This document shows, in pieces, positions 1 through 64,000 of a DNA stretch of 64,000 nt. Numbering within the stretch: the first letter of the stretch is position 1; each line of letters opens with the position of its first letter. A model generated the notes under the pieces. The model searched no databases, was not told the origin of the DNA, and saw only the letters and a program-made list of their open reading frames with translations. The DNA is from Pedobacter sp. BS3 (GTDB lineage: Bacteria; Bacteroidota; Bacteroidia; Sphingobacteriales; Sphingobacteriaceae): positions 124,001 through 188,000 of the forward strand of contig NZ_VTRT01000007.1 of assembly GCF_008274585.1 (NCBI RefSeq). Reading direction: 5' to 3'. A program made the translations under genes and the position numbers.

Positions 1-1
1 A

Positions 2-208
2 ATATTTGCCGGACAAAATATAGCGCTATACCTAAAGGCTGCTAACAGTACTAAGTCAAACGGTAATGTGTCTTTATATATCGAAAGCGGCGGCATTATA
101 TGGAATGCCGCTGCTATACAACACATAAACGATGCCGGGGTAAGTACAAGCGACGTACAATACGTTTGCCGCCATAACACTACAGGAAAACTTTATAGAC
201 GTTCATAA
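2..208 (+). CDS. Partial phage-type protein of unknown function (3' end)
   Basis: The reading frame is open from the window edge to the TAA at 206-208, giving the last 68 residues of a protein whose start lies outside the window. The visible part contains LYLKAANSTKSNGNVSLYIE and ends in TGKLYRRS. I do not recognise a family. The polar, small-residue composition would suit a phage structural or fibre protein, but that is only inference. Its stop codon overlaps the next start (TAATG), so the two are probably translated together. Confidence 0.5.
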   Translation: MFAGQNIALYLKAANSTKSNGNVSLYIESGGIIWNAAAIQHINDAGVSTSDVQYVCRHNTTGKLYRRS

Positions 209-540
209 TGGAAACAAAAAAAATAGCAATTAACCTCAACGAGGTTGAGGTTAAAGACCTAAACGGGCAGCTTTTCAAAATAGAAGATTTAGCTAAAAAT
301 ACAGCCAATAAAATATTTATGGCAGCTTCTACCATAGAGGTAAGCGACATTGCCCGCACGTTGCACAAAGGTGAAACCGCCAACGTAACCGAGCAGGAGT
401 TAGAAGAAATTTTAACGATTGTGCAGTTAGCGGCCTATTACAAGCCGTGGGTGCAAACCCAAATCACAGAATATTTATCAAAAAAATATCAACAAATCAA
501 AAAACAGGAGGAAACAAAAAATGGCAAGGACAAACACTAA
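208..540 (+). CDS. Hypothetical phage-type protein, 110 aa
   Basis: The ATG at 208 overlaps the stop of the upstream gene by one base, which supports this start. The product is a soluble, mostly helical, charged protein with a short beta-like start (KKIAINLNEVEVKDLNG), a middle rich in Ala/Glu/Leu, and a very basic Lys/Gln-rich C-terminus. No signal peptide, membrane segment or known motif is visible. The 3' end overlaps the next gene by 20 bases in another frame. It sits in a compact string of small ORFs ending in a Mom-type gene, which suggests a prophage accessory or late gene. Function unknown. Confidence 0.55.
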   Translation: METKKIAINLNEVEVKDLNGQLFKIEDLAKNTANKIFMAASTIEVSDIARTLHKGETANVTEQELEEILTIVQLAAYYKPWVQTQITEYLSKKYQQIKKQEETKNGKDKH

Positions 541-805
541 AATCGTAAGCAAATATTACGATAACATGCAGCAAGATAGCTGGAATTTAGGTTTTGAGTA
601 CGAAAGCGAAAACGGCAACCCGCCCTCGGCAATTAAGGCACAGGGCGCCAAGCAGCAACAAACGGTATTTATCAATAAGGCAAACAACCAGGTGCAAGTA
701 ATCTTTTCAAACGGAGAATACGATGCCGATTTAGTGGCCGCCGTTGCAGCCGAGTTTACAGCCATTGCCGCACAATTCGCACCCGAACCGGTAGAGGGGG
801 AATAA
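521..805 (+). CDS. Hypothetical phage-type protein, 94 aa
   Basis: The start ATG at 521 is set by a textbook AGGAGG at 506-511, nine bases upstream. Such a strong ribosome site is rare in Bacteroidota chromosomes and fits a phage gene. The product is acidic at its C-terminus (PEPVEGE). It has a Gln/Asn-rich middle and a predicted Ala-rich helix (DADLVAAVAAEFTAIAAQF). There is no secretion signal and no recognisable domain. The stop is followed at once by an A-tract and the inverted-repeat region before the mom-like gene. Function unknown. Confidence 0.55.
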   Translation: MARTNTKIVSKYYDNMQQDSWNLGFEYESENGNPPSAIKAQGAKQQQTVFINKANNQVQVIFSNGEYDADLVAAVAAEFTAIAAQFAPEPVEGE

Positions 806-822
806 AAAAAGCCCCTGACTTT

Positions 823-932
823 GTTTGCCTATGTTTCTGACGCAGTAGGCAAACAATAAAGGTACGGACATACCAAGCCAAGGGCTAAGGCCTTTGTGTT
901 AGGTATGTCCGTACCTTTTTTATTGCGTCAGA
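823..932 (+). promoter_or_regulatory. Nested inverted repeats upstream of the mom-like gene
   Basis: Three perfect arm pairs can be read. (a) 823-831 pairs with 846-854 (9 bp). (b) 858-874 pairs with 902-918 (17 bp including GGTACGGACATACC), followed by a T-run, so it could act as an intrinsic terminator with a 27-base loop. (c) 836-844 (TCTGACGCA) pairs with 924-932. Arm (c) lies in the loop of (a), so (c) would make a pseudoknot or an alternative fold. The region ends 20 bases before the ATG at 953. It could terminate the upstream genes, control translation of mom, or both. Phage Mu mom is known to be controlled through a translation-blocking RNA structure; a parallel here is inference. Confidence 0.55.
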
Positions 933-952
933 GCCACAAATATAAAATACCT

Positions 953-1687
953 ATGGAAGATTTAATAATAAAGAAAAGTACGTCTGGTTTGGGCGAATTG
1001 CTTATAAAGCCAGTTGCTAAACAGTTAGCAAAAGAATTGACAATAAAAAATCATTACAGTCATAAATGGAATGACGGCAGCTTTGGGGTCTATAATTTCG
1101 GGATATTTAAAGCCGACCAACCGGATGACTGCTTAGGCGTTGCCGTTTATGGTTATATGAAAAACGTCAAAGCCCGGATATTTGAACACCCAAACCCGGC
1201 GGCGTGGATGTGTGAGTTAAACAGAATGTGGATAGCCGATGTATTGGGCAAAAATGCCGAAACTGTTTTAATATCGGCATCTATTAAGCTATTGCGCCGG
1301 ATAAATAAAAATATAGTTGCGGTACAGAGCTTCGCCGATGGCCGGTTAGGCGCCGGAACAATCTACAAGGCGGCAAACTTTCAGTATTACGGCTACCACT
1401 GGACAAAGTTTGTTGTCAATCAGCGCACCGAGCAAATATTAACCAATACAACCTCGGCTACTGGTTACCTGCGTTCAAACATAGCCTATATAATAGGCGA
1501 CTTAAAAACGTTTCAAGTTAAAACATACCGATATATTTACCCACTATGTAAACGGTTTAAGTTCAGCAAAAAGCCGCAACCTTACCCGCAATATGAAAAG
1601 GGTATGCACCCGACAGAATGGAATAGGGACATAGTTAAAGTAAAACAAAATATTATAGCGCTGTTGGATAAAGTACCTTATAAGTAA
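953..1687 (+). CDS. mom: Mom-family DNA adenine modification protein
   Basis: In phage Mu, Mom is a GNAT-fold protein that converts adenine in phage DNA to a carbamoylmethylated form, protecting it from host restriction. This 244-residue protein shows two family-like landmarks. Near the N-terminus is NHYSHKW, followed by a GVYNFGIF strand. In the middle is CELNRMWIAD, then a helix and QSFADGRLGAGTIYKAANF with YYGYHW. No signal peptide is seen. The ATG at 953 is preferred; GTG 896 and ATG 905 are in frame but would start inside the 858-918 stem-loop. The C-terminal 70 residues are very basic (CKRFKFSKKPQPYPQYEKG), fitting DNA contact. The upstream inverted repeats may regulate it. The family call rests on remembered motifs, not a search. 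Confidence 0.75.
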   Translation: MEDLIIKKSTSGLGELLIKPVAKQLAKELTIKNHYSHKWNDGSFGVYNFGIFKADQPDDCLGVAVYGYMKNVKARIFEHPNPAAWMCELNRMWIADVLGKNAETVLISASIKLLRRINKNIVAVQSFADGRLGAGTIYKAANFQYYGYHWTKFVVNQRTEQILTNTTSATGYLRSNIAYIIGDLKTFQVKTYRYIYPLCKRFKFSKKPQPYPQYEKGMHPTEWNRDIVKVKQNIIALLDKVPYK

Positions 1688-2070
1688 TCCCCGGAAATGC
1701 TTATTTGAATAGGTCAGAAAAAAGATAGTTGCTTACAGGGCTTAAAAATGTGCTTAGGTGTTCAAATTTTCAGCATCTGCCATTTTTAAACCCTTTTTTA
1801 TTTGCTATTTGGGATAGTTCGCACTTTAATTAAAGTACTTTTAAAGCCATTTGAAAAGGGTATTAAAACCGTTTAAAATTGGTACATTCGGTTTTGATAT
1901 TTTGTTAAATTTTTGGCACATGTAGTTTTGCCGATTTTAAGCTGTTTCACCCATCAGAACAGGAATTATTATGGAGATTTTAATTACTTAAAAAATTTAA
2001 AAAGATTATTTATTTATAATATTTTTTAAATAACTTTACGGTCAGTGTTTAGTTGATAATAAAAAACTAT
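1688..2070. other. AT-rich intergenic region, possible prophage/host boundary
   Basis: No credible gene is present. The stretch 1790-1910 is AT-rich with repeated TTTAAA/AAAGTA-like words and no perfect repeat. A TAACTTTA (2031-2038) followed by CGGT lies 33 bases before the ATG at 2071. It matches seven of eight positions of the Bacteroidota -7 box TAnnTTTG and is a possible promoter for the next gene. No matching -33 TTTG is at the usual distance. No target duplication or attachment site could be defined. Confidence 0.35.
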
Positions 2071-3246
2071 ATGAAGAAACTTGCCGTATGTTGTGTGTTT
2101 ACTATAGCTGCTTGTGCTTTTGTACAGGCACAAAATCTTTCTCCCGAACAAAATCAGGCTTTAATAAAAACCAAACAGGGAAGTATTGTAGAGCTTCCCG
2201 GACTGTTATCCGAAGACTTACCTTCAATTCCCTATCATAAAATAGTATTACCCGGTCCGCAATATATTATATCCGATGATCCGGAGTATATCCGGGTTCC
2301 GGAAGGTATAGCGTTAAAAGAAGTAGTGCAACCCGGTCGTGTAAGACTGTATACTTATAATGTGAACGGAGTCAAAGAGCCAGAAAAGATGGATCGTAAA
2401 ATAACCACGGTTATAAAAAATCTTGGTTCCGGCGATCTGCATATCCGTATGCTGAAATATGCTTCGCAAAAACCCAGCGCTAATTATTTTCAGATAGGCA
2501 AGCAGGGACTCGCTGATTATTTCGCATCGCAGGGTGATAAAAAAATCCGAACTGTTAAAGCGGGAGAAGCTGTTCCGCTGGATGAAAAACTGGAAAAGAA
2601 CATTGTAAAATATGATGAGCTGGTACATGGATTTTATGAGTTTGTTATTGACCAGCCGGCAGAAATTTATGTGCTGCAAACCGACCCGAAAACATACGGG
2701 CCGGATGCGCTTAAAAAGAATATTTCGGTTTTGCCGCCCAAAAGTAAAAGCGGCGCCGGTCGTGGGTTGTATGGGATAAGTAATTATAAGGTTTTAACAG
2801 ACAATATCCTGGATACTAAAAACGGAATCACTGCGCTTGTATTGGCGGATGGTAAAACCGATAACTGGGTAACCGGCTTCGAAGGCACTACTGGTCAGCA
2901 ATCGAAACTTGTGGGCAATTACGGAGTAATGTACAACATTGAGCTGAAATGGAAGAGCAGCGATGGCAAAGGCCTGGCATTGGTAACCTGGAATGCACGT
3001 TCTGCGAATAGCCAGTGGTGTAACGGTATGGCTGCAACGATGGTAATTGATAAAGGGATTTATAATGGTGGTATTGTAAAGCTACCCTCAGATCGTTTAA
3101 CAACCAAAGGTGCTCCCGAAGCGGTTGTGGTGCAAGTGTTTAAACCGGCTGGTGGTGAAGAACAGACTATTCATATAACGTATTCCCCGCCTGGAGCTTC
3201 ATGTTTGCCTACACCGTTAATATTTATCCCGGTTGACCTTAAATAA
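2071..3246 (+). CDS. Secreted protein of unclear family, 391 aa
   Basis: ATG 2071 is chosen over TTG 2053 because it begins a clean signal peptide (MKKLAVCCVFTIAACAFVQA, cut before Q). The mature protein is all-beta in appearance with two regions. Residues about 30-220 contain PGRVRLYTYNVNG and DELVHGFYEFVID. Residues about 245-391 contain a Trp/Gly-rich domain (NWVTGFEGTTG, ELKWKSSDG). I recall similar N-terminal text in proteins labelled copper amine oxidase N-terminal-like, but I cannot confirm this and see no catalytic motif. It lies 21 bases upstream of an esterase gene on the same strand, so the two are probably cotranscribed. A role near the cell surface in glycan use is inference from context. 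Confidence 0.6.
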   Translation: MKKLAVCCVFTIAACAFVQAQNLSPEQNQALIKTKQGSIVELPGLLSEDLPSIPYHKIVLPGPQYIISDDPEYIRVPEGIALKEVVQPGRVRLYTYNVNGVKEPEKMDRKITTVIKNLGSGDLHIRMLKYASQKPSANYFQIGKQGLADYFASQGDKKIRTVKAGEAVPLDEKLEKNIVKYDELVHGFYEFVIDQPAEIYVLQTDPKTYGPDALKKNISVLPPKSKSGAGRGLYGISNYKVLTDNILDTKNGITALVLADGKTDNWVTGFEGTTGQQSKLVGNYGVMYNIELKWKSSDGKGLALVTWNARSANSQWCNGMAATMVIDKGIYNGGIVKLPSDRLTTKGAPEAVVVQVFKPAGGEEQTIHITYSPPGASCLPTPLIFIPVDLK

Positions 3247-3267
3247 TCCGGGAGTTACTATCCGTTA

Positions 3268-4077
3268 ATGAAAAAGCTGCTTACTTCTTGTGCTTTATTA
3301 CTGGTAACCCGTTTAACTGTTGCCCAGCAAACCTTACTGATTGCATCCCCAAATCTGAAAACAACGGATAGTATCTGGGTTTTTAAGCCATCGATATATC
3401 GTCCAGATAAAAAATATCCTGCTGTTTTTCTGCTTCATGGGCATTCGGCTAATTATAAATCATGGAACAAACTGGCAAACCTGCAGCAGTTGGCTGATAA
3501 ATACCAGTTTGTAATTATCTGCCCGGACGGGTTAAAGAAAAGCTGGTATATCAATTCTCCTAACCCTGACAGCACCCAGTATGAATCTTTTTTCATGAAA
3601 GAGCTGCTTCCAAAAGTAAAATCCACATACAGTCTGGACACTACCAGATTGTTTATTACGGGAGCCAGTATGGGTGGATATGGAGCTATGTGGCTGTTTT
3701 TGCGTCATCCGGGTGTTTTTTTAAGTGCAGGAAGCACTTCGGGCGTGCTGGATCTGCATTATTCGGCATTCAGAAAAACCACCATTGCATGGCTTTTAGG
3801 GGCATATTCAGAAAGTAATAAAGCGTTTGAAGAGTATTCGCCGGTAAACCTGCTGAAAAATATTGCCGGAATGAATAAGTGGATCATCTTTGATACGGGC
3901 ACTGAAGATTATCTGTACATCACCAGCCGGAAATTCAGGGAAAAATGCGATGCCCTGAAAATCAAGGCAACCTACATTGCGCAGCCCGGTGGCCACACCG
4001 GCGGTTACTGGAGCAAATCAATTCTAAGGCATTTTGAATTTTTTGCCGAACGGGCTGCCGAAGTAACTCGCAGGTAA
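3268..4077 (+). CDS. Secreted esterase, alpha/beta-hydrolase (esterase D/feruloyl esterase-like)
   Basis: This is a 269-residue exported hydrolase of the putative-esterase family (PF00756 type), whose members cleave acyl or feruloyl esters or thioesters. The signal peptide is MKKLLTSCALLLVTRLTVAQ. The core has the family signs: FLLHGHSANYKSW (oxyanion-hole region, about 54-66), and the nucleophile elbow GASMGGYG with Ser134. The likely catalytic Asp is Asp214 (DTGTEDYLY) and the likely His is His243 (PGGHTGGYW). It follows the secreted protein at 2071 with a 21-base gap and ends 8 bases from the convergent ROK gene. It may deacylate the glycan handled by the neighbouring SusC/D operon, but the substrate cannot be told from sequence. 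Confidence 0.85.
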   Translation: MKKLLTSCALLLVTRLTVAQQTLLIASPNLKTTDSIWVFKPSIYRPDKKYPAVFLLHGHSANYKSWNKLANLQQLADKYQFVIICPDGLKKSWYINSPNPDSTQYESFFMKELLPKVKSTYSLDTTRLFITGASMGGYGAMWLFLRHPGVFLSAGSTSGVLDLHYSAFRKTTIAWLLGAYSESNKAFEEYSPVNLLKNIAGMNKWIIFDTGTEDYLYITSRKFREKCDALKIKATYIAQPGGHTGGYWSKSILRHFEFFAERAAEVTRR

Positions 4078-4085
4078 CGGGCAAT

Positions 4086-5300
4086 TTAAGCCTGTATCAG
4101 CAGGCGGTTTCGTACCAGCAGGCAGCCACCGATCACTCCGGCTTTCTCTCCAAGTTTTGATGTTTTTAACTGCGTATCGTTATTGACCAGGCTGAGTGAA
4201 TATTTATTAATAGCACTCTTGATCGGCAAACGGATGTATTCGCCGGTGGTAGCCAGGCTGCCGCCCAGAATCACCAGTTCGGGATTAAAGATATTAATAA
4301 GCAAAGCGATACCACGGCCCAGCTTTTCGCCTACTTCGGCAATCAGCTCAATTGCCAAAACATCATCGTTCTTGGCAGCATCGATAATATCTTCCAGCGA
4401 AATGGTCTCCGGGCTTTTCTGTGATAGTAAAGAGGTTGAACCATCAAGAAGCTTTTCTTTGAGCTTACGTATCAGTGCTCTTCCCGAAGCTTCGGTTTCC
4501 AGGCATCCTTTTTTGCCGCAATGACATAATATCTCGTTATTAAATAACGGAATATGCCCAAACTCACCGGCAAAACCCGATTTGCCATAATAAACCTGGC
4601 TGTTGATCATAATGCCCATTCCCAAACCATAGTCCAGGTTCAGGAAAAGTACATTCTTTTCTTCGTTAACAATGCCGGCCATAAACTCACCATAGGCCAT
4701 TGCCCTGGAGTCATTTTCAAGATAAACCCGTAAACCAAGATTCGTTTCAATAACGCGGCTAAGCGGTTCCTCATCAAAATGGAAAAAGCTGTAGCTGTAG
4801 CCGGTTGCATAATTTATCCGGCCTGACAGGTTTAAACCGACACCCAATATTTTATCCTTCGGAATCGGGGCTCCGGATATGAAATTACTGATGAGCTGGC
4901 ATAACTCCTCCAACGATTCCTTATTATTACTAAGTGTATATGGGATATTATTTGCCAGCTGAACCAGGTTTTTTTGCAAATCGATAAGACCGATATTAAT
5001 ATGGTTCTGCTTTACATCAACACCCAGGAAAAAGCCCGACTCGGGTACAAGTCCGTATAAATTGGGTTTTCGTCCTCCGGTTGATTCTATTTTACCGTAA
5101 TCCTTAACCAGGCCGTCGGCCATCAGGTCATTTAATAAGTTGTTTACCTTGGGGGCGCTCAGGTTAAGCTCTTTACACAGATCGGCTATGGTGCAACTGC
5201 CCGAATTGGCAAAATAAGCAATGATGTTTTTCTTTAGGGCCGCATTTTTATACGCAACACCCGAGATGTTTTCATTATTCAGTTCTTCAAAAAAGGTCAT
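4086..5300 (-). CDS. ROK-family transcriptional regulator (NagC/XylR-like)
   Basis: ROK regulators join a winged-helix DNA-binding domain to a sugar-kinase-like domain and repress sugar operons until a sugar or sugar phosphate binds. Here residues about 20-75 are the helix-turn-helix (CTIADLCKELNLSAPKVNNL), followed by a GGRKP wing. From residue 91 the kinase-like fold begins (FLGVDVKQ). The ENDSRA motif places Asp197 at the usual catalytic spot. The ROK zinc site is complete: His249 (GEFGHIP) and Cys259/261/266 (CHCGKKGCLE). The gene is divergent from the operon starting at 5518 with a shared 217-base AT-rich spacer, so it most likely controls that operon. NagC-like ligands are amino sugars, which fits the operon, but ligand identity is inference. 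Confidence 0.9.
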   Translation of the reverse strand: MTFFEELNNENISGVAYKNAALKKNIIAYFANSGSCTIADLCKELNLSAPKVNNLLNDLMADGLVKDYGKIESTGGRKPNLYGLVPESGFFLGVDVKQNHINIGLIDLQKNLVQLANNIPYTLSNNKESLEELCQLISNFISGAPIPKDKILGVGLNLSGRINYATGYSYSFFHFDEEPLSRVIETNLGLRVYLENDSRAMAYGEFMAGIVNEEKNVLFLNLDYGLGMGIMINSQVYYGKSGFAGEFGHIPLFNNEILCHCGKKGCLETEASGRALIRKLKEKLLDGSTSLLSQKSPETISLEDIIDAAKNDDVLAIELIAEVGEKLGRGIALLINIFNPELVILGGSLATTGEYIRLPIKSAINKYSLSLVNNDTQLKTSKLGEKAGVIGGCLLVRNRLLIQA

Positions 5301-5517
5301 TAGGTATCAATTTCTACCTCTAAATATCGGTAAGCAAATCGATTTAAAAAAATTTTAACAACTAATCTTTTGATTTTATCATGCCTTAAATACGGTTATT
5401 AGTAATTTTTCATCCTTATAAAATTCCATATAAATTTATTATTTAAAAAATATTTGATAATTATTAATTTTTTTAAAAAAGTATTTATATTTACGGTATG
5501 CAAAATATTAAGCGCTC
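5301..5517. promoter_or_regulatory. Divergent promoter region for the ROK gene and the sugar operon
   Basis: This very AT-rich spacer lies between two divergent genes. TATATTTA (5486-5493) followed by CGGT is a near match to the Bacteroidota -7 box, 24 bases before the ATG at 5518. The same TTTACGGT word follows the -7-like box before the gene at 2071, so both may share a promoter type or operator. A TTTG at 5453-5456 is too far upstream (29 bases) to be a standard -33 element. No clear ROK operator palindrome was found by eye. Confidence 0.4.
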
Positions 5518-6525
5518 ATGAAGAAACGCTATCCTTATATGCTCATAGGCATGTTGGTTATCTCTGCATCGCTTGGATGTAAAAAAAGCCGCACGGGGAA
5601 CTATCGCCCTGAAATTCCGGTAATAAAAATAGATTCAACACCGTTAATTGATCTGCCGGCTTACTGGAAAAAGGATGTTAGCCGGATGGCTGGTTTTCCC
5701 AATGGTATTCAGGTATATCAGGCTAATACATTATATAGTAGTAAAAGTCTGGTAGCTTATGCTATAGTGTTTGATCCGCTGCGTGTTGAGTTTAAGCCGG
5801 TTGTTGCTCAGGAGAATAAAAAACCAAGCACTTTCTATTCGGCGGAGCCGGGCGCTTTTGCATGCATAAATGCCGGGTTTTTTGGAACCAATGCATCCTA
5901 TAGCCTGGTGCTTTATAATAATGTTGTCGGCTCGGTTAACATAAAGTCCTTAACCCGGACATACAACGGAGCTAATGCTACGTATTATCCAACTCGTGGA
6001 GCATTAGGTATTACTACTGATGGAGTACCGGATATAAGCTGGATTTATCACGTCGGATCAGGCAACGGTACAATTTATGCTTACCCTGCGCCAAGTCCTA
6101 ATGATGTAACTAAGGCACCACAGGCTGTGCCAACGGCTACTTTTCCGTCAGGTGGTAAAATTTGGGATGCAGTAAACGCTGTTGGAGGTTCGCCGGTATT
6201 GATAAAGAACGGTACTGTAACTATTACCGATACCGAGGAATTAATAGTGATCGATAATACCTCGTCAAGGGCCCGTTCGGCAATAGGATATACGGCAAAC
6301 GGTAAGATGCTCATTGTAGCTGTAGAAGGAAATAATCCGGCAGGAGGAACAGGTTTAAACCTTTCAGAGCTTGCCCAGTTGATGAAAGATATGGGATGTG
6401 TAGGCGCTTTAAACTTAGATGGCGGTGGCTCAACTGATTTAATTATTAATGGTAAACAAACGGTACGTCCGTCTGATGGATCAGAGCGGGCAGTAATGAG
6501 TGCAGTAATACTAAAAAGTAAATAA
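5518..6525 (+). CDS. Phosphodiester glycosidase family lipoprotein (NAGPA domain)
   Basis: The NAGPA/phosphodiester glycosidase domain (PF09992 type) in animals removes GlcNAc from GlcNAc-1-phospho-mannose; bacterial members are thought to cleave sugar-1-phosphodiester links. The N-terminus is a lipoprotein signal with Cys21 (SASLGC). The 335-residue protein then shows the family landmarks in order: ACINAGFFG, RGALGI, NAVGGSPVLI, SAIGYTANGKMLIVAVEG, a GLNLSELAQLMKDMG helix, then LNLDGGGST and AVMSAVIL at the end. It is the first gene of a tight 12-gene operon. Presumably it is anchored to the outer or inner membrane and acts on a phosphodiester-linked glycan. This is the strongest clue to the operon's substrate. 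Confidence 0.85.
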   Translation: MKKRYPYMLIGMLVISASLGCKKSRTGNYRPEIPVIKIDSTPLIDLPAYWKKDVSRMAGFPNGIQVYQANTLYSSKSLVAYAIVFDPLRVEFKPVVAQENKKPSTFYSAEPGAFACINAGFFGTNASYSLVLYNNVVGSVNIKSLTRTYNGANATYYPTRGALGITTDGVPDISWIYHVGSGNGTIYAYPAPSPNDVTKAPQAVPTATFPSGGKIWDAVNAVGGSPVLIKNGTVTITDTEELIVIDNTSSRARSAIGYTANGKMLIVAVEGNNPAGGTGLNLSELAQLMKDMGCVGALNLDGGGSTDLIINGKQTVRPSDGSERAVMSAVILKSK

Positions 6526-6535
6526 GGATTGTGAT

Positions 6536-7429
6536 ATGACGAAGGCGAAATCGCTTAAACTAACGTGCTTAATGCTGTTGCTGCTGGCCAGTTCGTTAGC
6601 CTGTACTAAAGAAAAAGGGGCCGTTGATGGAAATAGTGCTGCGGAAGATAATTATGCCACATTTTTTGACGATGAAGTCCGACCTGCAGCGTCTCAACCC
6701 TGTTTCAGTGGTGCTTTTTACAGAAAAATAGTTTCCAGCAAAGATAAGTGGCTGGGAATAGGCGGTACAGTACGCTTACCCGATATGGTCTTTGATCAGT
6801 CACGTAAAAATCCGGCCAAACTGGGTCAGTATTTAGATAACCCGTCGGTATACCTGGGTGGAAATATGAACGGACAGGAAACCGATATCGGTTTAACCTG
6901 GGAAGTGATTAAAGATGAGCAGGGAAATGTATCGGCCGACAGGCGGGCATTCCGGCCATTTTTAAGGCGAACTGCTTATTCCGGTCAGGATGCAGCTTAC
7001 CAGAATGCGCCTGCCCAAAGTGATTATTACTGGTATCCCGGCGATGAAGTGACCCTGTCTGTACGGGTAGTTGCTGATGGAAAGATCAGGTTTACGATTG
7101 ATGGGGCAGGTAAGCACTTTGAAACAGATTTTGATTGTGCCGGGTTCCGGTTAAACAGCATGGGCGAATTTAAGCGGGTAAACGCTATTGACCAGGTTGC
7201 TAATGAGGGTAAACCTGCACAGCCAACAAAAACCCGTGTGGAACACGCGGTTTGGAAAGCAACAAATCTGTTTCGCCGGGAGCAGGGTAAAGTGCTCACT
7301 GTGCCGTTGCACGATAAACGGTTTACCGATATGCGATGCCCTTCGGCGGATAATTTCAGTATAACGGCAAGTAATCAGGACAAAAAAGTAGGTGGCGAGT
7401 CCATTGATATTAATGGCGCCGGATATTAA
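6536..7429 (+). CDS. Lipoprotein of unknown function, 297 aa
   Basis: The signal sequence ends in a lipobox (SSLAC, Cys23), so the protein should be lipidated. The mature part has no family that I recognise. It is rich in aromatic and Gly residues with alternating beta-like segments (SVYLGGNMNGQETDIGLTWE, DYYWYPGDEVTLSVRVVADG, KIRFTIDGAGKHFET), a pattern typical of a beta-sandwich carbohydrate-binding protein. It starts 10 bases after the phosphodiester glycosidase and ends 22 bases before the FAD oxidoreductase, so it belongs to the same operon. A role as a surface glycan-binding protein is inference. Confidence 0.65.
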   Translation: MTKAKSLKLTCLMLLLLASSLACTKEKGAVDGNSAAEDNYATFFDDEVRPAASQPCFSGAFYRKIVSSKDKWLGIGGTVRLPDMVFDQSRKNPAKLGQYLDNPSVYLGGNMNGQETDIGLTWEVIKDEQGNVSADRRAFRPFLRRTAYSGQDAAYQNAPAQSDYYWYPGDEVTLSVRVVADGKIRFTIDGAGKHFETDFDCAGFRLNSMGEFKRVNAIDQVANEGKPAQPTKTRVEHAVWKATNLFRREQGKVLTVPLHDKRFTDMRCPSADNFSITASNQDKKVGGESIDINGAGY

Positions 7430-7451
7430 GGTTTAATAACAACGTATCATT

Positions 7452-9335
7452 ATGATGTATTTAAAAGCGAAAGCTTTTATTGTTCCCATTCTTTTAGCAG
7501 CCGGGTTATCGTTGCAGGCTCAAACTACTAAAACTGATCTGTTGATTATTGGTGGCGGAGCAAGTGGAACAACGGCCGGTATCCAGGCATCCAGGATGGG
7601 AGTTAATACGCTCATTATTGAAGAAACGGGCTGGTTGGGCGGAATGCTAACCTCTGCCGGTGTTTCGGCCATTGACGGCGACCACCAGCTGCCTTCGGGA
7701 TTATGGGCAGAGTTCCGGCAAAAATTATACGATCACTATGGTGGCCCTAAGGCTGTGGAAACAGGGTGGGTGAGTAATACGCTGTTTGAGCCTTCTTACG
7801 GAGATAAGGCATTAAAAGAGCTTGCTAAAAACGATAAACTTACCATCTGGTATCACACTGTCTGGAATACTGTGAAACGTAACGGAAATTTCTGGACAGT
7901 TACGGTGAACAAAAACGGTAAAACTGCAACCATTCAGGCACGCATGCTGATAGATGCTACCGAGCTTGGCGATGTAATGGCCGCCGCCGGAGTAAAATAT
8001 AAGATCGGTATGGATAGCCGTTACGATACCGGCGAATCCTTTGCTCCCGAAAAGGCGAATAATATTATCCAGGATATGACCTATGTGGTTACCCTGAAAG
8101 ATTATGGAAAGGGTGCGAATAAGACCATCCGGAAACCTAAAGGATATGATGCTTCGGAGTTTAAATGTGCCTGCGATGTTTCTGACCCATCGTTAGATGG
8201 CGGAGCGCAAAACGACTGTGACCGGATGATCACGTATGGTCGTTTACCGAATAACAAGTATATGATCAACTGGCCTAAATGCGGCAATGATATCTACCTG
8301 GATATTATTGAGAAAACACCGGCCGAGCGCAAGGCATTGCTGGAAGAAGCCAAACAACATGCCTTGAAATTTGTGTATTACCTGCAAACAGAACTGGGCT
8401 ATAAAAATCTCGGGTTACCGGATGATGAATACCCGACAAAAGATAAGTTACCCATGCTGCCGTATCATCGCGAATCGCGGCGAATGGAAGGCCTGGTAAC
8501 CTTAACACTGAATGATCTGGCTCAGCCATTTGATCAGAAAACGGCATTGTACCGTACCGGGATAGCTGTTGGCGATTACCCTATAGACCACCACCATCTC
8601 AAACGCCCGGATGCACCAGCTATAGACTTTGTAAAAATTAAGGTGCCATCGTACAATGTACCACTGGGCGCTTTAATTCCGGCACACACTGATGGCCTTA
8701 TTGTTGCCGAAAAAAGTATCAGTGTAACCAATATAGTAAACGGCACCAGCCGGTTACAGCCTGTTGTGCTTGGTATCGGTCAGGCGGCAGGTGCCTTAGC
8801 TGCGGTAGCATTAAAAAACAATACAGAACCCGCTAAAGTAAACATCCGCGAAGTTCAGCAGGCTTTGCTGGATGCTAACGCGTATTTAATGCCGTACATA
8901 GACGTAAAACCTACAGATAAAGACTTTGAGGCTATACAGCGTATTGGTGCAACCGGTATTTTAAAGGGAACAGGTATTCCATATAAATGGGCTAATCAAA
9001 CGTGGTTCTATCCGGAAAACCCGGTAAATGAGTATGATCTCGTAAACGGATTAAAGCTGTTCTATACCTTACCGGATACTATTTTTCCTTCCGGGAAACC
9101 GGTTTCTGCTGCCTTTCTTGCGAAAATAATCAGCAGTATAGATAAGCGCATTTCAGAAGAACAGGTAGTTGCAGCAGCCGGACAAGGTACAACGCCGGGA
9201 CAGGCCGATGTATTGACCCGCAGAACCGTAGCAGTACTTATTGATCGGTTTCTGAACCCGTTTACCGTATCTATAGATTTTAATGGCTTAATAAATCATC
9301 AACCAAATAATCAACTCAAATCACTTAATCATTAA
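7452..9335 (+). CDS. Exported FAD-dependent oxidoreductase
   Basis: This 627-residue protein belongs to the FAD-dependent oxidoreductase family often found in Bacteroidota polysaccharide loci (PF12831 type). After a signal peptide ending at about QAQ24 comes the dinucleotide-binding motif GGGASG (34-39), then IEE at the end of the second strand and the family word GWLGGMLTSAG. A second FAD contact region is near ARMLIDATELGDV. The last 150 residues look like an S-layer-homology-type module (RIGATGILKGTG, WFYPENPVNEYDL, LTRRTVAVLIDRF). Substrate unknown. In a sugar operon it could oxidise a sugar hydroxyl before cleavage, but that is inference. Two ATGs (7452, 7455) are equally possible. Confidence 0.85.
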   Translation: MMYLKAKAFIVPILLAAGLSLQAQTTKTDLLIIGGGASGTTAGIQASRMGVNTLIIEETGWLGGMLTSAGVSAIDGDHQLPSGLWAEFRQKLYDHYGGPKAVETGWVSNTLFEPSYGDKALKELAKNDKLTIWYHTVWNTVKRNGNFWTVTVNKNGKTATIQARMLIDATELGDVMAAAGVKYKIGMDSRYDTGESFAPEKANNIIQDMTYVVTLKDYGKGANKTIRKPKGYDASEFKCACDVSDPSLDGGAQNDCDRMITYGRLPNNKYMINWPKCGNDIYLDIIEKTPAERKALLEEAKQHALKFVYYLQTELGYKNLGLPDDEYPTKDKLPMLPYHRESRRMEGLVTLTLNDLAQPFDQKTALYRTGIAVGDYPIDHHHLKRPDAPAIDFVKIKVPSYNVPLGALIPAHTDGLIVAEKSISVTNIVNGTSRLQPVVLGIGQAAGALAAVALKNNTEPAKVNIREVQQALLDANAYLMPYIDVKPTDKDFEAIQRIGATGILKGTGIPYKWANQTWFYPENPVNEYDLVNGLKLFYTLPDTIFPSGKPVSAAFLAKIISSIDKRISEEQVVAAAGQGTTPGQADVLTRRTVAVLIDRFLNPFTVSIDFNGLINHQPNNQLKSLNH

Positions 9336-9344
9336 TCGTATGTT

Positions 9345-12300
9345 ATGCGAAAAGTAATTACAAACAGGAAAAAGTTGGCAGGTTTAGCGCTTGTCTGGCT
9401 GCTGGCCATGTGCCAGTGTTTACAGGTATCGGCACAAAGCCGGGTAGTAAAAGGTTCTGTTACAGATGCACAGGGAGAACCCTTGATTGGTGTAACTGTA
9501 TTGATAAAAGGAACATCGCAGGGAGTAAGTACCGGTGCATCCGGGCGCTTCCAGATCAACCTGACATCTTCGCAGCAAACCCTGGTATTTTCATTACTTG
9601 GCTATGAAACCAAAGAAGTGAATGCCGGTACCGGAGCAGATGTAAATGTTGTGCTGAAAGAAACGGTTTCAAACCTGAATGAGGTTGTTGTTATCGGTTA
9701 CGGTACAGCCAAACGTAGCGATCTTACCGGTTCTGTAGGTAGTGTAAAGATGACGGATCTGCAGAAGGCGCCGGTAAAATCATTTGATGAAGCGTTGGCC
9801 GGGCGTGTAGCCGGTGTACAGGTAACTTCATCCGAAGGTCAGCCCGGAGCATCTATCGACGTGGTTGTAAGAGGTTATAACTCGGTGACGCAGAATAATG
9901 CACCATTGTATGTTATTGATGGTTTCCCTATGGAAGATCCCAATAACAGTGTGGTAAATCCGCTGAATACCATTGACCCGAATGACATTGAATCCATCGA
10001 TATATTAAAAGATGCATCGGCAACAGCCATATACGGTGCACGCGGAGCAAATGGGGTAGTAATGATCACTACTAAAAAAGGAAAATTGGGTGCCCCGGTT
10101 ATTACTTATAACGGTTATTACGGGTTCCAGAACAGCAATAAGCGTATGGATGTGCTTAGTCCGTATGAATATGTAAAACTGCAATATGAGATAGATTCAA
10201 CCAAAACCAAAAGTTTTTATCTGCAAAATGGACAGTTGTCACTGGATTCCTATAAAAATGTCGACGGCATTAATTGGGAAGATGAGATAACACGTACTGC
10301 TCCGATGCAGAACCATTACCTTTCGCTTGCGGGCGGTACCACTAAAACAAAATACAGCGTATCCCTTTCGCACCTTGGGCAGGATGGTATCATCATGAGT
10401 TCGGGCTATAACCGTACGCAAGGCCGGGCCAGTTTAGACCAGGAAGTGTCCAAAAGGTTAAAGGTGGGTTTCAATACAGCATATTCTGCAATGAAGATGT
10501 ACGGTCAGCCAACGTCCACCTCTAACTTTAGTAATACCATTAACTTATTATATTCAGCCTGGGCATATCGTCCGGTGGCGGTATCATCGTCCGATAATTT
10601 ATTAAATGAAGGTCTTGATCCGGAAGCAACAGATTATCGCTACAACCCCATACTGACTACCCAAAATGAACTCCGTGAAACTTATACCAATAGCTTTAAT
10701 GCTAATGGTTATGCGGTATATGATATTACCAATGATCTGAGCCTGAAAATTCAGGGTGGCGTGAACCGTGGGTTGCGTGAATACGATGTATTTAATGGTT
10801 CGCAATCCAGATCTGCGATTTCCGGCAACTATGGCGTAGCCGGCGGAAAAACATTTTATAATTCTACTAACTGGCAAAATACCAATACCCTGACATATAC
10901 TAAAACCATTAACAAGCGGCATAAAATTACTGCCTTAGGTGGTTTAACATTAGAGTCGGGCAAGAGCTCGGTTTACGGAGGTTATTCTACCGGTTTACCT
11001 AATGAAGGGTTAGGGTTGGACGGTGCAGACGAGGGCACACCATTTAGTATTACTTCTTACTCTTCAGAGTCTACTATGGTATCTTTCTTAGGCCGTGTAA
11101 ATTATACATTGGATGATAAATACCTGTTTACTGTGAGTATGCGTGCCGATGGATCCTCTCGTTTCCGGGACGATAATCAATGGGGATATTTTCCATCCGG
11201 AGCATTTGCATGGCAACTTGGAAAGGAAGATTTTATGAAGAACCTGGCCTTTATATCTAACGCCAAACTACGGTTATCGTATGGTGTTACCGGCAATAAC
11301 CAGATTGGTAATTATGCCACTTATCCCGGTATTGGTATATCAGGAAGTTCAGGGTATATTTTTAGCGATGGCTATGTGAGTGGCGCTTACCTGAGCTCAT
11401 TGGGTAATGCAGGCCTGAAATGGGAGAGCACCGGCCAGGCTGATATAGGTTTAAACTTAGGTTTCCTGAAAGATCGTATTTCGCTGGAGGTGGATGCTTA
11501 CCGGAAGAAAACGTATGATCTGTTGCTAAACGCCCAGCTATCGCCAAGTACCGGTTATCCGAATGCTACCAAAAATATCGGGAAGGTACAAAACCAGGGT
11601 CTCGAGTTTACCTTATCAACCGTACCCGTAAATGGTAAATTTAGATGGACCTCAGATTTTAATATCTCGTTTAACCGGAATAAAGTACTGGAGCTGGCCG
11701 AAAATCAAAGGTATATGTTATCGTCGCAATACTGGGGTGATGACTGGAAGACCATTTATCCGTATATCGCAGAGCTGAATCAACCGATAGCCCAGTTCTA
11801 TGGCCTGATATGGGATGGCGTTTATACGTATGATGATTTTGATAAGATTGGTAATACCTATCAGCTTAAAGCTAATGTAACTACCAACGGTACTACAAAC
11901 CCGAAACCCGGCGATGTTAAATACAAGGATCTGAATGGCGACAGACAGATCAATGAGGCTGATAAAGTAATTATCGGGCAGCCTTATCCAAAATATGTGG
12001 GCGGCTGGTCAAATAACTTCAGCTATAAAGGCTTTGATCTGGGTGTATTTCTGCAATGGTCGTATGGCAACGATATTATCAATGCCAACCGTATTATGCT
12101 CGAAACAGGTTCAACCTATAATACCAACCAGTTTGCCAGCTATGCTAACCGTTGGTCGCCAACTAATCAAAATTCGACCATACCGGCGGCAAAGGGTTCA
12201 ATCTATAAAGCCTATTCAACACGCTTTATCGAAGACGGCTCATTCCTTCGTCTGAAAACAGTATCATTGGGATATAATTTACCCAAAACATTATTAGACA

Positions 12301-12479
12301 ATGTAAAGGTAAAAGCTGTGCGTGTGTATGTAACGGCACAAAACCTGTATACCTGGACCAACTACTCGGGTTATGACCCGGAAGTTTCGGTGAGGAACAG
12401 TGCCTTAACACCCGGATTTGATTATTCTGCATACCCCCGGGCCCGTACACTGGTATTTGGGTTAAATGCTTCTTTCTAA
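9345..12479 (+). CDS. SusC/RagA-type TonB-dependent outer-membrane transporter
   Basis: SusC-type proteins import oligosaccharides through the outer membrane together with a SusD lid, using TonB energy. This one is 1,044 residues, the normal size. A signal peptide (to about 31) is followed by a carboxypeptidase-D regulatory-like domain (about 34-110, VKGSVTDAQGEPLIGVTVLI). Next is a short TonB-box-like stretch (NEVVVIGYGTAKR), then the plug (about 125-245, DEALAGRVAGVQV, SIDILKDASATAIYGARG), then the barrel. It ends in an aromatic residue (LVFGLNASF), as outer-membrane barrels do. It is 9 bases after the oxidoreductase and 18 before its SusD partner. Confidence 0.97.
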   Translation: MRKVITNRKKLAGLALVWLLAMCQCLQVSAQSRVVKGSVTDAQGEPLIGVTVLIKGTSQGVSTGASGRFQINLTSSQQTLVFSLLGYETKEVNAGTGADVNVVLKETVSNLNEVVVIGYGTAKRSDLTGSVGSVKMTDLQKAPVKSFDEALAGRVAGVQVTSSEGQPGASIDVVVRGYNSVTQNNAPLYVIDGFPMEDPNNSVVNPLNTIDPNDIESIDILKDASATAIYGARGANGVVMITTKKGKLGAPVITYNGYYGFQNSNKRMDVLSPYEYVKLQYEIDSTKTKSFYLQNGQLSLDSYKNVDGINWEDEITRTAPMQNHYLSLAGGTTKTKYSVSLSHLGQDGIIMSSGYNRTQGRASLDQEVSKRLKVGFNTAYSAMKMYGQPTSTSNFSNTINLLYSAWAYRPVAVSSSDNLLNEGLDPEATDYRYNPILTTQNELRETYTNSFNANGYAVYDITNDLSLKIQGGVNRGLREYDVFNGSQSRSAISGNYGVAGGKTFYNSTNWQNTNTLTYTKTINKRHKITALGGLTLESGKSSVYGGYSTGLPNEGLGLDGADEGTPFSITSYSSESTMVSFLGRVNYTLDDKYLFTVSMRADGSSRFRDDNQWGYFPSGAFAWQLGKEDFMKNLAFISNAKLRLSYGVTGNNQIGNYATYPGIGISGSSGYIFSDGYVSGAYLSSLGNAGLKWESTGQADIGLNLGFLKDRISLEVDAYRKKTYDLLLNAQLSPSTGYPNATKNIGKVQNQGLEFTLSTVPVNGKFRWTSDFNISFNRNKVLELAENQRYMLSSQYWGDDWKTIYPYIAELNQPIAQFYGLIWDGVYTYDDFDKIGNTYQLKANVTTNGTTNPKPGDVKYKDLNGDRQINEADKVIIGQPYPKYVGGWSNNFSYKGFDLGVFLQWSYGNDIINANRIMLETGSTYNTNQFASYANRWSPTNQNSTIPAAKGSIYKAYSTRFIEDGSFLRLKTVSLGYNLPKTLLDNVKVKAVRVYVTAQNLYTWTNYSGYDPEVSVRNSALTPGFDYSAYPRARTLVFGLNASF

Positions 12480-12497
12480 TACAAAAAATTACTCAAG

Positions 12498-14036
12498 ATG
12501 AAAAAGATAGTTTATAGCATTCTCATTTCCAGCTTGTTTTTTGCCTCGTGTAAAAAATTCCTGGATACAACACCTACCGATTTTTTATCGCCTAAGAATT
12601 ATTATAAAACCGAAGCGGAAGTAAAGGTTGCGCTTGCAGGAGTATATGATGTGCTGGGTAAATCTGAAACGTACGGCCGCTACCTGTTTTTTGAAATGGA
12701 TGTAGCCGATGATAGTTTTATTGCCTTATCAACCTGGACACAGGACGTTGGTTTATATAATTATAGCCCTGGAGACGTAAAAATTGAAGCAACCTGGTCT
12801 ACACTTTACAATGGTATTAACCGTGCTAATGTATTGCTTGAAAGCTTAAATGATTCATCCCTGCCGGAAGCTACAAAAAAGGTAGCGGAAGGGCAGGCAC
12901 TTTTCCTTAGAGCTTATTATTACTTTATATTGGTAAACAACTGGGGCAATGTTCCTTTGCGGTTAACAGCAACCGCATCAACCAGCGAGGTTAACTTTCC
13001 GCGTACCCCATACAAAACCGTTTACCAGCAAATTATAAGTGATATGGAAAAAGCGGCTGATCTGGTAGATAAAACTGCTGATGGAAGTCGTGTAACACAA
13101 CCCGTAGTGTGGGGAATGCTGGCCCGTGTTAATCTGAAAATGGCCGGAGCTCCATTACGGGATAAATCGCGTTATGCAGAAGCTGCCAAATGGGCAAAGA
13201 AGGTAATGGATGAAAGCGGAAGCAAATTAAATGCTGATTATACTGAAGTATTTAAAAATCTATGCAGGGATGTATTTGAACCTAAGGAGGTATTGTGGGA
13301 AGTATCATTTGGAAATTATAATAGTTCACAGGTAGAGGAAGGTGCTGTAGGAGGAATTAATGGTATCGGAACATCAAACCTGACGATAGGATATAGTTAT
13401 GGAGCTAAGCATACGGTTAAAAGCTATTATGATTCCTTTGAAACCGGCGATTTACGCCGTGACTGGAATATCAATACGTATTATTATACCAGCGCTACCG
13501 ATGCAACAAAAATAGCCTATTCTCCAACCGCTATTTATAATCGCTGCGATGCCAAATTCAGGCGGGAGTATGAGCTTGCCAGTAGCGGAAAGTTTACCAA
13601 TACAACCGCTATTGATTTCCCGTTATTGCGTTACGCTGATGTGTTATTGATGTACGCCGAAGCCGAAAACGAAGTGAATGGCCCGGCCAATGCATATAAC
13701 GCAATAAACCAGGTGCGCAGAAGAGCCTTTGGCTTACCAGTAGATGCAACATCGGCAGTGGATCTGCAAGGCTTGGATCAGGATGGTTTCCGCAATGCGG
13801 TAAGGGCCGAACGTTCCAAAGAGCTGGGATATGAAGGTTTACGCCGTTTTGACCTGGTACGCTGGGGACAGTTTGTGCCGGCAATGAAAGCCGTTGCTAA
13901 CGAAATGGTTAACGCAACCGGCTATACGTATGGAGCCAGGTCAGGTCAGAATGTAACGGCTAAGGATACCTTGTTTGCCATACCTTCGTCAGAAATGGCA
14001 CTTAATAAAGAAATGGTACAAAATCCAGGGTGGTAA
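12498..14036 (+). CDS. SusD/RagB family nutrient-binding lipoprotein
   Basis: SusD proteins are outer-membrane lipoproteins that cap the SusC barrel and bind the glycan. This 512-residue protein has a lipobox with Cys18 (FFASC), the usual N-terminal segment KKFLDTTPTDFLSPKNYYKT, TPR-like helices (GQALFLRAYYYFILVNNWG), and the family C-terminal block AVRAERSKELGYEGLRRFDL followed by VRWG. It follows its SusC partner by 18 bases. The pair defines the locus as a polysaccharide-utilisation operon. Binding specificity cannot be read from sequence. Confidence 0.97.
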   Translation: MKKIVYSILISSLFFASCKKFLDTTPTDFLSPKNYYKTEAEVKVALAGVYDVLGKSETYGRYLFFEMDVADDSFIALSTWTQDVGLYNYSPGDVKIEATWSTLYNGINRANVLLESLNDSSLPEATKKVAEGQALFLRAYYYFILVNNWGNVPLRLTATASTSEVNFPRTPYKTVYQQIISDMEKAADLVDKTADGSRVTQPVVWGMLARVNLKMAGAPLRDKSRYAEAAKWAKKVMDESGSKLNADYTEVFKNLCRDVFEPKEVLWEVSFGNYNSSQVEEGAVGGINGIGTSNLTIGYSYGAKHTVKSYYDSFETGDLRRDWNINTYYYTSATDATKIAYSPTAIYNRCDAKFRREYELASSGKFTNTTAIDFPLLRYADVLLMYAEAENEVNGPANAYNAINQVRRRAFGLPVDATSAVDLQGLDQDGFRNAVRAERSKELGYEGLRRFDLVRWGQFVPAMKAVANEMVNATGYTYGARSGQNVTAKDTLFAIPSSEMALNKEMVQNPGW

Positions 14037-14054
14037 AAACTAAACTTTGTTATT

Positions 14055-14969
14055 ATGAACTCATTAAAATATATCATTGGTATAGCAGCCATACTCTCGT
14101 TTTCCTATTGCCGGAAAGATGTGGTTGAGGAACCATCGTTTAACGTAACAACAGATAAAACAGAATATCATGTTGGCGATTCGGTAACGTTTAAATTTTC
14201 AGGTTATGCCGATGTAATCGGCTTTTACTCCGGCGAGACCGGTAAAGAATACCGTTATAAAGATCGCACTGAAGTTACAGATAGTAAGTTATTGCTGAAT
14301 ATCTCAACACAGGTGTTATATGCTTCGCAGGCTAATAACCTTCATCTCATGTATTCGACCGATTTTAACGGGAAATATACCGTTGATGGCTTGCAGACTG
14401 CTACCTGGACAGAGATCACAGACCGGTTCACCTTATCTACTGCTGCGGCCAATGGTGTAGGTACGGTAACGCCTTCGGGCGATGTAGACCTCTCGGATCT
14501 GCCGGTATCGGGCAAACCGATATATTTCGCCTGGAAATACACCGCTCAGGCAAGTGCCACCGCAGCATTAGGCGGCCGTACCTGGCGCATTCCGGTATTT
14601 AACCTGACCAGTAAAACCGCCGGCGGTTCAACAGCTACGCTGGCTACCGTTACCACAGCCGGGTGGATTGCAATTGACGTATTGAACACCGCCAATAAAT
14701 GGACTATACAGTCTACAACGCCGTATTTGTATTTTGCCCCGGCAGGTACACTCAATGCTTCCGAAGATTGGGTAATAACAGGTATGTTCTTCCCTAATAA
14801 GGTTACACCCGACGTTGGTGCAGGAATAAAAACTTACCTGGATACCATGAAAGATTATAAGTATGCGTTTAACCAGGCTGGTACCTATACCGTAACGTTT
14901 GTGGCTAACAATGCCAATAACAACGGCCAGAAAACAGTAGTAAAACAGCTTACGCTAACTATACAATAA
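14055..14969 (+). CDS. DUF5017 lipoprotein, surface glycan-binding candidate
   Basis: The lipoprotein signal ends at Cys19 (FSFSYC). The 304-residue protein begins with an Ig/PKD-like fold with the family text FNVTTDKTEYHVGDSVTFKF and GFYSGETGKEYRYKDR, which I recognise as DUF5017. The second half is Thr/Ala/Gly-rich and beta in character (AALGGRTWRIPVFNL, YLYFAPAGT). Proteins in this position, just after susD, are usually surface glycan-binding lipoproteins (SGBP), and this is the likely role. It is cotranscribed with its neighbours (18-base and 4-base gaps). Confidence 0.8.
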   Translation: MNSLKYIIGIAAILSFSYCRKDVVEEPSFNVTTDKTEYHVGDSVTFKFSGYADVIGFYSGETGKEYRYKDRTEVTDSKLLLNISTQVLYASQANNLHLMYSTDFNGKYTVDGLQTATWTEITDRFTLSTAAANGVGTVTPSGDVDLSDLPVSGKPIYFAWKYTAQASATAALGGRTWRIPVFNLTSKTAGGSTATLATVTTAGWIAIDVLNTANKWTIQSTTPYLYFAPAGTLNASEDWVITGMFFPNKVTPDVGAGIKTYLDTMKDYKYAFNQAGTYTVTFVANNANNNGQKTVVKQLTLTIQ

Positions 14970-14973
14970 TTTG

Positions 14974-16365
14974 ATGCTTAAGCGTTCAGACAGTCTTGAT
15001 GCATTACGCGGAATAGCCATCCTGCTCATGGTACTTTCAGGAAGTGTTGCCTTTGGCATTTTGCCTGCCTGGATGTACCATGCACAGGTTCCGCCGCCTT
15101 ACCACGTGTTTAAGCCCGATTTACCCGGCATAACCTGGGTAGATTTAGTATTCCCATTCTTTTTGTTCACTATGGGAGCTGCTTTTCCGCTGGCGCTGAA
15201 AAAGAAAACAGAAACACAACCGGCGGGGCAGGTATTATGGCATATTGTTCAGCGATATTTGTTGCTGGTATTTTTTGCCATATTTACCATGCATGCACGT
15301 GCCTGGGTAATGGCCGATAAACCCGGGCCCGAAGACCAGTGGTTGTCGGCGAGTGGTTTTATTATGCTGTTCCTTGTTTTTACTGCATGGAAACCTTTGC
15401 TGGGTAACAAGCTGGCATTGTTTCTGAGAGTGTTGGGATTTCTGCTGGCCGGACTGTTTTTAACGGTTTACCCGTTTAAGGATGGCGGATTTAACATTAA
15501 CCGGTCGGATATCATTATCATCGTATTGGCTAACATGGCCTTGTTTGGCTCGCTCATCTGGTGGGCAACAAAAAATAAACCACTTTGGCGTATAGCGATA
15601 CTACCCTTTATTATGGCTATTTTTCTTGCCGGAAAAGAAGCCGGAAGCTGGAATGCCGCTCTATTCAATTGGTCGCCGGTGCCATTTATGTATAAATTTT
15701 ATTACCTCAAATATTTATTTATTGTATTACCCGGTACGCTGGCTGGCGAATGGCTGTATGCCCATGCATCAGAAACCAGGCTGCATGCAGACAATCAACC
15801 GAGTACAAAAGGTTTTCCCATCATCCTGTTAAGCTGGGCGCTGCTTATTTCAAACCTGGTATACCTGTTTGAGCGCTGGCTATTGGTCAACTTATTTTTA
15901 TCCCTCGTATTATGCGGTGTATTATATATTCAGGGCAGAAAGTTGGGTAGAACAGCTATTTACCTGCAACGGTTTGTGCATGCAGGAATTTACCTGCTGC
16001 TGTTGGGTTTATTCTTTGAAGCGTACGAAGGCGGGATTAAAAAAGACTATTCCACCTATAGTTATTACTTTGTTACCAGTGGATTAGCGTTCTTAGTGCT
16101 GCTGTCTTTTATACTTGCAGAGCAGGCGGGGTATTTAAAACATTTTTTTAGATTCCTGGCCGGTAATGGCCGTAACCCGATGATTGCTTATACTGCCGGT
16201 AACCTATTGCTTATTCCGCTCATGAAATTAAGTCACACAGAGCAATGGCTCGACGCCATGAGTTCATCGCCGGTAAGCGGATTTTTAAGAGGCATTGTAT
16301 TCACCTGTATCGTGTCGCTGATAACCCTTGCCTGTACCAAAAAGAAACTGTTCTGGAAAACCTGA
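14974..16365 (+). CDS. DUF5009 multi-pass membrane protein (HGSNAT-like acyltransferase family)
   Basis: The start is taken at ATG 14974; TTG 14971 is adjacent and in frame. The 463-residue product has about eleven hydrophobic segments. It opens with the transmembrane-acyltransferase signature SDSLDALRGIAILLMVLSG, followed by WVDLVFPFFLFTMGAAFPLA. These are shared by DUF5009 and by human heparan-alpha-glucosaminide N-acetyltransferase (HGSNAT), which moves an acetyl group across a membrane onto glucosamine. By analogy it may acetylate or otherwise acyl-modify a sugar at the inner membrane; the activity of bacterial members is not known to me. An aromatic-rich loop near NGRNPMIAYTAGN is also typical. 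Inner-membrane partner of the operon. Confidence 0.8.
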   Translation: MLKRSDSLDALRGIAILLMVLSGSVAFGILPAWMYHAQVPPPYHVFKPDLPGITWVDLVFPFFLFTMGAAFPLALKKKTETQPAGQVLWHIVQRYLLLVFFAIFTMHARAWVMADKPGPEDQWLSASGFIMLFLVFTAWKPLLGNKLALFLRVLGFLLAGLFLTVYPFKDGGFNINRSDIIIIVLANMALFGSLIWWATKNKPLWRIAILPFIMAIFLAGKEAGSWNAALFNWSPVPFMYKFYYLKYLFIVLPGTLAGEWLYAHASETRLHADNQPSTKGFPIILLSWALLISNLVYLFERWLLVNLFLSLVLCGVLYIQGRKLGRTAIYLQRFVHAGIYLLLLGLFFEAYEGGIKKDYSTYSYYFVTSGLAFLVLLSFILAEQAGYLKHFFRFLAGNGRNPMIAYTAGNLLLIPLMKLSHTEQWLDAMSSSPVSGFLRGIVFTCIVSLITLACTKKKLFWKT

Positions 16366-16390
16366 TATATTTTTAGAAACCACACATTAC

Positions 16391-18223
16391 ATGACCCTGA
16401 GTTATATTGATATTGCTATCATTTTCGCCTACATCATTGGCATTCTGTTATTGGGATTTTACATTTCGCGTAAAGCCTCAAAAGACCTGCAGTCTTATTT
16501 CCTTGGCGGAAATAAGATGAAATGGTACTACCTGGGGCTAAGCAACGCCTCAGGCATGTTTGATACCTCCGGCACCATGTGGACGGTAAGCATCCTGTTT
16601 ATTTATGGTTTGAAAAGTGCCTGGATACCCTGGCTTTGGCCGGTGTGGAACCAGGTATTTATTTTCGTATATCTGGCTATCTGGATGCGCCGTTCCGGTG
16701 TGATGACCGGGGCGCAGTGGATAACCTTCCGCTTTGGCGATGGCCGGGGCGCCAAGCTGTCGCATATCATTATCGTGATTTTCGCGGTAATCAGTGTGAT
16801 CGGTTTTATTGCGTATTTCTTTGAAGGAATTGGTAAGTATTGCACCTCCATTCTCCCGTGGGATCTATCGCTCAATATTGCAGGCTGGCAGCTGTCATCC
16901 GAAAAGGTGTATGCCCTGATCGTTTGCCTGCTTACTACGCTTTATACCGTAAAAGGCGGCATGTACAGTGTGGTAGCTACCGAAGTGCTGCAGTTCATCA
17001 TCATGACCATTTCCTGCTTTGCCATCGGGTACATTGCCTATACATCGGTTACCGCCGAGCAGATACATGCTGCAGTTCCGGCAGGATGGAGCGAGCTGTT
17101 GTTCAACTGGAAGCTCAACCTCGACTGGAGTACAACCTCGCTTCCCAATGTGAATGATAAAATTGCTGCGGACGGGTTTGGTCTTTTTGGAGCTTTGTTT
17201 ATGATGATGCTGTTTAAGGGAATCTTTGCATCCATTGCCGGTCCGGTTCCCAGTTACGATATGCAGCGGGTGTTATCGGCCCGTACGCCTTCCGAAGCGG
17301 CAAAAATGAGTTTCAGTACCATCTTTGTGATGTACATTCCCCGTTACCTGATGGTAGCTTCGTTCGCGGTGCTTGGCCTGGTATACCTGGGGCCTGAAAT
17401 GGGTAAAATGGGCAGCAATATCGACTTTGAAAAAGTATTGCCATTATCCATCAATCGCTTCATACCCGTAGGGTTAAAAGGCCTGGTGCTCGCCGGATTC
17501 CTCTCGGCATTTATGGGCACATTTTCTGCCTTTGTAAATGCGGCGCCCGCTTACATTGTAAACGATATTTATAAAAAATACATTAACCCGCATGCTCCGA
17601 ACAAAAAATATATCCGGTTAAGCGTTATCTCATCCGTTTTACTGGTACTGGTAGGTATTGTGTTCGGGTTCAATGCGGCTTCGTTAAACAAGCTCACCTT
17701 GTGGCTAACATCGGCGCTCTACGGCGGATATGTAGCAGCCAACGTGCTGAAATGGGTATGGTGGCGCTTTACCGGTAACGGATACTTCTGGGGGATGCTG
17801 TTTGGATTGATTGCATCAACCGCCAAGCTGTTTTTCTTCCCCGGTATTGTAGATATTTATGTATTCCCTGTTATCCTCCTGATTTCCCTTGCCGGCTGTA
17901 TCATCGGTACGTATGTGGAACCCTTGCCTAACCGCGAAGCCGTAAAAGATTTTTACCGGAAAACCCGTCCATGGGGATTCTGGGGGCCAATTAAGGCCGA
18001 AGTAATGGCCGAAGATCCGTCATTTATCCCCAATAAAGATTTTAAGCGGGATATGAGCAATATCATTGCCGGTATTATCTGGCAAATGGCGCAAGTAGTC
18101 ATTCCGATCTATTTCATGATCCGTGAGAATGCACAGCTGATGATCTGGGCAATTGTGTTGGTGCTGACCAGTGCCTGGCTTAAAAAATTCTGGTGGGACA
18201 AGCTGAAGGAAGCGGACGCTTAA
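16391..18223 (+). CDS. Sodium:solute symporter (SSS family)
   Basis: SSS transporters move sugars, sialic acids or related solutes inward with Na+. The start at ATG 16391 removes a polar 21-residue extension that overlaps the previous gene and leaves a proper first membrane helix (YIDIAIIFAYIIGILLLGFYI). The 610-residue protein has about 13-14 membrane segments. Family landmarks are SYFLGGNKMKWYYLGLSNASG in the first helices, TLYTVKGGMYSVVATEVLQF, and a late GLVLAGFLSAFMGTFSAFVN helix, which corresponds to the Na+-site region. A long hydrophilic loop (about residues 525-570) precedes the last helices. It probably carries the monosaccharide released in the periplasm into the cytoplasm for the AGE epimerase encoded downstream. 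Confidence 0.92.
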   Translation: MTLSYIDIAIIFAYIIGILLLGFYISRKASKDLQSYFLGGNKMKWYYLGLSNASGMFDTSGTMWTVSILFIYGLKSAWIPWLWPVWNQVFIFVYLAIWMRRSGVMTGAQWITFRFGDGRGAKLSHIIIVIFAVISVIGFIAYFFEGIGKYCTSILPWDLSLNIAGWQLSSEKVYALIVCLLTTLYTVKGGMYSVVATEVLQFIIMTISCFAIGYIAYTSVTAEQIHAAVPAGWSELLFNWKLNLDWSTTSLPNVNDKIAADGFGLFGALFMMMLFKGIFASIAGPVPSYDMQRVLSARTPSEAAKMSFSTIFVMYIPRYLMVASFAVLGLVYLGPEMGKMGSNIDFEKVLPLSINRFIPVGLKGLVLAGFLSAFMGTFSAFVNAAPAYIVNDIYKKYINPHAPNKKYIRLSVISSVLLVLVGIVFGFNAASLNKLTLWLTSALYGGYVAANVLKWVWWRFTGNGYFWGMLFGLIASTAKLFFFPGIVDIYVFPVILLISLAGCIIGTYVEPLPNREAVKDFYRKTRPWGFWGPIKAEVMAEDPSFIPNKDFKRDMSNIIAGIIWQMAQVVIPIYFMIRENAQLMIWAIVLVLTSAWLKKFWWDKLKEADA

Positions 18224-18236
18224 AAGTTGAAAGTAG

Positions 18237-18914
18237 ATGAAGTACTATAAAATTAACCTGTTATTGTTGTTCCTGGGTCTTTCATCGGCTTACGGACAAA
18301 ATGTAGCCATCGACAGCAGTTACGCTAACAGCCATTATAAGCAACGGCTTGATTTTTTCCGGCAAATGCCCAATCAGAAAAAAGAGATCGTTTTTCTGGG
18401 TAACAGCATTACCGAAGGCGGTAAATGGCAGGAACTGGTGCCGCTTAAGCATGTAATAAACCGCGGAATCAGCGGCGACGTTACGTATGGCGTAATAGCT
18501 CGCCTGGATGAGGTGCTGGCTTCAAAGCCTGCTAAAATATTCCTGTTAATCGGTGTTAATGATATGAAACGGGGTATCCCGAACGAAATTATAGCAGCCA
18601 ATTATTTGCGTATCATCAAGATCGTTCAGTCGCAATCGCCCCGTACTAAGCTCTTTATGCAAAGCGTACTTCCGGTAAATCAGGCCATGCTTCCGGCATC
18701 GTATGCCCAGGTAACCAATGAGAAGATCAACGATCTGAATAACCGGTTAAAACTGCTTTGCGATACCTACAAGCTTAAGTATATTGATTTACACCCGGCT
18801 TTTGAGAACGCTCAGGGCGAAATGCGGAAAGAGCTAACGCTCGATGGCTTGCATCTTCGTTCCGCATCCTATATCCTTTGGGCCGATTATCTCCGGAAAA
18901 TTCATGCTATTTAA
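18237..18914 (+). CDS. Secreted SGNH/GDSL hydrolase (first of a tandem pair)
   Basis: SGNH hydrolases remove acyl groups, commonly O-acetyl groups from glycans. The 225-residue protein has a signal peptide (to about AYGQ) and all four blocks: nucleophile Ser in FLGNSITEGG, Gly in NRGISGD, Asn in LIGVNDMKRG, and the Asp-x-x-His dyad in TLDGLHLRSASY. It is followed after one base by a second SGNH gene of the same layout, so the pair arose by duplication. Within this operon, sugar O-deacetylation is the likely job; this is inference from context. Confidence 0.9.
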   Translation: MKYYKINLLLLFLGLSSAYGQNVAIDSSYANSHYKQRLDFFRQMPNQKKEIVFLGNSITEGGKWQELVPLKHVINRGISGDVTYGVIARLDEVLASKPAKIFLLIGVNDMKRGIPNEIIAANYLRIIKIVQSQSPRTKLFMQSVLPVNQAMLPASYAQVTNEKINDLNNRLKLLCDTYKLKYIDLHPAFENAQGEMRKELTLDGLHLRSASYILWADYLRKIHAI

Positions 18915-18915
18915 A

Positions 18916-19608
18916 ATGAAAGCAGCAAACAGATCCATCCTTGTTTTTCTTCTGGCAGGTAGCCTGACGCAGCTTGACGCACAAACCGTCACTAAAATAG
19001 ATAGTAATTACGCCAACTATTATTATCAACAACGGGTAGAGTATTTTAACAAGATGCCTCACCAAAAAAACGAAGTTGTTTTTCTCGGCAACAGCATTAC
19101 TGAGCGTGGCGAATGGCAGGAGATCCTTTCGGGATATAAATATCCTATAGTAAATCGTGGCGTTGGTGGCGATAACTCCTTTGGCATACTGGCCCGTATG
19201 GACGAGATTCTGGCAGCCAAACCGAGGGCAATATTCCTGATGGATGGTATTAACGATCAGTTCAGAAAATTGCCCTACGACGTTAGTATCAACAACTATA
19301 AACGGATCATTGAAAAAATAAAACGCCAGTCGCCTGAGACTAAAATTTATATCGAAAGCGCATTACCCATCAACGAGGATATGACTAAAGAGCCATACAC
19401 TAAAGGCCGTAATGTGCTGGTTCCCGGCTTAAACGAACGTATCAGGCAATTGGCAGAGCAGGAACATATCACTTTTATTGACATCTGCCCCTTGTTCCAG
19501 GATGAGCAGGGAAAGCTTAAAAAAGAAGTGACGCCTGATGGCGTTCACCTGGTTCCTTCGGCATACATTACCTGGGTTGAATTCCTGAAAAACAAACATT
19601 ATTTATAG
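18916..19608 (+). CDS. Secreted SGNH/GDSL hydrolase (second of a tandem pair)
   Basis: ATG 18916 is chosen because it sits one base after the preceding stop and opens directly into a signal peptide (ANRSILVFLLAGSLTQLDAQ). ATG 18904 would overlap the previous gene. The 230-residue protein carries all SGNH blocks: Ser in FLGNSITERG, Gly in NRGVGGDNSF, Asn in MDGINDQFRK, and the Asp/His pair in PDGVHLVPSAY. It matches the upstream gene along its whole length (both have YANxxYxQRxxxFxxMPxQK) but has diverged, notably IGVND versus DGIND in block III. This suggests related but different acyl substrates. Confidence 0.9.
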   Translation: MKAANRSILVFLLAGSLTQLDAQTVTKIDSNYANYYYQQRVEYFNKMPHQKNEVVFLGNSITERGEWQEILSGYKYPIVNRGVGGDNSFGILARMDEILAAKPRAIFLMDGINDQFRKLPYDVSINNYKRIIEKIKRQSPETKIYIESALPINEDMTKEPYTKGRNVLVPGLNERIRQLAEQEHITFIDICPLFQDEQGKLKKEVTPDGVHLVPSAYITWVEFLKNKHYL

Positions 19609-19614
19609 AAACTG

Positions 19615-20547
19615 ATGAAGATAACCGGAACATTTATAGACGAGATTTCACACGATATACCGCACCAAAATTGGGGTGCAAAAGAGTGGGACCGGGATTT
19701 TGCGCACATGCAGGCAATCGGCATCGATACCGTTATTCTCATCCGCAGCGGCTATCGCCGGTTTATTACCTATCCGTCGGCCTACCTGCAAAAACAATTT
19801 GGCTGTTACGAGCCGCCCGTTGATCTGGTAGCGCTTTTTCTACAACTGGCAGATAAATACGGTATGAAATTCTATTTCGGCTTGTACGACAGCGGCCATT
19901 ACTGGGATACCGGGAATCTGCAAAATGAAATTGATTCCAATCGCTATGTTATCGATGAAGTATGGAAGCAATACGGACATTACAAAAGCTTTGGCGGCTG
20001 GTACCTCAGCATGGAGATTAGCAGGCGTACAAAAGGAGCAACCGAAGCTTTCAGGACGCTGGGCGAGCAGTGTAAAGGAGTAAGCGGAGGGTTGCCCACC
20101 TTAATATCGCCCTGGATAGATGGTAAAAAGGCCGTGATGGCAGCCTCGGGTCAGCTTACCAAAGAGGACGCGGTTTCCATACAGGAGCATGAAAAGGAGT
20201 GGAGCGAAATATTCAGCGGCATTCAGGGTGCTGTAGACGCCGTTGCCTTCCAGGATGGTCATATCGATTACCATGAACTGGATGATTTTTTTGCCGTGAA
20301 CAAGCAAATGGCCGATCGCTATGGTCTTCAATGCTGGACCAACGCCGAATCCTTCGACCGGGATATGCCCATTAAATTCCTGCCCATCAAATTTGAAAAA
20401 CTACGGCTCAAGCTCGAAGCAGCCCGCCGTGCGGGGTACGATAAAGCGATAACCTTTGAATTTTCGCACTTCATGAGTCCACAGTCTGCTTACCTGCAGG
20501 CCGGCCACCTGTACAATCGCTACCGCGAATACATAGATACCTTATAA
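19615..20547 (+). CDS. DUF4434 family protein, glycoside-hydrolase-like TIM barrel
   Basis: The 310-residue protein starts directly with the DUF4434 text MKITGTFIDEISHDIPHQNW, followed by DFAHMQAIGIDTVILIRSGY. It has no signal peptide, so it appears cytoplasmic. Strand-end acidic residues typical of a hydrolase barrel are visible (GGWYLSMEIS, AVAFQDGHIDYHE, CWTNAESFD, AITFEFSHFM). The family is related to glycoside-hydrolase barrels, but I know of no firmly shown reaction. It lies 6 bases after the SGNH pair and 17 before the AGE epimerase, so it may cut imported oligosaccharides inside the cell. It is the only glycosidase-like barrel in the operon. Confidence 0.8.
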   Translation: MKITGTFIDEISHDIPHQNWGAKEWDRDFAHMQAIGIDTVILIRSGYRRFITYPSAYLQKQFGCYEPPVDLVALFLQLADKYGMKFYFGLYDSGHYWDTGNLQNEIDSNRYVIDEVWKQYGHYKSFGGWYLSMEISRRTKGATEAFRTLGEQCKGVSGGLPTLISPWIDGKKAVMAASGQLTKEDAVSIQEHEKEWSEIFSGIQGAVDAVAFQDGHIDYHELDDFFAVNKQMADRYGLQCWTNAESFDRDMPIKFLPIKFEKLRLKLEAARRAGYDKAITFEFSHFMSPQSAYLQAGHLYNRYREYIDTL

Positions 20548-20564
20548 GAACATTAAAACCGGAG

Positions 20565-21746
20565 ATGAAATACGACGAGATATACAAAAAAGAGTTACTG
20601 GAAAGTGTGATCCCCTTTTGGGAGAAAAATAGCATTGATAAAGAAAAGGGTGGTTTTGTTACCTGCCTTGACCGCGAAGGAAATGTGTTTGATACCGATA
20701 AATTCATGTGGCTGCAAGGACGCCAGGTGTGGACATTCGCTATGCTGTACAACCAGGTGGAGGCCCGCGAGCAATGGCTTAATATCGCGGAGCATGGAGC
20801 AACTTTTATGAAAGAATACGGTCGCGATGAGTATGGCGACTGGTATTTTTCGCTTACGCGGGATGGTAGCCCGTTGGTACAACCCTACAATATCTTCTCA
20901 GATTGCTTTGCCGCGATGGGCTTTGGCGCTTTGTACAAGGCAAACCCCAAAGATGAATATGCTGATATTGCCCGTACAACATTTGAGCGTATCCTCGCCC
21001 GCCGCGATAACCCCAAAGGAAAATACAACAAGGCATATCCCGGTACACGTTCGCTGAAGAATTTTGCGCTGCCTATGATCTTGAGTAATCTTTCGCTCGA
21101 AATTGAGCATATTCTGGATAAGCAGCTGGTTGATGATCTGCTGCACAATGTTATCCACGAAGTGATGGATGTGTTTTATCATCCCGAGAGCGGTTTGATA
21201 CTGGAAAATGTAAACCTTGACGGAAGTTTTTCCGATACCTTCGATGGGCGTTTGCTCAACCCGGGCCACACTATCGAGGCCATGTGGTTTATCATGGACT
21301 TGGCTGTACGCATCAACGATAAAGCACTTCTAGATAAAACCATACAAATTGCATTAAATGCCCTGGAAAAAGGCTGGGATAAAATACATGGTGGCATTCT
21401 TTATTTCCTGGATATTAAGGATAAACCACCCCTGCAGCTGGAATGGGATCAGAAACTCTGGTGGGTACATGCCGAAGCATTGGTTTGTATGGCTAAAGCC
21501 TGGCAGTTAACCGGGAATATGCAGTGTTATCAATGGTTTGAGAAACTACACGAATATACCTGGAATCATTTCAGGGATGAGCAGTTTGGCGAATGGTTTG
21601 GTTACCTGAACCGGCAGGGGCAGCCTTTGCTAACATTGAAAGGTGGTAAGTGGAAGGGATGTTTCCATGTTCCACGGGCCTTGTACCAGGTATGGAAAAC
21701 GCTGGAAAACAAAGCTGTGCCGTTGAATAATGTTCAGGCGGTTTAA
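20565..21746 (+). CDS. AGE-family epimerase/isomerase (N-acylglucosamine 2-epimerase type)
   Basis: AGE-fold enzymes interconvert C2 epimers (GlcNAc/ManNAc, cellobiose, mannobiose) or aldose/ketose sugars through a ring-opened enediol. The 393-residue, (alpha/alpha)6-barrel-type protein keeps the expected active-site positions: Arg53 (QGRQVW), His235 (PGHTIEAMW), His302 (VHAEAL) and His368 (CFHVPRALY). No signal peptide is present, so it works in the cytoplasm on imported sugar. It is the last gene of the operon, followed by a terminator-like hairpin. Whether it acts on free N-acyl sugars or on disaccharides cannot be decided here. The ROK and NAGPA neighbours favour an amino sugar. Confidence 0.9.
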   Translation: MKYDEIYKKELLESVIPFWEKNSIDKEKGGFVTCLDREGNVFDTDKFMWLQGRQVWTFAMLYNQVEAREQWLNIAEHGATFMKEYGRDEYGDWYFSLTRDGSPLVQPYNIFSDCFAAMGFGALYKANPKDEYADIARTTFERILARRDNPKGKYNKAYPGTRSLKNFALPMILSNLSLEIEHILDKQLVDDLLHNVIHEVMDVFYHPESGLILENVNLDGSFSDTFDGRLLNPGHTIEAMWFIMDLAVRINDKALLDKTIQIALNALEKGWDKIHGGILYFLDIKDKPPLQLEWDQKLWWVHAEALVCMAKAWQLTGNMQCYQWFEKLHEYTWNHFRDEQFGEWFGYLNRQGQPLLTLKGGKWKGCFHVPRALYQVWKTLENKAVPLNNVQAV

Positions 21747-21768
21747 TTGCAGCTTAGAACATTATATT

Positions 21769-21801
21769 ATCCGTAGAGTTCCAAAGGACTCTGCGGATTT
21801 A
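21769..21801. terminator. Intrinsic terminator between convergent operon and kinase gene
   Basis: An 11-bp stem (21769-21779 with 21788-21798, one T-G wobble) and an 8-base loop are followed by TTTA on the plus strand. It lies 22 bases after the AGE epimerase stop and before the end of the convergent histidine kinase. It can end the sugar operon and, read on the other strand, the kinase transcript. Confidence 0.65.
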
Positions 21802-21862
21802 GGTGTAAGAGCCTGTTTATGAAATTTCAAGGCCCTAACTATACTTACCTGCTGCCAAATAA

Positions 21863-24343
21863 CTAAACATGCAATAGTGTAAGCTGTTTTTCTGCCACGG
21901 CAAGCAGTTCTTCCAGTTCATGAGTAAGTTGCTGGGTGCCATCTGCTATAGTTTGTGATAGTACAGGCTGATGCTCCAGCTTAATTTCAAGCTCCCGGAA
22001 ACCGGCTGCCAAATCCTTGTATCCGGCCTGGGCAATACGTCCGGCAAGACGGTGCATTAATAAGGAACATTCCGGGGCATTTTTATCAGCAAGTGCTTTT
22101 TGCAGGGAGGCAATATCAGCATAACAATCTTCAATGAACGATTGTAAAATAATAAGCAGTTGCTCATTGTCGCCCATCGTCATCTTTTCAAAAGCCTGTA
22201 TGCTGAACAGCTCATCGGGGTTGTCTGTCTGGGCATAATTGTTAAGCAATTGAATAAGGTCCGCTTCTTTGAACGGTTTGAGTAGAAGTCCGTCAAAACC
22301 TTGCTGTAAAATAGCTTCGCGTTCATCTGGCAAAGCCTGGGCGGTGAGCGCTACAATTTTTACATCAGCAGGAATTTGGGCCCGGAGCGCTTTATTCAAT
22401 TCTGTTCCGCTTATTCCCGGCATGCGCATATCCATTAATACCAGTTTAACAGCATTGTCCCAGGGGGCGGCCAATAGTGCATTTCCATCAGCGAAAGCTT
22501 CAAAGTTAACCTGGTATTTTTCCAGTATAGAGGCGCATAACTGTAAGATAAAACGGTCGTCATCTACCACCCAAACTTTATGTTGAAACTGGTTTTGCTG
22601 CACTGAACTGCTTGTATCTGCCACAGGCTCGTGTGATATGGGGAATGCCAGGTGTACGGTAAAAACCGAGCCATGCTTAGGGCGGCTGTTAACCTGTATT
22701 GTTCCCTGCTGACCTTCAACCAGCGATTGCACTATAGCCAGTCCAAGTCCGGTGCCGCTGGTTGTAGTGGTATCGACACGCTCAAACGGGTGGAAAATAC
22801 GCTTCAGGTCTTTTTCTTCAATACCGGGGCCGGTATCGGTAACCCTGAAAGAAAAGTCGGCCGAATCTCCTGTTTGTTTAGCCATGGCAGACAGCGTAAC
22901 CTGGCCTTTCTCTGTAAATTTTATAGCATTTCCGGTCAGGTTAAATAAAACCTGTTTCAGCCGGAAGGCATCGCCGTAGAGAACGGAGCATGCGGCAGGA
23001 ATAGTTGTTTTTAGCGTAAATGCCAGCGATTTTTTTTCTGCCTGCGGACGCAGCACGGCTACAATTTCCTGTAAAAGCAGGTTAATATCAAAGGCTTTGG
23101 GAGTGAACGTAAACTTACCGGAAATAATGCGGCTGTAATCGAGCACCTCGTTAGCAATGTGCAGCAAGTGGTTTGACGATTGGTAAATGGCATCAATGTT
23201 ATCCCGCTGCGGGTGCTTCTGGTTGTGGATAAGCTCGGCATAGCCGATGATGGATTGCAGCGGAGTGCGAATTTCATGGCTCATGTTGGAGAGGAAACGC
23301 TGTTTGGCGGCCGCGTGATACTCTGCTTCTTCCTTTGCCTGTTCTAACTGTTTGCGGTAGAGGTTGCTCCGCGAAATATCCGTAAGGATAAAATAAATCA
23401 ATGCAGCCATCATAACCAGGAACAGGATGGCAATAAAACTGATGCGCTCAACACTGTCGTTCACCACAGATTTAGCCTGGGCGTTATTGCGTTCCATCTG
23501 GTAAACCACTTCCTTCTGCACTTCCTGCAATAATGTGAGCATTTGTCCGGTAAGCTCATTGCTGACATTAGCTAAAGCGATTTCGCGGTTAATAAACTGG
23601 TTTCGCCTTAAATTCTGGTCATGCTGAAGCTGATTGACCAACTGTTCAATCTTATGGGTAAAACTATCCTGCTGGGCACGGGTCAGTGTATCAACCGTCA
23701 GGTTTATTTCTTCGCGTACAATCTGCTTTTTTAGTGAATCGGGAACAGCGGTTTTCTTCTTACCGAATATTTTCTCAAACAGGCTCCGGGTATCTGTTTC
23801 TCTGGTTGGAATAATGGTAGTGGTTGATGTTTTATGCTCAACGGTAGAGACGGTGCTGTCAATTTGGGCCGAGCCTTGCGCTATTAATCCCGAAAGCGAT
23901 TTAACCTGGTCTGAAAACACCTGACTGTTTACCAGACCTTGGCGCACCTTGAGATAATTCGTGAAAAGGCGGTCGCGTTCGGTCAAAATGATCTTCATGG
24001 AATCAATGCGCCCGGCCTGCTGTGTGTTGTTTTTATATAAATCGCTGAGCGAATCCAACGTAAGCTGCAACGATTCCGACTCCTTGATAAAAGCTTTATA
24101 GGAGCCTTTTTTATTCAGTACCTGTGCCCGTTGCAATTGGTCAAGCCGGGTAAGGTCACTTGATATCTTGTTAACTAAACGCAGTTTTTCGTTAGGCGTA
24201 GAGATATTTTCAACCGTACTCAGCACTTTTTGAAATGTTCGCCGGCTTATCACTACAGCCAGCACCAAAGCCGTAACACTCACTACAAAGGCAATAATAA
24301 CTTTGCCTTTTGCCAAACGTACAAGCGGTTTTTTATAACTCAT
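21863..24343 (-). CDS. Hybrid sensor histidine kinase with receiver and HPt domains
   Basis: This 826-residue multi-step phosphorelay sensor has a first membrane helix at about 13-33 and a periplasmic, coiled-coil-rich sensor at about 35-298. A second helix lies at about 301-321. Then come HisKA with His356 (SNMSHEIRTPLQ) and HATPase (N box near GNAIKFTEKG, G boxes DTGPGI and GTGLGLAIV). The receiver has Asp594-596, phospho-acceptor Asp638 (LMDMRMP) and Lys689. A C-terminal HPt has His764 (LLMHRLAGRIAQAG). The sensor region has no PAS or two-component-regulator propeller, unlike the hybrid systems usual in Bacteroidota sugar loci. No output regulator gene is adjacent, so it looks like an orphan TorS/ArcB-type kinase. 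It converges with the sugar operon; a link to it is not shown. Confidence 0.93.
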   Translation of the reverse strand: MSYKKPLVRLAKGKVIIAFVVSVTALVLAVVISRRTFQKVLSTVENISTPNEKLRLVNKISSDLTRLDQLQRAQVLNKKGSYKAFIKESESLQLTLDSLSDLYKNNTQQAGRIDSMKIILTERDRLFTNYLKVRQGLVNSQVFSDQVKSLSGLIAQGSAQIDSTVSTVEHKTSTTTIIPTRETDTRSLFEKIFGKKKTAVPDSLKKQIVREEINLTVDTLTRAQQDSFTHKIEQLVNQLQHDQNLRRNQFINREIALANVSNELTGQMLTLLQEVQKEVVYQMERNNAQAKSVVNDSVERISFIAILFLVMMAALIYFILTDISRSNLYRKQLEQAKEEAEYHAAAKQRFLSNMSHEIRTPLQSIIGYAELIHNQKHPQRDNIDAIYQSSNHLLHIANEVLDYSRIISGKFTFTPKAFDINLLLQEIVAVLRPQAEKKSLAFTLKTTIPAACSVLYGDAFRLKQVLFNLTGNAIKFTEKGQVTLSAMAKQTGDSADFSFRVTDTGPGIEEKDLKRIFHPFERVDTTTTSGTGLGLAIVQSLVEGQQGTIQVNSRPKHGSVFTVHLAFPISHEPVADTSSSVQQNQFQHKVWVVDDDRFILQLCASILEKYQVNFEAFADGNALLAAPWDNAVKLVLMDMRMPGISGTELNKALRAQIPADVKIVALTAQALPDEREAILQQGFDGLLLKPFKEADLIQLLNNYAQTDNPDELFSIQAFEKMTMGDNEQLLIILQSFIEDCYADIASLQKALADKNAPECSLLMHRLAGRIAQAGYKDLAAGFRELEIKLEHQPVLSQTIADGTQQLTHELEELLAVAEKQLTLLHV

Positions 24344-24744
24344 GCTGGTGCTAAGTCAAAAGTAAAAATTCAAAATTAAAAACCTGTAATAGCCTTATAA
24401 TCAATAATGTAAAATATATTTATGTGTCGGTTTATAGTTGGCATGATGCTGGTTCTAATCGTGTAAGCAGCTTTTGTAAATATTTTTAAAACATACAAGT
24501 TTTACCATCGCCAAAACAAAATTGTCAAAAATAAGGCCTAAGTTTACAAGCCTTTTCTGCAAGAATATACAGCTTTACAGTATCGACAACCAATATATCT
24601 ATCAGGAACTAACAAATATACAACGTGAAAATCAGTATCAGTATTTTATCTGCTGTGTTATCCCTTGCGGGGTTGTGAGGATTAAGCTTGCAATGACCAT
24701 CAAATAACAGACAGGTTTTAAATAGATAGACAAAGTAATCATAA
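24344..24744. other. Intergenic region between kinase gene and arr-like gene
   Basis: This 401-base AT-rich spacer lies between divergent genes and should hold both promoters. A 61-codon ORF at 24522-24707 has no ribosome site or family resemblance and was not called. I see no strong hairpin or repeat. Confidence 0.4.
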
Positions 24745-25488
24745 ATGGAATTTTCACCATTCAACAATGTTGTTAAGCGCTGTCTTCAGGGTATGGACAT
24801 GGAAGAAAAAGGCAAGCCTGAAGAAGCAAGCAGACTATTTCTGCAAGGTTGGAACGAAGCGACAAACGACTTTGAAAAATTCCTTACAGCTTATTATGTG
24901 GCCCGACATCAAAAAACAGTCTCCGATAAATTAAAATGGCTCGAAACGGCTTTGGAGTATGCTTTAAAAATAAATGATGATACTGTTAAGAGCGCTTTCC
25001 CTTCGCTTTATTTAAACATTGCCAAATGCTATGAAGATTTATGTGATACAGAAAAATCAAAAGAGAATGCTGAATTAGCAATTTTGTTTAAGGATAACCC
25101 TTCCGACAAAGGCCCTTTTTACCATGGCACGAAAGCAGATTTGCAGGTTGGCGATTTACTGACAGCAGGGGGTAACTCCAATTATAAATCTGGATTGAAA
25201 ATGAATCATATTTATTTCACAGCTCTGGTTCGTGGAGCAGGGCTTGCTGCTGCATTAGCGAAGGGTGACGGACCTGAACGTGTATATATTGTTGAGCCGA
25301 CTGGAAATTATGAAAATGACCCAAACGTTACAGACAAAAAATTTCCCGGCAACCCAACTCGTTCCTATCGCTCCCAGGCACCATTGAAAATCGTTGGAGA
25401 AGTAACAGATTGGGTTAGACCCGCTCCAGAAGAGCTTCAAAAATTCCGTGAAAAATTAGCGAACAACAAAGGAGAAATAATTAATTAG
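24745..25488 (+). CDS. arr: Rifamycin ADP-ribosyltransferase (Arr) with N-terminal helical extension
   Basis: Arr inactivates rifampicin by transferring ADP-ribose from NAD+ to its C23 hydroxyl. Residues about 123-247 make a full Arr domain: FYHGTKADLQVGDLL, NHIYFTAL, AYIVEP-like VYIVEPTGNYENDPN and the family RSYRS motif. The three active-site residues known from the mycobacterial enzyme (His19, Tyr49, Asp84) correspond to His127, Tyr157 and Asp192 here, with exactly the same spacing (30 and 65). Ordinary Arr proteins are about 140 residues. This one has an extra 120-residue N-terminus built of paired helices (EEASRLFLQGWNEATNDFEK, LETALEYALKINDD, YLNIAKCYEDLCDTEKSKEN) resembling TPR repeats. 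There is no signal peptide. It stands alone, with no mobile-element marks. Confidence 0.88.
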   Translation: MEFSPFNNVVKRCLQGMDMEEKGKPEEASRLFLQGWNEATNDFEKFLTAYYVARHQKTVSDKLKWLETALEYALKINDDTVKSAFPSLYLNIAKCYEDLCDTEKSKENAELAILFKDNPSDKGPFYHGTKADLQVGDLLTAGGNSNYKSGLKMNHIYFTALVRGAGLAAALAKGDGPERVYIVEPTGNYENDPNVTDKKFPGNPTRSYRSQAPLKIVGEVTDWVRPAPEELQKFREKLANNKGEIIN

Positions 25489-25619
25489 TCTCAGAGAGTC
25501 AATCACCACAAAACTGTCTGATGGGAAATTGTTGTAAACAGGTTAATCCAAAATATCTAACTCGACGGGATTTATAATCCAGAACAAAGGAGTAATCGGT
25601 TTTCTCAGCTTACGCTTTA

Positions 25620-25664
25620 TGCGATACAATCGCAGTATTCATGCATCCGCGTTATAAACGCGGA
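25620..25664. repeat. Two small GC-rich hairpins in tandem
   Basis: TGCGAT-ACA-ATCGCA (25620-25634) is followed by TCCGCGTT-ATA-AACGCGGA (25646-25664). They lie between the convergent arr-like gene and tsaD, where they could end both transcripts, although neither has a T-run. The second resembles the GGCGTT...AACGCC hairpins in the duplicated region near 60.7 and 61.1 kb, so it may belong to a dispersed palindrome family. Confidence 0.45.
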
Positions 25665-25692
25665 CGATACCCAGAGCTGATTTTTCGGGTAC

Positions 25693-26691
25693 TCACATCC
25701 TCATCCTGGCAAGCGGCGCTGCATCCTGCCCGGTAAAATCTCCCGCGAGGTATTTGTAATAACCGGCAATAGCAATCATGGCCGCGTTATCAGTACAATA
25801 CTCAAATTTAGGAATGAATACTTTCCAGCCCCGTTGTGCAGCAGTTTCGGTAAGAGCAGTACGCAAACCTGAATTGGCAGAAACACCACCGGCAATGGCT
25901 ACCTGGTCAATGTTATGATCGCGGGCAGCTTTAATTACTTTGTTGAGCAGAATAGTAACAATACGGTGCTGTACCGATGCACAGATATCAGCCATATTAT
26001 TTTTCACAAAGTCCTCGTCCACTTTGCGTTTATCACGGATAAAATACAGGATAGCCGTTTTTAAGCCGCTAAAGCTGAAATCGTAACCCGGTATCTGTGG
26101 TTCGGGAAATGCGAACGTTGGATTGCCTTCGCGGGCGTATTTGTCAATGAGCGGACCTCCGGGATAGGGCAGCTCCAGGATTTTGGCTGTTTTATCGAAG
26201 GCTTCGCCTGCGGCATCATCGTTGGTTTGTCCCACAACTTCCATATCGAAATAATCTTTTACCAGCACAATCTGGGTATGTCCGCCAGAAACCGTCAGGC
26301 ATAAAAACGGGAACTCAGGTTTATTATCGTCAATAAAATGAGCCAGGATATGCGCCTGCATGTGGTTTATATCAATGAGCGGTAAATTGCGGGCTAAAGC
26401 GAACGATTTGGCAAAAGCAGTACCTACAATGAGCGAGCCCAGTAATCCCGGACCACGGGTAAATGCCACGGCATCAATGTCTTTTTTGTGAATACCGGCG
26501 GTAGCTATGGCCGTTTCAACAACCGGAATAATATTCTGCTGGTGCGCCCGCGAAGCCAGTTCAGGCACTACGCCGCCATATTTTTCATGAATAGTTTGGT
26601 TTGCAATAATATTAGACCCTATTTTGCCGTCTATACAAACAGCGGCCGAAGTTTCGTCGCAGGATGACTCAATGCCAAGGATTATAGCCAA
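25693..26691 (-). CDS. tsaD: tRNA N6-adenosine threonylcarbamoyltransferase TsaD
   Basis: TsaD moves the threonylcarbamoyl group onto A37 of ANN-decoding tRNAs, an essential universal step carried out with TsaB and TsaE. The 332-residue length is normal. Signature parts are visible: ILGIESSCDETSAAVC at the N-terminus, the family pattern RGPGLLGSLIVG, the metal-binding HMQAHILAHF (two His, four apart), LCLTVSGGHTQIVLV, and SANSGLR with CTDNAAMIAIAG near the end. It starts at ATG 26691, divergent from the TamB-like gene. It is a single-copy housekeeping gene and a good anchor for this part of the chromosome. Confidence 0.97.
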   Translation of the reverse strand: MAIILGIESSCDETSAAVCIDGKIGSNIIANQTIHEKYGGVVPELASRAHQQNIIPVVETAIATAGIHKKDIDAVAFTRGPGLLGSLIVGTAFAKSFALARNLPLIDINHMQAHILAHFIDDNKPEFPFLCLTVSGGHTQIVLVKDYFDMEVVGQTNDDAAGEAFDKTAKILELPYPGGPLIDKYAREGNPTFAFPEPQIPGYDFSFSGLKTAILYFIRDKRKVDEDFVKNNMADICASVQHRIVTILLNKVIKAARDHNIDQVAIAGGVSANSGLRTALTETAAQRGWKVFIPKFEYCTDNAAMIAIAGYYKYLAGDFTGQDAAPLARMRM

Positions 26692-26727
26692 TTTTGTTGG
26701 TTGATTTAATACGGATATTTAACTTCG

Positions 26728-26735
26728 CAAAGTTA
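26728..26735 (-). promoter_or_regulatory. -7 promoter box candidate for tsaD
   Basis: On the minus strand these bases read TAACTTTG, a perfect match to the Bacteroidota -7 box TAnnTTTG, 37 bases before the tsaD ATG. No convincing -33 TTTG is seen at the right distance. The box overlaps the apparent ATT start of the divergent TamB-like gene. Confidence 0.4.
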
Positions 26736-29700
26736 TTAAAAAAGTACTGAAAATATTTCTCTGGATAGTTGCCATAATACTCGTATTAGTGGCAGCTTTG
26801 GTATTTTCCCTCCAGTTTAAGCCGGTACAAACGTATATTGCCCAAAAAGCGGCAAATTACCTGTCTAAGGAACTTCATACCCGCATTGATATCAAAAGTC
26901 TGTATCTCAAACCCTTTAAATCGCTGGTGCTTGAGGATGTTTTTATCGAAGACCAGCAAAAAGATACGTTGTTGCGGGCGCCGAGGCTCACTGTTGATTT
27001 AAACCTGCTTTCGCTGCGGCTGCGGAAAATATCGGTCAATACCATCCAGTTAGACAGCACCGAATTTTACCTGAAAGATTATAAAGACAATTCCACCAAC
27101 CTGGATTTTATTATTGATTACTTCAGTAATCCGCAGGCCAAGCCGGTAGTGAAAAAGAAAACAAAGCCGTACGATATTACATTCGATAAAATTGTGCTGA
27201 ATAATTTCCGGTTCAGGTACCGCAATTTCAAAGCCCGCGATACCGTATTTAGGCACCTGATAAACTTTGATGATATTGATTTAAGGCAACTCAATGCCAC
27301 TATCCTGGATTTGAATACCAAAGACCATTTGGCCCAGTTCCAGGTGCGGCACATGACGTTTAAAGAGAAAAGCGGGTTCTATCTTAAAAACCTCACGGCA
27401 CAAACCACGTTAGACAGCAACGGCATGGAATTTAAAAATTTGCTGCTTGAAACGCCGCAAACCCGTCTGGCCGATTACGTGAAATTTAAGTTTAACAGCT
27501 ATAAAGATTTTAATCATTTTGTAGATAATATCTACATGAAGGTGCATTTTAACGATGCCTTTCTGCATCCGCAGGATATTACCTTCTTTACACCCGAAGT
27601 AGCCGATTTGACGCTGGATATGAGCATAAACGGTAATGTTACCGGGTATGTTAATAAGCTTAAAGCCCGTAATTTTTCGGTAAGGGCCGGACAGGCAACC
27701 TACCTGAAAGGCAATTTTGACATTACCGGATTGCCCCGCATCAGCGAAACGTTTATGGATTTGCAGTTTGAGCAGATACAAACCAATAAAAAAGATGCCG
27801 GTTTTATTGTATCCCGTTTAACGGGAGAGCAGGAGCAGGTAATTCCCGATATCATTAATAAATTTGGTACAGTTAATTTCAACGGACGTTTTACCGGTTT
27901 CCCGAAAGATTTCATTGCCTACGGTGAGTTTAAAACTGCCCTCGGACGCGTTGTTTCTGACGTGAATATGAAGATTGGTAAAGTTCCGGTGTATTTGGGA
28001 GTAATTAAAGCATACGATTTTGACCTCGGAATGCTGGTTGATGAAAACATGCTGGGGCGCACCACTTTAACGGCCAGCGTTAAAGGCTCGGGTTTTTCGG
28101 TGAAACAACTAAAGGAAGATATTGATGGTCAGGTTAAATATCTCGATTTCAACGGATACCGTTATAACAACATTGCACTTAACGGTACATTCAATAAAAA
28201 CCTGTTTGATGGTAAAATCAAAATCAACGATGCTAACATGAAGCTTGATTTTGCCGGAAGCGTAAATCTTAATCCTAAATTACCGGCATTTGACTTCAAG
28301 GCAAGTTTGCGGAATGCCAATTTGCATAAGCTCAACTTTACGAATGATACCTTACAGGTAGATGCCGATTTTACCACCAACTTTACCGGCGATGACCTCA
28401 ACAACATCCAGGGTAACCTGCTGCTTAGCCAGGTCAGGCTTACCAATACCCAAACCTCGCTGGTGGTAGATTCTGTTAGCCTCACCGCTAACAACATCGG
28501 CGCAGACCGTACCTTAACGGTTAATTCCGACATACTGGATGCCAGTATTCACGGCGAATACGATTTGAATACCCTGCCATCGTACTTTAAGTCGGTTGTA
28601 AAACGTTACATCCCTTCGCTTAAAACAACCATTGTTTCCGGCGGAACCCAGAACTTTGATTTTAACCTCAATCTTAAATATTTCGAGCCGGTATCCATTC
28701 TGTTTGCTCCGCACGTTAAAGTACCCGAAGGGGCTGTAATGAATGGTAAATTTGTTTCGGCGCAGAATATCGCAACGTTCAACGCCTATTTCAAGCTCAT
28801 CCAATACGATAACATCAAGGTAAACAACCTGATTGTTGACGAAAACAACACCGATAAGGCAATGAATATTTTTGTTACCTCAGACCGTGTTGATTTTACC
28901 GACAGCCTGTACATTAAAAATGTGAACATCGCGAACATCCTGCAACGCGATAGTCTGCAATTTAACGTGAAATTATCAGACCTGGATGCCACAAACCAAC
29001 TGGACTTGAACGGTATATTGGAATTTGGTGTGGATACGCTTACGCGGATGAGTATTCTGCCTTCGGACGTAACGATTAACCATGAAGACTGGCGTATTCA
29101 GGAAAAGGCAAACATCGGCATTAAAGGCGATAAGATTTTTGTGGATGGATTTGAACTTTTCAGGGATAACCAGGTACTGTCCATTAACGGGATAATTTCT
29201 GACGCATCGGAAGACCATCTCAAACTAACGTTCGATAAATTTAAGCTGGCCACATTTAACTCGCTAACGCGGGGATGGGGTGTTGAGCTGAAAGGAACGC
29301 TGAATGGCGATGTTGATGTGGCGGCGCTCACCAAAACGCCGCAGATAACATCAGATATGCAGGCCGATTCTATCGTGTTTAACGATACCTTTATTGGCGA
29401 TATGTCTGTAAAAGCCGGGTTTGATAACGAAAAAAAGCTGGTTAACGCCAATATCAACATTAAAAAGCAGGGCATTGAAACCTTAAATATTTCAGGCACA
29501 TACAATGCCAAAGATGAAGATAACAGCCTGGATATGCAGGTTAAACTGGATAATAGCGACCTGATTCTGTTTGAGCCTTTATTGAAAAACCTGGTATCTA
29601 ACCTGAAAGGCACAGTTTCTGCCGATTTAACTTTGCAGGGCAACGTCACCGACCCGAAAGTGGATGGTGTGCTGCTGATGAACAACGCCGGCATGACGGT

Positions 29701-31141
29701 AAATTACCTTAAAACTCCTTATCATATTAACGATAAGGTTACGGTAGAAAATAGTGTTATCCATTTGGATAATCTCATTATTAAAGATCCGGATAATCAT
29801 GAGGCCATTGCCAACGGTACGGTGAATATGCACAATATCGATAATCCGGATATTAATGTCCAGATTACTGCCCGCAAATTCCTGGCGCTCAATACTACCT
29901 CTAAAGACAACTCATTGTATTACGGAACGGCTTATGCAACAGGTGTTTTTAGTTTTAACGGCCCAACCGATAATATGAAAATCAATATCGATGCTAAAAC
30001 CGAAGAAGGTACTGTATTTAATATTCCGCTTAACTCTGCCGAAACCGTAAGCGATAATGAATTTATCACCTTTGTTGCCAAGGATTCCAGCCTGACTGCG
30101 CCTAAAAAGAACGCCTTTAACGGTCTGACTATGAATTTTGTGCTGAATGTAGACGATAATTCGGAGGTAAACCTGTTTACCGATATGGGCAAGCTCAGCG
30201 GTCGTGGAAACGCGGTATTGAACCTGAATATTACCAGCTATGGTGATTTTAACATGTTTGGCGATTACCTGTTATCCAAAGGTAAATTTGAATTTACCAC
30301 GGCACAGGATTTTATCAATAAAGTGTTTGATATTTCCCGCGGTGGTTCCATCCGATGGACAGGAAATCCTACCGAAGCGCAGATAAACCTCAAAGCCACA
30401 TACAGCGTTCGTACCAGTTTACGTCCCTTATATATTGCTGCCGGCAGGCCGCCGGTAGACCAACGCGTAATGACCGAAGCGGTGATGAATTTAAGCGGAG
30501 CATTACTGCACCCGGATATTACATTTGGCGTTGACTTTCCGGCTGATGCTTATGTAAAAGATGAGCTGCAAAGTTATTTCAGCGATGTAAGTAACGTCAA
30601 TCAGCAGGCGCTGAGCCTGATTGTGCGTCGTAGCTTTGCGCCCGGAACCGGAACAGACCTAACCCAGCAGCTTAACTCAACAGTACAAAATGCGGCAACC
30701 GAACTGTTTTTTAACCAGTTTAATAACGTGCTGGCACAGTCGCTGAACCTCAACTTTGTAGATTTTAATATTCGTTCATTTAACGAAGCCAGCGCATCCA
30801 TCCGGCTACTGAACGACAGGCTGGTGCTAACCGGCGGTGTTACCGATACCCGTGGCGAGCTTAACGACTTTAACGTAATTGGTAATTCAGTACAGCACGA
30901 TGTAGAGGCATCGTACCTGCTTAGAAAGGATGGAAGCCTGGCATTAAGAGCATCGAACCGTCTGAATAACCGTAACTTCCTGAATCCTAACGAAGAATAT
31001 GTAAGCGCTATTGGTCTGGTTTACCGTCAGGATTTTAATAATTTCCGTGAATTTCTGAGACAGCTTGTCGGACAAAAACGAAGGGAAGAACGCCGGCAAC
31101 AGCAAGAACAGGCTAAACCCAAACCGGCTGCACAGAAGTAG
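26735..31141 (+). CDS. TamB-like translocation/assembly module protein (AsmA/DUF490 family)
   Basis: TamB-like proteins bridge inner and outer membranes as long beta-taco structures that carry lipids or help insert outer-membrane proteins. This one is about 1,468 residues: a basic N-terminus and one membrane helix (KVLKIFLWIVAIILVLVAAL), then a long repetitive beta region. The C-terminal DUF490-type domain contains RGGSIRWTGNPTEAQINLKA and GVDFPADAYVKDELQSYFSD, and the protein ends in a Gln/Arg/Lys-rich tail. The start is odd: the frame is open from the stop at 26720 and holds no ATG. GTG 26789 would remove most of the membrane helix. ATT 26735 gives the ideal N-terminus MKKVLKIFLWIV. ATT starts are known but very rare (infC, pcnB). 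Divergent from tsaD. Confidence 0.88.
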   Translation: MKKVLKIFLWIVAIILVLVAALVFSLQFKPVQTYIAQKAANYLSKELHTRIDIKSLYLKPFKSLVLEDVFIEDQQKDTLLRAPRLTVDLNLLSLRLRKISVNTIQLDSTEFYLKDYKDNSTNLDFIIDYFSNPQAKPVVKKKTKPYDITFDKIVLNNFRFRYRNFKARDTVFRHLINFDDIDLRQLNATILDLNTKDHLAQFQVRHMTFKEKSGFYLKNLTAQTTLDSNGMEFKNLLLETPQTRLADYVKFKFNSYKDFNHFVDNIYMKVHFNDAFLHPQDITFFTPEVADLTLDMSINGNVTGYVNKLKARNFSVRAGQATYLKGNFDITGLPRISETFMDLQFEQIQTNKKDAGFIVSRLTGEQEQVIPDIINKFGTVNFNGRFTGFPKDFIAYGEFKTALGRVVSDVNMKIGKVPVYLGVIKAYDFDLGMLVDENMLGRTTLTASVKGSGFSVKQLKEDIDGQVKYLDFNGYRYNNIALNGTFNKNLFDGKIKINDANMKLDFAGSVNLNPKLPAFDFKASLRNANLHKLNFTNDTLQVDADFTTNFTGDDLNNIQGNLLLSQVRLTNTQTSLVVDSVSLTANNIGADRTLTVNSDILDASIHGEYDLNTLPSYFKSVVKRYIPSLKTTIVSGGTQNFDFNLNLKYFEPVSILFAPHVKVPEGAVMNGKFVSAQNIATFNAYFKLIQYDNIKVNNLIVDENNTDKAMNIFVTSDRVDFTDSLYIKNVNIANILQRDSLQFNVKLSDLDATNQLDLNGILEFGVDTLTRMSILPSDVTINHEDWRIQEKANIGIKGDKIFVDGFELFRDNQVLSINGIISDASEDHLKLTFDKFKLATFNSLTRGWGVELKGTLNGDVDVAALTKTPQITSDMQADSIVFNDTFIGDMSVKAGFDNEKKLVNANINIKKQGIETLNISGTYNAKDEDNSLDMQVKLDNSDLILFEPLLKNLVSNLKGTVSADLTLQGNVTDPKVDGVLLMNNAGMTVNYLKTPYHINDKVTVENSVIHLDNLIIKDPDNHEAIANGTVNMHNIDNPDINVQITARKFLALNTTSKDNSLYYGTAYATGVFSFNGPTDNMKINIDAKTEEGTVFNIPLNSAETVSDNEFITFVAKDSSLTAPKKNAFNGLTMNFVLNVDDNSEVNLFTDMGKLSGRGNAVLNLNITSYGDFNMFGDYLLSKGKFEFTTAQDFINKVFDISRGGSIRWTGNPTEAQINLKATYSVRTSLRPLYIAAGRPPVDQRVMTEAVMNLSGALLHPDITFGVDFPADAYVKDELQSYFSDVSNVNQQALSLIVRRSFAPGTGTDLTQQLNSTVQNAATELFFNQFNNVLAQSLNLNFVDFNIRSFNEASASIRLLNDRLVLTGGVTDTRGELNDFNVIGNSVQHDVEASYLLRKDGSLALRASNRLNNRNFLNPNEEYVSAIGLVYRQDFNNFREFLRQLVGQKRREERRQQQEQAKPKPAAQK

Positions 31142-31160
31142 TGGTATATTGAGATTTGGG

Positions 31161-31282
31161 ATTGTTTAATTGTTGCCTGTTATGGGTTACGTGTTATGAG
31201 CTTCATAACTCATAACTCATAACTCATAACTCATAACTCGTTTCTACTTTCGGTCTTTTCTGACTTTCCCGACTTCCGGACT
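31161..31282 (+). repeat. 120-bp direct repeat, copy 1 (upstream of trxA)
   Basis: This copy runs from ATTGTTTAATTGTTGCCTG to GACTTCCGGACT. It matches 31865-31980 in the same direction along its whole length, with a few base changes and a longer central heptamer array. No coding capacity was seen. The two copies bracket trxA. Confidence 0.8.
31204..31238 (+). repeat. Five tandem CATAACT heptamers
   Basis: Five perfect head-to-tail copies of CATAACT lie inside repeat copy 1. The equivalent place in copy 2 has degenerate versions (CATAACC, CGTAACT), so unit number and sequence vary between copies. The spacing is seven bases with no spacers, so this is not a CRISPR. Confidence 0.85.
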
Positions 31283-31346
31283 CCATAAGCTATGAACCAT
31301 GAACCATCTGCTTACCTTAATACAAATGTCATTTTGTCAACAGAAG

Positions 31347-31378
31347 CTTGTGGCAGGATTATTGAATACGTACCTTTG
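31347..31378 (+). promoter_or_regulatory. Promoter of trxA
   Basis: TACCTTTG at 31371-31378 is a perfect Bacteroidota -7 box (TAnnTTTG). CTTG at 31347-31350 lies 20 bases upstream and is a three-of-four match to the -33 TTTG. Transcription would start near 31385, giving a leader of about 20 bases before the ATG at 31404. Confidence 0.65.
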
Positions 31379-31403
31379 AATTTGTAACCATAAATAAAAT
31401 ATC

Positions 31404-31724
31404 ATGGCTTTAGAAATAACAGATGCAAACTTCGATGAAGTAGTGTTGAAATCAGATAAACCGGTTTTAGTTGACTTTTGGGCTGAGTGGTGCGGGCCTT
31501 GCCGCATGGTAGGTCCGGTGGTTGAAGAACTGTCTAAAGAATACAGTGGTAAAGCCGTAGTAGGTAAGGTAAATGTGGATCATAACCCCAATATTTCCAT
31601 GAAATTTGGTATCCGTAATATCCCCGCCTTATTGTTCTTTAAAAATGGTGAAATTGTAGATAAACAAATTGGCGCAGTTCCTAAATCTGTACTGGCAGAT
31701 AAACTGAGCAAGCAAATAGCATAA
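31404..31724 (+). CDS. trxA: Thioredoxin
   Basis: This 106-residue cytoplasmic disulfide reductase has the redox motif WCGPC with Cys30 and Cys33, preceded by VLVDFWAE, and the cis-proline region NIPALLFF. All are in the standard thioredoxin layout and length. A clear promoter lies upstream and a strong intrinsic terminator 20 bases after the stop, so it is transcribed alone. It reduces targets such as ribonucleotide reductase and peroxiredoxins with electrons from thioredoxin reductase, which is not encoded in this window. The gene sits between two direct repeats of about 120 bp. Confidence 0.97.
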
Positions 31725-31743
31725 GTTTTACATTGTTAGTGTC

Positions 31744-31777
31744 AAAAGCTCCGCAGATTTCTGCGGAGCTTTTTTTT
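31744..31777 (+). terminator. Intrinsic terminator of trxA
   Basis: A 14-bp perfect stem (31744-31757 with 31760-31773, core AGCTCCGCAGA) with a two-base loop is followed by a run of T. It lies just after the trxA stop and is a classic Rho-independent terminator. Confidence 0.92.
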
Positions 31778-32058
31778 ATCATTTCTAACATCTGCTTTAA
31801 CCTTAACCTTACCATTAACCTCCTGCTTCCAGCTTAGTGAAATTGTTTAATTGTTGTATTCTGAATTGTTCTATTGTTGCCTGTTATGGGTTACGTGTTA
31901 CGAGCCTCATAACCCGTAACTCATAACCCGTAACTCGTTTCTACTTTCGGTCTTTTTCTGACTTTCCCGACTTCCGGACTATGTAACCATCAGCCATAAA
32001 CGTACTACGTAAACCCTAAAACTTATAACTAATCTTCTGTCTTTTACCTTTAAGCCTT
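31778..32058. other. Intergenic region with degenerate repeats
   Basis: Apart from the repeat copy at 31865-31980, this stretch is made of C/T-rich phrases (ACCTTAACCTTACCATTAACC, ACCTTTAAGCCTTCTACC) that resemble those at 32768-32889. No gene, promoter or strong hairpin was seen. Confidence 0.45.
31865..31980 (+). repeat. 120-bp direct repeat, copy 2 (downstream of trxA)
   Basis: This is the same element as 31161-31282, in the same orientation about 704 bases downstream. Shared anchors are GTTATGGGTTACGTGTTA, CTCGTTTCTACTTTCGGTC and CTGACTTTCCCGACTTCC. The heptamer part is shorter and mutated. It lies in the spacer between trxA and the end of the membrane-protein gene. Confidence 0.8.
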
Positions 32059-32574
32059 CTACCTTATAAAGAATGCCTTTTTGACAGACTCTGTGTAAAG
32101 CTGCCGGATAATCCAAATCATCAGTGCAATAATCCCGACTTTGGCAAGAACATCAAATAACGTGATGAAACTGAAAAACAGCGTAGCTTCGGTGGAGTAT
32201 CGGCGAAAAGCAGTTTGGAATATTCCCAGAAATTCCAGTCCCAGTGATACGGCAAATACCAATATGTTCAGGTATAACGACCAAATAATCCCCATGTAAG
32301 CAATTCGCTTTCTTTTTAATCCAGCCCAGCCGGATAATAAGGTTATAAGCATCAGTAGTACATGAAGCCCGGCCAACAGAAACTGGTATAATAAATTTTT
32401 ATCCAGCAATAGTTGACCGTTTTTTGCTGACATTGCCGGCAAACCGGCATATTGTTTATATAAAATACCCAGTTGTGAACATTTGAGGGCAATTGTCCAT
32501 AAGCTGTAAATAATCAGCAGGTAACAAATGGTATTGATAAATAAAGGGAAACCGCTTTTTTGCTCTTCTTTCAT
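32059..32574 (-). CDS. Small integral membrane protein of unknown function, 171 aa
   Basis: Four clear hydrophobic helices are visible: about 10-30 (PLFINTICYLLIIYSLWTIA), 66-87 (FLLAGLHVLLMLITLLSGWAG), 96-118 and 138-160 (FFSFITLFDVLAKVGIIALMIW). The loops are short and the ends basic, so it is an inner-membrane protein. I do not recognise a family. It stands alone between repeat-rich spacers, with no operon partner to suggest a role. Confidence 0.7.
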   Translation of the reverse strand: MKEEQKSGFPLFINTICYLLIIYSLWTIALKCSQLGILYKQYAGLPAMSAKNGQLLLDKNLLYQFLLAGLHVLLMLITLLSGWAGLKRKRIAYMGIIWSLYLNILVFAVSLGLEFLGIFQTAFRRYSTEATLFFSFITLFDVLAKVGIIALMIWIIRQLYTESVKKAFFIR

Positions 32575-32889
32575 GGATGCAAAAGTAAGGTTGTTGGTTT
32601 AGATTAGTATCAGGTCGCGAGTAGTTAGTGTTATCTGGTATTAGAATTTACAATTTGGCGTAGTTGTTTAAACGTTGATTTGGTCATTTGTTTAATTGAT
32701 ATCCCCGAAGCCGGTTATATAATTTCTCATATATTCATTCTTCAATCTAAAATCATAATTCGTAATTACCTTAAGCCTTCCACCTTCCCGCCCTCCACCT
32801 TTCTTGTTTCTTTTTCGCTTCTATAACGTAAAACTTACAACTTATAACGTAAAACTTACAACGTACAACCTTCCACCTTAAGTCTCTCT
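32575..32889. other. Intergenic region with 21-bp tandem repeat
   Basis: This spacer of just over 300 bases has no gene. At 32822-32863 a 21-base unit beginning TATAACGTAAAACTTACAAC occurs twice in tandem with one difference, followed by a third partial unit. C/T-rich phrases around 32768-32800 echo those at 31800-32050. Confidence 0.6.
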
Positions 32890-33846
32890 CTAAAAATAGC
32901 ATCTTGGAAAATCCCGGCCCAGAACCGGGAAACGGAATTGCAGGCTTATTTCATGCGTACCACGCTGGGCTTTAACAAGTTTAGTGGTTACAAAGTCGAA
33001 TGAGTACCCCAGGGCAATATTATCGGTGATGTATAGTTGTGCAATGGCGTCAAAAGAATCAAGAGATCGGTATGAAGCGCCTAACCATAATCGCTCACTG
33101 ATCAGCAGGTTTGCGTTCAGGTCAAATTGCAGCGGAGAGCCATTCACATACTTGAATAAAACGCTTGGCCTGAGCTTAAGTCCATCAGAAATAGTGTACA
33201 GGTAGCCGCCCTGCAGCATATAATAAGGGCGATATTTGGTTGCAGCGGCTCCGCCAAACGAATTGAGATCGCGGTAATAAAAATGAGGGGACGAAAATCC
33301 CGCGTAATAGCTACCAGAGAACAGCATTACCCCAAATCCAAAATTACCACGCGTGTTGTGCTCATTGTTAAATACCGGGTCGTTAACCGATTCGGGACTG
33401 TACGGGTAATCATCCGAGAAATTTGCCTGGTAGCTGCTAATGCCCCCGTTAAAACCTACGGCAAGATATGTGCCGTCGCCAATTTCAACCTGTTGAGCCA
33501 GGGTTAGATAAGCACCTTTTTCATTGAGCACCTCGCCGATCTGGTCGCGTATCAGAAAGCCGCCCACCGAAGTGTTAGACTCACCAATATGCGAGTAGGC
33601 CGAAAGCGTTTGCGTATTAGGAGCTCCTTTAAAACCGACCCATTGATGTCGCGAAAGCGCCGTAACAGTGAATGCCTCATCCATTGCCGAATATGCCGGG
33701 TTAATGGTGAGCCCGTTAAACATATATTGCGTGTAAATAGCCTTTTGCTGGGCAGAAGCGGATATTAACCCGGATAAAAGGCAGAAAAGCAATACAAGAT
33801 ATATCTTCAGAGTTACAGGACTTAAATGTTTACCAAAAGTACTCAC
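32890..33846 (-). CDS. PorP/SprF family T9SS outer-membrane protein
   Basis: PorP/SprF proteins are 14-strand-type outer-membrane barrels linked to the type IX secretion system. In Flavobacterium, SprF is needed to secrete the giant adhesin SprB, and related family members serve other cargos with type-B (CHU_C) C-terminal domains. The 318-residue protein has a signal peptide (LLSGLISASAQ) and then the family opening QKAIYTQYMFNGLTINPAYS, with ALSRHQWVGFKGAP and HIGESNTSVGGFL. It ends in alternating barrel strands (ALGYSFDFVTTKL, HEISLQFRFP). It is divergent from the 16-kb adhesin gene whose product ends in a CHU_C domain, so it is the likely dedicated partner of that protein. Confidence 0.92.
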   Translation of the reverse strand: MSTFGKHLSPVTLKIYLVLLFCLLSGLISASAQQKAIYTQYMFNGLTINPAYSAMDEAFTVTALSRHQWVGFKGAPNTQTLSAYSHIGESNTSVGGFLIRDQIGEVLNEKGAYLTLAQQVEIGDGTYLAVGFNGGISSYQANFSDDYPYSPESVNDPVFNNEHNTRGNFGFGVMLFSGSYYAGFSSPHFYYRDLNSFGGAAATKYRPYYMLQGGYLYTISDGLKLRPSVLFKYVNGSPLQFDLNANLLISERLWLGASYRSLDSFDAIAQLYITDNIALGYSFDFVTTKLVKAQRGTHEISLQFRFPVLGRDFPRCYF

Positions 33847-34733
33847 GGGTTACTACATACGGCTTAAGCGGTAAATAGTTACCAAATTGTTGAGATAATC
33901 CGGAATCAGTTATAAGAAATACAGCACAAGCTTATAAAACATACACAAAAAGCAAAGTATCACAAGATATTAGAGCCTGTTTAAAATGAAAAAGTTAAGT
34001 TATGTGGAGCTGATGGTGAGGATATTACAAGTGTTCGGAAGATTAAAATTAAGCACAAAGGACACAAAAGTTATGACGGTTTAAAACCTTTATTTTCTAA
34101 TTTATGACAGCAAGATCAATCTTTGTTAATTCTTCCGAACTCCTCTGGTGATGACATCAGCGGCGCAGGAAGTCATGGGCCGGTGTCTTCACTACCCATT
34201 ATTGATCCCTTAAATCTTTATCTGGAACTAATCTATTTTTGAAAATATTATAATTTATAATTAATAGCTATATTGTACGTAAACAGTCGAATAAGATACG
34301 AATAAATTATGGATGAGATACGTATTAATTAACTATAAGCATTGTAATAAAATCCATTCCGTTTAATCAATGGTTAAATATTGGATAGACATATCTGTGC
34401 CATTTTACAGTATAAGTTTTGATGAAGTTATACGGCGTATAGCAGCACCCGGACGTTTCTACCGGGAAAAGTGTAGCCCGCTATCTGCCGGGCAATACAC
34501 CGGCGGGTAAAGTATTCCAAAATGTTTTTTAGAGATAGTTTATACCAGCAAGAGCGTTATTGTTGTAAAAATGTTACATAAATCCCAATTGCATTTTAAG
34601 CTATATAACCGGTGTTTGCACGCCGGTAAAAGTGTTGCTGTTTTGATAATGACGGAGAGTTCTAACAAAATTGGAACATTAAGGCAGGTTTTCCGTAAAC
34701 CTGTGAATATTGATGGTTTTTTAATTCTACAAA
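33847..34733. other. Long intergenic leader region of the giant adhesin gene
   Basis: These 887 bases between divergent genes hold no credible ORF; a 63-codon frame at 34571-34762 overlaps the adhesin start and lacks support. Signals seen are an inverted repeat GTTCGGAAGA (34033-34042)/TCTTCCGAAC (34131-34140), the palindrome and two hairpins at 34429-34500 (listed separately), and a small hairpin with CAGGTTT arms at 34685-34703, about 30 bases before the TTG start. The length and structure suggest complex control of the adhesin. Confidence 0.45.
34429..34500 (+). promoter_or_regulatory. Palindrome plus two GC-rich hairpins, possible operator or structured RNA leader
   Basis: In an AT-rich spacer three structures follow one another. 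The first is a perfect 13-base palindrome TATACG-G-CGTATA (34429-34441). The second is a hairpin CCCGG/CCGGG (34448-34452 with 34462-34466, 9-base loop). The third is a 10-bp stem GTGTAGCCCG (34471-34480) pairing with CGGGC (34489-34493) and TACAC (34496-34500) across an AA bulge. The local GC content stands out. It could be an operator followed by a cis-acting RNA element about 230 bases before the adhesin start. I do not recognise a known riboswitch class. Confidence 0.45.
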
Positions 34734-37700
34734 TTGTCCGTTTTGTTAGGTATTTTACGTAAGAAAAGTTTAAAGGCTTTCTTTACAGGGGCGTTATGCG
34801 CCGGCCATTGCCTGGTTGTTTGGGTGTTACTTTGTGCCTCAAATATTGCTTTGGCAGAGGGCAGTAAAGAAATGGCTGCAAATGGCGGGCACAGGGCGCA
34901 TTTTCTAAGCTCTGCAACAACGACCATATATAACCCATTTCCTACCTGGGGGCGGGTATACGTGTATGCCAAAGTTGGCGAAACCTTGTATTTGGGCTCA
35001 AGCGCTGTAGGTATAGGTCAAGGAAAAATTAATGTTACAGCACCCAATAACGCTTTTTATACAACAAGTACCTTAGGTAAAATTAATGACAGAACAGAGG
35101 AAGTAAATGGTCCTTTACCTAATGTAGGAGGGTATTCTGCCTATCAGATTACAGTAGGTGCAGGCCAGGAAGGTATCTGGCAAATAGAGTTTGTATCACC
35201 AGGAGAAGACCCGAGTGATGGGGACTCGAAGTTTACTCAACCCAATTCTATTCTGGCAAACAATAACTGGACGCAAATAAGCGATACCGAGTTCGTAACC
35301 GCATTTGACGTTTCAGTAAGAAACGCAGCGAATACCGCTTTTATTTCTGGCCGGGCATATATGAATATTTTTGGAGGTAATTTGGGCGATTATTCATCCC
35401 TGTTTAAAGCAAAGTTTAAGATTTTAACAAAAGATGGTTATCTCTATGATGTGGATAACAATGGGCAGGCCGGTTATCAGTTCGCTTTTTTTGTTAATAA
35501 TAAAGGTTTTAGGGATGTTAGTGCCAATGCGCTTTATAAAAGCATAAATACCACAAGTTCTCCGAATATTCATGACCCTCGTGCCGCGGATACACCGACA
35601 GACATTACCCATAAGATTTTCTTTAATACACCAAGTTCAGACCTGCCTGCATCCGCACCTATGCCGGGTGGAAATACCTGGTTGTTAACCACTCCGCCGG
35701 ATTTAAAGGTTGAGAATCTTGCTTTTCATGGGATTGAGGGTACGTTAAATCAGGCTGGCGTTTATCCATTAGGAGGCTATATCAATTTTGAAATGAGCCA
35801 GCCGGGGGCGTACATTATTAACTTGGATATTAACCAAAATGGTTCATTTGATGATAATGTAGATGTAAGGTTGACCGGAACTGCCACATCCGGGCTTAAT
35901 TCTGTTTACTGGGATGGCAAAAATGGACAAGGAACTATTTTACATGGTGCATTTACCTTCTCTCCGGGACAAATTAAGGTAACGTTGGTTGGCGGTGAGG
36001 TGCATTTTCCGTTCATGGATGTGGAGAATAACGTGAATGGTATTGTTATTACACGTACGAATGGCGATGGTTCACCCAGTGATATGGTTTATTGGGATGA
36101 TAGCGATATCTCGGCCACGGTCAGCCCCTCAAATCCTCGTAAGACTTCGGTTAATGGGTTAAGCAGTTCGTTAAATGGACATAAATGGGGCTCTACAGCG
36201 TATGAGGATGATGCTTTTGGCAATGAAGTGGGTTTAGATACCTGGACGTATGTCATGAGTTCGCCCTTAAGCCCCTTAATGAATATCCAGCTTAAAAAGG
36301 CCGACCTTGAAATTCAAAGCGTTGACCCAGATAAAACAACCTATTGCGTAGGCGAGCAGGTAACCTATACCGTAAAAGTGAAGAATAATGGGCCGGACGA
36401 TGTTACCGGGGCCAAATTTATTTTTGACTATCCTGCTCAGCTCACGGTAACAACGCTGAACCATACCACCAATTCGGGTACAACAAGTATCAGTAGTACG
36501 GCAAATTCAGGCTCACAGTTCACCGCGTTATTAAGCATGACCAATGGCGCCGAACTTACCTTAACGCTTACTGGTACCATTACTGCTTATCCTGGAACGG
36601 CAACGCTGGCGACAACCGCCAGCATTATGCGCCCGGCCGATGTAACCGACCCGGACGCCACCAATCCCGATGCCGCCCCGCCAACCGACCCACAGCTTGA
36701 ATGTGATTCAAATCCCAGCGGTGCTGGCTGTAATAATATAAAAAGTAACTCCATCAACATCAGTTCAGTTAATCTGAGCATTTTTGCTGCTTCAGCTACT
36801 GAAGGCACAGGAGGAACATCGAATATTACATTCCCGGTCACCTTATCGGGTGCTTCCAACTGTGATATTACGGTAGATTATGCTATTACTCACGGCACAA
36901 CCAATGCAGCCGATTTTGCCGGTGCAACCAGCGGAACCTTAACAATTCCTGCCGGTGCAACCTCTGCAAATATTGTTATCCCCATTACTACAGACCAGGT
37001 AGTGGAGGCCAATGAGACATTTACCATTGCGCTTTCCAACGCTTCGGGGGGTAACCAGATTGTAGCACCTTCAGCCGATGGTCTTATTAATAATGACGAT
37101 TCTGGTGGTATTACCATTACACCTTCCGGCGGGGCTGAAGGCGGAACGGATGCTTATTTCAAGTTCAGTCTTCCTTCGGGTGTTACAGCCGATAAAGACA
37201 TTGAACTCGATTACGTATTGAACGGCACAGCCATTGGTACGGATTATACCATTCCTGTTACGGGCACTGTGGTTATCCCCGCGGGCACAAATATGGTAAC
37301 TCTGCCTTTGGGAATTATTAATGATGATATTGTTGAGGGTAACGAAACTGTCAGCATGAGCATCACGCAAGTACGTAGTCCTTATTATCCAACCAATATT
37401 ACGTACGATACACCTATAGCACCCGAACTGACCATCACTGACGACGATACCGGTACACTGACGCTTAGCGACCCGGTAACCGTAACAGAGGGTGGGGCAG
37501 GAACCACGGTAACCGCCGATTTTAAGGTAACATTGGATAAAGCTACCGGCGATGGCTTTACCATCAGCTATGCCACCAGCGATGGTACCGCGAAAACCTC
37601 TGACCTGGATTATGTCGCTAAAGGCAATATTTTAAATTTTACCGGTGCTGCCAATGAATCATACACTATTCACATCACCATAAACGGCGATGACAAAATT

Positions 37701-40700
37701 GAACCGGATGAGCTGTTTAACCTGGCTATCAGCGGACTTACCAAGAATTTTGGCGGACGTTTAACGGTGGTGAACCCGGCAAGCTCCGCAACCATTCACA
37801 ACGATGATTCGGGTCAGGTCAGTATTACGGCAAGCGATGGCGAAGAAGGTGTCAGCGATGTGAAATTTACATTCAGCTTTCCTCCGGGTATGTCATCGGG
37901 CACACCTACGGTTATTAGCTATACCATTGATGATATTTCCGCGGGTGCTGCGTTGGGAAATAACGTAGATTATAACGCTTCACCAAGCGGAAGCGTTACC
38001 ATACCGGCCGGACAAAATAGCGTCACGCTTACCCTGCCTGTAGTGGATGATAATGTTATTGAGGGCGACGAAAACGTGAAGCTAACTGCCGCGGTTAGCA
38101 GCGCATTACCTGGCATCCAGGTAAGTAACTCGCCGCAAACGGCAATAATTAAAGATAACGACTATGCCGCGTTAACTATTTCATCGCCCACCGTTACCGA
38201 AACCGAAGCCAATACCACGGCCATCTTTGCCGTAACGCTCGATAAGCCTACAGGGGGAGCTTTTGATGTACAATATGCTACCAGCGATGGTACGGCAACC
38301 GTAGCCGATGGCGATTACGAAGAAAACCACGGTCTGCTTCATTTCAATGGTACTGCCAACGAAATAAAATACATTACTATAACCATAAAAGGCGATAAGA
38401 AAATAGAGACAGATGAGCTGTTCTACGTTACATTGAGCAGCCCAAGCAATACATTTGGCAACCGTTTAACCTTACCTCCTCCGGCAACAGGAACCATTCT
38501 TGACGATGACTCGGGCGCTATAACCATTACCAAAGTAGACGGCTCCGAGACCGGCCCCGCAGCCGCGAAATTTTTATTTAGTTTCCCTGCCGGCATTTCA
38601 TCCGACCAGCCGGTTACCATTCATTATGATTTTGATTTGTCGGCTGCCAACGCCGCGACACCCGGAACAGACTACACCGACGCGAATGCAGGTACGCTTA
38701 CTATCCCTGCCGGGGCGGGTAGCGCTACGCTTACCCTGCCGGTTATTGATGATGATATAGTAGAAGATACCGAAACTATCACATTAACTGATGCTACCTT
38801 TATTTCAAGCGCATACCCATCCGCTATTACGCTGAATACCGCCCGCCCGGTAGCCAATATTACCGATAACGATACCGCGACCCTGACCCTTACCGGCCCT
38901 ATGGCTATGTCCGAAGGAAATTCAGGGAATACGTTGTTTACGTTTAACCTAACGCTGGATAAAACGCTTCAGTATGCCATTAGTATTCCTTATGCCACTT
39001 CAGACGGTACAGCCACCATCGCTGATAACGATTACCAGGATACCCACGGTACCTTAACATTCAGCGCAGCCGAAAGCAAGCCCATTACCGTATATGTCAA
39101 TGGCGATACCCAAATAGAGCCCGATGAGCTGTTTAACCTCATTCTGGGTAACCCGAGCGATAACTTTAACGGGCGTTTAACCGTAGTGAACCCGGCAACC
39201 ACCGGAACCATCCAAAACGATGATTCGGCAGATATTATCATTACCAAACAGGATGGAACCGAAGACGGACAACCGGCACAGTTTATCTTTACCCTGAAAA
39301 ATGGTATGACCGTCGATGCCAATACTACCATCAGCTATACCTTAACGGGAACCGCCACCAGCGATGATTACACCGGCAGCCCATCGGGAACCATAACCAT
39401 ACCTGCCGGGCAGAACAACGCTACGCTTTCCCTGCCCATAACAGACGACAATAAAGTAGAAAATACCGAAACCATTAACCTTACGGTTAACGCGGTGAGC
39501 AGTCCGTATGGACTTGCCATAGATGTCGCCAACTCGCAAACCAGCCTTTTTATCTTTGATAACGACGAAGCCATAATAACCATCAGTCCGGCATCAGGTT
39601 TCGAAGGTCATACCGTTACTTCCGCGATGGTATTTAACGTAACGCTGAGCAAGCCGGTCAATCATCCGTTCAGGTTGTACTACCAAACGGCAGATGGTAC
39701 AGCCACCGTAGCAGATGGCGATTACCAGGAAGCGCCCAGCGGTGCTTACATCGATTTTACCGGCACAAATCCCGGCACAGAAACGCATACTATCAGTATT
39801 TCCGTTAACGGCGACCGTAAAATTGAAGCCGATGAAGATTTTAAGGTCATTATCGGCCCATTAACCAACGATGGCACTACCGATGATACCTTTGGCGGAT
39901 TACTCACCATCCCGCAAAATACAGCAACCGGTATTATCCAAAACGATGATTCCGGTGTAATTACCATTACCAGAACCGATGGGGCGGAAGAAGGCCCGGT
40001 GAACGGCAAATTTACGTTCAGCTTTCCTCCGGGAGTAACCTCCGACCAGCCTACAACTATTAACTATACGCTTGATGGCACGGCAACAGGGGGCGGAATA
40101 GATTACACCCCGCAATATACCGGCAGTATTACCATTCCTGCAAATGCCAACAGCGCAGACCTTATTCTTACTATAATTGACGATGCGCTGGTTGAAGGCG
40201 ATGAGACCGTTACCCTGAACAGTGTATCGTTGGGCAGCGCCCGCAGTGGCATTTCATTAAATCCGGCTGTTCCGCCCGTAGTAACCATTGCCGATAACGA
40301 CGTAGCGACCTTAACCTTTACCGGGCCGGCAACCATTACCGAAACCAATAGCGGCACTACCACGGCAACCTACACGCTCAAGCTGGATAAAGCCGTTCCC
40401 GGAGGCTTCAGCATTCAGTATGCTACAGCAGACGGTACAGCGACCGTTGCTGATAACGATTATGTAGCAGCGACCCAAACATTGGGATTCTCAGGTACAG
40501 CCGGCGAAACACAAACCATCAGCATTACCATTAATGGCGATGCCAAAATAGAACCTAACGAAACCTTTAAGCTTCTTTTAAGCAATTTATCAATCAATTC
40601 TCCGTCAGCCAATGGCCGTTTAACTGTTCCCGTAACAGCGTTGACAACTACTATTATGAACGATGATGATGGGAAAATCACCATTACCAAAACAGACGGA

Positions 40701-43700
40701 ACCGAGGGCGCTTCGGACGCCTCGTTTAAATTCAGCCTGCCGCCCGGTACCACGCTCGACCGCGATATTACCATCAATTATGCTTTAACCGGTACGGCGC
40801 TTTCGGGCACAGACTATAACGTATCGGCGCCAAGTCCGTTGGTATTACCTGCCGGTGCTAACGGTGTAACGCTGACTCTGGCGGTGAATAATGACAACGT
40901 TATTGAAGATACCGAAACGGTAAATCTCTCGGCTTCGGTAGTGAATAATATCTACGGAATTGATATAGATACCGGTAATTCACAGCAATTGCTCCATATT
41001 TTTGACGACGATACCGGAACCATAACCATTACCCCCGTAAGTATTCCCGAAGATAATGCCGGTACAAAAAACGCGACATTTACCGTAACCCTGAGCAACC
41101 CGACCACAGCAGCCTTCAAGGTACATTATAAAACGGTTGACGGCACGGCAACTACTGCCGATAATGATTACGAGTCTGTCGAGAACGACCTTGATTTTAG
41201 CGGTGCGCCGGGCAGCCTGACCCGCACCATTCAGGTGCCCATTACCGGCGACCGCAAAATTGAAGCCGACGAAGACTTTAGTGTGGTGCTTAGCCTGCTG
41301 AACGATGGCGTTACAGATTATACCTTTAACAACCGTCTGAGTATTGTTGGCAGCCCGGCCACAGGTACCATAGAAAATGATGATTCCGGTCAGGTAACCA
41401 TTAACGGAACTGATGGCGCCGAGGGCGGGGCTAACCCGGTATTTACGTTTAAGCTGCCGGGCGGCATAACCGCTGATAAGCCCATTACCATTACCTATAC
41501 GCTGGGTGGAACAGCAACCGGGGGCGGGCTTGACTATACGGCATCTGACCCTGCAAGCATTACCATTGCCCCGGGTCAAAACTCAGCTACGCTGACACTG
41601 GCCGTTAACGACGACGATATTATTGAAGATACCGAAACCGTTATATTAAATGACCTCGCTATCAGCAGCGATTACGGCAATGCCTTAAACCCGGTTAAAA
41701 CTTCGGTCAATATTTCCGATAACGACGCGGCACACCTGATATTGAGCGACCCGGTAACAGAGTCTGAAGGCAACAGCGGCACGAAGTTCATTACCTTTAA
41801 GCTCCGCCTGGATAAGGAAACCTCCGGTCAGTTCAGCATCAAGTACCATACCGGGGATGGTACGGCCACCATTGCCGATAACGATTATATCGCTTCAGGA
41901 ACCGTACAGCTTGATTTCGCAGGGCATGCGGGTGAAGAGAAAGAGATTAAGATTATTATAAACGGTGATACGCAAATTGAGGACAACGAGGATTTTTACC
42001 TGATATTAACCGACCTGAGCTCTGACTTCAACGGACGGCTGCTTATTCCTTCCAGCCAGACAAGAGGAATTATCAGTAATGACGATTCGCAGAATATCAC
42101 CATAACGAAAGTTAACGGTTCCGAAGATGGCACTAACGCATCATTTACCTTCAGTCTGCCGACCGGTGTAACCAGCGATAGTGACATCCAGATTGACTAC
42201 ACGCTTAGCGGAACCGCCACGCCCGGAGCTGCGAATGATTATACAGTTTCACTGCCAACGCCTGTAACACTTCCGGCAGGGCAGAACAGCGTAACCCTTA
42301 CCCTGAACGTAAACGATGACCAGCGCATAGAAGGAACGGAAACGGTAAACATCGAGGCCAATACCCGGCCCAATCCACATAGCATTACCATCATTAATCC
42401 CATAGAAGCGCTGGAAGTTTTAGATAACGATGAAGGTAAGCTGGCCATCTCATCCGTAACAGACAATGAGGGGCCAGGCGGCAATACTAAAACCTTTACG
42501 TTTGATGTGACCCTCGATAAGGCCACGGAGAAACCCTTTACTGTTCCTTATTCTACCAGCGACGGTACAGCAACTACGGCAGATAACGATTATGTTGCCG
42601 TTAATGGCATATTGTCTTTTTCGGGTAACGCCAACGAAACCCGGCACATCAGCATAACCGTGAACGGCGATAATAAAATTGAAGATAGCGAGACCTTCAA
42701 CGTTATCCTCGGTGCGCTGAGCAATGCCTTTGGCGGACGTTTGACCATCGATAATGCTATCGCTATTGGGACTATCACAAATGATGATTTAGGCAGTATC
42801 AGTATTGCTAAAACTGATGGCGCTGAGGCCGGGCCTGTTAACGGTAAGTTTACGTTCAGCTTCCCGCCGGGCGTAACGTCAGATAAGCCCGTCACCATCA
42901 CCTATGCGCTTGGCGGAACAGCCCAGGGGAACGGGGTCGATTATACGCCGTCCGGCGCAACCAGCATCACTATTCCGGCAAACGCGAACAGCGCAGACCT
43001 TATTCTCGCCGTAAACGACGATAACCTCGTTGAGCAGACTGAAACGGTTACGCTGGTCAATCCGCAGTTAGCGGCAATCTATCCCGGCATCAGCCTGAGC
43101 AACGCGGCACTACCGCAAGTCGCCATAACCGATAACGACGAGGCCAGGCTGGTATTAAGCAATCCGGTTATAACCGATGAGGAAAACTCCGGACAGAAAA
43201 CCATTACCTATAACCTGATGCTGGATAAGCCGGTAGACGGCAGCTTTTCGGTGAGCTATGCCACTTCGGATAATACGGCCACAGCCAATGAAGATTATGT
43301 GACGGCAAGCGGAACGCTGAGCTTCAACGGGCAGGCCAACATACCCCAGACCATACCAATAACCATAAAAGGCGATACCAAAATAGAGGCCGATGAGCTG
43401 ATTAACCTCGACCTGGATTTTGCAGCAGGCACAGATACCTATGGCGGCCGGTTAAGCATCCCGGTAAAACACGCTGTTACCACTATTCGGAATGATGATT
43501 TTGGGCAGCTAACCCTCACTAAAGTAGATGGTGAAGAAGGTGTGCAGGATGCCGCCTTTATATTCAGCCTGCCTGATGACATTACTACAGACCAGGATAT
43601 TTTGATTAACTATACGCTTGGCGGAACAGCAGCTGTTAACGATGATTATACCGGCGCAACTACCGGAACGCTAAAGCTGGAAGCAGGGCAGAACAGCGTA

Positions 43701-46700
43701 AGGCTCGACCTCCCGGTAATTGATGACAACCGGGTAGAAGATACCGAAACGGTCAGCATATTGGCAACCGTTAGCGGAAATCCGTACAATATCGGCCTGC
43801 TCAATCCTTCAGAGACATTGAACATCCGTGATAACGATTACGCGAAGATAACCATTGCCGATGTGAGCCAGGCAGAGGGACAGAGTGGTACATCGGTCAT
43901 GAAGTTTCAGCTCAAGCTGGATAAAGCCACCGGGCAGCCGTTCACGGTAGGCTATACCACAGCCGATATGACGGCCACAGCTGGCAGCGATTATGTCGCG
44001 GTAACTGCGGCAGACAACGCGGTGGTAAGCTTTAACGGCGAAGCCGGTGAAATCCGTGAAATCAGCATTATTATTAACGGTGATACCCGCATAGAGCCGG
44101 ATGAAACCTTTCGCATTGTGCTGGGAGCCATATCCAATACCTTTGGTAACCGTTTAACACGGACAAACAGCAGCGCTACCGGAACCATTGAGAATGACGA
44201 TAACGGCGAGATAAGCATTACAGCCGCTAATGGAAAAGAGGAAGGCGCTGTTGCCGGCAGCTTCACGTTCAGTTTACCGTCAGGGATTACCAGCGATGAA
44301 CCGGTTATCATAAACTATACGCTTGGCGGAACGGCAAAAGCCAATGGCACTGACTATACCGGCACAACAGCCGGCAGCGTTACCATTCCGGCGGGGCAAT
44401 CTTCGGTTACCCTTACCTTACCCGTAATTGACGACCAGGTTGTAGAAAGCAACGAAACCATCACGCTTACCAGTGTGAGCATCAGTAGTCCTGACCACGA
44501 TGTAACATTGGGTGCAGCCCGCCCGAATGTGATTATTGAAGATAACGATGAAGCGCACCTGGTGCTTATCGGCCCGCCGCCTGCAAATGAAAAAAATTCA
44601 GGTACTACAAAGCTGGTATTTACCGTAACGCTGGATAAGGCGATAGACGGTAATTTTACCATCCCGTACCATACGGAAGATGAAACAGCAACCACCGCCG
44701 ATAATGATTACCAGGCGGCAGCAGGCACACTGACCTTTTCCGGCGCCGCCAATGAGGTGAAGGAAATATCCGTATTTATAAACGGCGATACCAAAGTAGA
44801 AAGCAACGAAACCTTTAAGCTGATATTAGGCAGTCCGGATAACACCTTTAATGGTCACCTCATGGTGGATAATACCGCCGTTACTTACCAAATACTGAAT
44901 GATGATGCGGCCGCCATCAGCATAACCAAACAGGAAGGCGAAGAAGGCGTTCGTGATGCGTCTTTTACATTCAATATGCCGCCGGGCATTGTTTCCGATG
45001 CTGAAACCATCATTCACTATACGCTTGGCGGAACGGCAAAGGGTACAGATATAGATTATACAGGCGCTTTATCGGGCAGCATCAGCATCCCGGCAGGTGC
45101 ATCTTACGCCACCTTAACGCTTCCGGTTATTGATGATGACATCATAGAAGATACCGAAACCATCATTCTGACCACCGGGCTGGTAGAAAGCCCTTACGGG
45201 ATAACCGTTTCCACCCCATCGCAAACGCTCAATATCCTGGATAATGACCGGGGCATCCTGACCATCACACCGGCAAGCATACCCGAAACAAACGCGGGTG
45301 TAACGTATGCCGGGTTCGAGGTGAAGCTGAATAAGGCTACGGGCGTTCCGTTTACCATACAATATGCCACGGCAGATGGTACGGCAACCACGGCAGATAA
45401 CGATTATCAGCCTGTCACATCCGGTACATTAAGTTTTGATGGAAATGCGGATGAATTACGCCTGATTCGCATCCCGGTAAACGGCGATACTAAAATAGAA
45501 GCCGATGAAGGATTTTCGGTAAACCTGACCGGGCCGTTCCCGGATTTTAACGGGCGGCTTACGCTGAACACCGCTACTGTAAAAGGTACCATTCAGAATG
45601 ATGATAGTGGAGAGATTACGGTAACCAAAACAGATGGTTCTGAAACCGGGCCAACACAGGCAGCTTTTGTATTCAGTCTTCCTGAAGGAAAAACCTCAGA
45701 CAAGCCCATAACCATTACCTACCAGTTGGGCGGTACAGCAGTCATTAATGACGATTATACCGATGCCCATGCCGGAACGCTGGTGCTGCCTGCCGGGCAA
45801 AGCAGCGTTCAGCTTGACCTCCCGGTGATTGACGACGAGCTGGTAGAAGGCAGTGAAACCATAACCCTGCGGGTAACCGGCATCAGCAGCGCCAACACAG
45901 GCATAACCGTTAATCCGCTTATTCCATCGGTTACCATTACTGATAACGATGTGGCCACCCTGCGAATTGATGGCCCCATCTCGGTAGCCGAAGGTAACGC
46001 GGGAACTACGGTAGCAACATTTACCGTAACGCTGGATAAGGCCGTTGTCGGCAGCCCATCGGTAAGCTATACCACCAAAGACGGTACGGCAACCGTAGCG
46101 GACGGCGATTACGCACCAAGCACAGGCGTTTTGCAGTTTGAAGGTAAGGCGAATGAGCACAAATACATATCCGTAACGGTAAACGGCGATTTAAAAATTG
46201 AAAATGATGAACAGTTTACGGTAGTGCTGAGCAACCTGCAAACCTCATTCAACAGCCAGGTAATTGCAGAAAACCGTTTAATACTTAGCGGTTCTCCGGC
46301 AACAGGCATCATCCAGGATGACGATACCAATGCGGACAATAAGAAAATTACCATCGTCAAAACGGATGGTGCGGAAGGTGGCAGCGAGGCATCGTTTACG
46401 TTCAGTTTCCCGCCGGGCATAAGCGTTGATACCGATACGGAGCTGTTTTTCAGTCTGACAGGCACGGCCTCATCGGCAGATTACACACTGCCGCCCGGAC
46501 AGCAATCGGTCATTATTCCGGCAGGAGAAAACAGTAAAACCTTAAAGGTCCCAATTGTTGACGACCAGATTATCGAAGGAACGGAAACTATCATCTTAAC
46601 CACCGGTGTGGTAAGTAATACCCGTTACGGCGACATTACCGTAAGCAATTCGCCGCAAACTGCCGCTATTGCGGATAACGATTCCGGTTCACTCACCATA

Positions 46701-49700
46701 ACGCCGGCAGACCAGGACGAGGGTAATAGCGGAACCAGCACCATGACCTTTAACGTGAAGCTGGATAAAGAGACTGGTAAGCCGTTTACCATTGATTACC
46801 ATACGTTTAACGGTACGGCCGCGACAGAGGATAACGATTACCTGCCGGCATCGGGAAAATTGAGCTTTAACGGGGTAGCCGGAGAAACCAGAACTATTGA
46901 AGTCAGCATTATTGGCGACAGGAAAATAGAGCCCGATGAAACCTTTAATGTGCAGTTGGATAACCTCAACCCTGATTTTGAAGGTCGCTTGAATATTCCC
47001 GTTACACCTGCCATCGGAACAATTAGAAATGACGATAACGCCGTTATTACCATTACCAAAACCGATGGCGCCGAAGGAGGAGGTCCGGCAAGCTTCATAT
47101 TCAGTTTCCCTGCCGGATATAGCGCTGATACCGAAACAACCATCAGTTACACGTTGGGTGGAACAGCTACCGCCGGCGCAGATTATACCGGTTCGGTATC
47201 GGGAGTAGTTACTATCCCGGCAGGCGCTGAAAGTGCAAGCATGGTATTGTCTGTAATTGATGATGAGCTGATTGAGAACGATGAAACCATTACAATAGCT
47301 GCTACGCTGAACAATACCTATAGCAATATTACGCTTAGTCCTGACCAGACGGTAGCGACCATTGCCGATAACGATTACGCGACCTTAACCATAGACGGGC
47401 CGGTACGCGTAACAGAAGGAAATACCGGTACGCGGACGGCGGAATTTACAGTTAGCCTGGATAAAAATACCGGCAAAAGTTTCACGGTGAGCTATACCAC
47501 CAAAGACGGTACGGCAACCGTTGCCGATAACGATTATACAGCAGTTGCCGATAAGCTGACCTTTGCCGGGAACGCAGGCGAAAGCCACAAAATCTTTGTC
47601 GATATAAAAGGAGATACCAAAATAGAATCCGAAGAGTTTTTTGAAGTATTGCTGACCGCGTTATCCGATAACTTTAACGGCCGCTTATCCATCGTCGGTT
47701 CACCGGCACGGGGCATTATTGAGGACGATGATAATATCGCGGCCAATAAGCAGATAACTATCACCAAAACAGACGGCTCGGAAGACGGCGCTAATGCCGT
47801 GTTTACCTTTAGCTTCCCGCCGGGAGTTACCAGCGATGCGCAAACCGATATCACCTATTCGCTGGGCGGAACGGCAACCGGCAGGGGAACAGATTACAAT
47901 GGCGAAATTTCGGGTGTGGTGACCATTCCTGCCGGTAACAACAGCCAGCAGCTCATTCTTCCCGTTAAGGATGATGCAATTGTGGAAGGCGATGAAACCG
48001 TGGTGCTGGCAGCAGGCCAGGTAAGCAACAGCAGCTACAACGGTATCACCATAACCAATCCAACGGTAACGCTTAGCATTAAGGATAACGATACCGGTAC
48101 CTTGACCATCAGCCCCGCTCAAATCAATGAAGGTGATACCGGTACACGTACGCTGTCATTTAACGTAACGCTGAGCAAGGAAACCGGGCTTCCGTTCACG
48201 GTCAACTATGCTACGGCAGATGGTACAGCAACCGTTGCCGATAAAGATTATATCGCGATAAGCGACGGCAAGCTCGATTTTAGCGGGAAAGCGAACGAAG
48301 TGCAGACCATTAACGTCACCATTAACGGTGATAAGAAAATAGAGGCCGATGAAACTCTGCAGGTTATTCTGGGCGCCTTATCAGTGAACTTTGATGGTCG
48401 TTTGACCGTTTCGCAGCCGGCAGCGACTGGAACCGTTATTAACGATGATAACCTTGCCATCACCGTAACCGGAACCAATGGCGCCGAAGCCGGAACTGTT
48501 CCCGGAACGTTTACATTCAGTTTTCCAACAGGCATGACCTCGGATGCGCCCACACAGATAAAATACACCCTGGGTGGTACGGCAACGGGCGGAGGAACAG
48601 ATTATAACGCCCCGGTTTCCGGCACGGTAATCATTCCCGCGGGCGATGAAAAGGTTGTATTGACGCTGCCCGTAATTGACGATGATATTGTCGAAGACGA
48701 TGAACGCATCACTATCGACATCCCGGCAGGAGGTATTGTAAGCCCGCATAGCGACAATATGCAGGTAAATCAACCCTTGCCCGAAATTAAGATTACAGAT
48801 AATGATAACGCGAAGCTGACGCTAAGCGCTCCTGTTAAGCTGAGCGAGGGTGATAACGGCACAACCGCGTTCCAGTACACGCTTACGTTGGATAGTCCGA
48901 CAAATACCGGTTTTACGGTTGATTACGCTACCTCAGACGGTACGGCAAAAGCCGATGAAGATTACCGGCCCGCTTCCGGTACGTTAAGTTTTTCAGGAAC
49001 CAAAGGCGAAATGCTGCCCATTACCGTTTTGGTTAACGGCGACCTGAAAATTGAAGGCGATGAAGTATTCAATATCACACTGAGTAATTTAAGCAAACCC
49101 TTTAATAACCGGCTCACCATCCCGGTGAAAACGACTACCGGTACGATTATTAACGATGATGCCGCCGAAATTACAGTGACCAAGGTTGATGGAACAGAAG
49201 GCGGCCAGAACGGAAGCTTTATCTTTAGCCTGCCTTCCGGGGTAACCTCAGACCAGCCAACCGTAATCAGCTACCGGCTAACCGGAACGGCAACCGCCAG
49301 CGATTATACCGCTTCGCCGTCGGCATCAACCATAACCATTCCGGCCGAAGAGAACAGTGTTACATTGCATATCAATGTAACCGACGATGACATATTAGAG
49401 GAAACCGAAACCGTAGTACTGACCATCACGAAGGTGGATAACCCGTACAATAAAATTACGGCTACCGCCCCGGTTCCGGTGCTCAATATTTACGATAATG
49501 ACCAGGTGCAGCTAAGCGTCAGCAGTCCTGCCCCGGTAAAAGAGCGTAACCAGGGCAGCCAGACCGTAACCTTTTACGTTTCGCTGAATAAGCCTACCGA
49601 TAAAACATTTACCATAAATTACTCTACTGAGGACGGAACAGCTACCGTAGCCGATAAAGATTATGAAGCAAAAAGCGGCAGGCTGACCTTTGCCGGGTAC

Positions 49701-51104
49701 GCCGGTGAAAGTTACCCGGTATCGGTACAGATAAACGGCGACCTGAATATCGAAAATGATGAAACATTCACGCTGAAGCTGCTGAACCCAATCCCGGATT
49801 TTGCTGGTAATTTAATAATTAACGACCCGGGTACAGCTACCATTTTAAACGATGATATTCCGCCGGTAGCGGTAAATGACTTTATGTCTACCAATGAAGA
49901 TACCCAGGCTATTTTCCAGGTAACAGGTAATGACCACGATGATGATGGCAGCATCAATGTGGGCACGGTTACTATCATTCGCTATCCCGTTAAGGGCGAT
50001 GTAAAAGCCAATCCGGATGGTACGGTAACCTATATCCCGAACCTGAATGAAAACGGACAAGACACCTTTACCTATACCGTAAAGGATAATACCGGGTTGG
50101 TATCGAACGAGGCGGAAGTAACGGTTACTATTATCCCGGTTAATGACCCGCCGGTAGCTAACGATGATACATTCTACGTGCTCAAAGACAGCACCATCCG
50201 GGCAAATGTAGCCACGAATGATTCGGATGTGGACCATGATGTGCTGCGGTTTACAGTGAAAGATTATCCTAAGCATGGAACGCTTGCCCAGTTTGATTCA
50301 AGCGATGGAACATTCATTTATGTGCCTGATGCCGGCTTTAGCGGGGTAGATATATTTACTTACACTGCTTGCGACCCATCGGGTTTGTGTGATGATGCTA
50401 CCGTTATATTGAGTGTGCAGCCGCGGGTGCGGGTCGACCTTATTCCGCCCGACGGCATCATTACCGAAGGCGATTCCATCAATGTTACCGCCCGTTTAAC
50501 AGAGCCTTTGCTGGAAGATGTAACCGTTACACTAAGCTATGGCGGTACTGCCGAGCGGGATAAGGATTACATGCTTACCGGTAATTACACCACCATTGTG
50601 ATTCCTGCAGGCGAAACGTTAACCTCACAACGGGTAACTCTGAACAGTATTAAAGATTACCTGCGTGAGGGCGATGAAGTGGCCGAAATACGTATCGCCG
50701 CGGTTACACCGGCAAACTTTGTTATTATTGGCAGTGGCTCGGATATCACTATTAAAGATTTCTACCCCGAAGAAAAACCGGTAGACGATAATACCAACCC
50801 GGATATTCACCCTGACCCGATGATGTCGCCCAATGGTGACGGGTTAGGCAACGAGGTGTTTGTAATTTATAATATAGAACGGTATCCGGACAACGAAGTA
50901 CACCTGTACAACCGCTGGGGCAACGAGGTATATACTATCAAGGGATATAACAATAAGGATAAATCCTTTAATGGCATTGCCAATACCGGTCTCTTTGCCA
51001 ACAAAAGCAGCGGCCTGGTAGACGGGGTGTATTATTTCATTATTTACACCAAAACCGATAAAGGAACCCGGATGAATAAGGGATATGTGATCATGAAGCG
51101 GTAG
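34734..51104 (+). CDS. Giant Calx-beta repeat surface protein with T9SS type-B sorting domain
   Basis: This 5,456-residue exported protein is probably a calcium-binding adhesin. No ATG lies in frame upstream of the signal peptide (stop at 34722), so TTG 34734 (or TTG 34743) must start it. The signal peptide is rich in hydrophobics (CLVVWVLLCASNIALAEG). Residues about 60-515 are a unique beta region and about 520-620 a DUF11-like domain (ADLEIQSVDPDKTTYCVGEQ). Then follow about 37 Calx-beta domains in two alternating types: A with SDGTATVADNDY and INGD.KIE.DE, B with TDGSE...FTFSFPPGVTSD and DDDIVEDTETV. After these come two cadherin-like/VCBS-like modules (49.85-50.43 kb), one more Calx-beta-like unit, and a CHU_C domain (PMMSPNGDGLGN, LYNRWGNEVY, GVYYFIIY). 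Secretion by T9SS, helped by the divergent PorP/SprF, is expected. Confidence 0.93.
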   Translation: MSVLLGILRKKSLKAFFTGALCAGHCLVVWVLLCASNIALAEGSKEMAANGGHRAHFLSSATTTIYNPFPTWGRVYVYAKVGETLYLGSSAVGIGQGKINVTAPNNAFYTTSTLGKINDRTEEVNGPLPNVGGYSAYQITVGAGQEGIWQIEFVSPGEDPSDGDSKFTQPNSILANNNWTQISDTEFVTAFDVSVRNAANTAFISGRAYMNIFGGNLGDYSSLFKAKFKILTKDGYLYDVDNNGQAGYQFAFFVNNKGFRDVSANALYKSINTTSSPNIHDPRAADTPTDITHKIFFNTPSSDLPASAPMPGGNTWLLTTPPDLKVENLAFHGIEGTLNQAGVYPLGGYINFEMSQPGAYIINLDINQNGSFDDNVDVRLTGTATSGLNSVYWDGKNGQGTILHGAFTFSPGQIKVTLVGGEVHFPFMDVENNVNGIVITRTNGDGSPSDMVYWDDSDISATVSPSNPRKTSVNGLSSSLNGHKWGSTAYEDDAFGNEVGLDTWTYVMSSPLSPLMNIQLKKADLEIQSVDPDKTTYCVGEQVTYTVKVKNNGPDDVTGAKFIFDYPAQLTVTTLNHTTNSGTTSISSTANSGSQFTALLSMTNGAELTLTLTGTITAYPGTATLATTASIMRPADVTDPDATNPDAAPPTDPQLECDSNPSGAGCNNIKSNSINISSVNLSIFAASATEGTGGTSNITFPVTLSGASNCDITVDYAITHGTTNAADFAGATSGTLTIPAGATSANIVIPITTDQVVEANETFTIALSNASGGNQIVAPSADGLINNDDSGGITITPSGGAEGGTDAYFKFSLPSGVTADKDIELDYVLNGTAIGTDYTIPVTGTVVIPAGTNMVTLPLGIINDDIVEGNETVSMSITQVRSPYYPTNITYDTPIAPELTITDDDTGTLTLSDPVTVTEGGAGTTVTADFKVTLDKATGDGFTISYATSDGTAKTSDLDYVAKGNILNFTGAANESYTIHITINGDDKIEPDELFNLAISGLTKNFGGRLTVVNPASSATIHNDDSGQVSITASDGEEGVSDVKFTFSFPPGMSSGTPTVISYTIDDISAGAALGNNVDYNASPSGSVTIPAGQNSVTLTLPVVDDNVIEGDENVKLTAAVSSALPGIQVSNSPQTAIIKDNDYAALTISSPTVTETEANTTAIFAVTLDKPTGGAFDVQYATSDGTATVADGDYEENHGLLHFNGTANEIKYITITIKGDKKIETDELFYVTLSSPSNTFGNRLTLPPPATGTILDDDSGAITITKVDGSETGPAAAKFLFSFPAGISSDQPVTIHYDFDLSAANAATPGTDYTDANAGTLTIPAGAGSATLTLPVIDDDIVEDTETITLTDATFISSAYPSAITLNTARPVANITDNDTATLTLTGPMAMSEGNSGNTLFTFNLTLDKTLQYAISIPYATSDGTATIADNDYQDTHGTLTFSAAESKPITVYVNGDTQIEPDELFNLILGNPSDNFNGRLTVVNPATTGTIQNDDSADIIITKQDGTEDGQPAQFIFTLKNGMTVDANTTISYTLTGTATSDDYTGSPSGTITIPAGQNNATLSLPITDDNKVENTETINLTVNAVSSPYGLAIDVANSQTSLFIFDNDEAIITISPASGFEGHTVTSAMVFNVTLSKPVNHPFRLYYQTADGTATVADGDYQEAPSGAYIDFTGTNPGTETHTISISVNGDRKIEADEDFKVIIGPLTNDGTTDDTFGGLLTIPQNTATGIIQNDDSGVITITRTDGAEEGPVNGKFTFSFPPGVTSDQPTTINYTLDGTATGGGIDYTPQYTGSITIPANANSADLILTIIDDALVEGDETVTLNSVSLGSARSGISLNPAVPPVVTIADNDVATLTFTGPATITETNSGTTTATYTLKLDKAVPGGFSIQYATADGTATVADNDYVAATQTLGFSGTAGETQTISITINGDAKIEPNETFKLLLSNLSINSPSANGRLTVPVTALTTTIMNDDDGKITITKTDGTEGASDASFKFSLPPGTTLDRDITINYALTGTALSGTDYNVSAPSPLVLPAGANGVTLTLAVNNDNVIEDTETVNLSASVVNNIYGIDIDTGNSQQLLHIFDDDTGTITITPVSIPEDNAGTKNATFTVTLSNPTTAAFKVHYKTVDGTATTADNDYESVENDLDFSGAPGSLTRTIQVPITGDRKIEADEDFSVVLSLLNDGVTDYTFNNRLSIVGSPATGTIENDDSGQVTINGTDGAEGGANPVFTFKLPGGITADKPITITYTLGGTATGGGLDYTASDPASITIAPGQNSATLTLAVNDDDIIEDTETVILNDLAISSDYGNALNPVKTSVNISDNDAAHLILSDPVTESEGNSGTKFITFKLRLDKETSGQFSIKYHTGDGTATIADNDYIASGTVQLDFAGHAGEEKEIKIIINGDTQIEDNEDFYLILTDLSSDFNGRLLIPSSQTRGIISNDDSQNITITKVNGSEDGTNASFTFSLPTGVTSDSDIQIDYTLSGTATPGAANDYTVSLPTPVTLPAGQNSVTLTLNVNDDQRIEGTETVNIEANTRPNPHSITIINPIEALEVLDNDEGKLAISSVTDNEGPGGNTKTFTFDVTLDKATEKPFTVPYSTSDGTATTADNDYVAVNGILSFSGNANETRHISITVNGDNKIEDSETFNVILGALSNAFGGRLTIDNAIAIGTITNDDLGSISIAKTDGAEAGPVNGKFTFSFPPGVTSDKPVTITYALGGTAQGNGVDYTPSGATSITIPANANSADLILAVNDDNLVEQTETVTLVNPQLAAIYPGISLSNAALPQVAITDNDEARLVLSNPVITDEENSGQKTITYNLMLDKPVDGSFSVSYATSDNTATANEDYVTASGTLSFNGQANIPQTIPITIKGDTKIEADELINLDLDFAAGTDTYGGRLSIPVKHAVTTIRNDDFGQLTLTKVDGEEGVQDAAFIFSLPDDITTDQDILINYTLGGTAAVNDDYTGATTGTLKLEAGQNSVRLDLPVIDDNRVEDTETVSILATVSGNPYNIGLLNPSETLNIRDNDYAKITIADVSQAEGQSGTSVMKFQLKLDKATGQPFTVGYTTADMTATAGSDYVAVTAADNAVVSFNGEAGEIREISIIINGDTRIEPDETFRIVLGAISNTFGNRLTRTNSSATGTIENDDNGEISITAANGKEEGAVAGSFTFSLPSGITSDEPVIINYTLGGTAKANGTDYTGTTAGSVTIPAGQSSVTLTLPVIDDQVVESNETITLTSVSISSPDHDVTLGAARPNVIIEDNDEAHLVLIGPPPANEKNSGTTKLVFTVTLDKAIDGNFTIPYHTEDETATTADNDYQAAAGTLTFSGAANEVKEISVFINGDTKVESNETFKLILGSPDNTFNGHLMVDNTAVTYQILNDDAAAISITKQEGEEGVRDASFTFNMPPGIVSDAETIIHYTLGGTAKGTDIDYTGALSGSISIPAGASYATLTLPVIDDDIIEDTETIILTTGLVESPYGITVSTPSQTLNILDNDRGILTITPASIPETNAGVTYAGFEVKLNKATGVPFTIQYATADGTATTADNDYQPVTSGTLSFDGNADELRLIRIPVNGDTKIEADEGFSVNLTGPFPDFNGRLTLNTATVKGTIQNDDSGEITVTKTDGSETGPTQAAFVFSLPEGKTSDKPITITYQLGGTAVINDDYTDAHAGTLVLPAGQSSVQLDLPVIDDELVEGSETITLRVTGISSANTGITVNPLIPSVTITDNDVATLRIDGPISVAEGNAGTTVATFTVTLDKAVVGSPSVSYTTKDGTATVADGDYAPSTGVLQFEGKANEHKYISVTVNGDLKIENDEQFTVVLSNLQTSFNSQVIAENRLILSGSPATGIIQDDDTNADNKKITIVKTDGAEGGSEASFTFSFPPGISVDTDTELFFSLTGTASSADYTLPPGQQSVIIPAGENSKTLKVPIVDDQIIEGTETIILTTGVVSNTRYGDITVSNSPQTAAIADNDSGSLTITPADQDEGNSGTSTMTFNVKLDKETGKPFTIDYHTFNGTAATEDNDYLPASGKLSFNGVAGETRTIEVSIIGDRKIEPDETFNVQLDNLNPDFEGRLNIPVTPAIGTIRNDDNAVITITKTDGAEGGGPASFIFSFPAGYSADTETTISYTLGGTATAGADYTGSVSGVVTIPAGAESASMVLSVIDDELIENDETITIAATLNNTYSNITLSPDQTVATIADNDYATLTIDGPVRVTEGNTGTRTAEFTVSLDKNTGKSFTVSYTTKDGTATVADNDYTAVADKLTFAGNAGESHKIFVDIKGDTKIESEEFFEVLLTALSDNFNGRLSIVGSPARGIIEDDDNIAANKQITITKTDGSEDGANAVFTFSFPPGVTSDAQTDITYSLGGTATGRGTDYNGEISGVVTIPAGNNSQQLILPVKDDAIVEGDETVVLAAGQVSNSSYNGITITNPTVTLSIKDNDTGTLTISPAQINEGDTGTRTLSFNVTLSKETGLPFTVNYATADGTATVADKDYIAISDGKLDFSGKANEVQTINVTINGDKKIEADETLQVILGALSVNFDGRLTVSQPAATGTVINDDNLAITVTGTNGAEAGTVPGTFTFSFPTGMTSDAPTQIKYTLGGTATGGGTDYNAPVSGTVIIPAGDEKVVLTLPVIDDDIVEDDERITIDIPAGGIVSPHSDNMQVNQPLPEIKITDNDNAKLTLSAPVKLSEGDNGTTAFQYTLTLDSPTNTGFTVDYATSDGTAKADEDYRPASGTLSFSGTKGEMLPITVLVNGDLKIEGDEVFNITLSNLSKPFNNRLTIPVKTTTGTIINDDAAEITVTKVDGTEGGQNGSFIFSLPSGVTSDQPTVISYRLTGTATASDYTASPSASTITIPAEENSVTLHINVTDDDILEETETVVLTITKVDNPYNKITATAPVPVLNIYDNDQVQLSVSSPAPVKERNQGSQTVTFYVSLNKPTDKTFTINYSTEDGTATVADKDYEAKSGRLTFAGYAGESYPVSVQINGDLNIENDETFTLKLLNPIPDFAGNLIINDPGTATILNDDIPPVAVNDFMSTNEDTQAIFQVTGNDHDDDGSINVGTVTIIRYPVKGDVKANPDGTVTYIPNLNENGQDTFTYTVKDNTGLVSNEAEVTVTIIPVNDPPVANDDTFYVLKDSTIRANVATNDSDVDHDVLRFTVKDYPKHGTLAQFDSSDGTFIYVPDAGFSGVDIFTYTACDPSGLCDDATVILSVQPRVRVDLIPPDGIITEGDSINVTARLTEPLLEDVTVTLSYGGTAERDKDYMLTGNYTTIVIPAGETLTSQRVTLNSIKDYLREGDEVAEIRIAAVTPANFVIIGSGSDITIKDFYPEEKPVDDNTNPDIHPDPMMSPNGDGLGNEVFVIYNIERYPDNEVHLYNRWGNEVYTIKGYNNKDKSFNGIANTGLFANKSSGLVDGVYYFIIYTKTDKGTRMNKGYVIMKR
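37450..49850 (+). repeat. Higher-order coding repeat of about 1.42 kb (four Calx-beta domains per unit)
   Basis: Domain types alternate A-B-A-B, and odd and even copies of each type differ. Odd A domains open with words like TLTLTGP or LVLSNPV and SEGNSG; even A domains open with LTITPAS. Odd B domains carry ETGP/EEGPVNGKF and end in a TDND. Even B domains carry EDG/EGV..ASF and end NPYN or SPYG. The true period is therefore four domains. Unit starts fall near 37450, 38877, 40306, 41730, 43141, 44550, 45953, 47380 and 48810, spaced 1403-1430 bases apart. Confidence 0.8.
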
Positions 51105-51141
51105 ATTGGATAGAGCCAAGCTTCGTGTCATCGCTATAGCC

Positions 51142-51206
51142 AAGCTTCGTGAAGACACGAAGCTTCTTCTTAGCTTCTCTTATACCGGTTCGTGAAGACA
51201 CGAACC
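51142..51206. repeat. Two REP-like hairpins sharing core TTCGTG-AAGA-CACGAA
   Basis: AAGCTTCGTG-AAGA-CACGAAGCTT (51142-51165) and GGTTCGTG-AAGA-CACGAACC (51187-51206) have the same loop and inner stem but different outer stem bases. A single arm, CCAAGCTTCGTGTCATCGC, also appears just before them. They lie just after the adhesin stop and may end or stabilise that transcript. They look like members of a dispersed palindromic repeat family. Confidence 0.75.
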
Positions 51207-51365
51207 AGGGCGTTGAGATATTCATTTTGGGTACCTTCCCCCAATTTAAATCTGGATATTGTATTCATTCGAATTATCACATAGGGATTCCTATATCCGA
51301 AGGACTCTTGTAGAGGAACAAATCCCAGTGAGCAAATACCCCCGTAGTGTATTAGTGTTTTTTAT

Positions 51366-51388
51366 TAAATTTGTATAATTGCTTAAGC
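51366..51388 (+). promoter_or_regulatory. Promoter -7 box and palindrome of the toxin-antitoxin operon
   Basis: TAAATTTG at 51366-51373 is a perfect -7 box. GCTTAAGC, an 8-base palindrome at 51381-51388, lies between it and the antitoxin ATG at 51392, where an antitoxin autorepressor could bind. No -33 TTTG is evident. Confidence 0.5.
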
Positions 51389-51391
51389 GAT

Positions 51392-51607
51392 ATGGAAACA
51401 CTGACTATTCAGATACCTGACAAAGATGCAGGAGTGATTAAAGAGGTACTAAAGAGATTTAATGTCAAAATCGTTAAAGCGACAAAGGCCGGTTTTGCCG
51501 AATATATTCCCAATGAGCTTACGAAAAAAACTATCGAAGATGCTCATAAAGGAATGAGCTTGGGGCAGCCAATAAAAGACATTAAATCTTTTGTAACCTC
51601 TGCATAA
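51392..51607 (+). CDS. Antitoxin of a YafQ-type toxin-antitoxin pair, 71 aa
   Basis: ATG 51392 is preferred over TTG 51371, which lies within the promoter box. The N-terminal part (METLTIQIPDKDAGVIKEVL) has the beta-strand-then-helix start of small ribbon-helix-helix-like or Bacteroidota-type antitoxins. The C-terminal half (LTKKTIEDAHKGMSLGQPIK) resembles the RelB/DinJ tail that wraps the toxin. It ends 2 bases before the toxin gene, the standard antitoxin-first order. The product should neutralise the toxin and repress the operon. Confidence 0.8.
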   Translation: METLTIQIPDKDAGVIKEVLKRFNVKIVKATKAGFAEYIPNELTKKTIEDAHKGMSLGQPIKDIKSFVTSA

Positions 51608-51609
51608 GC

Positions 51610-51891
51610 ATGTTTACGCTTATACCTACAAATCAATTTGAAAAAGACCTGAAAATTGTAAAGAAGCGTTCAGCAAAAAATGCAGATTTGGTCATTGATT
51701 TTCTGGAGAAATTGCAAATTTCAGGTGCCGCCGGAATTGCTAAAAAGCATCGCCCTCATAAACTTACCGGTAATTATAAAGATGATTGGGAGGCGCATAT
51801 AAAACCCGATTTACTTATAATATGGTTTGAAATAAATTCCCGGCAGGAGATTATTCTTTTAAGGATAGGTTCCCACAGTGATTTGTTTTAA
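51610..51891 (+). CDS. YafQ/RelE-family mRNA interferase toxin
   Basis: YafQ cuts mRNA on the ribosome and stops growth when its antitoxin is lost. The 93-residue protein keeps the key YafQ residues at the same numbering as the E. coli toxin: His50 (RPHKLTG), His63 (EAHIKPD) and Asp67. It also has a C-terminal His89 (GSHSDLF) and Phe93, close to the known His87/Phe91. The family pattern HxLxGxYxxxWExHIxPDLLIIW is evident. The toxin looks intact. It is the second gene of a two-gene operon after its antitoxin. Confidence 0.9.
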   Translation: MFTLIPTNQFEKDLKIVKKRSAKNADLVIDFLEKLQISGAAGIAKKHRPHKLTGNYKDDWEAHIKPDLLIIWFEINSRQEIILLRIGSHSDLF

Positions 51892-52077
51892 GAATTTATA
51901 GTTGGTCAGGATTTGTAATCCCGATGAGCGAAAGCAAGAGCAGCGGTTAGTGCCCTTTCATCCTTCCCCCTTCCTACCTTCAGGCTCCATTTAACACTTT
52001 TTAACAAATAAGCGCCGGGTTTGAGTTGGCGAAACAAGGCGTATCTGTTTAAGTTTGTCTGCCAAACAGTAAATTTC

Positions 52078-53133
52078 ATGGACGAACTTACAAATCATAG
52101 CGAAGAAGCAGTACCAACCCCGGTGGCTACGGCTTCATCTCCAACAACCGACATCCGTGCCCTGCACGAAATGATACAAAAAGAAAGCGCCTTTATCGAT
52201 TTGCTGAAAATAGAAATGGATAAGGTGATTGTCGGGCAGAAATACATGGTAGACCGATTGCTTATCGGACTGCTTACCAACGGACATATCCTGCTGGAAG
52301 GTGTTCCCGGACTGGCCAAAACGCTGGCCATTAACACGCTGGCCAAAACAGTTCAGGCCGGTTTCAGCCGCATACAGTTTACGCCCGACCTGCTTCCTGC
52401 CGACCTGGTGGGAACCATGATTTATAATCAGAAAAAGGAAGAGTTTATTGTACGGAAAGGGCCGGTATTTTCCAACTTCATCTTAGCCGATGAGATTAAC
52501 CGTGCTCCTGCGAAAGTACAAAGTGCCCTGCTGGAAGCCATGCAGGAACGTCAGGTCACCATCGGCGACCAGACCTTTGCACTGCCCGAGCCTTTCCTGG
52601 TGCTGGCAACACAGAACCCGATTGAGCAGGAAGGAACATATCCGTTACCCGAGGCCCAGGTCGACCGTTTTATGCTGAAAATCGTTATCGGTTATCCCGA
52701 TAAGGAAGATGAAAAGCGGATTATGCGGGCTAACATCGCCCCGCAGGGAATGTTACAGCCTAATGCTATCATACGTCCCGAAGATATCCTGAAAGCCCGT
52801 AAAGTGGTGCGTGAAGTGTATATGGACGAAAAAATAGAGCAATATATCATCGACCTGATTTTTGCCACCCGTTATCCCGAACAGTACAAGCTGGATAATT
52901 ATAAAAACCTGATTAGCTTTGGCGCTTCGCCGCGTGCCAGCATCAGCCTGGCCCTGGCATCCAAAGCCTACGCCTTTATCAAACGTCGCGGTTACGTGAT
53001 ACCCGAAGATGTGCGGGCAGTTTGCCAGGATGTGCTGCGGCATCGTGTAGGTCTTAGCTACGAGGCCGAAGCCGAAAACATGACGCCGGAAGACATTATT
53101 ACAGGTATTCTGAACGCGGTAGAAGTTCCTTAA
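52078..53133 (+). CDS. MoxR-family AAA+ ATPase (first gene of Bat operon)
   Basis: MoxR ATPases act as chaperones that mature protein complexes and are usually encoded with DUF58 and von Willebrand A proteins. ATG 52078 is chosen; TTG 52021 would add a hydrophobic extension without precedent. The 351-residue protein has Walker A GVPGLAKT, Walker B FILADEINRAP, the family words LLEAMQERQVTIG and VLATQNPIEQEGTYPLPEAQ, and a sensor-2 region near GASPRASISL. It is cytoplasmic. It heads an eight-gene operon (52078-60444) with gaps from -14 to 40 bases. Confidence 0.95.
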   Translation: MDELTNHSEEAVPTPVATASSPTTDIRALHEMIQKESAFIDLLKIEMDKVIVGQKYMVDRLLIGLLTNGHILLEGVPGLAKTLAINTLAKTVQAGFSRIQFTPDLLPADLVGTMIYNQKKEEFIVRKGPVFSNFILADEINRAPAKVQSALLEAMQERQVTIGDQTFALPEPFLVLATQNPIEQEGTYPLPEAQVDRFMLKIVIGYPDKEDEKRIMRANIAPQGMLQPNAIIRPEDILKARKVVREVYMDEKIEQYIIDLIFATRYPEQYKLDNYKNLISFGASPRASISLALASKAYAFIKRRGYVIPEDVRAVCQDVLRHRVGLSYEAEAENMTPEDIITGILNAVEVP

Positions 53134-53144
53134 CAGGTTAAGCG

Positions 53145-54026
53145 ATGGCTAAGGACACGAAAGAGCTGCTTAAAAAAGTACGGAAAATAGAAATCAGGAC
53201 CCGGGGATTGAGTAATCACTTGTTTTCGGGTGAGTATCATTCTGCCTTTAAAGGCCGGGGAATGGCTTTCAGCGAAGTGCGTGAGTACCAGGTGGGTGAT
53301 GAAATACGTACCATCGACTGGAATGTGACCGCCCGTTTCAACCATCCCTACGTCAAGGTTTTTGAAGAAGAACGGGAGCTTACCGTGATGCTGCTAATCG
53401 ATGTCAGCGCATCCGGCGAGTTTGGCACGTTCAAACAGCAGAAGCAGGAGCTTGCCGCCGAACTGTGCGCTGTGCTGGCGTTCTCGGCCATACAGAACAA
53501 CGATAAGGTGGGCGTACTATTCTTTACCGATAAGATAGAGAAGTTTATCCCACCCAAAAAAGGACGCAGTCATATCCTGATGATTATCCGGGAACTGATA
53601 GACTTTAAGCCGCAAAACACCGGTACCGATGTAGCCGAAGCGCTCCGGCATTTTACCCGTGCCATTAAAAAGCGCTGTACAGCCTTTATTATTTCCGATT
53701 TTATAAGTCCGGCCTTTGGGGATGAGCTTAAAATCGCCAATAAAAAGCACGATATTATTGGCCTCAGGCTGTACGATAAGCACGAAGAAGAGTTCCCGGA
53801 TTTGGGCCTCATCCCCGTAAGGGATGCCGAAACCGGGAATATTACCTGGGTAAACAGCAGCAGCAAGGCCGTACGCACAGCTTTTAAAGCCGAAGCTTTG
53901 GAACGGGTCGACCGCCTTAACGAAGCGTTTCGCAAATCAGGAGTTGATTTTACGTCGATAGGTACGCATCAATCGTATGTGCAGCCGCTGATGGCCTTAT
54001 TTAAAAAACGGGAAAGCAAACGATGA
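53145..54026 (+). CDS. DUF58 domain protein
   Basis: DUF58 proteins go with MoxR ATPases and have a degenerate von Willebrand A fold. This 293-residue protein has the family motif GRGMAFSEVREYQVGDEIRT followed by IDWNVTARF, then FEEERELTVMLLIDVSASGE, a MIDAS-like site with D-x-S-x-S. No membrane segment is seen. It starts 11 bases after moxR and its TGA overlaps the next ATG (ATGA), indicating coupled translation. It is presumably a cytoplasmic partner of the MoxR ATPase. Confidence 0.93.
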   Translation: MAKDTKELLKKVRKIEIRTRGLSNHLFSGEYHSAFKGRGMAFSEVREYQVGDEIRTIDWNVTARFNHPYVKVFEEERELTVMLLIDVSASGEFGTFKQQKQELAAELCAVLAFSAIQNNDKVGVLFFTDKIEKFIPPKKGRSHILMIIRELIDFKPQNTGTDVAEALRHFTRAIKKRCTAFIISDFISPAFGDELKIANKKHDIIGLRLYDKHEEEFPDLGLIPVRDAETGNITWVNSSSKAVRTAFKAEALERVDRLNEAFRKSGVDFTSIGTHQSYVQPLMALFKKRESKR

Positions 54027-55000
54027 AATCTTTCTTAAAATATAGTCTTTTCGTATTCTTAATAGCTTTTGCTGTTTTAGCTAAACCCGCATTCGCACAG
54101 CAAATTACCGCCGAGGCCAGCCTGGATACATCCTCTATCGTGATGGGCGACCAAACTACCCTGCATCTGCGTGTGCACCTGCCCGCAAAAGCACAGGTCG
54201 CTTTTCCGGCTTTAGCCGATACCATTACCGGTAAAATCCATATTGTAAGCAGCAGCAAGCCGGATACGCTGAACAATAAAAACAGTGGCGCTAAAACCAT
54301 TACACAGAATTATGTGATAACTGCTTTTGATGCCGGTGCGCATACCATTCCCGCCCTTGAAATTCAATCGCCGCGAGGCGCTGTGAAAACAAATCCGTTA
54401 ACGCTGTATGTACAGTCCGTAACGGTAGACACTAGCAAAGCTATTTATGATATTAAGCAACCTCTGGCCGTTTCGTACACGTGGATAGACTGGCTGAAAG
54501 ACCATTGGCTATGGATTGTACTTCCGCTGTTCGTGCTGGGAGTTATTGCTGCCGCGATTTATTATTTCAGGAAGAAGCCTGTTAAACAAACAGCTCCGGT
54601 GAAAGCGGAACCGGCTTTGCCAGCCCATGTAGTTGCCCTGAATAAGCTCCGGGAACTCGGAGAGAAAAAGTTGTGGCAGCAAGGGCTGATAAAACAATAC
54701 TACAGCGAGCTGAGCGATGTGCTGCGTGAATACCTGGAAAGGCGGTACACCATCCCGGCGCAGGAGCAAACCACCGATGAAATATTACGCAGCTTAAAGC
54801 ACCGGGACATCAGCGGCAGCGATAGTGACAGGCTGCGGCAGGTATTAACACTGGCCGACCTGGTTAAATTCGCCAAGGAGCAACCCTTACCCGCAGAGAA
54901 CGAGCTGAGTATGGAAATGTCCGTTGGATTTGTGGAAAGCACGAAGATGCGGGAAGCAGCAATTCCACAGAAAGGAGGCGAGGCAGATGGCGTGGCTTAA
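54023..55000 (+). CDS. BatD-like membrane protein, 325 aa
   Basis: A signal peptide (FLIAFAVLAKPAFAQQ) is followed by a beta-sandwich region with BatD-like text (ITAEASLDTSSIVMGDQTTL, AFDAGAHTIPALEIQSPRG). One membrane helix is at about 166-188 (WIVLPLFVLGVIAAAIYYF). The cytoplasmic C-terminal part (VVALNKLRELGEKKLWQQGL, then YYSELSDVLREYLERRY) is the DUF4381-like pattern. It is about half the length of the true BatD at 57872, so the operon has two related proteins. It overlaps both neighbours (4 and 14 bases). Role: envelope part of the Bat complex, by association. Confidence 0.8.
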   Translation: MKSFLKYSLFVFLIAFAVLAKPAFAQQITAEASLDTSSIVMGDQTTLHLRVHLPAKAQVAFPALADTITGKIHIVSSSKPDTLNNKNSGAKTITQNYVITAFDAGAHTIPALEIQSPRGAVKTNPLTLYVQSVTVDTSKAIYDIKQPLAVSYTWIDWLKDHWLWIVLPLFVLGVIAAAIYYFRKKPVKQTAPVKAEPALPAHVVALNKLRELGEKKLWQQGLIKQYYSELSDVLREYLERRYTIPAQEQTTDEILRSLKHRDISGSDSDRLRQVLTLADLVKFAKEQPLPAENELSMEMSVGFVESTKMREAAIPQKGGEADGVA

Positions 55001-55988
55001 AGCGATTGAGTTTGCTAATCCCGGCTTTTTCTGGTTGCTGCTCATCATACCGCTTATGCTGGCCTGGTATATCTATCGCGAAAACCGGCTTTACGGAAAC
55101 CTGCGGATGTCGGCCACCAAAGCCTTTTCGGGTGTTAAAAGCAACAAAGCGATAGGACGGCATTTGAGTATCGTGTGGCGTTGCCTGGCTGTTATCTTCC
55201 TGGTGATAGCGCTTGCCCGGCCACAATCGTCGTTAAGCTGGCAAAATACTACCACCGAAGGTATCGATATCATCATCGCGTCTGATATTTCGGGCAGTAT
55301 GCTTGCCGAAGATTTTAAACCTAACCGCCTGGAAGCCGGTAAAAATATTGCCATTGATTTTATTAAGAACCGCCCCGACGACCGCATCGGTTTAGTGGTG
55401 TTCAGCGGCGAAAGCTTCACGCAATGTCCGCTTACCATCGACCACGATGTGCTCATCAATCTCTACCAGGATATAAAAAACGGAATGATTGAAGATGGTA
55501 CGGCAATCGGTATGGGGCTGGCGACAGCGGTAAACCGTTTAAAGGACAGTGAAGCCAAAAGCAAGGTCATTATCCTGCTCACCGACGGTTCCAATAATAT
55601 GGGTGCTATACCACCGTTAACCGCTGCCGAAATTGCCAGGCAGTTTAACATCCGGGTGTACACCATTGGCGTAGGAACCAATGGGTATGCGCCATATCCC
55701 GTGCAAACGCCTTTCGGCATACAATACCAGCGTATGCCGGTGCAGATTGATGAAGCTACGCTGACCAAAATAGCCACTACAACTGGCGGGAAATATTTCA
55801 GGGCGACCAATAACCAGGCCTTAAAGAATATTTACGAGCGCATTGATAAGCTGGAAAAAGCCAAAATAGAAGTGACGCAATACCGCAAAAAAACAGAATG
55901 TTTTTTGCCTTTTGCCATACTCGCCCTGTTCTTCATTGTGCTTGATTTTATCTTAAAAAATACCTTGCTGAAAGGAGCTTTAACTTAA
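54987..55988 (+). CDS. batA: BatA-type von Willebrand A membrane protein
   Basis: ATG 54987 is set by AGGAGG-like bases just upstream (GGAGGCGAGG) and overlaps the previous gene by 14 bases. The 333-residue protein has an N-terminal BatA-type segment with two membrane helices (FFWLLLIIPLMLAWYI, and one before RPQSSLSW). Its VWA domain has an intact MIDAS (ASDISGSMLAEDF, then GTAIGMGLA and LLTDGSNNMG), and a last helix is near the C-terminus (FAILALFFIVLDFIL). In Bacteroides the Bat proteins were linked to oxygen tolerance; the exact task is unresolved. Confidence 0.92.
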   Translation: MAWLKAIEFANPGFFWLLLIIPLMLAWYIYRENRLYGNLRMSATKAFSGVKSNKAIGRHLSIVWRCLAVIFLVIALARPQSSLSWQNTTTEGIDIIIASDISGSMLAEDFKPNRLEAGKNIAIDFIKNRPDDRIGLVVFSGESFTQCPLTIDHDVLINLYQDIKNGMIEDGTAIGMGLATAVNRLKDSEAKSKVIILLTDGSNNMGAIPPLTAAEIARQFNIRVYTIGVGTNGYAPYPVQTPFGIQYQRMPVQIDEATLTKIATTTGGKYFRATNNQALKNIYERIDKLEKAKIEVTQYRKKTECFLPFAILALFFIVLDFILKNTLLKGALT

Positions 55989-55992
55989 CAGG

Positions 55993-57033
55993 ATGTTACG
56001 CTTTGAACATATAACTCTATTGTGGGCATTGGCCGCTATCCCGGTGTTTATCCTGCTTTTTATCGTATATAATCGCTGGAGGAAGAGAGCCATAGCAGCT
56101 TTGGGCGATGCGCATGTCGTGAAACAGATGATACCCGAGGTGTCGTTTTCGCGGCCCCGGGTTAAATTTATTTTTTTCCTGCTCGCTTACGCGATGCTTG
56201 TTATCGGCATGGCCAATCCGCAGATAGGCTCAAAAATGGAAGAGGTAAAGCGTAAAGGCGCCGACCTCATGCTGCTGCTTGATGTATCAAACAGTATGCT
56301 GGCAGAAGATTTAGCGCCAAATCGCCTGGAAAACGCCAAAAGAGCTATCAGCCAGTTGATAGATAATTTACACGATGACCGTATTGGTATTATCGTTTTT
56401 GCTGGTCAGGCGTATGTGCAATTGCCCATAACAACCGATTATTCGGCCGCCAAGCTGTTTCTGAATACCATCAATACCAATATGGTTCCAACGCAGGGAA
56501 CGGCTATCGGCGCAGCCATTGATTTAGGCATGCGCTCGTTCGATTTTAAGAATGGCACCGGAAAAGCCATTATCATCCTTACCGATGGCGAAAATCACGA
56601 AGACGACGCTGTAGCTGCCGCAAAAAATGCCCGCGAAAAAGATGTTTCGGTGCATGTAATAGGTGTTGGTTCGCCTGATGGCGCTCCTATTCCATTATAT
56701 CGCAACGGACAACGTGCCGGTTTCCATACCGATAATTCCGGGCAAACCGTAGTCAGCAAGCTTAATGAAGATATGGCCAAGGAAATAGCTGCCGCAGGTG
56801 GCGGAGCCTATGTGCGGGCAACCAATGCCAGCAGTGGTTTAAATATTGTCATGGACCAGATTGGTAAAATTCAGCGAAAAACCTACGACAGCAAATCGTT
56901 TAAAGATTACGAAGACCGGTTCCAGATTTTCCTGGCATTGGCCTTGCTGTTCCTGGTTGTTGAGTTTTTTATATCGAATCGTAAGAACCTGAAATTAAGC
57001 AGGCTGAAATTATTTGAAGTAGAAGAAAGTTAA
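55993..57033 (+). CDS. batB: BatB-type von Willebrand A membrane protein
   Basis: Paralogue of the preceding gene, 4 bases downstream. The 346-residue protein has an N-terminal helix (LLWALAAIPVFILLFIVY), a second helix (FIFFLLAYAMLVIGMANP), a VWA domain with MIDAS LLDVSNSMLAEDLAPNRLEN, GTAIGAAIDLG and ILTDGENHEDDA, and a C-terminal helix (FLALALLFLVVEFFI). Both VWA proteins face the periplasm with helices at each end, so they may pair as a metal-dependent heteromer. Confidence 0.92.
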   Translation: MLRFEHITLLWALAAIPVFILLFIVYNRWRKRAIAALGDAHVVKQMIPEVSFSRPRVKFIFFLLAYAMLVIGMANPQIGSKMEEVKRKGADLMLLLDVSNSMLAEDLAPNRLENAKRAISQLIDNLHDDRIGIIVFAGQAYVQLPITTDYSAAKLFLNTINTNMVPTQGTAIGAAIDLGMRSFDFKNGTGKAIIILTDGENHEDDAVAAAKNAREKDVSVHVIGVGSPDGAPIPLYRNGQRAGFHTDNSGQTVVSKLNEDMAKEIAAAGGGAYVRATNASSGLNIVMDQIGKIQRKTYDSKSFKDYEDRFQIFLALALLFLVVEFFISNRKNLKLSRLKLFEVEES

Positions 57034-57073
57034 AAGTTGAAGGTTGAAAGTTAAAATAACGAACGTTACCAGT

Positions 57074-57856
57074 ATGGAAATCATACGTCAAAACTTAATT
57101 GCGGTTTTCCTATTCCTGCTTCCTGCAACAGCTCTTATGGCGCAGCAGGAAAAACGTGATATCCACAAAGGAAATGAACTATACAAGCAAAAGAAATATA
57201 CCGAAGCCGAAGCCAGTTATCGTAAATCGGTAGCAAAAAACGGGCAATCGGTAGCCGGTAACTTGAACCTGGGCGATGCTTTGTATAAACAAAAAAAGTA
57301 TGCCGATGCCGCGGAGCAATTCGGTAAGATTGCCGGAACAGCTACCGACAAGCAGGTACGGGCACAAGCCTATCATAATTTGGGCAACGCTTTGCTCGAA
57401 TCAAAAAAGATACAGGAAAGCATTGATGCCTATCAGAAAGCACTGATGGAAAATCCTAAGGATGATGAAACGCGTTATAATCTCGCTTATGCCCAGCAAC
57501 TGCTTAAAAAGCAGCAGCAACAGGACAAAGACAAGAAAAAGCAGGATAAGGACAAGAAGAATAACCAGGATAAGGATAAAAAAGATAATCAGGACAAAAA
57601 CGATAAGAATAAAGACCAGCAGAACGGCGATAAGGACAAACAAGACGGAAAGGACAACCAGGATAAAGATAAGAACGGGGATAACCAGGATAAGCAGCAG
57701 CAAAACGGAAAGCAGCAACAGCAGCCCGGCAGCTTATCAAGAGAAGATGCCGAACGGATGCTCGATGCCCTGAATAACGATGAAAAGCAAACGCAGGATA
57801 AGCTGAAAAATAAGAAATTAAAGGGAGCGAAAGTTCAAATAACCAAAGATTGGTAA
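57074..57856 (+). CDS. batC: BatC-type tetratricopeptide protein with Lys/Asp/Gln-rich tail
   Basis: ATG 57074 is chosen over TTG 57044 because it opens the signal peptide (FLFLLPATALMAQQ). The 260-residue protein has two to three TPR repeats (GNELYKQKKYTEAEASYRKS, NLNLGDALYKQKKYADAAEQ, AYHNLGNALLESKKIQESID). Then comes a highly charged, low-complexity segment of about 70 residues made of K, D, N and Q, and a short conserved-looking end (LSREDAERMLDALNNDEKQT). Exported, periplasmic or membrane-attached. The TPRs probably hold the VWA proteins together. Confidence 0.88.
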   Translation: MEIIRQNLIAVFLFLLPATALMAQQEKRDIHKGNELYKQKKYTEAEASYRKSVAKNGQSVAGNLNLGDALYKQKKYADAAEQFGKIAGTATDKQVRAQAYHNLGNALLESKKIQESIDAYQKALMENPKDDETRYNLAYAQQLLKKQQQQDKDKKKQDKDKKNNQDKDKKDNQDKNDKNKDQQNGDKDKQDGKDNQDKDKNGDNQDKQQQNGKQQQQPGSLSREDAERMLDALNNDEKQTQDKLKNKKLKGAKVQITKDW

Positions 57857-57871
57857 TATTGCGATAATATC

Positions 57872-59683
57872 ATGAGCAGAATCTATTATATCGCTACACT
57901 TTTACTATTATGGTCGGGTTTGCTGCTGGCGCAGGATGCCCGTTTAACTGCCTCGGCAAGCAAAACCCAGGTAGCTACCGGCGAACAGTTTGAAGTTACC
58001 TTCTCGGTAAACACCAATGGCGACCGTTTTACAGCTCCTTCATTCAGTGGTTTTGAAGTGGTATCGGGGCCCAACGTGTCTACCAGCATGACCTCCATTA
58101 ATGGGAATACCACCGTCAGCAATTCATACAGCTATGATTTAGTAGCCGTTAAGCAGGGAACATATACCATTGGGCCGGCCTCAGTCGTTGTAAATGGCCA
58201 TAAGCTGAACAGCAATACGCTTAAAATTACGGTGATAAAAGGTCAGCCGGTACAGCAGCAGAATACTACAGCATCGGGAGGAAACCAGGCCGATGAAACG
58301 GAAACCGGAAGCGCCGCATCGGTAGCCGATGCCCTGTTTATACGGGCGGTTACTGATAAAAGCAATGTATACCAGGGACAGCAAATCATTGTAAGCTATA
58401 AGCTATACACGCGGCTGGCTATTTCAGACAGCGGCGTTGACCAGCTACCTCAGCTTAACGGATTCTGGAGCCAGGATATTATTCAGCCGCAGCAGGTGCA
58501 ATGGCGTACAGAAGTGTACAAAGGGCAAAGCTATAATGTAGCCGATATCAAACAAACCATTTTATTCCCTGAACGTAGTGGGAACCTGACCATCGACCCT
58601 TTGGGGATGTCGTTCATTGTGCGTAAGGCCATGCCTGCACGCAATATCATGGAGCAGTTTTTTGGCGGAACCTATAAGGATGTAAAATATTCGGTAAAAA
58701 GTAAACCGGTTACCATTCATGTAAAGCCGCTTCCGGACAGCGGTCAGCCGGAAAGCTTTGCCGGAGCCGTGGGCAATTTCTCCTTAACGTCCGCTATCGA
58801 TAAGAAAGAGCTGAAAGCCAACGAAGCGCTGAACTTTACCTTTAAGGTTTCGGGAAGCGGAAATCTGAAACTGCTGAAAGCTCCTAAAGTAGATTTTCCG
58901 GCTGACTTTGAGGTATATGACCCGAAAGTAACCGATAACATTTCGGCCACAGCCAACGGATTGTCAGGCAGCCGTACCTACAATTACCTGGTTATACCCC
59001 GCCATGAGGGTGATTTTACTATCAACCCCGTTAAGTTTTCCTACTTTAATCCATCAACCGGGAAGTATGTTACCTTATCATCCGAAACATTCTCCATCAA
59101 GGTAAACAAGGGAGCTGCCAACACCAATGTAACCGCTTTATCTTCAACAGACCAGCAGGATATTAAGGTACTCGGCAACGATATCCGTTATATTAAAACC
59201 GGTGATGCGGCTTTGCGTAAGCCCGGTAGTGGATTTTATAATTCTGCAGGGTATTACCTGTTACTTTTATTGGGGCCGGCGGCATTTATTGCCGCGTTGG
59301 TATATCGTCGCAAACAGCGGCAGGATAATGCCGATGTAGTTGGCGTGAAGCGCAGGCGGGCTGCTAAAATGGCTGCCAAACATTTGGAAAGCGCCCGTCA
59401 GCAGTTGGATACGAACAATACACAGGCCTTTTACGAACACGTTTTTAAAGGATTGTATGGCTACCTGAGCGATAAGCTGAATATCAGTTACGCAGCTTTG
59501 AACCGGGAGGAAATTATGCGGCAACTGCAATCGCGGCAGGTGGATGAGCAACTTATCAGGCAATTACTGGATACGCTTGATTTGTGTGAGATGGCCCGTT
59601 ATGCACCAGTTACGCACACTGCTCCACAGGAAGTGTATGAGAAAGCCAAAGATATTATCAGTGAAATTGAAAATAAACTGTAG
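57872..59683 (+). CDS. batD: BatD-family protein
   Basis: This 603-residue protein has a signal peptide (LLLLWSGLLLAQ), then repeated beta-sandwich modules: ARLTASASKTQVATGEQFEV, FIRAVTDKSNVYQGQQIIVS and TSAIDKKELKANEALNFTFK each begin one. A membrane helix lies at about 462-480 (YYLLLLLGPAAFIAALVY), and a cytoplasmic helical tail ends the protein. The size and layout are those of BatD/oxygen-tolerance proteins. It starts 15 bases after batC and ends 2 bases before the last gene. Confidence 0.92.
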   Translation: MSRIYYIATLLLLWSGLLLAQDARLTASASKTQVATGEQFEVTFSVNTNGDRFTAPSFSGFEVVSGPNVSTSMTSINGNTTVSNSYSYDLVAVKQGTYTIGPASVVVNGHKLNSNTLKITVIKGQPVQQQNTTASGGNQADETETGSAASVADALFIRAVTDKSNVYQGQQIIVSYKLYTRLAISDSGVDQLPQLNGFWSQDIIQPQQVQWRTEVYKGQSYNVADIKQTILFPERSGNLTIDPLGMSFIVRKAMPARNIMEQFFGGTYKDVKYSVKSKPVTIHVKPLPDSGQPESFAGAVGNFSLTSAIDKKELKANEALNFTFKVSGSGNLKLLKAPKVDFPADFEVYDPKVTDNISATANGLSGSRTYNYLVIPRHEGDFTINPVKFSYFNPSTGKYVTLSSETFSIKVNKGAANTNVTALSSTDQQDIKVLGNDIRYIKTGDAALRKPGSGFYNSAGYYLLLLLGPAAFIAALVYRRKQRQDNADVVGVKRRRAAKMAAKHLESARQQLDTNNTQAFYEHVFKGLYGYLSDKLNISYAALNREEIMRQLQSRQVDEQLIRQLLDTLDLCEMARYAPVTHTAPQEVYEKAKDIISEIENKL

Positions 59684-59685
59684 CG

Positions 59686-60444
59686 ATGCCGAAGTATATC
59701 ACATATCTTGTTATTAGTATGGTGCTGCCGCTTTTTGCAGCCGGTAATGATTTACAGCCGGTTTTTGAAAAGGGAAATGAGCAGTATGCCAAATCGAAAT
59801 ATAACGATGCCATTACTTCTTACCAGCAAATATTGGATGCCGGTTATCAGTCTGCCGCATTATATTATAACCTGGGTAATGCGTATTATAAAAACGGACG
59901 AATTGCCCCGGCCATCCTGAATTATGAAAAAGCCTACAGGCTGTCGCCCGGCGATGAGGATATCCGGTTTAACATCCGCTTTGCAAACTCCAAAATCACC
60001 GATAAGGTGATTGAAGCGCCCGAATTATTTATACAACAGTGGTGGAAAGGACTGTTGTTCAGCTTTACGGCAAATACCTGGGCGGGGCTTAGCGTGCTAC
60101 TGGTGCTTGCGGCATCGGCATTATTCATAGTATACCTGTTTGCAGCTATGGTAAGCGTTAAAAGAACGTCGTTTTATGCCGGATTGACCTTACTCATATT
60201 GGGTTGCCTGGTCATTATAATTACTAACCGGCAGGCTCACTATTTCGAAACGCATCGCGAAGCGATTGTTTTTACGCCTTCCGTTACGGTAAAAAGCTCC
60301 CCCAATGCTGATTCTGGTAACCTGTTTGTGTTGCACGAAGGAACCAAAGTACAGTTGCTGGAAAATTTCGGCGATTGGATGAGAATCAGGCTGGCTAATG
60401 GCAACGAGGGGTGGATAAGCAGGAATGATGCGAAAGAGATTTAA
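59686..60444 (+). CDS. batE: BatE-type TPR/SH3 membrane protein
   Basis: This 252-residue protein combines a signal peptide (VISMVLPLFAAG), two TPRs (FEKGNEQYAKSKYNDAITSY, LYYNLGNAYYKNGRIAPAIL), two membrane helices (TWAGLSVLLVLAASALFIVY and ASLTL-type AGLTLLILGCLVIIIT), and a C-terminal bacterial SH3 domain (VTVKSSPNADSGNLFVLHEG, WMRIRLANGNEGWI). This is the standard BatE layout. It is the last gene of the operon. Its last codons (ISRNDAKEI) are present again about 391 bases downstream as a non-coding fossil (INKNDAKEI), because the tandem duplication after this gene begins inside its 3' end. Confidence 0.9.
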   Translation: MPKYITYLVISMVLPLFAAGNDLQPVFEKGNEQYAKSKYNDAITSYQQILDAGYQSAALYYNLGNAYYKNGRIAPAILNYEKAYRLSPGDEDIRFNIRFANSKITDKVIEAPELFIQQWWKGLLFSFTANTWAGLSVLLVLAASALFIVYLFAAMVSVKRTSFYAGLTLLILGCLVIIITNRQAHYFETHREAIVFTPSVTVKSSPNADSGNLFVLHEGTKVQLLENFGDWMRIRLANGNEGWISRNDAKEI

Positions 60445-60804
60445 GGTGAATTTTTCGCTCGTTATGGATAATAAAATGTGCCGTAAGCACAACCGCTTTG
60501 TAAAAGTGCCTGCAAACTTAGGGGCAATCCTCTGATAACTAAAAGGTGGCGTACCTACGGCACGCATATCCACATGTTCTACTGTTTACAAAGCGGTTGT
60601 CCCTATGGGACAAAAAGGCGTTGTCTGTTGAAGTTCTCGAAGCAATCTTAAAAGGGTAGGCTTGTGCTCGTTTATATTAACGAGTGCATCATTACCCGGC
60701 GTTTATAACGCCGTAAACTTTATAAAAAGTTAAACTTTCCTGTAATACGAAGGCTTAGTTAGTCGGACGCTCAACGCCTCACGGAAACTTAAGCCAGTAC
60801 AGGA
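60414..60804 (+). repeat. Tandem duplication, copy 1 (includes last codons of batE)
   Basis: Copy 1 begins inside batE (GATAAGCAGGAATGATG) and runs through the spacer. Inside are a 16-bp inverted repeat (60489-60504 with 60585-60600), the palindromic word GGTGGCGTACCTACGGCACG, and hairpins CTCGTT...AACGAG and GGCGTT-TAT-AACGCC. No ORF beyond the end of batE. It is followed directly by copy 2. Confidence 0.85.
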
Positions 60805-61203
60805 GATAAACAAGAATGATGCAAAGGAGATTTAAGGTAAATTTTTCACTCGTTAGGGATAATGAAATGTGCCATAGGCACAACCGCTTTGTAAAAATAC
60901 CTGCAAACTAATATTTTGCTCCGTAGGAGCAGTCCATAATAAAAGGTGGCGTACCTACGGCACGCATATCCACATGTTCTACTGTTTACAAAGCGGTTGT
61001 CCCTATGGACAAAAAGGCGTTGTCTGTTGAAGTTCTCGAAGCAATCTTAAGGGTAGGCTTGCGCTCGTTTATATTAACGAGTGCATCATTATCCGGCGTT
61101 TGTAACGCCGTAAACTTTATAGAAAGTTAAACTTTCCTGTAATATGAAGGCTTAAGTTAGTCGGGCACTTAACGCCTCACGGAAACTTAAGCCAGTATAT
61201 GAT
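60805..61203 (+). repeat. Tandem duplication, copy 2
   Basis: Copy 2 begins GATAAACAAGAATGATG and follows copy 1 to the shared end CACGGAAACTTAAGCCAGTA. The offset is 391 bases at the left and 398-400 further in, showing small insertions in copy 2. All hairpins are kept, including the 16-bp arms at 60880-60895 and 60985-61000. It keeps ten codons' worth of batE 3' sequence with mostly silent or conservative changes, but no gene. Confidence 0.85.
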
Positions 61204-61223
61204 GTGGATTGTGATAGCATGAA

Positions 61224-61289
61224 GACTGCTTCGATTCCTCGCAGTGACGTTCTATTTTCGTCATTGCGAGGAGGTACGACGAAGCAATC
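61224..61289. repeat. Imperfect inverted repeat near the fabI 3' end
   Basis: GACTGCTTCG...CCTCGCAGTGACG (61224-61249) pairs with CGTCATTGCGAGG...CGAAGCAATC (61259-61289), with an 8-base internal offset. The phrase CATTGCGAGG...GAAGCAATC is one I recall as a common dispersed repeat in Bacteroidota genomes. It lies between the duplication and the fabI stop, so it may end the fabI transcript. Confidence 0.65.
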
Positions 61290-61304
61290 TTAAAGATTTC
61301 TCAG

Positions 61305-62120
61305 TTACTCTACACCCAGTTTGGCCATAACCTCGCTGCTTACTCCGGTGGATGAGTATCCGCCATCGTGGAATAAGTTCTGCATGGTGACCATACGGGT
61401 TAAATCAGAGAATAAAGTGATGCAGTAGTCGGCGCAAGCCTCAGCATCGGCATTACCTAACGGTGCAATGGCATTGGCATAGTCGTAAAAATCGCCAAAG
61501 CCTTTTATGCCGGTACCTGCGGTTGTTTTGGTAGGCGATTGCGATACGGTATTGATACGTACCTTTTTATCAACGCCATAATGATAGCCAAAGCTGCGGG
61601 CAATGGATTCAAGCATGGCTTTGATATCGGCCATATCGGTGTAAAACGGATAAGTACGTTGTGCGGCCATATAGGTTAATGCAACCACGCTGCCCCATTC
61701 GTTAATGACATCCAGTTTTTTGGCTACGCTCAGCATTTTATGAAAAGACAATGCCGAAACATCTATTCCTTTCATGAAATAATCGTAGTTGGATTCGGTG
61801 TAGGGTATGTTTTTACGGATGTTAACGCTCATGCCGATGGAATGCAGCATGAAGTCGATTTTTCCGCCAAGTATCTCCTGCGATTGGGTGAACAGGTTGG
61901 TTAGGTCGTCTATGTTGGTGGCATCGGCCGGGATAATTTTTGAGCCTGTTTTTTCTGCCAGCACGTTAATTTCACCCATGCGCATGGCAATAGGAGCGTT
62001 GGTTAATACAAAGGTAGCCCCTTCTTCGTGCGCTTTTTCAGCCACTTTCCAGGCTATAGAATTAGCATCTAATGCACCGGTAATAATACCGCGTTTGCCT
62101 TTTAATAAATTATAAGCCAT
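61305..62120 (-). CDS. fabI: Enoyl-[acyl-carrier-protein] reductase (NADH), FabI type
   Basis: FabI reduces enoyl-ACP in the last step of each fatty-acid elongation cycle and is the triclosan target. The 271-residue SDR protein has the FabI cofactor motif GIITGALDANSIAWKVAEKA, in which Ala/Asn/Ser stand in for the classical Gly-rich motif. It also has MLHSIGMS and the catalytic pair Tyr-x6-Lys in YTDMADIK, preceded by the upstream Tyr in LTYMAAQR. RINTVSQSPTKTTAGTGIKG and HDGGYSSTGV are the expected downstream parts. Transcribed alone or after the PorE-like gene, with a hairpin between them. Confidence 0.95.
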   Translation of the reverse strand: MAYNLLKGKRGIITGALDANSIAWKVAEKAHEEGATFVLTNAPIAMRMGEINVLAEKTGSKIIPADATNIDDLTNLFTQSQEILGGKIDFMLHSIGMSVNIRKNIPYTESNYDYFMKGIDVSALSFHKMLSVAKKLDVINEWGSVVALTYMAAQRTYPFYTDMADIKAMLESIARSFGYHYGVDKKVRINTVSQSPTKTTAGTGIKGFGDFYDYANAIAPLGNADAEACADYCITLFSDLTRMVTMQNLFHDGGYSSTGVSSEVMAKLGVE

Positions 62121-62157
62121 GTATTCAAATTTGGTGAGGGCTAAGTTAATGGATAAA

Positions 62158-62185
62158 GCCGAAACACCAAAAGTTTAGTTTCGGC
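62158..62185 (-). terminator. Hairpin between porE-like gene and fabI
   Basis: An 8-bp perfect stem GCCGAAAC/GTTTCGGC (62158-62165 with 62178-62185) and a 12-base loop are followed on the minus strand by TTTAT. It lies 27 bases after the PorE-like stop and is probably a weak intrinsic terminator or attenuator before fabI. Confidence 0.5.
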
Positions 62186-62211
62186 GCTGTGAAAGATAAT
62201 CGAACAGGATT

Positions 62212-64000
62212 TTAATCGGTTTTGATTACCCGGAATTCGGTGCGTCGGTTTTGCTGTCGTCCTTCTTCCGATGCGTTTTCTGCTACCGGCTTGGTTTCGC
62301 CATATCCTTTATAGGTAAGCCGTGAGGCTGCAATTTGGTTTTCGAGCAGGTAATTATAGACTGCTTTTGCTCGATTTTCTGATAATACCATATTCTTCTG
62401 CATATCGCCTACATTATCGGTATGCCCGGAGATTTCGATAACCACTTTTGGGTTCTTTTGCAGGAAATGAATTACCTGTTGCAGCTCGGCCTTAGATTCC
62501 GGCAGGAGATTGTATTTGTTGGTGTCGAAGAAGATATTGCTAAGTACTACCAGTGCGCCCGGCTCAATCTTTTCAAGCGGTACTTTTACTAAAAACGGTT
62601 TGATAGCCGATGAGGGTTTGTCCAGCGAATAATTGGCGGAATAGAACAGGTAGCCTTCTTTTTCAATATTCAGGGCGAATTTTTTGCCGATAGGCATGGT
62701 AGCCAGAAATTCGCCGCTGCCCGGCTCGGACGAATCATCGTAAGCCAGCGTATTATCGGCTATATTAATGATTTTGATAGCTGCTTCCAGTGGTTCACCG
62801 GTTTTTTTGTCGAATACAATACCTTTAACATACGTAACCGGTTTAGGACGCAGGGCTGCCGGCAGGTCGAACGAATAAATGTCCATGCCGCCGTAACCAT
62901 CGGGTTTTTCAGCTGAAAAATAGGCCGTGCGACCATCACTGCTGATAAATAAGCCGCTTTCTTCACCGTATGAATTAATGGGATAGCCCAGGTTCTCAGG
63001 TTTTTGCCAGTTGCCTGCGCTGTCTTTACGACTTAAAAAAAGGTCTTTATGCCCAAATCCCGGCCAGCCGTTTGATGAGAAATACAGCGTCTGGTCATCA
63101 GCGTGGATGAACGGCGAATATTCATCGTAGGCCGTATTGATATTGGGGCCAAGATTTTCCGGGTCACTCCAGCCACCGCCGGGTTTCAAGGTACTTTTCC
63201 AGATGTCGTAGCCACCATATCCGCCGGGACGGGTACTTACAAAATACAACGTTTTTCCATCGGCAGATAACGACGGTTGCGACTCCCAGCCGGGGGAATT
63301 GACCGGGTTGCCAATATTAAAGGGTTTGCTCCAACTTTTGCCCTCACGCTTAGAGATATAGATATCGCAACGTCCCATGCCGTCCGGGCGGTTGCATCCT
63401 GTAAAGAACAGGTACATGCCATCGGGCGAAATACACTGTGCGCCCTCGTTAAATTCGCTGGTATTAATATTCGGACTCAGAAATGTAGCTTTTGTCCATT
63501 TGCCATCGCGTTTAACGCTGGTATAAAAATCCTCATTCTGGTTAGTCTGCCGGGTAAAAATCAGGGTTTCATCATCGGCAGTAACTACGGGCAGGTATTC
63601 CCAGTCTTTGGTGTTTACGCCCTCGCCCAGGTTTACCGGGTTAAAGTTTACCGGGTGCTGTATGGCAGGAATACTGAACTCGCAATCGGCTATGAGCTTT
63701 TCGGCCTGCTTTTTGCCGCTTTCGGAGACTGTTGGATAGGAAAGGTATTTCTTTAAATGGTCAAGCGCTGTGTTGTATTTCCCGGTATTAACCTCGCTTT
63801 CGCCCAACCCGAAATACGTGCCGGGATAGAAATCAGGGTTTAGGCGCAATACGTGATTATAGGCCTCGACCGCTTCGGCATATTTTTGCTGACGGCGGTA
63901 AACATCGCCCATTTGCTGGTAAGCTGCTGTAAACTTTTCGTCGTAGATTACGGCCTGCTTTAGCTGTTCAATGGCCTTATCATATAGTTTGTAGGTAATG
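62212..64000 (-). CDS. PorE-like OmpA-family protein (TPR + beta-propeller + CRD + OmpA), 5' end missing
   Basis: The frame stays open to the window edge, so the N-terminus and any lipobox lie outside; 595 residues are visible. In order: TPR repeats (YDKAIEQLKQAVIYDEKFTA, QQKYAEAVEAYNHVLRLNPD), and a WD40/PD40-like propeller with repeated DDETLIFTR, PDGMYLFFTG, ADGKTLYFVSTRPGGYGGYD and DDQTLYFSSNG words. Next is a carboxypeptidase-regulatory-like segment (VKGIVFDKKTGEPLEAAIKI). Last is a C-terminal OmpA domain (NIFFDTNKYNLLPESKAEL, ISGHTDNVGD, NRRTEFRV) that grips peptidoglycan. This is the domain order of the T9SS lipoprotein PorE of Porphyromonas. Bacteroidota carry several such paralogues, so the exact orthology is uncertain. 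Confidence 0.85.
   Translation of the reverse strand, partial: ITYKLYDKAIEQLKQAVIYDEKFTAAYQQMGDVYRRQQKYAEAVEAYNHVLRLNPDFYPGTYFGLGESEVNTGKYNTALDHLKKYLSYPTVSESGKKQAEKLIADCEFSIPAIQHPVNFNPVNLGEGVNTKDWEYLPVVTADDETLIFTRQTNQNEDFYTSVKRDGKWTKATFLSPNINTSEFNEGAQCISPDGMYLFFTGCNRPDGMGRCDIYISKREGKSWSKPFNIGNPVNSPGWESQPSLSADGKTLYFVSTRPGGYGGYDIWKSTLKPGGGWSDPENLGPNINTAYDEYSPFIHADDQTLYFSSNGWPGFGHKDLFLSRKDSAGNWQKPENLGYPINSYGEESGLFISSDGRTAYFSAEKPDGYGGMDIYSFDLPAALRPKPVTYVKGIVFDKKTGEPLEAAIKIINIADNTLAYDDSSEPGSGEFLATMPIGKKFALNIEKEGYLFYSANYSLDKPSSAIKPFLVKVPLEKIEPGALVVLSNIFFDTNKYNLLPESKAELQQVIHFLQKNPKVVIEISGHTDNVGDMQKNMVLSENRAKAVYNYLLENQIAASRLTYKGYGETKPVAENASEEGRQQNRRTEFRVIKTD

What the first reader, a model, noticed from the sequence alone, without database searches (positions are those of the whole stretch)
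37450..49850. Four-domain higher-order repeat in a 16-kb Calx-beta adhesin gene
Seen: the Calx-beta domains alternate between two types, and odd- and even-numbered copies of each type carry different signature words. The repeat unit is thus four domains (about 470 residues, 1.40-1.43 kb). Anchors at 37450, 38877, 40306, 41730, 43141, 44550, 45953, 47380 and 48810 show striking regularity over eight full periods. This implies growth of the gene by duplication of a four-domain block, followed by divergence that kept positional identity. Such positional identity could be selected to block slippage between neighbouring domains or to make a structural super-turn of the fibre.
Basis: seen in the sequence. 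Interest (0 to 1): 0.7.

Follow-up and report, generated by a model that had tools for sequence, protein, structure and literature searches.

The report
Four-domain repeat in giant bacterial adhesin
A very long bacterial surface protein is built from 36 similar calcium-binding-type domains that follow each other in a four-step rhythm, and related genes in other genera keep the same rhythm although their DNA has long since diverged, so it looks like an old, stably kept building plan rather than a fresh duplication.

Summary
The ORF 34734-51104 (5456 aa) carries a lead-in Calx-beta domain (B0) and 18 alternating A-B pairs. All nine anchors fall within 0-4 nt of the starts of B1, B3 ... B17. Odd and even copies differ: same-parity identity is higher for A (z 5.5) and B (z 3.6); of periods 2-8 pairs only two pairs (four domains) stands out. 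HMMs trained only on other genera give the right parity to 16/18 A and 16/18 B window domains. The window's own tree does not resolve four clades, and its DNA barely prefers the four-domain lag.

Homologous genes in other Sphingobacteriaceae show the same register in 10 of 10 long arrays tested, window included. B odd/even types are shared by all 45 array pairs, A types only within two groups. Silent sites are near saturation in the window. Terminal pair counts are 18 in 8 of 11 arrays, else 14, 22 and 4; one species lacks two separate blocks of exactly four domains. Best reading: an old four-domain unit, changed in register and kept by purifying selection. A super-turn or anti-slippage role is not shown. 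Super-repeats are known (nebulin, fibronectin III, titin); this is a bacterial, type IX-secreted member of that kind.

The parts
34734..51104 (+). giant adhesin-like ORF, 5456 aa (TTG start as listed; the true start is uncertain)
34734..36773 (+). leader and N-terminal module, residues 1-680, also found in relatives without this array
36303..36668 (+). DUF11 domain (PF01345), residues 524-645
36774..37100 (+). B0, divergent lead-in Calx-beta-like domain outside the periodic array
37101..49856 (+). periodic array: 18 A-B Calx-beta pairs = nine four-domain units (the phase of the unit is arbitrary)
37101..38510 (+). four-domain unit 1 (A1 B1 A2 B2)
38511..39950 (+). unit 2 (A3 B3 A4 B4)
39951..41384 (+). 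unit 3 (A5 B5 A6 B6)
41385..42788 (+). unit 4 (A7 B7 A8 B8)
42789..44201 (+). unit 5 (A9 B9 A10 B10)
44202..45605 (+). unit 6 (A11 B11 A12 B12)
45606..47036 (+). unit 7 (A13 B13 A14 B14); long B13-A14 linker, at the same place in G018
47037..48449 (+). unit 8 (A15 B15 A16 B16); long B15-A16 linker, at the same place in G018
48450..49856 (+). unit 9 (A17 B17 A18 B18); A18 and B18 break the parity rule
49860..50411 (+). two cadherin-like / Big_9 domains
50436..50760 (+). one further Calx-beta-like domain (limits approximate, read from the translation)
   Evidence: counterparts in other arrays (weak scores)
50820..51092 (+). CHU_C type IX secretion sorting domain
   Evidence: (TIGR04131 below its cut-off)
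32890..33846 (-). PorP/SprF-like gene, divergently placed upstream; possible anchor partner

Best explanation
The gene encodes a type IX-secreted, stalk-like surface protein whose stalk is 36 Calx-beta domains in nine copies of an old four-domain unit (A-odd, B-odd, A-even, B-even). The unit is older than the divergence of the sampled genes: B types are shared by all arrays, A types within two groups. Arrays changed by duplication, deletion and copying in register, by multiples of four domains wherever an event could be read. Between such events the types were kept by purifying selection on the protein while silent sites decayed. Shown: the register, its sharing between genera, near-random codon use in the window copies, and several events of four-domain multiples. 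Inferred: the order of events, in-register exchange as the mechanism, descent versus transfer between genera, and the stalk/adhesin role.
For: Register in the window and in 10 of 10 arrays tested (20 of 20 A or B tests p<0.04, z 1.9-8.7; the arrays are related, so not independent). Window domains classified by other genera's HMMs: 16/18 A, 16/18 B. Pooled 72-domain trees need 11 parity changes for B (window, G018, G006, G011) and 8 for A (window, G018, G046, G123, i.e. within one A group) against 24.4 and 24.2 shuffled, 0 of 500 as low. B parity z is positive in 45 of 45 array pairs (1.5 to 10.3). Same-codon use at identical residues in the window is 0.39-0.50 against 0.38-0.40 expected, so no recent copies there. 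Events: P. puniceum (G099) lacks A4-B4-A5-B5 and separately B10-A11-B11-A12; G123 has 22 pairs and a duplicated stretch offset by 8 domains (2868 nt, 85% over 2.3 kb); G011 and G063 hold one tract of about one unit repeated five units apart (99.6% and 86%); G046 has a 12-domain super-period (z 10.3). Three short Mucilaginibacter relatives scanned have the N-module region and CHU_C but no array, and one Chitinophaga relative has cadherin-like repeats instead, which fits a stalk.
Against: In the window the DNA barely distinguishes four from two domains, so similarity-guided exchange cannot be seen there. The window tree does not resolve four clades. G018's B domains were not significant by identity (p 0.15), only by score (p 0.016). 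Lag 4 itself is not significant in G046 (z 0.5) and G123 (z 1.6), which peak at 12 and 8; G123's short self-hits are 4 even, 9 odd. A types do not carry over between the two groups, and in three comparisons look inverted (z -4.9, -3.0, -2.2). G070 (four terminal pairs) and six more distant family arrays peak at two domains. The gene tree of the N-module does not follow the genus codes, so transfer between genera is likely and the age of the unit relative to the genera is open.
Confidence: 0.75

Rival explanations
1. The four-type order is itself selected, for example because odd and even junctions differ in geometry and give the fibre a super-turn or a ladder of sites; off-register changes are removed by selection.
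For: In old arrays in-register DNA similarity at one and two pairs is nearly equal (0.529 against 0.553 in the window, 0.522 against 0.543 in G018), yet both missing blocks in P. puniceum are four-domain, in two different phases. 18 terminal pairs recur in 8 of 11 arrays. Parity is kept where positional orthology is weak (window against G046: parity z 7.5/5.2, position z 1.5/1.3). The strongest parity-marking A columns lie between the first two strands and at the start of the last strand (strand limits), which might face neighbours.
Against: Few independent events (about five, my count). No measured difference in junction geometry. A types were replaced or inverted in one group without loss of the B register. 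A1, A18, B9 and B18 break the rule in the window.
Confidence: 0.17
2. The pattern keeps neighbouring copies unlike each other, to prevent misfolding or slippage.
For: Adjacent domains are on average 27.6% identical in the window. Low identity of neighbours is thought to avoid misfolding (PMC4660218: abstract, and passages). No array has a 150-nt self-match at an odd pair lag (0 of 63).
Against: A-B alternation alone already gives the low neighbour identity. Lag-2 identity (46.6%) is no lower than at lags 6, 10 and 14.
Confidence: 0.05
3. Chance or alignment bias: two domain types only, with no real odd/even split.
For: Weak supports in the window tree; tie of ungapped DNA lags; even and odd short self-hits equal in the window.
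Against: Out-of-sample classification 32 of 36; 20 of 20 tests over the window and nine related arrays; diagnostic extra residue in 9 of 9 odd B.
Confidence: 0.02

Closest known systems
Super-repeats of nebulin (seven domains) and four-domain duplication units of fibronectin III arrays (PMC1553488: abstract and outline; one section)
   Same: Array of one domain family whose similarity peaks at a multi-domain distance; growth by several domains at a time; same autocorrelation logic
   Different: Here a bacterial Calx-beta protein; types shared between genera with near-random codon use between copies; gains and losses readable between species
Titin A-band super-repeats (PMC10665226, PMC7427331; search listing only)
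   Same: Giant multi-domain protein with a fixed order of domain types repeated along a rod
   Different: Titin mixes Ig and fibronectin domains and its pattern reflects the muscle filament; no such ruler is known here
Periscope proteins (PMC8201768, passages only)
   Same: Bacterial surface stalk of tandem folded domains that projects a terminal module
   Different: Periscope repeats are highly similar and vary in number even between similar strains; here neighbours are 27.6% identical and 18 pairs recur between genera (strains of one species were not compared beyond two P. glucosidilyticus genomes)
SprB-like type IX-secreted adhesins with type B CTD and PorP/SprF partners (PMC9143113, abstract read)
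   Same: CHU_C sorting domain and a PorP/SprF-like gene nearby
   Different: No homology of the stalk to SprB was tested; gliding was not examined

Membership tests
Calx-beta domain family (PF03160) | match over the curated cut-off | tested here: met
   10 + 13 stretches in two halves; 31 matches in the genome, all in this gene; 23 over the cut-off
Calx-beta domain family (PF03160) | Calx-beta fold | tested here: met
   AlphaFold model of four domains, mean pLDDT 89.3; Foldseek hits include NCX1 CBD12 3us9 (E 5.5e-11) and CALX CBD12 3rb7, though the first three ranks are axoneme chains
Calx-beta domain family (PF03160) | calcium binding | not testable with these tools
   several acidic positions are invariant in all 18 pairs; binding itself untested
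Type IX-secreted type B CTD cargo | CHU_C / T9SS sorting domain at the C-terminus | tested here: met
   PF13585 E 1.9e-18; the type B model TIGR04131 gives E 7.9e-6 but 25.9 bits against a cut-off of 35
Type IX-secreted type B CTD cargo | PorP/SprF-like partner | tested here: inconclusive
   PorP/SprF gene at 32890-33846; pairing with this protein not tested
Multi-domain super-repeat protein | similarity peak at a distance of several domains, above shuffles | tested here: met
   window lag 4 z 5.1, lag 2 z -2.2; parity tests
Periscope protein | high identity between repeats | tested here: not met
   mean identity 27.6% between adjacent domains, 50.6% at lag 4
Periscope protein | repeat-number variation between similar strains | not tested
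   mainly different species were compared; the two P. glucosidilyticus genomes both have 18 pairs

The most novel reading that the evidence does not exclude
The four-type order is a selected structural register of the fibre: arrays may only gain or lose whole four-domain turns, so copy number is quantised (14, 18, 22 and 4 terminal pairs; all differences within a group are multiples of four domains), a prokaryotic counterpart of titin or nebulin super-repeats.
Probability: 0.18. Interest if true: 0.7.

Novelty: new member of a known kind. Interest (0 to 1): 0.45.

Why it matters
It gives a clear bacterial case of a super-repeat that outlived its DNA similarity. Eleven related arrays can be compared position by position, so whether such registers are kept by recombination or by structure becomes testable. 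It also contrasts with the nearly identical repeats of periscope proteins: here a very long stalk keeps a recurring domain count with very unlike neighbours.

Tried and rejected
Ungapped DNA autocorrelation could not separate two- from four-domain periods, because domain lengths vary. The window-only trees lack resolution; the AU test neither rejects nor shows one odd clade (p 0.51 A, 0.27 B). Recent duplication of the window array was rejected. Neighbour avoidance was tested and not seen. Extension to six more distant family arrays (G287, G269, G227, G188, G308, G179) and to G070: they peak at two domains, not four. Structure: folds but no coordinates, so the super-turn stayed untested; the second structure job was not used. 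Literature: searches for Calx-beta adhesin repeats (6 listed of 7), tandem neighbouring domains and aggregation (2), higher-order repeat with adhesin (2), type IX secretion / Bacteroidetes / Calx-beta (12 listed of 306) and super-repeat / adhesin / Ig-like (15 listed of 499, none of these with the word super-repeat) showed no title or abstract start that describes this. The lists are capped and most subscription papers are not held, so this is not proof of absence.

Full report
What is there. The window (G000:C25:124001-188000 of a 4.8-Mb genome) holds one ORF at 34734-51104 on the + strand, 5456 aa. Pfam finds DUF11, many Calx-beta domains, two cadherin-like domains and a CHU_C type IX sorting domain. 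All 31 Calx-beta matches of the genome lie in this gene. Splitting at the conserved domain ends gives a lead-in domain B0 and 18 A-B pairs, 37101-49856. A PorP/SprF-like gene lies upstream on the other strand and a MoxR/DUF58/BatA/BatD gene cluster downstream.

Check of the observation. B17 to within 4 nt; the mean period is 1420 nt or 473 residues. Mean identity by pair lag is higher at even than at odd lags for A at nearly every distance (0.498 at lag 2 against 0.443 at lag 1) and for B at the shorter lags (0.494 against 0.461); label shuffles give z 5.5 for A and 3.6 for B. Best matches have the same parity for 16 of 18 A and 15 of 18 B. The parity labels need 3 changes on the A tree (4 of 500 shuffles as low) and 4 on the B tree (27 of 500), with weak supports. 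DNA-level support in the window is slight: ungapped lags tie and the top two are about 3 and 3.5 units, codon-aligned identity is 0.553 against 0.529, and self-hits are 31 even against 29 odd.

Homologues. Of 41 genomes (window's own and 40 relatives), 19 have Calx-beta matches. The N-terminal module profile matches 149 of 399 family genomes at E 0.001; by my count of the list 41 of these are weak (E above 1e-40), many of the listed weak matches covering only the DUF11 region. The A-B pair profile matches 27 of 399 genomes at E 1e-30 and 11 of them, the window's included, at E 1e-80 (which scored at most 7 candidates a genome). Of the 80 loci kept from named genomes (97 found), the longest + strand frame shows the A/B array in nine, and an irregular array in one more, L127. 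The other sampled member of the window's genus, G001, has only weak hits to the N-module (best 2.2e-9) and no match to the pair profile at 1e-30 among the 7 of 16 candidates scored; its own Calx-beta gene runs into a contig end.

The register across species. In all ten long arrays, the window's included, both A and B show the two-pair (four-domain) period (20 of 20 tests, p<0.04). Autocorrelation over single domains in nine arrays peaks at 4 in the window, G018, G128 and G063, at 4 and 8 in G011, at 8 in G123 and G006, at 12 in G046, and weakly at 4 and 12 in G099 (z 2.1 and 1.8); lag 4 itself is not significant in G046 and G123. B parity types agree in all 45 array pairs; A types agree within {window, G018, G112, G128, G099, G046, G123} and within {G006, G011, G063}, not between, with three comparisons looking inverted. 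Window-trained models place G018 A 16/18 and B 13/19, G006 B 19/22 and A 15/30, G011 B 13/20 and A 14/24, domains before pair 1 counted. Models trained on other genera place the window's 16/18 and 16/18. Pooled trees cluster parity strongly, 0 of 500 shuffles as low, the A tree being confined to one A group. Window and G018 also share positional identity, strongest at the C-terminal end, including long linkers at the same two junctions.

Age and events. At identical residues, codon sharing in the four arrays examined is 0.37-0.55 against 0.35-0.48 expected, apart from 0.65-0.66 at lag 10 in G011; the excess is at most about 0.10 in the window and G018 and up to about 0.13 in G006. Third positions tell the same. 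The one fresh event is in G011: a 1.5-kb tract, 99.6% identical, repeated five units apart; what look like the same two places are 86% identical in G063, so copying in register may recur. P. puniceum lacks A4-B4-A5-B5 and B10-A11-B11-A12 relative to G018, G128 and G112. On the N-module tree it is sister to G128 (98/98) inside a group whose other members G018, G112, window and G046 have 18 pairs, so losses are the simplest reading. Positional similarity between window and G018 supports this for pairs 10-12 but not for pairs 4-5, and the tip module may have its own history. G123 has 22 pairs and a duplicated stretch offset by eight domains. Terminal pair counts are 18 in 8 of 11 arrays, else 14, 22 and 4. 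Counting all Calx domains between B0 and the last one, arrays without an A-only run have 36 (five arrays), 28 or 44, and those with one have 51, 43, 43 and 23: every difference within a group is a multiple of four. With about five independent events this is suggestive, not proof.

Mechanism. The simplest account is an ancestral four-domain unit, spread and pruned by in-register exchange, with types then held by purifying selection. In the more recently active arrays same-type copies offer the long DNA matches: 63 of 63 self-hits of at least 150 nt are at even pair lags, 49 of them from G006, G011 and G063; over all lengths it is 231 even, 136 odd and 5 A-B, with G123 the other way round (4 against 9). 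In old arrays the DNA offers almost no preference, which leaves room for selection on the order itself. The strongest parity-marking A columns lie between the first two strands and at the start of the last strand; in B the strongest marker is the proline position after the first strand (strand limits). The predicted fold of one unit is confident and its Foldseek hits include NCX1 and CALX CBD12, but relative orientation is not (pTM 0.63), and coordinates were not at hand. Neighbour avoidance is not seen beyond the A-B alternation. The protein is probably a type IX-secreted stalk anchored through a PorP/SprF-like partner: type B CTD proteins bind such partners (PMC9143113, abstract), and the three short relatives scanned keep both ends without a stalk. 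The stalk and adhesin roles are inference.

Comparison. Multi-domain duplication units are known: seven in nebulin, four in fibronectin III arrays (PMC1553488, abstract and one section), and super-repeats in titin (listing only). Periscope proteins differ by highly similar, variable repeats (PMC8201768, passages). I therefore file this as a new member of a known kind, with the unusual traits of sharing between genera and apparent copy-number steps of four domains.

Noticed in passing
G128 array gene (L156): The reading frame ends at the start of the second cadherin-like domain, before the CHU_C sorting domain, so this copy appears cut short (or the sequence has an error).
   Followed up: no
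G006, G011, G063, G070 (L037-L040, L158, L167): A-only runs of 6 or 10 domains with long linkers sit between the first pairs and the terminal array; run lengths differ by four domains.
   Followed up: partly
L159, L160 against L037-L040 arrays: A-domain parity looks inverted relative to B parity between {G046, G123} and {G006, G011} (z -4.9, -3.0, -2.2, -1.3), as if A and B registers had slipped by one pair.
   Followed up: no
L085, L100, L103 (Mucilaginibacter) and L081 (Chitinophaga): Relatives with the same N-terminal module have either no array (835-860 aa, ending in CHU_C) or a long cadherin-like array instead of Calx-beta.
   Followed up: partly
array genes of G006, G046, G063 (one genus code) and G123, G018 (one genus code): The N-module tree does not group these genes by genus code, and the gene is patchy in the family, which hints at transfer between genera.
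   Followed up: no
window 60414-61197: A 397-bp unit repeated twice in tandem (89% matches) starting at the end of a TPR/SH3 gene.
   Followed up: no
window 31203-31936: Short tandem repeats (TCATAAC x5.3 and a 14-base unit) after the TamB-like gene.
   Followed up: no
G287, G269, G179, G308 arrays (L161, L162, L168-L170): More distant family arrays share an almost identical string of best-HMM labels across species, with a two-domain rather than four-domain peak.
   Followed up: partly
L157 (G112) against L041/L042 (G018): N-terminal modules are more diverged (branch 0.22 against 0.034) than the C-terminal parts, suggesting exchange of the tip module.
   Followed up: no
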